Below are positions 1 through 37,692 of a DNA stretch of 37,692 bases, piece after piece; position 1 is the stretch's first letter; every line of letters begins with the position of its first letter. The position numbers and the translations under genes are program-made. Under the pieces are notes generated by a model. That model was not told the origin of the DNA. It worked only from the letters and a program-made list of their open reading frames with translations, and did not search any database. The DNA comes from Bacteroidales bacterium (GTDB lineage: Bacteria; Bacteroidota; Bacteroidia; Bacteroidales; UBA932): contig JAFZIO010000013.1 in assembly GCA_017554335.1 (NCBI GenBank), forward strand, positions 1 to 37,692. The letters run 5' to 3'.

Positions 1-97
1 CGGTGAGGATCCACCTCTTCCCATACCGAACAGAGAAGTTAAGCTCACTAGCGCCGATGGTACTGCCCCACCAGGTGGGAGAGTAGGTAGCTGCCGC
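1..97 (+). rRNA. rrf: 5S ribosomal RNA, 3' part
   Basis: The first bases carry the conserved bacterial 5S core: CCGAACAGAGAAGTTAAGC near 24-42, GCGCCGATGGTACTG near 51-65, and the closing GGTGGGAGAGTAGGT near 76-90. The 5' end lies before the window, so the gene is partial. It should be the last gene of an rRNA operon whose 16S and 23S genes lie to the left. A terminator follows at once. The exact 3' end is uncertain by a few bases. Confidence 0.93.
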
Positions 98-103
98 TTT
101 TCG

Positions 104-140
104 AATGGCTCGTATCCTTACGGATGCGGGCCATTTTTTT
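104..140 (+). terminator. Rho-independent terminator of the rRNA operon
   Basis: A hairpin begins AATGGCTCGTATCC, has the loop TTAC, and returns as GGATGCGGGCCATT. It runs straight into a T-rich tract. It sits just after the 5S rRNA and before the next gene, as expected for the end of an rrn operon. Confidence 0.85.
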
Positions 141-174
141 TATTTTTGCCGGAAAATAGCTAATTTTACGTGTT

Positions 175-1044
175 ATGAAAAAGCTAGTTTTATTCTTGGC
201 GGCCATGGTGCTGCTGGCGGCGTGCTCCGCAACTGAGATTCGCGTAATGTCGTACAATATCCGTCTGGGCGTGGCGAAAGACGGAGACAATGCCTGGGAA
301 ATAAGGAAAGACGCTACTCCGGCGATGCTTCGCGATATACAGCCGGCTGTATTCGGCGTGCAGGAAGCGTATGATTTCCAGATCGACTACATTCTTGAGC
401 AATGTCCTGAGTATAGCGCAGTCGGCGTGGGACGTGATGACGGCGTCAGCAAGGGCGAGCACATGTCGGTATTCTACAATACGGACCGCCTGGAGCTGCT
501 GGACTGGGGAACATACTGGCTTTCCGAGACCCCCGATGTTCCGAGCTACGGCTGGGACGCCGCTTGCCGCCGCACCGCCACCTGGACTCTGCTCAAAGAC
601 AAGAACAGCGGCAAACAATTCTACTTCGTAAACACACACCTTGACCATAGAGGAAAACTTGCCCGCAAGAACGGACTGGCGCTCATATACAACAATATCC
701 AGGAGATGAATCCCAAGCACCTCCCCATGATTCTTACCGGAGACTTCAACGTGCTCCCGGATGACGAGTGCCTCACCGATCTCGGTAACCTCATGAACAG
801 CGCCCGCTTCTCCGCGGAAGATGCAGATACCATCGGCTCCTTCAACGGATTCGGCAAGAACGGATATTCAGATGCCGCCCCCACCATGGACGAAGAGACC
901 ATACTCAATACCCTCTGGCCCCTGGATTACATATACTACAGCGGCTTCGAAAAGTGCACTGCCTTTAAGGTCGTAACTACTACTTACAACGATCACCCTT
1001 TCATCTCCGACCACTATCCGGTATACGCCGACCTGGTGTTTTGA
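175..1044 (+). CDS. Endonuclease/exonuclease/phosphatase family lipoprotein
   Basis: This 289-aa protein starts with a lipoprotein signal (MKKLVLFLAAMVLLAAC, lipobox LAAC with Cys17), so it is probably exported and lipid-anchored. The mature part has the DNase I-like fold: MSYNIRLG near the start, QEAYDFQ with the metal-binding Glu, NTHLDHRG, TGDFNVLPDD with the catalytic Asp/Asn pair, and SDHYPVYADL at the end. Exported Bacteroidales members of this fold act as phosphodiesterases or phosphatases; the substrate cannot be read from the sequence. It stands alone between the rRNA terminator and a large gap. A weak TAATTTTAC box lies at 161-169, and no Shine-Dalgarno is seen. The fold is clear; nuclease versus phosphoesterase activity is open. 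Confidence 0.88.
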   Translation: MKKLVLFLAAMVLLAACSATEIRVMSYNIRLGVAKDGDNAWEIRKDATPAMLRDIQPAVFGVQEAYDFQIDYILEQCPEYSAVGVGRDDGVSKGEHMSVFYNTDRLELLDWGTYWLSETPDVPSYGWDAACRRTATWTLLKDKNSGKQFYFVNTHLDHRGKLARKNGLALIYNNIQEMNPKHLPMILTGDFNVLPDDECLTDLGNLMNSARFSAEDADTIGSFNGFGKNGYSDAAPTMDEETILNTLWPLDYIYYSGFEKCTAFKVVTTTYNDHPFISDHYPVYADLVF

Positions 1045-1117
1045 TAAACCAGATAAATTATTGAACAAAAACAGGTATCTGTAGAGGTCTTGTAGAGTCA
1101 AACACGGCAAATCTGTT

Positions 1118-1176
1118 AAGTTTTTACTCATCTTTACATTTTATTTGTTCCATTTTTACAAGCTGAGTAAAAACTT
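1118..1176. repeat. 13-bp perfect inverted repeat upstream of the SusC operon
   Basis: AAGTTTTTACTCA at 1118-1130 is matched exactly by its reverse complement TGAGTAAAAACTT at 1164-1176, with 33 bp between the arms. The right arm ends 4 bp before a promoter-like TAGCTTTGC box at 1181-1189. The pair could be an operator bound by a dimer on one face of the helix, or the stem of an RNA hairpin. Its presence is certain; its role is inference. Confidence 0.7.
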
Positions 1177-1180
1177 TGTC

Positions 1181-1189
1181 TAGCTTTGC
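1181..1189 (+). promoter_or_regulatory. Candidate promoter -7 box in the gap before susC
   Basis: TAGCTTTGC fits the Bacteroidetes -7 consensus TAnnTTTG. No clear TTTG -33 element is seen at 19-21 bp; TTTACA at 1155-1160 is the nearest candidate. Transcription would start near 1196 and run into the hairpin at 1268-1310, giving a short RNA or a leader upstream of susC. Confidence 0.45.
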
Positions 1190-1195
1190 ATCGGT

Positions 1196-1310
1196 CATTC
1201 TGACCTGTTAGTAGTCGTTAGTTTTAGTTAGTAGTGTGTACTGTATAAGTCACCTTCATTGTGGTCGTTACGGCGCCATCCAGTTCTTGGATCGCGCCGT
1301 AATGTTCTTT
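1196..1310 (+). ncRNA. Candidate small RNA or leader RNA upstream of susC
   Basis: The stretch of about 115 nt is bounded by the promoter-like box at 1181-1189 and a strong hairpin plus T-rich tail at 1268-1310. It has no convincing coding frame. It contains GTTAGTAGT twice (1207-1215 and 1227-1235). Small RNAs next to SusC/SusD loci are known in Bacteroides and some of them control the adjacent operon. This one would lie in the sense direction, ahead of the susC promoter at 1328-1360. It could instead be only the distal 3' end of the gene ending at 1044. No transcript evidence is available. Confidence 0.3.
1268..1310 (+). terminator. Terminator-like hairpin before the susC promoter
   Basis: TTACGGCGCCATCCA pairs with TTGGATCGCGCCGTAA around a short GTTC loop and is followed by TGTTCTTTT. 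It could end the transcript of the lipoprotein gene at 175-1044 (224 bp away) or a separate short RNA starting near 1196. It separates upstream transcription from the susC promoter. Confidence 0.65.
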
Positions 1311-1327
1311 TAATGAACAACGAATCC

Positions 1328-1360
1328 TTTTGCAATTTACTAATTCTTTCATTACATTTG
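1328..1360 (+). promoter_or_regulatory. Promoter of the SusC/SusD operon
   Basis: TTTTGC at 1328-1333 and TACATTTG at 1353-1360 are separated by 19 bp, which matches the Bacteroidetes primary-sigma promoter (-33 TTTG, -7 TAnnTTTG) almost exactly. The start site should be near 1366, leaving a leader of under 20 nt before the ATG at 1384. It is the best-formed promoter in the window and suggests strong basal transcription. Confidence 0.75.
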
Positions 1361-1383
1361 CGTGTTAACAGTAGTAGTGTTGT

Positions 1384-4300
1384 ATGTCGTTAATCAAAGG
1401 GTTATTTCCAAAACTCCTGATACTGGCCGTATTGCTGGCAGTGATTGCGCCTCCTGTACAGGCGCAGAACACCCGCCAGGTAAAGGGCGTCGTGTATGAC
1501 GAAGCAGGAGAACCCTTCCCGGGTGTAATCATCATAAACCGCAAGCTAAAGCTCGTCGCCACTACTGACGTGGACGGCAAATTCTCACTTGACAAGGTCC
1601 CCGTCAGCGCAGTACTCACTGCCGAAATGATGGGATACGTAACCCAGGAAATAAAAGTCGCCGACATAAAGAAAGAACTCAAGATATTCCTGCAGCCCGA
1701 CACCCAGGTCCTGGAAGAATCGGTGGTTACCGGTATCTTCACACGCCGCAAGGACAGTTTTACCGGGTCGGTACAGTCGATGACAAGCGAAGATATAAAG
1801 AGGGTATCCAACAGCAATGTGGTTGAATCGCTGAAGAACCTCGACCCGTCCCTCCTTATCCTGGACAACCTGGAAGCAGGTTCCAACCCCAACGCAATGG
1901 CGTCCATGCAGATCCGTGGCGCCTCCACCCTTGCGGCCGAGACCTCCAACCTCAAGAGCAACTTTCTCGCCAAGGCCAACCAGCCGCTGTTCATCCTCGA
2001 CGGCTTCGAGACCACGCTGGAGAAGGTGACAGATATGGACATGAACCGTGTCCAGAGCATAACTATCCTTAAGGACGCCTCCGCCAAGGCAATCTACGGT
2101 TCCAAGGGCGCCAACGGCGTCATAGTAATAGAGACCAAGGCCCTCACCAACGACAAAAGCCGCGTCACCTACAACGGCAGCCTCTCTATCGAAGCTCCGG
2201 ATCTCACTAGCTACAACCTCTGCAACTCTCTGGAGAAGCTGGAAGTAGAAAGGCGCGAAGGCTACTACGTGAAAGACGACTCCTTTGAGACCATTGCCAG
2301 GCAGGCCCTGTACAACGAGCGCCTCAAGAAGGCCATGGAAGGCCAGGATACTTACTGGCTCTCCAAACCCTTGCGTCTCGGAATAGGCCAGAAGCATTCC
2401 GTCAGCGTAGAACTCGGATCCAAGGAGCTGAAAGCTCTCGCTACGTTCTCTTACAACGACACCCAGGGCGCTATGAAAGGCTCCTACAGAGACGTCATCT
2501 CCGGCAACGTGAACGTGGCCTACAGACGCGGTGGCTGGACATTCCGGAACATTATGAGCATATCTCACATGAACAGCTCCGAGTCTCCCTGGGGCAGCTT
2601 CAGCGAGTATGCGGCTCTCAACCCGTACCTGACACCTTACGACGAGGAAGGCAAGCTCAAGAAGGTGCTTCAGACAAAGGAGTATACATACAATGGCGTC
2701 AAGGCCTCCTTCGGCCTGGTGACAAACCCTATGTACAACGCCACCATCGGCACCACAGATACCAGCCAGTATCTTGCCATCTCCGACAACTTCTACGCTG
2801 AGTATCAGTTCCTTAAGTTCCTCCGGATGGTGGCTCGCTTCGGTATCGACTCTCAGAAGACACGTACGGACGAGTTCAAGCCCGGGCAACATACCGACTT
2901 CTACGACACCAACGAGATCCTCCGGCGGGGCAGCTACGAGCAGTCGAACGGCAGCTATACTACATATTCGGGGGACGTCTCTGCACAGCTCAATCACAAT
3001 ATCGCCGGCAAGCACGACCTGTTCGCCACGCTCGACTGGAGCATCTCCCAGACTAACTACGAGGAAATCGTCAACTACACGGAGGGCTTCCCCAACAGCA
3101 ACATGAAGAGCATCACCTTCGCCCGCCAGTACGCCACGGATATGGTGCCCACCGGCAGCGACGGTCTCAACAGAAACCTGGGAGCACTGGCCACCGCCGG
3201 ATACAGTTACGACAACCGCTATATGGCGGACGCCACCATCAAGGGCAGCGCCTCATCGGTCTTCGGAACCAAGAACCACTGGGGCCTTTTCTGGAGCGGC
3301 GGTCTCGCCTGGAACATCCACAACGAGCGCTGGATGAAGGATAACGTCAGCTGGATCACCCAGTTGAAGCTCAGGGCGAGCATGGGCTCCTCCGGAAACC
3401 AGAATTACACCAGCAACGTGGCCCTGCCGGTGTATACCTATTATTCTTCCGCATACTATAACGGCTTCACCGGAGCCGCCCTGGCGAATATGGCCAACCC
3501 CAATCTGGGATGGGAAGAGAAGATGGACTACAACGTGGGCATCGACTTCCGCACGCGTACACTGAACGTAATCCTGGACGCCTACATTGCCGATACGCAG
3601 AACCTTGTGTTTTCCAGGACCATCCTGCCATCCACTGGCTTCACCTATACCAACGACAATCTGGGCAAGGTGCGCAACAAGGGCCTGGAGGCCAGCGTAA
3701 GCTGGACGTTCTACCGCAAGGGGGCGTCGTACATCAGCCTGTTCGGCAAGACCGCCATCAACGACAACCGCGTGCTCGAAATCTCCGACGTCCTCAAGGC
3801 CTACAACGAGCAGCAGCAGGCGCGCGCGAAGGAAGCCGGAACGGCAGAGCCCGTAATCCAGTACTACGACGGCATGCCGCTGCACTCGATCTGGGCGGTC
3901 CGCTCCCTCGGAATCAGCTCCGACCAGGGCGACGAGGTCTTCCTGAACCGTAACGGCGACATAACCACCACCTGGAACCCTGCCGACCTGGTCAACTGCG
4001 GCTCCTCCGACCCTCTGTTCAACGGCAACTTCGGCATTAACGGAGAGGTCAAGGGCTTCGGTTTCAGCCTCACCGCCACTTTCTACGGCGGAGGCTACCT
4101 GTACAACAGCACGCTGCTTAACAAGGTAGAAAACACCACCCTGGAGACCAACGTAGACAGGAGGGTATTCAGCGGTCGCTGGGCCAAGGCCGGCGACATC
4201 GCACCTTTTAAATCCCCGAAGGGGGTAAATTCCGTCACGAAGGCCACCAGCCGTTTCGTCCAGAAGAACGAAGTGCTGAATCTCTCATCGGCAACCCTGT

Positions 4301-4464
4301 ACTACGAGGTTCCCCTGCGTCTCATTAAGGACCTCAAACTCAGCCGCCTGAGGTTAAGTCTGTATACCAACGACATATTCACATTCTCTTCCATAGAGAT
4401 TGAGAGGGGTACTTCCTATCCCTATGCCAGAAAGTTTTCCTTTAGTATAAATGCCTCATTCTGA
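1384..4464 (+). CDS. SusC/RagA-family TonB-linked outer-membrane transporter
   Basis: The protein has 1026 aa, usual for the family. A signal peptide ends near VQA at residue 27. A carboxypeptidase-regulatory-like beta domain follows (about 32-110, VKGVVYDEAGEPFPGV), then the TonB plug (about 115-255, with QIRGAST, FILDGFE, ILKDASAKAIYGSKGANGVIVIET). The rest is the 22-strand barrel, ending in aromatic Phe as outer-membrane barrels do (FSFSINASF). SusC forms the channel and SusD the lid of an energised importer. With no glycoside hydrolase in the operon but metalloprotease genes downstream, a peptide or glycopeptide substrate is a reasonable inference, as for RagA/RagB of Porphyromonas. The last 13 bases overlap an upstream in-frame ATG of the SusD frame, so the two genes are tightly linked. 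Confidence 0.97.
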   Translation: MSLIKGLFPKLLILAVLLAVIAPPVQAQNTRQVKGVVYDEAGEPFPGVIIINRKLKLVATTDVDGKFSLDKVPVSAVLTAEMMGYVTQEIKVADIKKELKIFLQPDTQVLEESVVTGIFTRRKDSFTGSVQSMTSEDIKRVSNSNVVESLKNLDPSLLILDNLEAGSNPNAMASMQIRGASTLAAETSNLKSNFLAKANQPLFILDGFETTLEKVTDMDMNRVQSITILKDASAKAIYGSKGANGVIVIETKALTNDKSRVTYNGSLSIEAPDLTSYNLCNSLEKLEVERREGYYVKDDSFETIARQALYNERLKKAMEGQDTYWLSKPLRLGIGQKHSVSVELGSKELKALATFSYNDTQGAMKGSYRDVISGNVNVAYRRGGWTFRNIMSISHMNSSESPWGSFSEYAALNPYLTPYDEEGKLKKVLQTKEYTYNGVKASFGLVTNPMYNATIGTTDTSQYLAISDNFYAEYQFLKFLRMVARFGIDSQKTRTDEFKPGQHTDFYDTNEILRRGSYEQSNGSYTTYSGDVSAQLNHNIAGKHDLFATLDWSISQTNYEEIVNYTEGFPNSNMKSITFARQYATDMVPTGSDGLNRNLGALATAGYSYDNRYMADATIKGSASSVFGTKNHWGLFWSGGLAWNIHNERWMKDNVSWITQLKLRASMGSSGNQNYTSNVALPVYTYYSSAYYNGFTGAALANMANPNLGWEEKMDYNVGIDFRTRTLNVILDAYIADTQNLVFSRTILPSTGFTYTNDNLGKVRNKGLEASVSWTFYRKGASYISLFGKTAINDNRVLEISDVLKAYNEQQQARAKEAGTAEPVIQYYDGMPLHSIWAVRSLGISSDQGDEVFLNRNGDITTTWNPADLVNCGSSDPLFNGNFGINGEVKGFGFSLTATFYGGGYLYNSTLLNKVENTTLETNVDRRVFSGRWAKAGDIAPFKSPKGVNSVTKATSRFVQKNEVLNLSSATLYYEVPLRLIKDLKLSRLRLSLYTNDIFTFSSIEIERGTSYPYARKFSFSINASF

Positions 4465-4471
4465 TAGTATT

Positions 4472-5992
4472 ATGATTAAGACGATAAAGAAACTGGCATT
4501 TTTGCTCATAGCTCTGGCAGCTCTCCTGTCATGCAACAAGTGGCTGGAAGCCACATCATCCACCCAGGTCTCCGACGCTACACTCTTCTCTTCCAGGAGC
4601 GGCTTCCAGGATGCGCTCTGCGGCGTATATATCAGTATGGGCGAGGAGGCGGAGTACGGAGCCATGTGGACCTGGTTCGTAAACGAACTTGCCTACGGGC
4701 CTTATGCCCAGCAGTTCAGCAACCTGTTTACCGCCATCCAGAACCATGAATGGGAAGGCACATACGTGAATCCGCTTATCGCACGTATGTGGCAGGCAGG
4801 ATATTATTCCATTGCAAACATCAACAAGGTGCTGTTTGAGCTGGATGCAAAGCCGGATGTGGTAACCGACAAGACCGAATGGAACCTGATGAAGGGCGAG
4901 CTGCTGGCTCTCCGGGCATACATCCACTTCGACCTTATGCGTATGTTCGGCCTGGCTCAGCTAAAGGAAGGGGATTACGACAAATACACCGTGCCGTACG
5001 TTACCACCTACGACAAGGAGCCGACGCCTCAGCGGACCTACCGTGAAACGCTGGAGCTGCTGGAGGGAGATCTGAATGAGGCAATAGAGCTTCTTGCCGA
5101 CGATCCCGTCCGCGGGAACGCCTCCGATGCCTGGATGGCCAACGCCAACGCCGACGGTTTCTGGGACGCCCGCGACAAGCGAATGAATTATTTTGCCGCC
5201 AAGGCCCTCAAGGCTCGTGTGCTGCTGTTCCGGAACGACCTTGACGCTGCTGCAGCTGCCGCGCAGGCGGTTATCGATGAAGCTACTGCCGCTCAGGCCT
5301 ACAAATGGGTGGACGCCGAGGCGATGACCAAGGCCACCTCCAACGACGAAATAGACTGGACCTTCTCTTCCGAGCAGCTGTTCTGCCTGGAGGTAACGGG
5401 CCTGCAGTCGCTGACAGACCTCTATATTTTCAATGTGCTCGGCAGTGGATCTTCTTCGATTCTGGTCGACAAGAATGTCGCGGACCTTTCGCTGTACAAT
5501 ACGGCCACCATCGCCGCCGCCGAAGACATCCGGGGGCCTGCACTGATGCTGAAATTCTTCGGCAACCAGTATCGTTCATACAAGTATTACAACAATTCCT
5601 CATACTACACTGGATACAGGAACCGCGTGCCGATGATCAAAATTTCGGAGATGTATATGATCATCGCCGAGGTTGCTGCGGAAAAAGGTGTTCAGGAGAC
5701 TTTGTTCCAGGCCCTTAGCGAGGTCCGGAGCCACAGGGGGATCCAGGACCCGTCTCCTGTCAACGCAGATCCGGATTTTGCCAGTCGCAACGCATGGCTT
5801 TCCGGGGTGCTTATGGAATATGTAAGGGAATTCTACGGGGAGAGCATAGCTTATTATGCGGCCAGACGTATACCCGGAAAGGCGCAGTATTGGATTAATA
5901 TCGATAAGGACTGGCTGTCCAGAATGCACTCGCTCACGCCCTATCCTTATCCCACCGACGAAGTATCTTACGGAAGACATCAGGACTTATGA
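4472..5992 (+). CDS. SusD/RagB-family substrate-binding lipoprotein
   Basis: I place the start at 4472 (MIKTIKKLAFLLIALAALLSC) rather than the in-frame ATG at 4451, because it gives a clean lipoprotein signal with lipobox LLSC and begins just after the susC stop. The 506-aa protein has the RagB/SusD pattern: N-terminal KWLEATSSTQVSDATLFSS, the TPR-like section with ELLALRAYIHFDLMRMFG, and a C-terminal section with MIKISEMYMIIAEVAA and SEVRSHRGI. It would sit on the cell surface as the lid of the SusC channel and bind the incoming ligand. The stop overlaps the start of the next gene, which suggests translational coupling. Confidence 0.95.
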   Translation: MIKTIKKLAFLLIALAALLSCNKWLEATSSTQVSDATLFSSRSGFQDALCGVYISMGEEAEYGAMWTWFVNELAYGPYAQQFSNLFTAIQNHEWEGTYVNPLIARMWQAGYYSIANINKVLFELDAKPDVVTDKTEWNLMKGELLALRAYIHFDLMRMFGLAQLKEGDYDKYTVPYVTTYDKEPTPQRTYRETLELLEGDLNEAIELLADDPVRGNASDAWMANANADGFWDARDKRMNYFAAKALKARVLLFRNDLDAAAAAAQAVIDEATAAQAYKWVDAEAMTKATSNDEIDWTFSSEQLFCLEVTGLQSLTDLYIFNVLGSGSSSILVDKNVADLSLYNTATIAAAEDIRGPALMLKFFGNQYRSYKYYNNSSYYTGYRNRVPMIKISEMYMIIAEVAAEKGVQETLFQALSEVRSHRGIQDPSPVNADPDFASRNAWLSGVLMEYVREFYGESIAYYAARRIPGKAQYWINIDKDWLSRMHSLTPYPYPTDEVSYGRHQDL

Positions 5993-6783
5993 AACGGTTA
6001 TACTACTTCATATTAATAGTTGCGGCGGCCGCGACCTGCCTGTCCTGCGAGAAGAGCGAGATTCAGACTTTCAAGGTGGAAGACTGCTCCGTTTCGTTCA
6101 GGGGAATAGAGAATTCCTTCTCCATGCGAGGGTGGACGGAGGATTACAAGGACCTTTACATCCCCGTTATGATGCTGGGCATTCCCGTCGATTACGACAG
6201 GGAGATAACGCTCGACATCCGGGATTCCATTGCCACCTCCGCAGATTACCAGGTGCTTTCATCCGTGGTGAAAGCCGGAGAGCTGAAGACCGATATAGTT
6301 GTGCGCGCAAAGCGGTTGCCGGACGACGTGGAGCAAAAGGTAATCGTCATGAGCATTATCCCCAATGATTATTTCCGGGCCGGACTTCCTGCATATCAGA
6401 AGGCTATAGTTAAATGGACCAATTCCTACGCCAGGCCCGTGCCTGACGTGTGGAAGAACTGGTACCTGTACATCAGTACGGGATACAGCAAGAACCTGCA
6501 TAAAATCCTGGTAGAGGAATACGGAGACGAAATCGACTTCTGCGTCAGGCGGAAAGGGGACGTCACCCCGGAGAACGGCCTTATTTACAAAGACCCCACC
6601 TGGTGGAGTGCGCTCAACAAACGCGTGCGCGAGATAGTCCGCGACCACGACCTGGCAAATCCGGAGAATCCCTATATGCACAGCGAGGATTATGAGGACT
6701 ATCCCAATTCCTCTACTCCCGTAGGCCAGGGCAAAAAGCCCGCCGTGCTCCCTACTATTTACTCAACCTTAGTGTCGCTATGA
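5989..6783 (+). CDS. DUF4843-type lipoprotein of a SusCD locus
   Basis: This 264-aa protein has a lipoprotein signal (MKRLYYFILIVAAAATCLSC, Cys20). It has the beta-rich pattern of DUF4843 proteins: VSFRG near the start, a central YDREITLDI with ADYQVLSSVVKAGE, then IVRAKR-like strands, and a C-terminal part with conserved Trp and Tyr. DUF4843 proteins are usually found directly after susCD and are thought to be surface ligand-binding accessories; no activity is established. Here it overlaps susD by 4 bp (ATGA) and the next gene by 4 bp. The family call is by pattern and gene order. Confidence 0.75.
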   Translation: MKRLYYFILIVAAAATCLSCEKSEIQTFKVEDCSVSFRGIENSFSMRGWTEDYKDLYIPVMMLGIPVDYDREITLDIRDSIATSADYQVLSSVVKAGELKTDIVVRAKRLPDDVEQKVIVMSIIPNDYFRAGLPAYQKAIVKWTNSYARPVPDVWKNWYLYISTGYSKNLHKILVEEYGDEIDFCVRRKGDVTPENGLIYKDPTWWSALNKRVREIVRDHDLANPENPYMHSEDYEDYPNSSTPVGQGKKPAVLPTIYSTLVSL

Positions 6784-8318
6784 TGAAGAGGCTCGCCATA
6801 ATTATCATTCCGCTTGTGCTCATGATAGCCTGCTATCAGGATCTGAGCACGGAGGCGTACAGGGAGCTCCCCGATATCGAAATCCTCGGAGTCCCCGATA
6901 CGCTGGAGACCTTCTACGGGGAGGAGATAGTCTTGCACGCAATTGCGACGCTGGACGGGAATGCGTACGGCAACTTCGACTATGAATGGGCCATCGACCT
7001 CAAGCCGGGTAACAACAAAGACAGGATGAGCATCTCGGAGACCGCCGACGTGTCCTACCGAGTGGCCAACCAACCCAACGAGTCCCCCTACTGCCTGTCG
7101 CTGACGGTGTCCGACCCCGAAAGCGGCCTGTCCAGGACGGTCTTTTGCCATGTGTACGTGCGCTCTTCACTCGGCGAGGGGCTCCTGGTCGCCCACACCC
7201 GCGACGGCGGCAAGACGTCGGACTTCGACCTCCTGGCCAACAAATTCGTGACCTACGGCTACACGAGCGACGTTCCCCGCTACACCAGAAACATCTACGA
7301 GCTGGCCAACGGCAAGCCTCTGGAGGGGACGGTCAACGCCGTGCTCCCGGTGGTGCGGTCCGACGGCGCGGTATATAACGAAACGTATATTTTGGCGGGT
7401 ACCGACGAGCATCTGCTTGCCCTTGACCCCCTGACCTTTACGGTCGCCAAGCAGGACGGTGCCCTGTTCAACGGCTTCAAGGAGCCCACCTTCGAGGTGC
7501 ACAACCTCATCAACTACGGCCAGGTAATGACTGCGGCGCAGATAAACGGCAAGCTGTGGCTGAACATCTGCCATACCAACAATATATTCAACGTCGCCGG
7601 CTACAGCGGCATCCCTTCGGATGTCTTCACTCCGACCAACGTGGGCTACTGTTATGCGGTTCAGCAGAGCGACGTCGCATTCTTCCATGAAGAGCAGGGC
7701 AAGTTCTATTACATGCACGCCCAGTTCTCCGGATACAGCAGCTTTGCTCTGGTAACAGACCTTATAGGAGCCAACCTTGCCGGGGGCAAGTCTCTCTGGG
7801 CCGGCGCTGGCAAGGAGGGACGCTGTGCCTTCCTGATAGAGGATGCGGGAGGCAACCACCATATGGTTTATCTGCACCCCAGTGACAAGGAGATGATTCA
7901 TTATGCGCTGGAACCGGCTCAGTGGCTTCCCGGAGCCAAATACTTTGCCCTCTGCGACAATACCGACATGGCCTTCATGGCAACGGACAGCAAGGTCGCT
8001 TCCGTTACCGTTATAGGCGGCAGCCCGGTGTATAGAGAAATCAACTGGAAGCCCGATAACAAGAATGAGGTGATAACCGGAATAAAGTTCTATACCCAGG
8101 GATGGTACGGAACCCACGGCTTCGATTATAACACCTATACTTTCCCGCTAGCAACCAACAGGATGCAGATTATGATCTTCACCTATAACGAGTCTACGGG
8201 AGAAGGCAAGATATACCTCAGGCCGTTCAACGTGAGTACGGGCCTCTTTACATTCAAAGATAATGGCGTTTATGGCGGATTCGGAAGGATAACCGCCGTG
8301 GCATCGACATTCAGATAG
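6780..8318 (+). CDS. PKD-like family lipoprotein
   Basis: The 512-aa protein begins MMKRLAIIIIPLVLMIAC, a lipoprotein signal with Cys18; the second ATG at 6783 is an equally possible start. Residues about 30-125 look like a PKD-type beta sandwich (FYGEEIVLHAIATLDG, FDYEWAIDL, YCLSLTVSDPESGLSRTV). The rest resembles a repeat-strand, propeller-like domain with recurring short hydrophobic strands (LLAGTDEHLLALDP-type, FYYMHAQFSGYSSFAL). Such PKD-like lipoproteins typically follow DUF4843 proteins in SusCD loci that also encode zinc-dependent metalloproteases. It is probably surface-exposed and ligand-binding. It overlaps the previous gene by 4 bp and ends 2 bp before the protease gene. Confidence 0.75.
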   Translation: MMKRLAIIIIPLVLMIACYQDLSTEAYRELPDIEILGVPDTLETFYGEEIVLHAIATLDGNAYGNFDYEWAIDLKPGNNKDRMSISETADVSYRVANQPNESPYCLSLTVSDPESGLSRTVFCHVYVRSSLGEGLLVAHTRDGGKTSDFDLLANKFVTYGYTSDVPRYTRNIYELANGKPLEGTVNAVLPVVRSDGAVYNETYILAGTDEHLLALDPLTFTVAKQDGALFNGFKEPTFEVHNLINYGQVMTAAQINGKLWLNICHTNNIFNVAGYSGIPSDVFTPTNVGYCYAVQQSDVAFFHEEQGKFYYMHAQFSGYSSFALVTDLIGANLAGGKSLWAGAGKEGRCAFLIEDAGGNHHMVYLHPSDKEMIHYALEPAQWLPGAKYFALCDNTDMAFMATDSKVASVTVIGGSPVYREINWKPDNKNEVITGIKFYTQGWYGTHGFDYNTYTFPLATNRMQIMIFTYNESTGEGKIYLRPFNVSTGLFTFKDNGVYGGFGRITAVASTFR

Positions 8319-8320
8319 GC

Positions 8321-10762
8321 ATGAAATCGATTAAAAGAATACTTTTGCTTGCGGCCATCCTCTGCCCGCTCTGTCTCCAGGCAAATGACCGGCCGGCCCT
8401 CAAGACTTCCATCAAGAAGGGAAAGGTTCTCGTGGAGCTTCCGGATTCCCTTCTCGGAAGGACCTGGGCCATGGCTTCCACCGTCCGCGCCATCAGCGAC
8501 AACCGTATGGGCAACGTTGGCCTTAAGGATGTAAACGGCCTCCATTTCTACACCTTCGAGAAAGTAGACAGCACCATCAGGCTCAAGGAAGTATCGTTCG
8601 ATTTCTCATCTTCCGACGGGAATATCCTGAGTGCCCTGTCCGACAGTCACATAGGCGCCACGGTAGAGAAGTTCAAGATCAAATCATCCGATTCCCTGGG
8701 TGTCTGCACCTTCGATGCCACCGACTTCTTCCTCTCGGACAGAAAGGAACTCGACCCTACCGAGTACAACCCGCTTTCCGGCGAGAAAGTCAAGAAAACC
8801 TACAAGAAGGATCTCTCCTACATTGCCGGAACCAAGTGCTTCGAGGACAACTTCTCCGTGGCGGTAAGCCGCACCTACACATACGAAGTCAAGAAAAAGG
8901 AAAAGCCGCTGACCATAGAGTCCGTCACCTCCTTCCTCCTGCTGCCGGAAGAAATCTACCATCCGCGTACTGCAGACCCCCGTATCAACTTCTTCTTCAC
9001 CAGAAGGACGATGGTCGAGGACCTGAACTCCACGAGCAAGGACGTCTGGTTCGTCAACCGCTGGCGCCTGGAGCCCTCCGATACTGCGGCCTACAGGAGA
9101 GGAGAGGCGGTGGAGCCCGTGAAGCCCATCACCTTCTGGATAGACAACAAGTTCCCCGAGTGGTGGAAGCCCTACATTACAGAGGCCGTGCTGCAGTGGA
9201 ACGAAGTGTTCGAGAACATAGGTTTCAAGAATGCCGTGCGGGCGTTGCCCTTCCCGGAAGACAATCCTGAGTTCGACCCGGAAAACATACGCTACAGTTG
9301 CATACGCTACGCTCCGGTGTCGGTGCAGAACGCTATGGGCCCCTCATGGGTCGACCCCCGCAGCGGCGAGATAATCAACGCTTCCGTATGGGTCTATCAC
9401 GATGTCATCAAGCTCCTCAGCCTGTGGATGTTCGTGCAGACCGCCCAGGCCGACCCCGACGTGCGCAGCGTCGACATCCCCAGGGAGATTCTTGGCGACG
9501 CGCTTACGTACGTTCTGCGGCACGAGGTAGGCCACACCCTGGGCTTGATGCACAACATGAGCGCATCCACCTATATCACGATGGATCAGCTGCGCGACCC
9601 GGCGTACAGCCAGGCACACGGCACTACGGAGTCCATCATGGACTACGCCCGCTTCAACTATGTGGCCGCCCCCGGCGATAAGGAGCGTGGCGTCAAGCTC
9701 ACTCCGCCCAAGTTCGGCAGGAATGATTACTGGGCCATCCGCTGGGGCTACACCCCCGTTTTCGACGCCGCCGATTTTGAGGAGGAGACCCGTATCACCG
9801 CCGGCTGGATTACCGATTCGGTGGCCGTGTCGCCGGTTTACCGTTACGGCAAGCAGCAGATGGGCTTCTTCTTCGACCCGCGCTGCCAGACCGAGGACCT
9901 CAGCGACGATGTCTTCGCCGCTTCCGCCGCAGGCGTGCAGAACCTCAAGTATATAATGTCGGAGTTCATGGACTGGATTTCCGACGAGAGCGATCCGGAC
10001 ATGAAATACCGTACGGAGCTTTATCTGGGAATTGTGAACCAGTACCTCCGTTATGCCGGGCATGTTATGCACAACATCGAGGGCCTGTACCGCAACGAGA
10101 CAGTTCCCGGAGATGGCTTCAAGCGCTACGAAAACGTGCCCAGGGATGTTCAGGTGCGTGCTTTGAACGAGGCGTTCGCCATGTATTCCGACGTCGCCTG
10201 GCTGGAAGACAAGGCCGTGCTCGGCAGGCTTCCGATTGTAGGCTCGCCGGTGGATGCTGTCCGCAAGAGCATCGCGGAGACCCTGATGAGCAAGGTCTTC
10301 GCCGCCGGAATGATAGACGGCATCGATACTAACGAGCTGCCGGTCAGGGACGTAATGGACATGCTCTATGACAATGTCTGGAGGCCGACTATAAAGGGCC
10401 GTGCGCTTACTGACGGCGACAGGATTTTCCAGCGTGCCTATGTGGAATCCCTGATGAGCATGGTGGGCTTCAAGAATCCTACGGTCAATGAAAAGTCCGT
10501 TGCTCTTCATGACCACGATCATGACCATGACTGCTGCTGCGATATAGTGAATCCTGCATCCTCAATGGGACGGATTACCTACGACGAGATATCCGGCTTC
10601 GAGTGGGAACCCCGCAATTTCGGCGGCGGCCACGTAGGCCAGTCCATGGCCTATGCTGAGCTGATGAAGGTCCGCAAGCTGATTGACAAGAAGGCCGGCA
10701 AGGGCGAAGACAAGGGGCATTACGCACTCCTCAGAAGTATAATAGATTACGGCGCGAGATAA
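8321..10762 (+). CDS. Zinc-dependent metalloprotease (DUF5117/DUF4953 type), active site intact
   Basis: This 813-aa protein has an export signal (MKSIKRILLLAAILCPLCLQA). Its N-terminal half has the DUF5118/DUF5117 pattern: LVELPDSLLGRTWAMAS, then RTADPRINFFFTRRTMV and NRWRLEPSD. The C-terminal half holds the metzincin site HEVGHTLGLMH at residues 401-411, giving three His ligands and the catalytic Glu402, followed by ESIMDYARFNYVAAPGD, the Met-turn region. It should cleave proteins or peptides in the periplasm or at the surface and feed the SusCD importer. An unusual His/Asp/Cys stretch (HDHDHDHDCCCD, residues 730-741) lies near the C-terminus. The ATG follows the previous stop by 2 bp, and its TAA shares one base with the next ATG (TAATG). 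Confidence 0.92.
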   Translation: MKSIKRILLLAAILCPLCLQANDRPALKTSIKKGKVLVELPDSLLGRTWAMASTVRAISDNRMGNVGLKDVNGLHFYTFEKVDSTIRLKEVSFDFSSSDGNILSALSDSHIGATVEKFKIKSSDSLGVCTFDATDFFLSDRKELDPTEYNPLSGEKVKKTYKKDLSYIAGTKCFEDNFSVAVSRTYTYEVKKKEKPLTIESVTSFLLLPEEIYHPRTADPRINFFFTRRTMVEDLNSTSKDVWFVNRWRLEPSDTAAYRRGEAVEPVKPITFWIDNKFPEWWKPYITEAVLQWNEVFENIGFKNAVRALPFPEDNPEFDPENIRYSCIRYAPVSVQNAMGPSWVDPRSGEIINASVWVYHDVIKLLSLWMFVQTAQADPDVRSVDIPREILGDALTYVLRHEVGHTLGLMHNMSASTYITMDQLRDPAYSQAHGTTESIMDYARFNYVAAPGDKERGVKLTPPKFGRNDYWAIRWGYTPVFDAADFEEETRITAGWITDSVAVSPVYRYGKQQMGFFFDPRCQTEDLSDDVFAASAAGVQNLKYIMSEFMDWISDESDPDMKYRTELYLGIVNQYLRYAGHVMHNIEGLYRNETVPGDGFKRYENVPRDVQVRALNEAFAMYSDVAWLEDKAVLGRLPIVGSPVDAVRKSIAETLMSKVFAAGMIDGIDTNELPVRDVMDMLYDNVWRPTIKGRALTDGDRIFQRAYVESLMSMVGFKNPTVNEKSVALHDHDHDHDCCCDIVNPASSMGRITYDEISGFEWEPRNFGGGHVGQSMAYAELMKVRKLIDKKAGKGEDKGHYALLRSIIDYGAR

Positions 10763-13110
10763 TGAAAAAGGCATTTCTGGTTATTCTTGCGCTGGCGTTT
10801 GCCCTGGCTTCGTATGGCGCAGACACTTATGAGACTTTTGTTTCCAAAAAAGGAATCAAAAGCGCAGGTGAGTGTATGCGTATCTACAAAGACAAGGACA
10901 AGTTCTGGATGGAGTTCCCCGATTCCCTTATGGGCCGCCGGGTGGTGCTGTCTTCCTTTATGAGGCGCTCGTCGGGCTGGACCAGCTGCGGTACGGACAT
11001 CTCCGCCAGGGAGGTTTTCACCTTGTCTAAGACGGATTCCCTGTTGCTGCTGACCTCTCCCGTGGTGGCTGAGGAAGCGTCTACCGCCCCCGTGCGTTAC
11101 GCCTTCCCGATAAAGTACCGCAATGTCGATTCCACGGTCGTAGTGGTTGAGGTTACCAAGCTCTTCAGCCCCTCCAACAAGGACGCCTTCAACCCGGCGA
11201 GGGTTCAGGTGGACGGCAACGCTATGGTGTACAAGGCGACGCCCAAGTCGGAATTCACCCACTTCAAGGAACTCATAGCCTATCCTTCCAGCACCGGCGT
11301 CCTCCAGGGGGTCACCTTCAAAGTCTCTCCGGCCTACGATATCGGCGGAGGGACACTCCAGGTAGTAGAGGAGGAAATAATGTCCGTCGACGGAGACGTG
11401 GCCACCATGCTGACGCTGGTGCCTGAGGCCTCCGTGAAGGTGAGGGTCGCCGACCCGCGTATCGGCACCGTCAACTCTACCAGGAATGTATTCTCGGACG
11501 CAAGGGGGATAAAGAAAGAAGAAATTGTCTCCCGCTGGAACATCTCCGGCGGCAAGAAGATAGTAGTTTACGTGGACACCCTGTTCTCCGCTGCCCAGCG
11601 TGAGGCCGTAAGCCGCGGCATACTCGCCTGGAACAAGCCCTTCGAGGCTGCCGGCCTCGGGAGCGTCATAGAGGTGCGCCCCTACGGACGTGACTTCTGT
11701 GCCGAGAACCCCCTGGCCAGCAAGGTGATGGCGGACGTCCACAGCTCGTCGGGCCGCCTTTCCGTATCCACAATCTCCGATCCGGCCACCGGCCTGATAT
11801 CGGCCTGCAGCATCACGGTGCCTGCCGGGCTCCGCGAATATGTGCGGCTGGACGGCCTGTTCGGTATTTCCGACGTCGATCCTCGTTGGCACGAGTATGA
11901 AATCCCCGAAGATGCTTTCTGCGAGGCCCTGAGCGCTAAAGTCATGCAGGCGTTCGCCCGCGTGCTGGGCCTGAGCGCCAATGCGGCGGGATCGTACGCA
12001 TATTCGCCCGAGCAGCTGCGGGATCCGGAATTCACCAGTCGGCATGGGATTACAGCGTCCGTTACAGACGACGTACTGTTCAACTCTCTCGCCCGTCCGG
12101 GAGACAAGGAGAGGGGAGTGGCGACCATAGTGAATCAGCCCGGAGAGTACGATTATCTCGCAATTGAGTGGATTTATTCACGTCCCGATGCTGCTTCGGA
12201 CAAGGCCCTGGCCGACTCTCTGATAAGCTCCAAGGCCGGCAACCCTGCATACTTGTACCTCCCGGTTGCTACCGTGTCTCCGGATCCCAGGTGTTACAGG
12301 GGCGATCTGGGCAATGACCCGTTCGAGGAATATACAAATGCCGTCAGGAGACTGCATTACATTGCTGAAAACGTACCCGGGTGGTACGAGAGCACAGTGC
12401 CGCACAACACCGGCTTCAGGTCTATTCTGGTCGAGCAGATCCTGACCCATCATTGCAGCGAGCATAGGAAACTCGGCAGAGTAGTCGGGGGCTTGTTTGT
12501 TCAGGACATCTCTTCCGGCACCAAATACATAGCCGTCGGCAAGGATGAGCAGAAAAAGGCGCTCACCATGTCCATTAACGGGCTGAACAAAACAGAATAC
12601 ATGGATTCCAACAAGGAGCTCCAGGCGTTCAGCGGAGCCTACAATGACTTTGCAACGATTATGCGCGTCAATGCTGTCAACCAGAACTCTATAAATTCGA
12701 GGCTCAAGTGGAGTGCGGCCGCCACCAAATTGGGCATTACGGATTATCCGGTTGCGGAACTGCTGTCCGACATTACGGATGAGGTTACCAGTAACCTGCG
12801 CAAAGGTTCCTTGCCGGAAGGAGAGGAGTTCCTTGTCGGTGTGTGGATGACGCTTGGTTTGATGCCGAGTCTCCCCGTGTATGCGCAGAACCAGAAGGAA
12901 TACAATCATAAGGCCCTTTATGCCCCCATGCCCATGTCGGAAGCGCTTTACAAGCCCGTGCTGGAAAACGCCTGCATTGCCGAGATGGAAAGGCTCGAAG
13001 GTGTCCTGAAAAAGAGCCTGCGGGCGGCCCGGAGCGATTATGATAAAGACAGGATCCGTTACCTGCTGTCGCAGATGGACGGTATGAAAGGAACAAAAAC
13101 ACAACCATAA
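10762..13110 (+). CDS. Metalloprotease paralogue without a zinc site (probable pseudoprotease)
   Basis: The 782-aa protein has a signal peptide (MKKAFLVILALAFALASYGA) and aligns by eye with the protease just upstream along most of its length. Shared blocks include the ...WMEFPDSLMGR start, VADPRIGTV, SRWNISGGKKIVVYVD, and the catalytic-region block EQLRDPEFTSRHGITASV...RPGDKERGV. At the metzincin site the neighbour reads HEVGHTLGLMH, but here residues 396-406 read QAFARVLGLSA: the three His become Gln, Arg and Ala, and the catalytic Glu becomes Ala. The frame is intact and its length close to the partner, so it is not a decaying gene. A role as a binding partner or regulator of the active enzyme, or as a peptide-binding subunit, is inference. 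Confidence 0.88.
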   Translation: MKKAFLVILALAFALASYGADTYETFVSKKGIKSAGECMRIYKDKDKFWMEFPDSLMGRRVVLSSFMRRSSGWTSCGTDISAREVFTLSKTDSLLLLTSPVVAEEASTAPVRYAFPIKYRNVDSTVVVVEVTKLFSPSNKDAFNPARVQVDGNAMVYKATPKSEFTHFKELIAYPSSTGVLQGVTFKVSPAYDIGGGTLQVVEEEIMSVDGDVATMLTLVPEASVKVRVADPRIGTVNSTRNVFSDARGIKKEEIVSRWNISGGKKIVVYVDTLFSAAQREAVSRGILAWNKPFEAAGLGSVIEVRPYGRDFCAENPLASKVMADVHSSSGRLSVSTISDPATGLISACSITVPAGLREYVRLDGLFGISDVDPRWHEYEIPEDAFCEALSAKVMQAFARVLGLSANAAGSYAYSPEQLRDPEFTSRHGITASVTDDVLFNSLARPGDKERGVATIVNQPGEYDYLAIEWIYSRPDAASDKALADSLISSKAGNPAYLYLPVATVSPDPRCYRGDLGNDPFEEYTNAVRRLHYIAENVPGWYESTVPHNTGFRSILVEQILTHHCSEHRKLGRVVGGLFVQDISSGTKYIAVGKDEQKKALTMSINGLNKTEYMDSNKELQAFSGAYNDFATIMRVNAVNQNSINSRLKWSAAATKLGITDYPVAELLSDITDEVTSNLRKGSLPEGEEFLVGVWMTLGLMPSLPVYAQNQKEYNHKALYAPMPMSEALYKPVLENACIAEMERLEGVLKKSLRAARSDYDKDRIRYLLSQMDGMKGTKTQP

Positions 13111-13123
13111 TATTAGTATAGTT

Positions 13124-15292
13124 ATGAAAAAGTTTGTTTTACTGGCAGTTGCAGCCCTGGTTGGGCTGGCTGTAGTCTCCTGCGAAGAAAAGGAGATTGA
13201 ACCGGATGATGCCCTGAGTATTGCGGGGACTACCATCACCGTTGGAAAGGACGCCGCTACTCCGGCTGTCTCTTTCACTGCTAACAAGGCCTGGACGGCC
13301 GAGAGCGATTCCCAGTGGATCGTTCCCGACAAGACTTCAGGCGAGGCCGGTACCATTACTCTTACTCTTTCTGTCGCCGAAAACGACACATGGGAAGAAA
13401 GAAGTGGAAAGGTTACCGTGGCCGTTGGCTCTGTGAAGACTGTTTTCACTGTGGTTCAGGTAGCAGATTACATCTTCGAAATCGATAATGAATTCTATGC
13501 TTCCTATGAAGCTCAGGATATCGAGATTCCGGTAAAGACCAATATGCCGGTCGAAGTGATTATCGCCGAGGATACTCCGTGGATTACTGCGGCGGCTTCT
13601 ACAAAAGCCGCTCCCAAGGAAGGAGTAATTACAATTCATATTGCCGCCAATAACGACCTCGGCCCCCGTACCGGCAGCTTTGTTATCTCAACTCCCGTTT
13701 CTGTTCAAACTTACACGGTTGTTCAGTATGCAAATTGGGATGCGGCATCCAGCGCAGAGGCTATCTATATCGCCAACAGCCAGGATATCTATGATTCCGA
13801 GACCTGGGCAATTAACCTGCATCAGCAGTATGTCATCAAGCTGGCTACCGAATTTGGTGACAATGTAACTCTGGTGCTCAACAAGAAGGGCAAGCTCAAT
13901 GAGGCAACTAATGCTTTCGAATTCTTCCCTATAGACAAGATACCTGCAGGCACTTACGAAATAGACGCAGCCGGTGTCCATGCAGACAACACCTTCTCCA
14001 TCCAGTCTTCTACCGGAGCGGAGAAGTACTACACCGGACTGGTTCAGGACGGACGCAACGTGCCTATCTATGATGGTGAAATCACTGTTGCAGAGGCCGA
14101 CGGAACCTATACCGTCACCGCCATCCTTGTTGATGCAGCAGGAAAACAGCATAACTATTCCTACGTGGGCGCTCTCGCACTGACCGGTGATTTCCGTGCA
14201 GGCGGCAGCACCGTGAACTGGAGGAACACTTACTACACCCACTTCACCACCAAGGCCAATTCCTGGTATGTAGAGTTCTACATGCCTCGCAAGAACCCTG
14301 CAGACGTTGAGCCCGCTTATGCATCTTTCACCTTCTATTCCGCTGCCGGAGAGGTCGACCTCAATGACGTACCCGACGGAACTTATACTTTTGGAGTTGA
14401 GGAAGCTGATGCAAATCTTTCCTATACCAACGGTAAGGTCAAGGCCAACCCCGGTCTGCTTTCCAATGTGAGCGTTTCCCTGTACAATGCAGCAGGCGGT
14501 GTCCAGTATACTGAGGCGGTGGCCGAAGGCTCATCGCTTACCATCTCCAAGAATGCGGACGGAACCAAGAAGTTTAAGTATGCCGCTTCCGTTAAGCCGT
14601 ACAGCTATGATGAGAATTGGAATAAGGTGTATGGCGACGCCGTGCAGGTCAACATAGACATCGACGTTCCTCTCACCAAGGCAACAGATGTCCAGACTCA
14701 TCCTTCAGATGACAAGGACGACGTGTTCACCTCCCTGGACGGAGCTGCCGGCACCCAGTATGTAGGTTATTGGTTCAGCAAGTATATCGGCCAGGAGAAT
14801 GGAGACCGCAAGGAGGCTATTCCCGGCACCGACTGCAACATCTTCAGCTTCGGCTCCAACTCCTACTTCAACAACACATGGTCGATGATGATATCGGTTA
14901 TCGCCGAGGCCGGTTGGACCTTCGAGAAGAACTTCGCATCCCGTTACTGCAACAATCCTGTTCCCAACGGAACCTATACCTTCGGAACCGAGGCCAAGAT
15001 CGGCGCCCTGATTCCTCTGAGGTACAGCTCTTCCTCCAGGTGCTACGTGACCAACACCTATACCGGAACACAGTATTTCCCTGTGGCAGGATCTGTTGTT
15101 ATCAACAATGGAACCATCACCGTAGACCTTACTTGCAAGGCAACTGAGGCCGCTCTCGCAGGCAGGCCCAACAGCCCGGCAACCGTTCATCTGACCGGCG
15201 GCGCCCCCTTCACCTGCTACTACCTGCAGGATTGGAGTGCCCTCACCCGCGTCAAGAACCTCAACATCACCTCACCTGTTCCCCTGAACTAA
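13124..15292 (+). CDS. BACON-domain lipoprotein, last gene of the SusCD operon
   Basis: The 722-aa protein has a lipoprotein signal (MKKFVLLAVAALVGLAVVSC, Cys20). Two BACON-type beta domains follow: about 30-115 (VSFTANKAWTAESDSQWIVP, TFTVVQ-like end) and about 120-205 (FEIDNEFYASYEAQDIEIPV, YTVVQYANWD). The remainder is a series of beta-rich modules with a recurring (I/V)PxGTY motif at residues 274, 417 and 614. BACON domains occur in Bacteroidales surface proteins and are proposed to bind glycans or mucin. The gene begins 13 bp after the pseudoprotease and is followed by a strong terminator, so it closes the operon. It could help capture glycoprotein substrates; that role is inferred. Confidence 0.85.
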   Translation: MKKFVLLAVAALVGLAVVSCEEKEIEPDDALSIAGTTITVGKDAATPAVSFTANKAWTAESDSQWIVPDKTSGEAGTITLTLSVAENDTWEERSGKVTVAVGSVKTVFTVVQVADYIFEIDNEFYASYEAQDIEIPVKTNMPVEVIIAEDTPWITAAASTKAAPKEGVITIHIAANNDLGPRTGSFVISTPVSVQTYTVVQYANWDAASSAEAIYIANSQDIYDSETWAINLHQQYVIKLATEFGDNVTLVLNKKGKLNEATNAFEFFPIDKIPAGTYEIDAAGVHADNTFSIQSSTGAEKYYTGLVQDGRNVPIYDGEITVAEADGTYTVTAILVDAAGKQHNYSYVGALALTGDFRAGGSTVNWRNTYYTHFTTKANSWYVEFYMPRKNPADVEPAYASFTFYSAAGEVDLNDVPDGTYTFGVEEADANLSYTNGKVKANPGLLSNVSVSLYNAAGGVQYTEAVAEGSSLTISKNADGTKKFKYAASVKPYSYDENWNKVYGDAVQVNIDIDVPLTKATDVQTHPSDDKDDVFTSLDGAAGTQYVGYWFSKYIGQENGDRKEAIPGTDCNIFSFGSNSYFNNTWSMMISVIAEAGWTFEKNFASRYCNNPVPNGTYTFGTEAKIGALIPLRYSSSSRCYVTNTYTGTQYFPVAGSVVINNGTITVDLTCKATEAALAGRPNSPATVHLTGGAPFTCYYLQDWSALTRVKNLNITSPVPLN

Positions 15293-15315
15293 TCTGAGGC
15301 GTTGACATAGTATTT

Positions 15316-15363
15316 GAGGGTGACTGGATAGTCTTTCGACTTTCAGTCACCCTCTATTGTTTT
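15316..15363 (+). terminator. Terminator of the SusCD-protease operon
   Basis: GAGGGTGACTG at 15316-15326 pairs perfectly with CAGTCACCCTC at 15344-15354, followed by TATTGTTTT. It lies 24 bp after the BACON gene stop. Confidence 0.88.
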
Positions 15364-15437
15364 GCCGCGCCGTTGTTTTTGCCGCGCCGTGGCATTTGCT
15401 GACAGCTTTTTGGCCAAAACCTGTCAGGAACGGAGGC

Positions 15438-15692
15438 GCGGCTGTTCGTGATTAGCCACTGCTGCGCAGTGCCTTTTCACGATGCCCCTGCCGGGGGCCG
15501 CTTGCGACAAGGAGGTCGCGGAATCACGGCTGACGTGGGAAGAAACGGAGGAGCGTAGCGACGACAGAAGGGGGACGGCGCTAGCCGTGTGGGGGAAACC
15601 TTTCCCCCATCCCCTGGGGGTGCAGGGGGATAATAGCGTTATGCTGCGCCAGCAGCAGAATCGCGAACAGCCGCCTCATGGGCGGCTGTTCG
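15438..15692. repeat. Cluster of palindromes next to tRNA-Arg
   Basis: This noncoding stretch holds at least six short hairpins in a row: CACTG/CAGTG (15457-15471), GCCCC/GGGGC (15484-15498), GCGAC/GTCGC (15504-15519), ACGGC/GCCGT (15575-15588), GGGGGAAA/TTTCCCCC (15591-15608), and a 12-bp stem at 15664-15692. CGTGATT at 15447 and AATCACG at 15522 could enclose the first three. A 16-bp sequence, GCGGCTGTTCGTGATT, appears at 15438-15453 and again at 15682-15697, where it runs into the tRNA 3' end. An open frame crosses the region (15482-15844) but resembles nothing and runs over the tRNA. The stretch from 15364 to 15437 holds nothing recognisable except a doubled TTTTGCCGCGCCGT. Confidence 0.6.
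15664..15692 (-). terminator. Hairpin directly after tRNA-Arg
   Basis: CGAACAGCCGCC pairs perfectly with GGCGGCTGTTCG over 12 bp with a five-base loop. It begins one base past the tRNA discriminator base on the minus strand. There is no T tract on that strand, so it may act as a processing or 3'-end stability element rather than a classic terminator. Confidence 0.5.
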
Positions 15693-15766
15693 TGATTCCG
15701 ACGCGATTCGAACGCGTGACCCACAGCTTAGAAGGCTGTTGCTCTATCCAGCTGAGCTACGGAACC
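15693..15766 (-). tRNA. tRNA-Arg(UCU)
   Basis: Read on the minus strand, the acceptor GGTTCCG pairs with CGGAATC (one G-T pair). The D arm contains AGCTCAGCTGGATAGAGC, and the T arm contains GTTCGAATC. The anticodon stem ACAGC/GCTGT encloses CTTCTAA, giving anticodon TCT, which reads AGA (Arg). The discriminator is A and the CCA end is not encoded. A TATCTTTG box lies 11 nt upstream, so it probably has its own promoter downstream of the flippase gene. Confidence 0.95.
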
Positions 15767-15777
15767 AAAAGGGACTG

Positions 15778-15785
15778 CAAAGATA
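15778..15785 (-). promoter_or_regulatory. Promoter -7 box of tRNA-Arg
   Basis: On the minus strand the box reads TATCTTTG, with 11 nt to the mature tRNA 5' end. It fits the Bacteroidetes -7 consensus. It lies between the flippase-like gene stop and the tRNA. No clear -33 element is seen. Confidence 0.55.
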
Positions 15786-15793
15786 ATAAAAAA

Positions 15794-16771
15794 TCAGGAT
15801 TTCCTATGGCGCAGGGTGAAAGCGAAATAGGAAATCACGCCTAACACGATAATAAGCACGGCGTGGGATTCGTGGCAGAGGGTGGCATACAAAATCCCGG
15901 TATCCCAAGTTGCTGCGTATATGTTCTGTAACGTGAGCGCCACCAAATAGTGGTATGCCCCTATTCCTCCCGGCACGGGAATCACGGACGCTATATTGCC
16001 CACCGCAGAGATGAACAGTGCGTCAGCGAACGTAAGCGAATCCAGCATTGGCAGCGCCTTGAGGCCCGTCCAGCTCATGCAGACGTACATGGCCCAGATG
16101 CCCACCGTATACAGCACGAACAGCCACTTGCGTTCCATCTTGGCAATGCTGGCAAAGCCGGCACCTAACCCGGAAATCCACCCGGCAAGCTTTCCGCACC
16201 ATGCGTAGCGGGCCCTCCAGTGGAAGATGGCCCAAAAGCCTCCGCCGACCACCAGCACCACTCCGGCCAGCAGCCACCAGGCGGAGAAGCTGAGCCTGCC
16301 TGCGAGCGGCTGCCATATCTGCTCCACGAAGAAACTGCCGAATTTGCTCCACCCGAAACCAAGGGCCGCGGCGAACAGCAACACTATGGCCACCACGTCG
16401 CAAGTGCGCTCGCAAACTATGGTTCCGAGAGCCTTGTCGTAACTCATTCGCTTGCCGCGCGACACGTAGCCGCAGCGCACGAACTCCCCGGCTCCGGGCA
16501 GCACGACGTTGACTATATTGCCCACGTTGATGGAGTCCCAAACGTCCAGCCGCCCCGCCGTGGGATCCATCGGCAGGATAATCGCCCGCCAGCGCTCCTC
16601 ACGCAGCACCAGCGCCAAAACGGAAAACACTATGAACAGGGCCACCCAGCCCCAGCGGGTCTGCTGCAGGCCGCCCCAGAATGCCTTCCAGTCTACGCCC
16701 CTGAAGGCGAAGTACACCAGCACGCCGGCCAGAAGGAAGGAAATGACGTATTTGGGAATATTCTTGTTCAT
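15794..16771 (-). CDS. Flippase-like membrane protein (lysylphosphatidylglycerol synthase TM family)
   Basis: The start is at 16771 (MNKNIPKYVISFLLAGVLVYFAF), just after the upstream stop. A longer frame begins with a TTG inside the previous gene and is less likely. The 325-aa protein is made of about eight hydrophobic segments and has family marks: RWRAI after the second helix, NIVNVVLPGAGEFVRCGYVSR, the VCERTCDV motif, and GNIASVIPVPGGIGAYHYL near the C-terminus. This family (PF03706) covers the membrane half of MprF and many stand-alone proteins thought to move lipids or lipid-linked molecules. It is the last gene of the lipoprotein, radical SAM and patatin operon; its cargo is unknown. 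Confidence 0.85.
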   Translation of the reverse strand: MNKNIPKYVISFLLAGVLVYFAFRGVDWKAFWGGLQQTRWGWVALFIVFSVLALVLREERWRAIILPMDPTAGRLDVWDSINVGNIVNVVLPGAGEFVRCGYVSRGKRMSYDKALGTIVCERTCDVVAIVLLFAAALGFGWSKFGSFFVEQIWQPLAGRLSFSAWWLLAGVVLVVGGGFWAIFHWRARYAWCGKLAGWISGLGAGFASIAKMERKWLFVLYTVGIWAMYVCMSWTGLKALPMLDSLTFADALFISAVGNIASVIPVPGGIGAYHYLVALTLQNIYAATWDTGILYATLCHESHAVLIIVLGVISYFAFTLRHRKS

Positions 16772-16775
16772 GGTA

Positions 16776-19196
16776 TCAGAAGTCAAAACCTATTGAGGCG
16801 GAAAGGGTCACACCCTTGGCATTGCACCACTGGAGGCCGATTTTAAAGGGGCCCACGATAGTCTGGCGGGCGTATTCAGTACCGACTGCGTAAACGAAGA
16901 AAGGATCGAACAGAAGTTTGTCTCCTAAACCTCCGATGTCGCAGTAGACGCCTGCCCGCAGCGTAATATAGTTCTTGCTCGCCACGCAGTAGCGCAAGTC
17001 AAGCTGGCCCGTCGCAACCAGGTCCCGGCATACGGTGTATCCGGTAGGATAGCCGAAGAACGGAATCTGATGCTCCGTGTAACGCCCCGGCATTATACCG
17101 CCCAAAGCCACCACGTGCCGTGGATTCATGTACCTCGTATCCACAGAATTCCAGCCACCGTAAACAGTCGGCTGTATGGTGAAGTTCCGGAAGGGAGTAA
17201 AAGCGGCCGAGAAACTGCCGACAAGCGACATGTAAGGCGTTACTGACCCGGACGGGACTTCGTGATTGAACGCCAGGTTGTAACTGTATCCATTGAAGAC
17301 ATAACGCGCATCCAGCACGAAGCCCATGCCTTTGGTTGGGAAATAAGCGTCGTTGAAAGTATCTAAGCGCAGGTTCCCGAATACGGACGCCCAGTAGCTC
17401 TTCATGTCCCAGAAGTTCGAGTACGATTCGAAGGTCAGGGCCTGCTGGAAGGGCATCATTTCGTACGAGACTCCGGTGCGGAAGCTTCCGTAGGTCATTC
17501 TGGAGTCTTCTATATACAGATCGAGTCCTGAGGAGTAGAAGCGGCTGTACATCGGCTCCCCGGAGTTGAGCATGCTGCTGTTCGTCATATGGTTGCGGAA
17601 GCGCACTCCAATCGTGGGTATGCCTATCATGGCGCGGTATGCCGCGTCGAGGTTCAGCGTGGGGTTGGTGCCCAGTTTCAGGTCCGTGGTAAAGCGGAAT
17701 CCGGAAAGCCGGCGTGTGCCTACGCCCATGCGTACGGAGGCGTAAACGGCCTCGTCAGTATCGGCGTGAATGCCGGCGGAGAGCTCGTTTACCTGCCCCT
17801 TCTGGCAGTCGAACACCAGTGTGTATGGCTCCCGGGCGCCTTCCAGGCGGTAGGTTACAGACTCGAATGCATTGGTGCCGTAGATGAAATTCATCAGGGT
17901 CTCGATATCTTTTTTGCCATACATGCCATCCTGCCTGTACATGCGCGGATGGATTATGTGCTCCTGCTCCCGGGGAGTTACCCCTTCGAAGCGTATGTCG
18001 CTCACACGCACCTTGGTGGTCGCTATGTTGACTGCCGTTCTGCGCGGATTGACGCTAAGCGGTGCAGCATCTTTGAAGCGTGCCGCAATGGCCTCGAACT
18101 CATCTTTATGGCTGAGGGCGTCCTGGTAGCCCTCTTCAAGAATGCCATCGACGCTCGCATCGTCGAACGACATCATGTTATAACTGCTCAGGCCGTGATG
18201 GACGTTCAGGTCCGGCATGTGCAGTGTACGGTCCAGCGTTGCGGCCCCCAGCAGGTTGATGGTCTGGAGTACCAGGTCAACGGGGGAGTTGAGCTCGTCC
18301 AGGCCCTGGCGGGTGTGCATCTCGGAGCCGATTATAATGTCAGCCCCCATCTCGCGGGCAATGTCCACGGGGTAGTTGTTCCGCATGCCGCCGTCCAGAA
18401 GGACCGCTCCGTCTGTACGTACAGCCCTGAAATAGAAGGGGATGGAAATCGTCGACCGGATGGCGTCGGAGATGTTTCCGGCAGTCCAGTATTTGGGCTT
18501 GAGCGTGTACATGTTGGTTGCCACGCTGGTGTACGGGCGGGGCAGGTCTGCAAAGCCCAGGCTGTCCTGGTATCCGACGCTTACGCTGCTTATCATGTTG
18601 CGTATGTTGAATCCGAAAAGCAGACCGTCGGGCATGCCTATTCCCATACGGGACATCGCTACCTGAAGCACGTCGCTGCTGGAGGTGCCGGACTGCTCTG
18701 CAAGCAGGTCTATCTGGTCCGACATCTCCTTGATCTTTTTGTCGCGCAGGTCCTCGTTATCGTAGTGGAAGGGGATATTCACGGCAAAGCGGTCGCGGGT
18801 TTTGCGCAGCCGGTAAGACAGGTAGTCGTTGGGAATCTTGTCCGACATCATCATCGGCCAGTCCACGTTGCGTACAATGGAATCAAGTTCCGCATGAGTG
18901 TAGCCCAGGGAATAGAGGCCGGAAATAAGGCCGCCCATGCTGGTGCCCACTACGGCATCTACAGGTATCCCGAGCTCTTCCATATAGCGGATGACGCCAA
19001 GATGTGCCAGGCCGCGTGCTCCACCTCCGGACAGCACCAGAACTACGGTAGGGCGTTGCCGGTGTATGGAATCGAGCCGTGCGCGGATCTGCGCAAAGGC
19101 TACGGAGTCGGCTTCGGGGCTGGCGCTGGGCAGAATCTGGGCCTGCGCCGTAGCCATGAGGCTCAGTGCAAGCAGAGCCGTCATCAATCGCTTCAT
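16776..19196 (-). CDS. Patatin-like phospholipase with C-terminal outer-membrane barrel
   Basis: I choose the ATG at 19196 (MKRLMTALLALSLMATAQAQ), which overlaps the radical SAM stop by 4 bp and gives a good signal peptide; an upstream in-frame start lies inside the neighbour. The 806-aa protein has the patatin catalytic set: oxyanion GGGARG at 57-62, nucleophile Ser86 in GTSMGG, and Asp268 in LDGG. After about residue 380 comes a POTRA-like section (VRVSDIRFEGV) and then a beta barrel of the Omp85/BamA type, ending in Phe (SASIGFDF). This is the layout of the PlpD group of type V secretion-like lipases. In Bacteroidetes such proteins are common and poorly characterised. Here it is coupled to a radical SAM enzyme, which is unusual. 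Confidence 0.9.
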   Translation of the reverse strand: MKRLMTALLALSLMATAQAQILPSASPEADSVAFAQIRARLDSIHRQRPTVVLVLSGGGARGLAHLGVIRYMEELGIPVDAVVGTSMGGLISGLYSLGYTHAELDSIVRNVDWPMMMSDKIPNDYLSYRLRKTRDRFAVNIPFHYDNEDLRDKKIKEMSDQIDLLAEQSGTSSSDVLQVAMSRMGIGMPDGLLFGFNIRNMISSVSVGYQDSLGFADLPRPYTSVATNMYTLKPKYWTAGNISDAIRSTISIPFYFRAVRTDGAVLLDGGMRNNYPVDIAREMGADIIIGSEMHTRQGLDELNSPVDLVLQTINLLGAATLDRTLHMPDLNVHHGLSSYNMMSFDDASVDGILEEGYQDALSHKDEFEAIAARFKDAAPLSVNPRRTAVNIATTKVRVSDIRFEGVTPREQEHIIHPRMYRQDGMYGKKDIETLMNFIYGTNAFESVTYRLEGAREPYTLVFDCQKGQVNELSAGIHADTDEAVYASVRMGVGTRRLSGFRFTTDLKLGTNPTLNLDAAYRAMIGIPTIGVRFRNHMTNSSMLNSGEPMYSRFYSSGLDLYIEDSRMTYGSFRTGVSYEMMPFQQALTFESYSNFWDMKSYWASVFGNLRLDTFNDAYFPTKGMGFVLDARYVFNGYSYNLAFNHEVPSGSVTPYMSLVGSFSAAFTPFRNFTIQPTVYGGWNSVDTRYMNPRHVVALGGIMPGRYTEHQIPFFGYPTGYTVCRDLVATGQLDLRYCVASKNYITLRAGVYCDIGGLGDKLLFDPFFVYAVGTEYARQTIVGPFKIGLQWCNAKGVTLSASIGFDF

Positions 19197-20263
19197 ATGC
19201 CCAGCCGCTCCAGATTGCACATTATCAGCTTGCCGTCGTCGTCACGCAGGTGCATGCCGTTGCCCTGGCACCACTTCCAGTATTTGCACTCCAGGCACTT
19301 GCCCTCGCGCAGGGGGGAGTGGTCGCGGAAGACGCCGAAGCGATTGTTCCAAACGTCCACGAAATCGTCCTTGTAGATGTTCCCCTGGTCGAACCGGGCG
19401 CGTATGCTGGTGCAGCCGGAGATGGCACCGTCTATGCGTACCGAGCCGACTGTGATGCCCGCCTGACAGCTGAAGAGGTGGTCGCGTACCTTGCCCTCAT
19501 AGGGCCCCAGGAAGCCTTCGCAGCCGTAGCTGGCGTGGATGCGGCACTCCTTGCGGGAGGCGTGTATGAAGTCCAGCAGCTGACGGTATTGCTCGTTGCT
19601 AAGCTGAAGTTCGGGGTCGGAGGCCGCACGCCCTACCGGGAAGACGGTAAACAGGCGCCAGCGGCGTACGCCGAGCGAAATCAGATACTCCTTGATCTCC
19701 GCCAGCTTGGGGAAGTTGCGCTGGTTTACGCAGGTCACCACGTCGAAGCCTATGCCCTTTTGCGAAGCCAGGCGCTTGATGGCCGCCGAAGCGTAAGAGA
19801 ACGAATCCGGCATGCCGCGCATCCAGTTGTGGTCTTCTTCCAGGCCGTCCAGGCTGATGGTGGCGGTACGCAGGCCGGCGCGAAGCAGCTTGTCCACCAT
19901 CTCGTTGCTCATCAGACGTCCGTTGGACACCATGCCCCAGGGGAATCCCAGGTCGCGTATGCGTGCGGCACATTCGGGAAGGTCTTCCCTCATAAGGGGC
20001 TCGCCTCCGGAAATAATGATGAGAATCTGTGACGGGTCCCACTCCTCTTTTATGCGGAGCAGCACTTTCTCGAAGTCGGCAAAGGGCATGTCCGGCTGCA
20101 GGGAAGAAACCTTGCAGTCGCTGCCGCAGTGCCGGCATTTCATGTTGCAGCGCAGGGTGCACTCCCAAAACAGTTGCATCAGGGGGTGGCTTTTGGCCTC
20201 CTCCTTAATGAAACTGCGGTTGACATCCAGCGCCAGGCGCTGGGCAAGAGTGAGGGACGGCAT
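19193..20263 (-). CDS. Radical SAM/SPASM enzyme of an rSAM/lipoprotein system
   Basis: The 356-aa protein has the radical SAM cluster motif C39-x3-C43-x2-C46 (CNMKCRHC), a GGEPLMR motif, and a C-terminal SPASM-like Cys set (C323, C326, C332, C349, with upstream Cys in SGCTS and FSCQAG) for extra Fe-S clusters. SPASM enzymes usually modify peptides. The gene begins 3 bp after the stop of a 66-aa lipoprotein gene. This pairing matches the Bacteroidetes rSAM/lipoprotein system described in TIGRFAM (TIGR04133 with TIGR04134), recalled from knowledge and not searched. The lipoprotein is the obvious candidate substrate. The stop overlaps the patatin start (ATGA), so all four genes of the operon are tightly linked. 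The modification itself is unknown. Confidence 0.88.
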   Translation of the reverse strand: MPSLTLAQRLALDVNRSFIKEEAKSHPLMQLFWECTLRCNMKCRHCGSDCKVSSLQPDMPFADFEKVLLRIKEEWDPSQILIIISGGEPLMREDLPECAARIRDLGFPWGMVSNGRLMSNEMVDKLLRAGLRTATISLDGLEEDHNWMRGMPDSFSYASAAIKRLASQKGIGFDVVTCVNQRNFPKLAEIKEYLISLGVRRWRLFTVFPVGRAASDPELQLSNEQYRQLLDFIHASRKECRIHASYGCEGFLGPYEGKVRDHLFSCQAGITVGSVRIDGAISGCTSIRARFDQGNIYKDDFVDVWNNRFGVFRDHSPLREGKCLECKYWKWCQGNGMHLRDDDGKLIMCNLERLGI

Positions 20264-20266
20264 TGC

Positions 20267-20467
20267 TTAGAGCAACTCTTCTGCGTCCACGGTTTCTCCT
20301 TCAGCCTCTGCTGCACCGTCGTTTGCCTTGGTAGTGGTCTCCTCAACTTCAGGAGCGGGGACGCCGTACTCAGGCTCGGGATAATCGATGGGTGCGGGAC
20401 CATAGCAGGCCGTAAAGACATTGAGGCCGAGAATGGCGAGCATCAGTTTGAAAAAACGTTTCTTCAT
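20267..20467 (-). CDS. Short lipoprotein, probable radical SAM partner
   Basis: The 66-aa protein has a lipoprotein signal (MKKRFFKLMLAILGLNVFTAC, Cys21). The mature part has only about 45 residues: directly after the Cys come YGPAP (22-26) and YGVPAP (34-39), joined by a Pro/Glu-rich linker, then an acidic tail. The Tyr-Gly-x-Pro motif right after the lipid Cys is what I recall for the radical SAM-associated lipoproteins of TIGR04134, though those I recall are longer and carry a beta domain. The tiny size, the repeat and the position 3 bp before the SPASM gene make it a likely modification substrate. A TATATTTG box sits 4 nt before the ATG, so the mRNA may be leaderless. Confidence 0.8.
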   Translation of the reverse strand: MKKRFFKLMLAILGLNVFTACYGPAPIDYPEPEYGVPAPEVEETTTKANDGAAEAEGETVDAEELL

Positions 20468-20471
20468 ATCG

Positions 20472-20479
20472 CAAATATA
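20472..20479 (-). promoter_or_regulatory. Promoter -7 box of the lipoprotein-rSAM operon
   Basis: The minus-strand box TATATTTG is followed by CGAT and then the ATG at 20467. Bacteroidetes start sites fall a few bases after this box, so transcription should begin at or next to the ATG. The box lies in the 30-bp gap after the cysS stop, so the operon is probably transcribed separately from cysS. Confidence 0.6.
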
Positions 20480-20497
20480 TGAAATTTTTCTAAAAAA

Positions 20498-22027
20498 CTA
20501 CTCCAGAGTCCACTCAACTCCGTCCTTGGTATCCTTTACCTGGATGCCGAGGGCCTTCAGGGAGTCGCGGATGTGGTCCGACGTGGCCCAGTCCTTGGCG
20601 GCCTTGGCGGCGGCGCGCTGCTCCAGCACCATGCCCATCAGGCCGTCGATTATCTTGCCTGCGCCGTCACTTCCGGCAGCAGCTTCGTCCTTGAGCCCCA
20701 GTACGCCGAAGACTATGTCGCCGAAGAGCTGGCAGAGGGTCTGCAGGTCGCCGGCCCCCAGCTTCACGCTTCCGGCCTTGGCGGAGTTGATAAGGCGCAC
20801 GGCCTCAGAGATATGGGCCAGCGCCATAGGGGTGTTCATATCGTCGCAGAGGGCGTCGTAGATGCCGTCGAAAACGGCACGCACCTCGGCGGATTCGGCA
20901 GGGCAGCTGTCGGGCGCCACGCCGAAGGTCTCTTCTCCGTAGGCATATACGGGCGCCTTGCGGCCGGCCATGGCGTAGAGGTCCTTGGCCGCCTGCATCA
21001 CGCGGGAGAGACCCTTCTCGGCAGCCAGGAGGGCGTCGTTGGAGAAGTCCAGCGTGCCGCGGTAGTGGGCCTGAAGGATGAAGAAGCGCACGGTCATGGG
21101 GCTGTAGGCGCGTTCCAGCTTGGGGTGGTCGCCGCTGAAGAGCTGAGGCAGGGTGATGAAGTTGCCGAGGCTCTTGCCCATCTTCTGGCCGTTGATGGTG
21201 ATCATGTTGTTGTGCACCCAGTAATGCACGCCCTGCGTGTGCCTGCAGGCCACGTTCTGGGCGATTTCGCACTCGTGGTGCGGGAACATCAGGTCCATTC
21301 CGCCGCCGTGGATGTCGAACTCGTTGCCGAGGTACTTCTCTCCCATGACGGAGCACTCCAGGTGCCAGCCGGGGAAGCCTTCGCCCCAGGGGGACGGCCA
21401 GCGCATTATGTGCTCCGGCTCCGCCTTCTTCCAGAGGGCGAAGTCGTACGGGGCGCGTTTGTCGCTCTGCCCGTCGAGGCTTCGGGTGCCCTCCAGCGTG
21501 TCGTCAAGATTGCGGCCGCTGAGCACGCCGTAGTGGTGGTCCTGGTTGTACTTCTGGACGTCGAAGTAGATGCTGCCGTTGCTCTCGTAGGCGTAGCCGG
21601 CGGCGAGTATCTTCTTGACCGCCTCGATCTGCTCCACTATGTGGCCGCTGGCACGCGGTTCGATGGAGGGCGGCGCCACGTTGAGCTGCCGCATCGCCTC
21701 GTGGTAGCGGAGGGTGTATGCCTGCACCACCTCCATGGGCTCAAGCTGCTCCAGGCGTGCCTTCTTGGCGATTTTGTCCTCCCCCTCGTCGGCATCGTGC
21801 TCCAGATGGCCTACGTCGGTGATGTTGCGCACGTAGCGCACCTTGTAGCCGAGGTGCCTTAGCAGCTTGCTGAGCACGTCGTACGTTACGCCGGGGCGCG
21901 CATGCCCGAGGTGGGCATCGCCGTATACGGTAGGGCCGCAGACATACATGCCGACGTGCCCTTCATGGACCGGTTTAAAAAGTTCCTTGCTCCTGGTGAG
22001 CGTATTTGTGAGATATAGAGCTTTCAT
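20498..22027 (-). CDS. cysS: Cysteine--tRNA ligase
   Basis: The start is at 22027 ([17 protein letters not shown]); a longer frame to 22078 would add residues not found in the family. The 509-aa class I synthetase has the zinc Cys30 in YVCGPTVYG, the HIGH-type motif HLGH at 39-42, WHLECSVMG and [13 protein letters not shown] zinc and substrate motifs, and KMGKS at 282-286 for the KMSKS loop. It charges tRNA-Cys. A TATCTTTG box ends 8 nt before the ATG and faces a divergent box for the gene on the right. Confidence 0.97.
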
Positions 22028-22035
22028 ATAGACTA

Positions 22036-22062
22036 CAAAGATAGAAAAAAGAGTTATATTTG
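22036..22062. promoter_or_regulatory. Compact divergent promoter pair, cysS and Big2 lipoprotein
   Basis: On the minus strand TATCTTTG (22043 down to 22036) serves cysS; on the plus strand TATATTTG (22055-22062) serves the lipoprotein gene. Only 11 bp separate the two boxes, so both polymerases could hardly bind at once. The cysS start would be nearly leaderless; the plus transcript would begin near 22068. Confidence 0.55.
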
Positions 22063-22067
22063 TGAAT

Positions 22068-22127
22068 ATGAAATTCATTCAGTTGGAATTTTGGGCGGTT
22101 TGCCCGGTGGAACTTGTCCTGCGATGA
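22068..22127 (+). CDS. Possible 19-aa leader peptide
   Basis: The ATG lies 5 nt after the TATATTTG box, so it would be the first codon of the plus-strand transcript. The frame encodes [19 protein letters not shown] and ends in TGA that overlaps the ATG of the lipoprotein gene (ATGA at 22124). That arrangement would allow coupled translation. It could also be chance in a short leader; there is no comparative evidence. Confidence 0.3.
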
Positions 22128-23494
22128 AACGTGTCTTGAGCATACTGGCAGCGTTGTGCTTCCTGGCCTCCTGCGGGCCAGAAATAGATCCCATAAGGCC
22201 AAAGGATAATCCAGAAATTCCCACTCCGGAACCGGAGCCGGAGCCCGAACCAGAGCCTGAGCCGGAAAAGGAACCGGTACTGCAGTTTACCTCTATCTGG
22301 GAAGACCTTTTCAAAGGTGAAAGCACTTCCGCCGCTTGTGCTGTTACGGACGGAGAGCCCGGAAAAGACTACAAGGTCCTGTACACCTCTTCCGATGTTT
22401 CAGTAGCCACCGTATCTGATGAGGGCAAGGTAACGGCGCTCAAAGCCGGCACGGCCCGTATTACTGCAAAAATAGTCGGGACCGAAGCCATGGCGTACCG
22501 CGACTACCATGTGATGGACCTTTCACAGCTCAAGCAGGCGTACAGCAGCGACCTGGTGATGGTGAAAGGCCATACGATCTACTACAAGGCCGTAATGCAG
22601 TCCTGGGACTTTTTCGACGACTATTTCTACGTATGCCAGGTCTGCGGATCGCCGCACACGCTGACTTACACCCGCAAACCCGTTTACGAACAGAACCCGC
22701 AGGACTACATGCACCTTAAATATTACGGCCACGGCGACAACATGTTCGTGGAACGGGCAAGCGACGGCGATTATCTGTGGACCTCCAACTACGGCACCCT
22801 GGAGTCCGGAGAGACCAACCGCTATTCCGAGTCCCAGGTGATCTCCAGGATAAAGTTCTCTCCGAACAAGACGGTGTTGCCCGAAGACAGCAGCTTCAAC
22901 TGCGTGATACCGGGTATGAAGCGCCTCATAGCGGCCTACGACGCAGACAACGGCAACGTGGGCATCTGGTGCCGCGACGCAAGCGGCGTAGCCTGGTTCT
23001 ACGTGTATCCGATGGAGGACATCAAGGCGTTGCAGGCGGAGAGCATACAACTCAGCTTCAGCCGTACCTACGGTAACCCAAAGGTAACCGACAGGCCTAC
23101 GGTTTACGCCCGAAACCTGTCAAAGCTTACGCCCCTTTTCAAGTTCCAGATGCCCTTGAAAAACGTACCTCAGGGCTACGACTACCACCACAACAAGATT
23201 TACTTCATGCGCGGCGACGGCGCTGAACTGGAAGAGCGCGAGGCCGGCACGAACAAGAACTGGGCGCGTGTGTACTACATTAGTCCCCAGACCGCGAAAA
23301 CGCTTGTTCAGGTGGATCTGCCGTGGGTGGACAACGTTTCCCTGTTGAAATCGGAGAACATTACGGACCTCGGCTATTTTGAGCCCGAAGGCATCAAGCT
23401 CAAGGACGGATATATATACATTGGCTTTGCCAGCAAAGACGCCGGCAGCTCCCCGGAGCGCAGGGTAAACATCTTCAAGTACAAACAGCAGTAA
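22124..23494 (+). CDS. Lipoprotein with Big2 Ig-like domain and propeller-like C-terminus
   Basis: I start at 22124 ([17 protein letters not shown], Cys17), which gives a clear lipoprotein signal; an upstream TTG frame does not. After the Cys comes a Glu-Pro repeat linker (about 35-52), typical of a spacer that lifts a domain off the surface. A Big2-type domain follows (about 60-125: YTSSDVSVATVSDEGKVTAL, GTARITAK). The remaining 330 residues are rich in aromatic short strands (YMHLKYYGHGDNMFVE, YLWTSNYGT, EPEGIKLKDGYIYIGFAS) and resemble bacteriocin-type helveticin J or teichoic-acid-related propellers. I cannot assign a function. It is a single-gene transcription unit. Confidence 0.75.
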   Translation: MKRVLSILAALCFLASCGPEIDPIRPKDNPEIPTPEPEPEPEPEPEPEKEPVLQFTSIWEDLFKGESTSAACAVTDGEPGKDYKVLYTSSDVSVATVSDEGKVTALKAGTARITAKIVGTEAMAYRDYHVMDLSQLKQAYSSDLVMVKGHTIYYKAVMQSWDFFDDYFYVCQVCGSPHTLTYTRKPVYEQNPQDYMHLKYYGHGDNMFVERASDGDYLWTSNYGTLESGETNRYSESQVISRIKFSPNKTVLPEDSSFNCVIPGMKRLIAAYDADNGNVGIWCRDASGVAWFYVYPMEDIKALQAESIQLSFSRTYGNPKVTDRPTVYARNLSKLTPLFKFQMPLKNVPQGYDYHHNKIYFMRGDGAELEEREAGTNKNWARVYYISPQTAKTLVQVDLPWVDNVSLLKSENITDLGYFEPEGIKLKDGYIYIGFASKDAGSSPERRVNIFKYKQQ

Positions 23495-23561
23495 CGAAAT
23501 CCTCGTAGCCACCGTGCCGGGGATGCTGCTGTACCGGGCCTTTATCCGGGAACGTTTTTGC

Positions 23562-23624
23562 CTGTTTTGTTCCCAAAAGCCGCTAATTATTAGATTCTGG
23601 AACAAACGGGGCTGTTTTGTTCCC
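23562..23624. terminator. Convergent-gene terminator region with repeated CTGTTTTGTTCCC
   Basis: Between the convergent stops at 23494 and 23628, GGAACAAA pairs with TTTTGTTCC in a hairpin at 23599-23623. CTGTTTTGTTCCC occurs twice, at 23562-23574 and 23612-23624. An imperfect pairing of GGGAAC near 23548 with GTTCCC at 23569 makes a second hairpin. Together they probably stop transcription from both sides. Confidence 0.5.
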
Positions 23625-23627
23625 GCT

Positions 23628-24377
23628 TTATCTGATTACAAGTTCCACCGGGCAATGGTCGGAGCCGTATATTTCGTTGTGAATTTCGGTAGACTCTATG
23701 CGGGGCGCCAGGTCGTTGGACACCAGAAAGTAGTCGATACGCCAGCCGACGTTGCGCTCGCGGGCCGCCATGCGGTAGGACCACCAGGAGTATTTTGCCT
23801 CGTCCGGATGCTGGAAGCGCCAGGAGTCGGTAAATCCGGCGGCAAGCAGTTCCGTCATTTTGGCCCGCTCCTCGTCGGAAAAACCGGCGTTGAGATGGTT
23901 GGTGTCGGGGTTCTTGAGGTCGATTTCTTCGTGCGCCACGTTCATGTCGCCGCAGACTATCACTCCCTTGTGCTCCTTGAGGCCGCAGAGGTACTCGCGG
24001 AAGGCGTCCTCCCACTGCATACGGTACGGCAGGCGCCTCAGACCGTCCTGGGAATTGGGCGTATACACGTTCACCAGGTAGAACTCAGGCATGTCAAGAG
24101 TAATCACGCGCCCCTCGGTCTCATGTTCGGGAATGCCTATGCCGGTGGTAACACGCAGCGGTTCCTCGCGGCTGTAAATGCAGGTTCCGGAATAGCCTTT
24201 CTTCTCTGCATAATTCCAATAAGAAGTGTAACCGAGGAATTCCAGGTCTATCTGCCCAGCTTGCAGCTTGGTCTCCTGAATGCAAAAGAAATCGGCGTCA
24301 AGTTCCGTGAAAATATCCGCGAAGCCCTTGCCTGCCACAGCCCGCAGGCCGTTAACGTTCCAACTGATGAATTTCAT
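23628..24377 (-). CDS. xth: Exodeoxyribonuclease III
   Basis: The start is at 24377 (MKFISWNVNGLRA); the frame runs further up but has no conserved residues there. The 249-aa protein has the full AP-endonuclease set: NVNGLRA, the metal Glu in CIQETKL, the Tyr in VNVYTPNS, GDMNVAHEEIDL, the NVGWRIDYFLVS strand, and the closing SDHCPVEL with the catalytic Asp-His. It removes abasic sites and 3' blocks in base excision repair. A TATATTTG box lies 6 nt before the ATG and faces the promoter of the transporter gene. Confidence 0.95.
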   Translation of the reverse strand: MKFISWNVNGLRAVAGKGFADIFTELDADFFCIQETKLQAGQIDLEFLGYTSYWNYAEKKGYSGTCIYSREEPLRVTTGIGIPEHETEGRVITLDMPEFYLVNVYTPNSQDGLRRLPYRMQWEDAFREYLCGLKEHKGVIVCGDMNVAHEEIDLKNPDTNHLNAGFSDEERAKMTELLAAGFTDSWRFQHPDEAKYSWWSYRMAARERNVGWRIDYFLVSNDLAPRIESTEIHNEIYGSDHCPVELVIR

Positions 24378-24383
24378 ATACTG

Positions 24384-24413
24384 CAAATATAGTCTAATTT
24401 TTCTGTATCTTTG
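24384..24413. promoter_or_regulatory. Divergent promoters, xth and chromate-type transporter
   Basis: On the minus strand TATATTTG (24391 down to 24384) stands 6 nt before the xth ATG; on the plus strand TATCTTTG (24406-24413) stands 7 nt before the ATG at 24421. The whole region between the two start codons is only 43 bp. Both mRNAs should be leaderless or nearly so. Confidence 0.6.
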
Positions 24414-24420
24414 CTGAAGT

Positions 24421-24975
24421 ATGGGAAGAGACAAGGTATCACTCTGGCAGATTTTCGCCGTGTTCGCCAAGATAGGGGCGTTCACGATAGGCGGAGGCTA
24501 TGCCATGATACCAATAATCCAGCGGGAGATGTCCCGGCGCGGCTGGATCTCCGACGACGAGCTGCCGGACATCGTGGCCCTGAGCCAGAGCGCCCCCGGA
24601 GTGATGGCGGTGAACATATCCATCTTCGCCGGATACCGCCTGCGCGGCATTCCAGGCAGCATTGCGGCCACGCTCGGCAGCATCACGCCGTCGTTCCTGA
24701 TTATCCTGGCAATCGCCATGTTTTTCTCCGCCTTCCGCGACAACCCCTGGGTGGAACGGGCGTTCAAGGGCATCAGGCCCGTGGTGATTTCTCTCATCCT
24801 CGTTCCCATGGTCAACATGGCCCGCAAGGCATGCACCTCATGGTGGAAGTGGGCTCTGGCAGTGGCGTCGCTGGTGCTGGTCGCTTTCCTTAATGTGTCG
24901 CCTATCTACATCCTGCTGGTGGTCATCATAATGGGCTTCAGCGTAACTTATTACAGCGGACGATGGAAGCGGTGA
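24421..24975 (+). CDS. Chromate transporter family protein, first half
   Basis: The 184-aa protein is one half-size unit of the CHR family (PF02417). It opens with the family motif FAVFAKIGAFTIGGGYAMIPIIQREM, followed by DDELPDIVALSQSAPGVMAVNISIFAGYRLRG and about five membrane helices. Full-length ChrA is about 400 aa; here the two halves are separate genes overlapping by 13 bp, the usual short-chain pair that works as a heterodimer. Chromate export is known for some members; the real substrate in gut Bacteroidales is not established. Confidence 0.88.
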   Translation: MGRDKVSLWQIFAVFAKIGAFTIGGGYAMIPIIQREMSRRGWISDDELPDIVALSQSAPGVMAVNISIFAGYRLRGIPGSIAATLGSITPSFLIILAIAMFFSAFRDNPWVERAFKGIRPVVISLILVPMVNMARKACTSWWKWALAVASLVLVAFLNVSPIYILLVVIIMGFSVTYYSGRWKR

Positions 24976-25565
24976 GTCTCATATTGCAGCTGGCCTGGAC
25001 CTTCTTCCTCGTGGGGGCGTTCACCTTCGGAGGCGGCTACGCCATGCTGTCCCTCATTCAGAACCAGGTGGTTGTGGCGCACCAGTGGATAAGCGAGAGC
25101 GCGTTTACGGACATCGTGGCAATCTCGCAGATGACTCCCGGCCCCATAGGCATCAACGCCGCCACGTACACCGGCTACAGCGTACTCTATGAAGCTACCG
25201 GCCTGCACTGGATGGGCGTCTGCGGCTCCGCCGTGGCCACACTGGCGCTGGTGCTGCCGTCGTTCCTAATTGTCCTGCTTATCGTAAAATTCTATACCAG
25301 GTTCCGCAAGAGCACCCTTTTCGAAGGTACCATGGGCTGGCTGCGTCCGACGGTAGTGGGCCTCATCGGCGCGGCGGCGGTAATACTCGTCGTCCGCACC
25401 ACCTGGAACGGCTACGTGCCGGAATTTTCCCTCGTGCGCGAGAACATAATCGACTGGCGGAGCTGGTTGCTGATGGGAGCCGCCTTCGTGGCGTCTTACT
25501 GGAAGAAAATCAATCCCATACTGATAATCCTCGGGGCCGCAGTGCTGGGGGTGCTGCTATATTAG
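24963..25565 (+). CDS. Chromate transporter family protein, second half
   Basis: The 200-aa partner repeats the family motif near its start (FFLVGAFTFGGGYAMLSLIQNQV), with FTDIVAISQMTPGPIGINAATYTGY and several hydrophobic helices. It starts 13 bp before the first half ends. Each gene keeps its own complete N-terminal motif, so this is a real two-gene transporter and not a frameshifted single gene. Confidence 0.88.
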   Translation: MEAVSLILQLAWTFFLVGAFTFGGGYAMLSLIQNQVVVAHQWISESAFTDIVAISQMTPGPIGINAATYTGYSVLYEATGLHWMGVCGSAVATLALVLPSFLIVLLIVKFYTRFRKSTLFEGTMGWLRPTVVGLIGAAAVILVVRTTWNGYVPEFSLVRENIIDWRSWLLMGAAFVASYWKKINPILIILGAAVLGVLLY

Positions 25566-25606
25566 CGTTTTCGTTAACATTCTGATTCTTTGACTTTTAT
25601 GTATTT

Positions 25607-25632
25607 CAAGTGCGGGTTTTTGCCCCCACTTG
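25607..25632 (+). terminator. Hairpin after the transporter pair
   Basis: CAAGTGCGGG pairs with CCCCCACTTG around TTTTTG, with one mismatch. There is no T tract after it, so termination is only likely. An odd palindrome, GGCTGATTATCAGCC, follows at 25645-25659. Confidence 0.45.
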
Positions 25633-25696
25633 GAATCGGTTGCGGGCTGATTATCAGCCATTTAATAAAAACGCCAACCATATTCCATTTTTTTTG

Positions 25697-25704
25697 TATA
25701 TTTG
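25697..25704 (+). promoter_or_regulatory. Promoter -7 box of the trxA operon
   Basis: TATATTTG is followed by 6 nt and the ATG at 25711. A run of eight T lies just upstream. It is the only promoter-like box before an eight-gene operon reaching 31785. Confidence 0.6.
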
Positions 25705-25710
25705 TAAGTT

Positions 25711-26025
25711 ATGGAAACAGTCATTACTTCAACCAATTTTCAGGACATCCTGGCTCAGCCGGGGCTGATAGTCATAGATTTCTGGGCCACTTGGTGCGGC
25801 CCTTGCCGTATTCTTTCCCCTACCGTCGACGAGCTCGCGAAAGAGTTTGAAGGCCGAGCTACCGTTGCCAAGTGCAATGTGGACGATTGCGAGGAGATTG
25901 CAGCGCAGTTCGGTATTCGCAATATCCCCACCCTCGTTTTCGTTAAGAACGGCGCAGTGGTAGACCGTACGGTCGGAGTTCTCCCCAAACAGGAGATAGC
26001 AGCGAAGATTCAGCTCTATCTATGA
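25711..26025 (+). CDS. trxA: Thioredoxin
   Basis: The 104-aa protein has the size and pattern of classical thioredoxin: FWATWCGPCRIL with the redox pair Cys29/Cys32, the buried Asp in VIDFWA, and the cis-Pro loop NIPTLVFVKNG. There is no signal peptide, so it works in the cytoplasm as a disulfide reductant. Its last bases overlap the next start codon (ATGA), making it the first gene of the long operon. Confidence 0.95.
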   Translation: METVITSTNFQDILAQPGLIVIDFWATWCGPCRILSPTVDELAKEFEGRATVAKCNVDDCEEIAAQFGIRNIPTLVFVKNGAVVDRTVGVLPKQEIAAKIQLYL

Positions 26026-26543
26026 GAGTGCTCTTTTTCTGCTCGTCCTTTGCTGGCATAGCTCCGGAGTATAACGAAGCTGCCCGCAGACTGGTCAGGG
26101 CAGCGGCGTCCCGGGGTTACGAAATAGCCTCGGGCGGCACTGTAAAGGGAACAATGGGCGTCATCTGCGATGAGGCTGCGGCTTGCGGAGCCGTGGTCCG
26201 CGGCGTCCTGCCCCGCTTCATGGAGCCGCTGGCCCACCCCAAACTGACCGACGTGGAGTGGACGGACACCATGTCTGAACGCAAGGAGGCCATGCGCAAG
26301 GGCGTCGACATAGCCATTGCCCTGCCCGGCGGAATCGGCACCATGGACGAACTCTTCGAGACCCTGGTGCTGGCCAAGCTGGACCGATTCCCCGGCCGCA
26401 TCGCCGCCCTGAACATAGACGGTTTCTACGATCCTCTGGACGCTCTGCTGGCGCATTTCGTGGAGACGGGCATGCTGGCCCCGGAAGAAAGGGCCCGCCT
26501 CCTGCTTCCCAAAACCGTCGAAGAAGCAATAGAACTCTTATGA
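26022..26543 (+). CDS. LOG-family (TIGR00730) nucleotide hydrolase
   Basis: The 173-aa protein has a Rossmann-like fold with the signature PGGIGTMDE at 102-110 and MSERKEAM at 84-91, the family's Arg/Lys and Glu active-site residues. Members cleave nucleoside 5'-monophosphates to the base and ribose phosphate and were first known for activating cytokinins in plants. The bacterial role is probably nucleotide housekeeping. It overlaps trxA and the prenyl synthase gene by 4 bp each. Confidence 0.88.
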   Translation: MRVLFFCSSFAGIAPEYNEAARRLVRAAASRGYEIASGGTVKGTMGVICDEAAACGAVVRGVLPRFMEPLAHPKLTDVEWTDTMSERKEAMRKGVDIAIALPGGIGTMDELFETLVLAKLDRFPGRIAALNIDGFYDPLDALLAHFVETGMLAPEERARLLLPKTVEEAIELL

Positions 26544-27508
26544 AACGTGAAGATGTCATAAAGCTGCTGGGTGCCGACTGGGGCCGTTACGAGGCTCTGG
26601 TACGGGAGGCCCTGCAGTCCGACATCGACCTCCTGAACACGGTGAACACGTCCCTGCTGTCCAACTCCGGCAAGCAGTTGCGCCCCCTGCTGTCACTGCT
26701 GACGGCACGCGTGTGCGGGACGGTGACGGACGACGTGCTCCATTGTGCCGCCGCCGCCGAACTGCTGCACAACGCCACCCTGATACACGACGACGTGGCG
26801 GACGAAAGCAGCCTCAGGCGCGGCAGGCCGACTGTTTCCGCCCTCATGGGGCCGTCCGCCGCAGTGCTGGTGGGCGACTTCTGGTTGGCACGTGCGGTGC
26901 GCATGATAATAGGAATCGAGCATCAGAACGAGGTGATACCCCTCTTCGCTCACACCCTCTCCGACCTTGCGGAAGGGGAGATGCTGCAGCTGCAGAAGGC
27001 GGCGTCGGCCGATACCACGGAGGAGGATTACCTGCGTATCGTTTACTGCAAGACGGCCTCCCTCTTCGAGGCGGCATGCCGTTCGGCGGCGCTTGCAGCC
27101 GGTGCGCCGCAGGAGCTCATAGATGCCGCCGGCCGCTACGGAAAGGCCACCGGCATCGCCTTCCAGATCCGGGACGACATTTTCGACTATTGGGACGAAG
27201 CCAACATCGGCAAACCAGTCGGCATCGACCTGAAGGAGCAGAAAATAACGATGCCGCTGCTGGGGGCGCTGCGGAATGTGGACGACCCCGGACGCTACCG
27301 GGAGATGGTGCGGGAGATTCCGTCGCATCCGGAGCACTGCGACACGCTGCACCGGCTGGTGCTGGAGAACGGCGGAGTGGAGTACGCCACCCTCCGTCTG
27401 GACGATTTCATCAACGAAGCGCTGTCGGCGCTGGAGCTCTTCTCCCCGTCGGAGGAGAGGGAGGCGCTCGCATCGCTGGCACGTTATAACGCCATACGTA
27501 AGAAATGA
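26540..27508 (+). CDS. Polyprenyl (trans-isoprenyl) diphosphate synthase
   Basis: The 322-aa protein has GKQLRP at 44-49 for IPP binding, the first Asp-rich motif DDVAD at 84-88, LRRGRPT just after, and the second motif RDDIFDY with Asp212, 213 and 216. It should join isopentenyl units into a long-chain diphosphate, probably the side chain of menaquinone. Product length cannot be read with confidence. It overlaps the genes on both sides by 4 bp. Confidence 0.92.
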   Translation: MKREDVIKLLGADWGRYEALVREALQSDIDLLNTVNTSLLSNSGKQLRPLLSLLTARVCGTVTDDVLHCAAAAELLHNATLIHDDVADESSLRRGRPTVSALMGPSAAVLVGDFWLARAVRMIIGIEHQNEVIPLFAHTLSDLAEGEMLQLQKAASADTTEEDYLRIVYCKTASLFEAACRSAALAAGAPQELIDAAGRYGKATGIAFQIRDDIFDYWDEANIGKPVGIDLKEQKITMPLLGALRNVDDPGRYREMVREIPSHPEHCDTLHRLVLENGGVEYATLRLDDFINEALSALELFSPSEEREALASLARYNAIRKK

Positions 27509-28482
27509 GATTTGCGGATACAGGCTGCAGGCCGGAGGTGCTGAAGACGCTGGCGGGAATGGTCGATTCCGGCCGCATCCCCCATGCCCTCATGTTCTCC
27601 GAGCCCGACGGAGGCAGTGCTTTCGCAACGGCGCTCGCATTCCTGCAGTATCTCTATTGCGGCTCCCGCAGCGGCGGCGACTCTTGCGGCGAATGCCCCT
27701 CCTGCAACCGTATCACCAAGCTCATACACCCCGACGTACACTTCATCTTCCCGGCAACGGCTCCCAAAACATCCTTGTCGCTGATTACTGAATTCCGTGC
27801 CCTGGTGCAGCAGAACCCGCATTTCAAGGAGGCGGAGCTGTACGAGGCGCTGGGCATGGAAAGCAAGTCGGCCATAATAGCCGTGGCCGAGGCCAAAGAA
27901 GTGCTGTCCACCCTTGCGCTCAGCGCACTCGAGGGCGGATACCGCTCCGTGGTGATTTATCTTCCGGAAAAGATGAACCAGGAGGCCGCGAACCGCCTGC
28001 TGAAGGCCATCGAGGAGCCGGAAGAGAAGACTCAGTTCATCCTTATCACCCATTCGCCGGAGAAGGTGCTCACGACCATAGCGTCCCGCTGCCAGCACAT
28101 ACAGCTGGGCGGTGAGATGCCGGCGCCGGAGTTCCAGGATCCGGAGTTGCTGGACAGGCTTATGGAGGCCCTGCTGGCGCACGACCTCTTTGCCGCTCTG
28201 GGAGTGGGGGAGGAAATTGCCTCCCTGCCTTCGCGCGAAAATGCGAAAGCTTTTTGTAAATTTGCAGCCGACGCCATGCGGAAGCTGTTTCTGGCGCAGC
28301 AGGGGATATCCCTGCAGGCCGGTATAGGCGATAAGGAACTCAAGTGGGCGAAAGGGGCCCGCAAGACCTTCCCCCGCGCCGCGCTCGCCGCTCTGGACAG
28401 GGCCTCCAGGCTCATAGAGCGAAACGTAAATATGAAAATTGTCTTCACCGATTTGGTGGACAGACTGATTGGACTTATCTGA
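27505..28482 (+). CDS. holB: DNA polymerase III subunit delta'
   Basis: The 325-aa protein has the HolB/DnaX-like AAA pattern: RIPHALMF at the start, a zinc module with Cys52, 61, 64 and 67, KMNQEAANRLLKAIEEPEEKTQFILIT, and SRCQHI near sensor 1. The P-loop is degenerate (EPDGGSAFAT at 33-42, no GKT/S), as expected for delta', which does not hydrolyse ATP. It is part of the clamp loader. Its TGA shares its last base with the ATG of the next gene. Confidence 0.92.
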   Translation: MRFADTGCRPEVLKTLAGMVDSGRIPHALMFSEPDGGSAFATALAFLQYLYCGSRSGGDSCGECPSCNRITKLIHPDVHFIFPATAPKTSLSLITEFRALVQQNPHFKEAELYEALGMESKSAIIAVAEAKEVLSTLALSALEGGYRSVVIYLPEKMNQEAANRLLKAIEEPEEKTQFILITHSPEKVLTTIASRCQHIQLGGEMPAPEFQDPELLDRLMEALLAHDLFAALGVGEEIASLPSRENAKAFCKFAADAMRKLFLAQQGISLQAGIGDKELKWAKGARKTFPRAALAALDRASRLIERNVNMKIVFTDLVDRLIGLI

Positions 28483-29642
28483 TGGATAACGAAACTATAC
28501 AATTCGATTGTTTCCGCGGTTGTTCCGTCGTGAACGGCCAGGGAGAAGAAGGCATCTCCTGCAATTACAGGGCGGGGTGCTGCAAGCTCTCGGACCGCAA
28601 CTGGCTTAAGGGCGTAGAAGACGGCAGCTGTCCCGATATATTCGAGGTACGATTCAAGAATACACGCAAGGGCTTCTACATCAACGATTCCGGCCAGAAG
28701 CTGAATATCGGGGACCTGGTGATAGTTGAGGCCGCCAACGGTCACGACCTTGGAATAGTAACCCTCTCCGGCCCCATTGTGGCCCGCCAGATGGCCTGCA
28801 AGGGCATTTCCCGTGAGAATACCGAATTCAAGAAGATTTACCGCAAGGCCAAGCCCCTCGACATACAGAAATGGCAGGACGCCATAGCCCGCGAGCAGGA
28901 GACCATGATAAAGGCCCGCAAGATTGCGGCCGAGCTGGGGCTGGAGATGAAAATCGGCGACGTGGAGTTCCAGGGAGACGGCACCAAGGCCATCTTCTAC
29001 TATATAGCCGACGGCCGCGTGGACTTCCGCCAGCTCATCAAGGTGTTCGCCGAGGAGTTCCGCATCCGCATAGAGATGAAGCAGATAGGCGCCCGCCAGG
29101 AAGCCGGTCTGATAGGCGGCCTGGGCGTCTGCGGACGCGAGCTCTGCTGCGCCAACTATATCACCTCTTTCCAGAGTATCTCCACTTCCGCCGCCCGTTG
29201 CCAGGACCTTTCCCTGAACCCCCAGAAGCTGGCGGGGCAGTGCGGCAAGCTGAAGTGCTGCCTCAATTACGAGGTCGCCAATTATCTGGACGCCCAGTCC
29301 CGCATTCCCAAGGTGCAGGGGCCTCTGGAGTTCGAAGACGGCCTTGCCTACCTGCGCAAGACGGACATCCTCCGGGAGATAATGTATTTCTCCTACGACA
29401 AGAATTCCGATGCCGACCTGTATGCCCTGGACGCCGAAGAGGTGCGCAACATCCTCGATATGAACCGCCACGGCGAGCGTCCGGAGTCGCTCCGCACGGA
29501 GCCGGAACCCGTGATGCCGGAATTTGTGACGGCGGTCGGGGACGACAGCATCACCCGTTTCGACGCACCCAAGCGCAAGCGCTCCCGCGGCAAGAAACGC
29601 AACCGCAGCGGCAAACGTTCCCGTAAAGAATCCGCAGAATGA
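28482..29642 (+). CDS. PSP1-domain protein, RicT/YaaT-like
   Basis: The start at 28482 (MDNETIQFDCFRGC) follows directly from the holB stop; a longer frame lies within holB. The 386-aa protein has an N-terminal Cys-rich part (C10, C14, and CNYRAGCCKL), the PSP1 core (KIGDVEFQGDGTKAIFYYIADGRVDFRQLIK) and the family Cys pairs in GRELCCANYI and CGKLKCCLNYE. In Firmicutes the homologue RicT is an Fe-S protein acting on RNA maturation; in Bacteroidetes the gene commonly sits beside holB and gldH, but its role is unclear. The tail is strongly basic (about 360-386). Confidence 0.9.
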   Translation: MDNETIQFDCFRGCSVVNGQGEEGISCNYRAGCCKLSDRNWLKGVEDGSCPDIFEVRFKNTRKGFYINDSGQKLNIGDLVIVEAANGHDLGIVTLSGPIVARQMACKGISRENTEFKKIYRKAKPLDIQKWQDAIAREQETMIKARKIAAELGLEMKIGDVEFQGDGTKAIFYYIADGRVDFRQLIKVFAEEFRIRIEMKQIGARQEAGLIGGLGVCGRELCCANYITSFQSISTSAARCQDLSLNPQKLAGQCGKLKCCLNYEVANYLDAQSRIPKVQGPLEFEDGLAYLRKTDILREIMYFSYDKNSDADLYALDAEEVRNILDMNRHGERPESLRTEPEPVMPEFVTAVGDDSITRFDAPKRKRSRGKKRNRSGKRSRKESAE

Positions 29643-30049
29643 TGAATGGCCGGCAGATAGCGGCGGCGTGTGCCGTCCTGCTGCTGTCCGCATGCGGCGA
29701 ACCGCTCTCCCGTGAGCAGTTTATCCGCTCCGACGGCACCGGAGAGTATTCCTTTACGATAGAACTCCCCGATACCGCCTCTACTTATGACCTGTCGTTC
29801 TATACGTCTATAGTCTTACCCGTCATGGAGCCGGATACCCTTGGCTCTTTCCCCATGCAGGTGCTGTGGCAGGCTCCGTCCGGCCGCTATTTCTCGGAAA
29901 CCGTTTACTACCCTGCAGACTCCGTGCGTGTCTTTTACCGCAGGGGCTTCCAGCCTTCGGAAGCGGGTTCCTGGACAATCCAGCTGGATGTTTCTCCTGA
30001 ACCGGCAGGGCTGAGGGGTATGGGCCTTGTGATCTCCCGCAATCTTTAA
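29639..30049 (+). CDS. gldH: Gliding motility lipoprotein GldH-like
   Basis: The 136-aa protein has a lipoprotein signal (lipobox LLSAC, Cys19) and the GldH-like strands FTIELPDTASTYDLSFYTSIVLP and the closing PEPAGLRGMGLVISRN. It is a little shorter than most GldH (about 150-170 aa). Gene order after a PSP1 gene is typical for Bacteroidales. In Flavobacterium GldH is needed for gliding; Bacteroidales keep it without gliding, and its role there is unknown. It overlaps ricT by 4 bp; starts at 29639 or 29642 are both possible. Confidence 0.82.
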   Translation: MMNGRQIAAACAVLLLSACGEPLSREQFIRSDGTGEYSFTIELPDTASTYDLSFYTSIVLPVMEPDTLGSFPMQVLWQAPSGRYFSETVYYPADSVRVFYRRGFQPSEAGSWTIQLDVSPEPAGLRGMGLVISRNL

Positions 30050-30061
30050 CCTTACTAAAAC

Positions 30062-30871
30062 ATGAATGAAGTTTTTCTCGTAGATATGGATTCCCTTGTG
30101 ATGAAAATCAGCAAGGGAAAGAAGGTGCCGGGCTTCGTGGTGAGTTTCCTCAAGCGCCTTATACACCAGGACGAGTTCAACCGCTATTTCAGTCAGGGAA
30201 AACTCGGAACAGAGTTCCTGGAGGGCTTCCTGGAGTATATCAACGCCACCGTAGAGATCATAGGGGAGGAGAACCTGTCTGACGACGGCCGTTACACCTT
30301 CGCCTCCAACCACCCGCTCGGAATGCTGGAGACCTGCGCCCAGGCGGCATACTTTTCCAGGAAATACGACGGACGCATAGCCATTCCGGCCAACGACCTT
30401 ATGATGTCCATAAAGCAGGTGCGTGAGTACCTCATTCCGGTAAACAAGCTCGGCGGGCAGGGGCGCGATCTCGCAAAGGCCCTGGACGATGCTTTCGCCA
30501 GCGACAAGCAGATGGTTTATTTCCCTGCAGGCCTGTGTTCCAGGAAGATAGACGGCGTGATTCAGGACCTGCCGTGGAAGAAAACCTTCATTACCAAGTC
30601 CCGCAAGTATCAGAGGGATGTGGTCCCTATCTGGTTCTCAGGACAGAATTCCCCGCGCTTTTACCGTCTGGACAAATGGTGCAAGCGGCTTGGAATCAAG
30701 TTTAACCTGGCCATGCTTACACTTCCTTCAGAGGTATTCAAATGCCGGGGCAAGCATTTCAAGATGGTCATAGGAAAGCCCATCCCCTGGCAGACCTTTA
30801 CGCCGGAACGCTCCGACGCCGAATGGGCTGCATGGGTGCGTGATAAAGTTTATGAATTGAAACAGGATTAA
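30062..30871 (+). CDS. PlsC-type O-acyltransferase, GlsA-like
   Basis: The 269-aa protein belongs to the lysophospholipid acyltransferase superfamily. Its catalytic motif is NHPLGMLE (His84, Glu90), where the acidic residue is a Glu rather than the standard Asp and sits one place further on than in H-x4-D. The family's later motifs IPANDLMM, FPAGLCSRK and IWFSGQNSPRFY are present. Next to a GNAT-type N-acyltransferase, it most resembles GlsA of Bacteroides, which adds the second acyl chain to make glycine lipids. A general phospholipid acyltransferase is an alternative. It begins 12 bp after gldH and ends 2 bp before the partner. Confidence 0.82.
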   Translation: MNEVFLVDMDSLVMKISKGKKVPGFVVSFLKRLIHQDEFNRYFSQGKLGTEFLEGFLEYINATVEIIGEENLSDDGRYTFASNHPLGMLETCAQAAYFSRKYDGRIAIPANDLMMSIKQVREYLIPVNKLGGQGRDLAKALDDAFASDKQMVYFPAGLCSRKIDGVIQDLPWKKTFITKSRKYQRDVVPIWFSGQNSPRFYRLDKWCKRLGIKFNLAMLTLPSEVFKCRGKHFKMVIGKPIPWQTFTPERSDAEWAAWVRDKVYELKQD

Positions 30872-30873
30872 AT

Positions 30874-31785
30874 ATGGTACCTATTATTGAACCTGTAGCG
30901 ACTTCCAGGCTGAAGGCGGAGCTCAACGAGCGTTCCTTCCTTTGCGATACCTCCCACGGAGGATTCCAGGTGTATCTGGTGGACGGGGACACAGCCCCTT
31001 CCGTCCTGCAGGAAATAGGGCGTCTGCGCGAGCTGGCGTTCAGGAGCAACGGCGGCGGAACCGGCAAGGCGGTCGACCTGGACCGCTTCGACCTGGACTC
31101 TTCCCTCGGCTTCAAGCAGATTGTGCTGTGGGATCCGTCGGCGGAGATTATTGCCGGAGGATACAGGATACTTTTCGGAGACCGTTGCCGCCTGGCTGCG
31201 GACGGCCAGCCCATGATGCCTTCGGCGCACTTGTTCCGCTTCTCCGACGAATTCATCAAGGATTATCTTCCGGTTACGGCAGAGCTCAGCCGCTCTTTCA
31301 TAACCTCTTCCTTCTTCAAGGAGGCGGAGGCTATACGCAATGTATTTGCCCTGGACGGACTGTTCGAGGGCATATGCCATGCGGTGGCCAGGACAAAGAT
31401 GGAGTATTTCTTCGGCAAGGTGACTTTCTATCCCACCTATCCGCAGGAGGCTTTGTGGCTCATTTCCCGCTTCTTCGCCAAGCATTCCGCCAGCAATCTG
31501 GTCAGCCCTCATGTCGAGTATCCGGTGAAACCGGTTGAGGGAGAAAACGAAATCCTGGCCAGCGATGACTTCAAAGAGGACTTCCGGGCCCTGAAGCTGG
31601 AGTTCCGCAAACGCGGCTACTATCTCCCGCCCATCCTGAACACTTATATCAACCTGTCCAACAAGTTCCGCTTCTTCGGCTCATCGGTAAACGACGAGTT
31701 CGGAGACGTCATTGAAATGGGTCTCCTCGTCGCCTTTGCGGACATTCAGCCCGAGCGTTACCGCGAGCTGCTGGTAAAGGGTTGA
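30874..31785 (+). CDS. GNAT-type N-acyltransferase, GlsB-like
   Basis: The 303-aa protein belongs to the OlsB/hemolysin-like acyl-ACP N-acyltransferases (PF13444): IGRLRELAFRSNGGGTGKAVDLDRFDLD, VLWDPSAEIIAGGYRIL, then FIKDYLPVTAELSRSFI. With the PlsC-type gene just upstream it forms the pair known from Bacteroides as GlsB/GlsA, which build N-acylated, O-acylated glycine lipids. The amino acid used cannot be read here, so an ornithine or serine lipid is possible. It ends the long operon. Its stop is one base from the stop of the convergent beta-galactosidase gene. Confidence 0.85.
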   Translation: MVPIIEPVATSRLKAELNERSFLCDTSHGGFQVYLVDGDTAPSVLQEIGRLRELAFRSNGGGTGKAVDLDRFDLDSSLGFKQIVLWDPSAEIIAGGYRILFGDRCRLAADGQPMMPSAHLFRFSDEFIKDYLPVTAELSRSFITSSFFKEAEAIRNVFALDGLFEGICHAVARTKMEYFFGKVTFYPTYPQEALWLISRFFAKHSASNLVSPHVEYPVKPVEGENEILASDDFKEDFRALKLEFRKRGYYLPPILNTYINLSNKFRFFGSSVNDEFGDVIEMGLLVAFADIQPERYRELLVKG

Positions 31786-31786
31786 A

Positions 31787-35896
<4,110 letters not shown>

Positions 35897-35907
<11 letters not shown>

Positions 35908-36928
35908 ATACGTTGGAGGTCTCGATGGGGGCGTCTGCCCAGCGCTCGGCTATGTAGTCCAGGGTGGCGTGAATCTCTGCGGGGTCGGTGGTCGTCACCA
36001 GCTTCATGCGGGTCTGCTTGAATTCCGGCAGGCCCTTGAAGTAGCAGCTCAGGTGACGCCGCATCTCGAAGACGCCGCGCGGCTGGCCCTTGTACTGCAG
36101 GGAGAGATCCAGGTGCCGTTTGGCCAGGGCCACGCGCTCGCTCACGCTCAGTGGAGGCAATTGCTCACCGGTGTCCAGATAGTGGCGCATCTCGCGGAAG
36201 ATCCAGGGGTGGCCGAAGGAGGCGCGCCCTATCATGATGGCGTCTACGCCGTATCTGTCGAACGCTTCTTTTGCCTTCGGGCCGTCGGTGATGTCGCCGT
36301 TGCCTATGATGGGGATGTGCATGCGGGGGTTGTTCTTCACCTCGCCGATAAGGGACCAGTCGGCGCTGCCCTTGTACATCTGCTGACGTGTGCGGCCATG
36401 TATGGTGAGGGCCTGGATGCCTACGTCCTGCAGGCGCTCCGCAAGCTCGACTATTATTTTGGAGTTCTCGTCCCAGCCAAGGCGGGTCTTCACGGTGACG
36501 GGTTTTTTGACGGCTTCCACTACGGCTTTGGTGATGGCTACCATCTTGTCCGGCTCGCGCATCATGCCGCTTCCGGCGCCGCGGCCGGCAATCTTGCTGA
36601 CGGGGCAGCCGAAGTTGATGTCTATTATGTCCGCACCGTGGCCCCCGGCAATCTCCGCAGCGTTGTCCGCCATTTTGGCCGCCTCCACCATGGATTCGGG
36701 GATGTGCCCGTAGATCTGTATGCCCACCGGAGCCTCTTCCGGAAGCGTGCGCATTTTGGCAATAGCCTTGTCGGCATCGCGTATAAGTCCGTCAGACGGA
36801 ACGAACTCCGTGTACACCATCGCTGCGCCCTGCTCCTTGCATAATATGCGGAAAGAGACGTCCGTAACGTCCTCCATAGGAGCAAGAAACAAGGGCCTGT
36901 CACCGAAATCTAAATCTCCAATCCGCAT
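35897..36928 (-). CDS. dusB: tRNA-dihydrouridine synthase (DusB-like)
   Basis: The start at 36928 (MRIGDLDFGDRPLFLAPMEDVTD) follows a TAAATTTG box by 6 nt; a longer frame crosses into tRNA-Ser. The 343-aa flavoprotein has the FMN-binding APMEDVT start, catalytic Cys108 in NFGCPV, KIAGRGAGSGMM, KTRLGWDE, IHGRTRQQMYKG and NGDITD. It reduces uridines in tRNA D loops. It lies back to back with a tRNA gene and heads an operon with lpxK and lacZ. Confidence 0.94.
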
Positions 36929-36934
36929 AGTGTA

Positions 36935-36962
36935 CAAATTTAAATATTTTTTACGAACTTTG
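36935..36962. promoter_or_regulatory. Divergent promoters, dusB and tRNA-Ser
   Basis: On the minus strand TAAATTTG (36942 down to 36935) stands 6 nt before the dusB ATG. On the plus strand GAACTTTG (36955-36962), a weaker match, stands 11 nt before tRNA-Ser, the same spacing as at tRNA-Arg. Confidence 0.5.
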
Positions 36963-36973
36963 CAGCCTGCTTT

Positions 36974-37058
36974 GGTGAGTTGTCCGAGTGGTTGAAGGAG
37001 CCTGCCTCGAAAACAGGTGTACGGCAACGTACCGGGGGTTCGAATCCCTCACTCACCG
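36974..37058 (+). tRNA. tRNA-Ser(CGA)
   Basis: The acceptor GGTGAGT pairs with ACTCACC; the D arm holds CCGAGTGGTTGAAGG and the T arm GGGGGTTCGAATCCC. A long variable arm (GTACGGCAACGTACC) marks a class II tRNA (Ser, Leu or Tyr). The anticodon loop CTCGAAA gives CGA, which reads UCG (Ser). The discriminator is G, as for Ser, and CCA is not encoded. Confidence 0.95.
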
Positions 37059-37064
37059 CAAAAA

Positions 37065-37183
37065 GGAATGGCATCGCAGCGTCAGTTGCGGTGCTTTTTT
37101 GTTTAGCCAGCGGTGGGAGCTTGCTCACATCCGTTGGCTAAATGAAAAAGCACAAGAGGCCCATAGGGCCGTGATGCCATTCC
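37065..37183 (+). repeat. Cloverleaf-like nested inverted repeat
   Basis: An outer stem joins GGAATGGCATC (37065-37075) with GATGCCATTCC (37173-37183). Inside lies a long central hairpin: GTGCTTTTT (37091-37099) with AAAAAGCAC (37145-37153), then TTTAGCCAGCGG with CCGTTGGCTAAA (37102-37113 and 37131-37142). A second side arm is GGCCCATAGGGCC (37158-37170). The first side arm overlaps the tRNA terminator. No frame of interest crosses it. It may be a small mobile repeat, a bidirectional terminator or a structured RNA. Confidence 0.6.
37071..37101 (+). terminator. Terminator of tRNA-Ser
   Basis: GCATCGCA pairs with TGCGGTGC over 8 bp (one G-T) and runs straight into TTTTTT, 12 bp after the tRNA. 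Both arms also take part in the larger inverted-repeat structure, so the two folds exclude each other. Confidence 0.8.
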
Positions 37184-37331
37184 ATGCTTTGCAGGGCCCC
37201 GCGGCGAGCGCTCCGGGATAGCGCAAGCGGCCAAAGGCCGCGCAGCGGAATCCCCAGGTGGGGAAGGAATTATGAAAAACCAATAACTTTTTCTAACTTA
37301 GCCTACTGAAACCTGCGCCAAGCACCGTAAA
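37184..37331. other. Noncoding gap with small palindromes
   Basis: The stretch has no convincing gene. It holds short hairpins: GCGGCC/GGCCGC at 37227-37241 and CCCCA/TGGGG at 37252-37263. It is of the same character as the palindrome cluster by tRNA-Arg. No clear promoter box for the following gene is seen. Confidence 0.4.
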
Positions 37332-37692
37332 ATGAACAAGTTCACCCAATATTCATCCGTCATTCGCTTTACCGCCATCCTCTGTGCCTGTGTGGTCCTG
37401 AGTCTTTGGCTGTCCAGCCACATTCCGGAGGCGCTGTTCAATAACCAGCTGTCTCCCGTGCTGTTTGCCTGTACGGTGGCGGTTGCCCTTTCGGGCGCAT
37501 GGCTCATTTTTCGGCATACCGACAACCTCCGTTTCCGCAAGGCCTGGGGCTGGACGATGCTGGTATGGGGCGTAGTGGACAGTGCCTACCTTTTTTTCTA
37601 TATAACCGCTCCAAAACAGGTCATGGATATGGGCGCGGCAAATCTTACCACTTTGGAACTGCTTCTTGGCAACATCTTGGGCTGGGTACTGC
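37332..37692 (+). CDS. Membrane protein, 5' part, cut by the window end
   Basis: From the ATG at 37332 the frame stays open for 120 codons to the edge. The visible part (MNKFTQYSSVIRFTAILCAC) has about four hydrophobic segments: near residues 10-29, 42-57, 72-87 and 103-119. There is no signal peptidase site. Some Bacteroidales AraC-type regulators begin with such a membrane part, and the closing LLLGNILGW recalls them, but the DNA-binding half would lie outside, so I leave the function open. Confidence 0.55.
   Translation, partial: MNKFTQYSSVIRFTAILCACVVLSLWLSSHIPEALFNNQLSPVLFACTVAVALSGAWLIFRHTDNLRFRKAWGWTMLVWGVVDSAYLFFYITAPKQVMDMGAANLTTLELLLGNILGWVL

Follow-up and report, generated by a model that had tools for sequence, protein, structure and literature searches.

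A four-residue Tyr-Gly-x-Pro core in a minimal Bacteroidales lipoprotein, a candidate substrate of the adjoining TIGR04133 radical SAM enzyme

The window analysed here, a stretch of 37,692 nucleotides from a gut-type Bacteroidales bacterium, contains four adjacent genes on its minus strand. They encode a lipoprotein of 66 amino acids (P0004; 20267..20467, read from 20467 to 20267), a radical SAM (rSAM)/SPASM enzyme of 356 amino acids assigned to TIGR04133 (P0003; 20263..19193), a patatin-Omp85 outer-membrane lipase-like protein of 806 amino acids (P0002; 19196..16776; Pfam Patatin and Omp85_2) and, as a syntenic neighbour, a flippase-like membrane protein of 325 amino acids (P0001; 16771..15794; LPG_synthase_TM, Pfam PF03706). 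Examination of the reading frames confirmed the positions and strand of all four genes as well as the spacings claimed for them, namely a gap of 3 bp, a 4-bp ATGA overlap and a gap of 4 bp. Two flanking genes on the same strand were absent from the original prediction. Upstream, cysS (22078..20498, named from its sequence by eye) marks the start of a conserved neighbourhood and stops just 30 bp before the lipoprotein gene in the same direction. After the flippase gene comes a tRNA-Arg (tct) gene (15766..15692), the downstream end of this cysS-tRNA-Arg slot; tRNA-Arg also lies behind the flippase, patatin or rSAM gene in several relatives.

A promoter box had been proposed ahead of the lipoprotein gene. 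The consensus of the Bacteroidetes -7 promoter box is TAnnTTTG, and TATATTTG (20479..20472, minus strand), which we take to be a match to it, is indeed found there, but 20 such matches occur in the window on both strands and the function of this one is unsure. As it lies 4 bp from the lipoprotein ATG, a transcript starting there would be nearly leaderless. The box is kept in the sister species (G027), at locus L096 it lies about 28 bp upstream of the ATG, and no TAnnTTTG box could be observed at the same place in L095, L099 and L102. A promoter and terminator scan of the stretch listed no sigma-70-like site before the lipoprotein gene. At the end of cysS there is a weak terminator-like hairpin (20522..20504; seven pairs, three of them G-C), which possibly favours a separate transcript for the lipoprotein and rSAM pair; terminator-like sites were somewhat more frequent in the stretch (10) than in shuffled sequences (5.4, s.d. 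2.7).

By sequence pattern, P0004 is a predicted bacterial lipoprotein. Its signal peptide (MKKRFFKLMLAILGLNVFTA) ends in the lipobox F-T-A-C, with Phe at -3, and Cys21 (codon 20405..20407, minus strand) is the predicted N terminus of the mature protein. The Cys is directly followed by a first Y-G core, YGPAPIDY (Tyr22-Tyr29; 20381..20404, minus strand), which holds the motif common to the different partner classes and is the proposed modification site. A second core, YGVPAPEV (Tyr34-Val41; 20345..20368, minus strand), is present in the species of the window and in G027. The 66-residue reading frame is a real gene, because it has a counterpart in G027 (92% identical) and is conserved at the codon level in relatives. 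P0004 is thus a stripped-down partner form, Cys-Tyr-Gly-Pro plus an acidic tail, in which little is left but one small conserved motif, and this probably points to a modification site. It also resembles the precursor of a lipidated RiPP in being short, in having a conserved core and in adjoining a maturase-like gene.

The 2011 paper of Haft and Basu is said to have founded the field to which such enzymes belong. TIGR04133 and TIGR04134 are a named but unexplained pair: no paper was found in a literature search by either accession, and the literature searched, including the available parts of PMC9062424, PMC8939145 and PMC10352776, yielded no work on the rSAM-lipoprotein pair. The locus resembles this system in having an rSAM above the cut-off, an adjoining lipoprotein gene and a Bacteroidales host. 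However, membership of P0004 in TIGR04134, a check named in the original prediction, had to be rejected, since the profile (cut-off 39.8 bits) gave no match to P0004 at E values up to 1; P0004 also differs in its length of 66 amino acids, in lacking a TTR-like domain and in having its core right behind the lipobox Cys. Five of nine other partner sequences passed the TIGR04134 cut-off, and the four that failed were two short and two C-terminal forms. Searches of NCBIfam and Pfam with P0004 returned zero matches. In its own genome (87.6% complete) neither another P0004 match nor a TIGR04134 protein above the cut-off was seen, and the neighbouring lipoprotein was the only candidate partner of the rSAM there.

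The assignment of P0003 to TIGR04133 was upheld with 528.7 bits over residues 7-354 (cut-off 425), and a SPASM domain was recognized with 23.1 bits (Pfam cut-off 21.5). The CX3CX2C cysteines (C39, C43 and C46) are invariant in 30 aligned members, as are C248, C266, C284, C323, C326, C332 and C349. The full SPASM pattern comprises seven Cys, of which variants are known; P0003 has six of the seven positions, the last Cys of CX2CX5CX3C being Gly336, and C248 is an extra invariant Cys beyond this pattern. The nearest solved folds to its structure model (pLDDT 90.6) are the peptide maturases SkfB and SuiB. SkfB, SuiB and PqqE were all among the nearest folds, with TM-scores of 0.66, 0.70 and 0.58, respectively (normalized to query length); they share only 16-20% identity with P0003, whose model appears to lack the RRE-like N-terminal extension that is the RRE site in many maturases.

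Further investigation of rSAM loci supported the proposed pairing. We examined 155 distinct rSAMs, with identical ones merged, taken from the best 80 of 588 matches and from 30 loci of each of three longer lists, a set that leans to the best matches and is not a random sample. Among the matches listed, a lipoprotein-like reading frame adjoined the rSAM in 149 of the 155 loci, and seven loci stayed without a recognized partner. In 141 of these 155 loci, a partner carried Y[GAS] and, at position +3 or +4, a Pro in its mature part, a count that, like most of those given here, rests on partners chosen by motif, with regular expressions revised between passes, and on proteins of common ancestry that are not independent events. 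Of the adjacent lipoproteins, 105 of 146 contained YG.P on the first pass, as against none of 50 distant ones from the same loci, the latter being restricted to proteins of less than 320 amino acids; longer control lipoproteins contained YG.P in 16 and YG in 56 of 77 cases, so that such motifs are no rarity among long proteins.

The core itself could be described from two sets of partners. Among the matches listed, 194 cores fitted the selection pattern (Y[GAS], then Pro at +3 or +4); 94% of them had Gly at +1, 81% had Pro at +3 and 82% had an aromatic residue at +7. Sixty-eight long partners, selected by their TTR-like domain and hence independently of the core, had, when aligned, Tyr in 64 of 66 and never Phe, Gly in 65 of 66 and Pro in 63 of 66, and their position +7 was occupied by Phe (38), Tyr (29) or Leu (1). 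The +7 aromatic residue is kept in most long and C-terminal partners and only weakly in CYG forms, which weakens a strict requirement for it. A three-residue cyclophane of the Y-G-x type is likewise weakened, because Gly occurs at +2 in 2 of the 194 cores and also in L342 and L343. The core was found in four settings: right after the lipobox Cys, before the TTR-like domain, near the C terminus and as tandem MYGPP copies.

A second shared feature lies within the signal peptide. Phe at -3, which is unusual, was present in 113 of 169 partners among the matches listed and in 8 of 77 control lipoproteins, the controls having been chosen under somewhat different lipobox rules; by form, again among the matches listed, it occurred in all 33 short, 61 of 112 long and 14 of 18 C-terminal partners. 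In the window-side group of short forms, G-7, F-3, T-2, C0, Y+1 and G+2 were invariant in 28 of 28 sequences while their codons varied synonymously, Y+1 and G+2 (numbered from the lipobox Cys) being selection criteria for this group. The rSAMs with short-form partners do not make up one clade but form two groups that stand apart in the rSAM tree (AU test of a single-clade constraint, P = 2e-38; three label changes), a quick tree from which L210 was left out owing to an internal stop and in which counts cannot separate gains from losses. In a second rSAM subfamily, CYG lipoproteins were also found in 19 of 20 stretches, 10 of them initially and 9 more on widening the search to both strands and the whole stretch. 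Sequence comparison shows the pair, the core and F-3 to be conserved and the short form to be shared by two separate groups of rSAMs.

On balance, we favor the view that the functional unit consists of the lipoprotein as precursor and the TIGR04133 rSAM as the enzyme, which would modify the Y-G-x-P core before export and lipidation. We infer that the lipoprotein is the substrate, that Tyr is the site and that modification comes before export. The rSAM would recognize the Y-G-x-P core of the precursor in the cytoplasm, perhaps aided by the conserved end of the signal peptide with Phe at -3, and would modify the core, most likely on Tyr, with cross-linking, dehydrogenation or decarboxylation as candidate chemistries. 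The precursor would then be exported, lipidated on the Cys adjoining the modified Tyr and cleaved by signal peptidase II, leaving a lipoprotein anchored in the envelope. The form in the window would represent a minimal substrate composed of lipid-Cys, modified Tyr-Gly-Pro and an acidic tail. No acidic export signal is present at +2 to +6, which suggests that the mature protein is probably on the periplasmic side.

A lipoprotein-pathway RiPP has been demonstrated for MNIO enzymes, for example DybA/DybH (PMC12636315). These DAG-RiPPs are similar to the present system in their small precursor, lipoprotein signal peptide and cytosolic modifying enzyme (PMC12636315). They differ in that the enzyme is an MNIO and the motif a C-terminal CPACGMG (PMC12636315), whereas the window has a radical SAM/SPASM enzyme and Y-G-x-P near the N terminus or, in other partners, elsewhere. 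Neither 'rsam' nor 'radical' occurs in the main text of PMC12636315. According to its authors, DybH recognizes a short motif in varied settings (PMC12636315); such portable-motif recognition is shown for DybH and is here inferred for the TIGR04133 rSAM. More tentatively, and with less confidence than for the pair itself, we suggest that TIGR04133 enzymes may produce a widespread class of radical-SAM lipidated RiPPs in Bacteroidales, introducing a Tyr-centred change at a portable Y-G-x-P motif in diverse lipoproteins whose signal peptide doubles as leader, with the product of the window as a minimal lipid-anchored modified peptide.

Some features of the enzyme speak against a peptide substrate. 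The second-best profiles of P0003, AhbD (heme b synthase, 140.6 bits) and NirJ2 (134.7 bits), outrank those of peptide maturases (nif11-class 3, 108.3 bits; mycofactocin, 100.2 bits), its best PDB sequence match is BlsE, a small-molecule decarboxylase, and no RRE extension is seen in the model. The rSAM might instead make or alter a compound of low molecular mass, such as a tetrapyrrole-like one, which the lipoprotein would only bind or sense at the envelope with Y-G-x-P as binding motif. We consider this unlikely, as the four-residue core and the end of the signal peptide are preserved across widely differing partner architectures, forms of about 60-80 amino acids with almost nothing besides the core suit a peptide substrate better, and tandem cores exist.

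The core may also be kept for sorting or partner contact, which would again count against the substrate model. Under such an explanation, Y-G-x-P and F-3 would be a sorting or processing signal, and the target of the rSAM would be a different residue or would lie outside the lipoprotein altogether. The short-form core does adjoin the lipidated Cys, where sorting signals are placed, and F-3 is within the lipobox. However, other partners have their cores well away from the Cys, some of them close to the C terminus, which the +2 rule disallows, and YG.P was lacking in the distant short lipoproteins, though not in the longer controls. In addition, the known export signals of Bacteroidetes lipoproteins are acidic (PMC5080379). 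A sorting or processing role is therefore improbable.

It had also been claimed that the patatin and the flippase-like protein are functionally tied to the pair. P0002 is a predicted PlpD-like patatin-Omp85 protein, lipase-like, with Patatin (102.6 bits, residues 53-280) and Omp85_2 (55 bits, residues 561-806) domains above their Pfam cut-offs; it resembles PlpD-like proteins in its domain content, a patatin with an Omp85-type barrel domain, and its gene is not consistently linked to the rSAM pair. P0001 matched LPG_synthase_TM above the cut-off (123.8 bits) and stayed below that of the flippase-like family TIGR00374 (32 versus 43.2 bits). The gene-order survey gave the outcome that the original prediction itself had named as refuting the four-gene link. 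In G027, whose rSAM is 96% identical, the order is cysS-lipoprotein-rSAM-flippase without patatin (genome 78% complete). Another species, G406, has cysS-patatin-flippase-tRNA-Arg without the pair, and its sole P0003 match at 1e-60 or better, among the matches listed, is a distant one elsewhere in the genome. Among the matches listed, 2 of 98 rSAM loci (the window and G011) had a patatin gene next to the rSAM gene, at least 2 kb of context being available upstream in 82 and downstream in 83 of the 98. The window-type patatin was present in 72 of 400 genus genomes, counting that of the window, and of 30 such patatin loci examined, 2 had an rSAM in the roughly 1.5 kb of available flanking sequence. 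A search of 30 genomes of the genus gave the flippase-like gene in every one, irrespective of whether the rSAM was there; in 8 of 14 genomes that had no rSAM above the cut-off it lay close to cysS, several of the stretches being truncated by contig ends. A four-gene functional operon was rejected on the context of the 98 rSAM loci, of the 30 loci with the patatin and of the 14 genomes lacking an above-cut-off rSAM; neither patatin nor flippase is a conserved partner, and both look like chance neighbours of the pair. An envelope module in which both would cooperate with the modified lipoprotein, be it in lipid turnover or in export, is thus very improbable, despite the tight spacing in the window with its ATGA overlap, the recurrence of this rSAM-patatin overlap in G011, the rSAM-flippase ATGA overlaps in G027, L095, L099 and L102, and the presence of a flippase homologue no more than about 6 kb away at 15 of 29 short-form-clade loci versus 1 of 69 others among the matches listed.

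If the lipoprotein is indeed modified by its TIGR04133 rSAM, the short form would be a substrate cut down to a four-residue core beside a lipid anchor, and the function of these enzymes could be tested with a single enzyme and a single small peptide. The pair would then be an rSAM analogue of the lipidated RiPPs made by MNIO enzymes, and the range of lipidated RiPPs would grow beyond MNIO products to those of radical SAM enzymes, which here belong to common bacteria of the gut and rumen.

On the minus strand of the window, the gene for a 66-aa lipoprotein (P0004, 20467..20267) is followed by those for a radical SAM/SPASM enzyme (P0003, rSAM, 20263..19193), a patatin-Omp85 protein (P0002, 19196..16776) and an LPG_synthase_TM/flippase-like membrane protein (P0001, 16771..15794). 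The cysS gene (22078..20498, minus strand) adjoins the lipoprotein gene upstream at a distance of 30 bp and has a weak terminator-like hairpin at its end (20522..20504), and a tRNA-Arg gene (15766..15692, minus strand) lies beyond the flippase gene. Gene coordinates confirmed the intergenic spacings of the original prediction. Only 4 bp separate the promoter-like box TATATTTG from the lipoprotein ATG, and the window contains 20 matches to its pattern; the box was retained in the sister species G027, positioned further upstream at L096 and not found at the corresponding place in L095, L099 and L102. Elsewhere in the window, a predicted lipoprotein beside cysS (22091-23494) has a Pro-Glu repeat (PEPEPEPEP) behind its lipobox. 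By eye, positions 1384-13110 hold a SusC/SusD-like pair, then lipoproteins and two large related proteins in tandem, of which the first has the HEVGH found in zinc metalloproteases and the other seemingly does not. Positions 24421-25565, also judged by eye, hold two overlapping genes resembling a ChrA-type chromate transporter split into halves; their start is overlapped by the listed start of a divergent exonuclease III-like gene.

The rSAM proved to be a TIGR04133 member (528.7 bits, cut-off 425) and also passed Pfam SPASM (23.1 bits, cut-off 21.5). The system had been rightly described as already known, under the names TIGR04133/TIGR04134. The expected assignment of the lipoprotein to TIGR04134 did not hold: P0004 falls outside the model and had no match in NCBIfam or Pfam profile searches. 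The model itself works, because five of nine other partner lipoproteins tested satisfied it. The window genome (87.6% complete) contains a single TIGR04133 member over the cut-off, one copy of P0004 and no TIGR04134 match over the cut-off; therefore, the short lipoprotein is the only candidate partner seen.

To examine the pair more widely, we collected 155 distinct rSAM sequences as best matches of genus, family and wider searches; relatives among the matches listed include Candidatus Cryptobacteroides and rumen/gut Bacteroidales, and we infer that the window genome is itself from Cryptobacteroides. In this best-match set, a lipoprotein-like ORF adjoined the rSAM in 149 loci, and in 141 of the 155 the mature part of the adjacent partner had Y[GAS] followed by Pro at +3/+4. 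In a first-pass comparison, YG.P was found in 105 of 146 adjacent lipoproteins vs none of 50 distant ones. A partner class could be assigned for 148 loci: long partners (115 proteins) have ∼150 aa and mostly a TTR-like domain, short ones (33, including P0004) have Cys-Tyr-Gly directly at the lipobox and an acidic tail, 18 carry the core close to the C-terminus, and seven form a MID class, in which four proteins repeat MYGP in tandem and another, from L028, is probably no real gene. The tandem MYGP partners near the rSAM at L223, L226, L230 and L207 resemble multi-core RiPP precursors. At L006, L008 and L268, the partner cores read LLYAVPNVPY, and a secreted ∼230-aa protein, laminin-G-type lectin-like by eye, ends just upstream of the rSAM. 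A second TIGR04133 subfamily (L325-L344, 45-50% identical to P0003) had a CYG lipoprotein in 19 of 20 stretches, with Phe at -3 in 18 of the 19 as read by eye. Many genomes possess this second enzyme with its own CYG lipoprotein, about half of these lipoproteins not immediately adjoining the rSAM.

On the rSAM tree, the short form occurred in the window clade and separately in L216, L222, L249, L250 and L265, whose partners read ...FMACYGPAPRNY and similar. The short-partner label required three changes when every locus with a short partner was counted, and constraining the 33 short-form rSAMs to one clade was rejected (p-AU 2e-38; quick tree, group defined after viewing it). The short form may be older and have been lost in other lineages; the simplest reading is that it arose twice. 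On the window side, G-7, F-3, T-2, C0, Y+1 and G+2 were invariant in 28 of 28 short forms (C0, Y+1 and G+2 being selection criteria), with synonymous codon changes at each invariant position and variability from +6 onward. F-3 was present in 113 of 169 partners (33/33 short, 61/112 long, 14/18 C-terminal) vs 8 of 77 control lipoproteins, in which Leu was commonest (48%). Such conservation exceeds lipobox needs and hints at recognition of the signal-peptide end by the enzyme or by a partner.

P0002 exceeded the cut-offs for Pfam Patatin and Omp85_2, and P0001 that for LPG_synthase_TM, falling below that for TIGR00374. The comparison set for the window genome consisted of 15 genomes with an rSAM at least 71% identical, among 400 genus genomes searched. 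G027 (rSAM 96% identical) has the order cysS-lipoprotein-rSAM-flippase with no patatin in between, and its rSAM and flippase overlap by ATGA, as also in L095, L099 and L102. In G011, the overlap is between rSAM and patatin, with a divergent flippase upstream. Across 98 loci (at least 2 kb upstream in 82 and downstream in 83; more than 5 kb on both sides in 55), a patatin adjoined the rSAM in two, those of G011 and the window, whereas 16 had a flippase homologue within ∼6 kb. Window-type patatins were found in 72 of the 400 genomes (E 1e-170 or better), with an rSAM in the ∼1.5-kb flanks at 2 of 30 loci examined. In G406 (L319, 2912-7945), the order is cysS-patatin-flippase-tRNA-Arg, with an ATGA overlap between the first two genes, and the pair is absent there. 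Of 14 genomes in which no TIGR04133 member exceeded the cut-off, and where some stretches end at contig ends, eight had a flippase within ∼5 kb of cysS and six a tRNA-Arg in the stretch. G027, G406 and the rarity of the patatin at rSAM loci speak against the functional tie of patatin and flippase to the pair that was originally suggested. Since 15 of the 16 flippase matches fell in the short-form clade (29 loci) and one among the other 69 loci, the flippase may be tied to the pair within this clade only, or may merely share a common genomic place. Overall, we read the cysS-tRNA-Arg interval as a slot where flippase, patatin and pair come and go, and its tight spacing as compaction rather than a common task. 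As far as searches of open-licence papers show, which is weak evidence, four points are new: the short partner outside TIGR04134, the core shared between partner classes, the F-3 signature, and the indication that the lipid genes are mere neighbours of the pair.

For the P0003 structure model (pLDDT 90.6), the nearest structures were SkfB and SuiB, followed by BlsE and PqqE, and a PDB sequence search placed BlsE and SkfB on top. After TIGR04133, the next-best NCBIfam profiles were AhbD and NirJ2, so that homology does not fix a peptide chemistry. Of the usual seven Cys positions of the SPASM pattern, six are invariant in 30 aligned members and the seventh is occupied by Gly336; a further invariant Cys is C248. 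When 68 long partners selected independently of the core were aligned, Tyr was found in 64 of 66, Gly in 65 of 66 and Pro in 63 of 66, and +7 was Phe in 38 of 68 and Tyr in 29. Phe never replaced the core Tyr, which suggests that its ring oxygen matters.

We propose that the rSAM would target the precursor's Y-G-x-P core in the cytoplasm, after which the precursor would be exported by Sec, lipidated at Cys and cleaved. This route resembles that of DybA, an MNIO product for which enzymatic modification and lipidation through the lipoprotein pathway are demonstrated, and whose enzyme requires a short motif but tolerates variation in the rest (PMC12636315). An acidic surface-export signal as described in Bacteroidetes (PMC5080379) is missing from the mature N-terminus, CYGPAPIDY; our guess is therefore that mature P0004 faces the periplasm, and in this product the modified Tyr would adjoin the lipid anchor.
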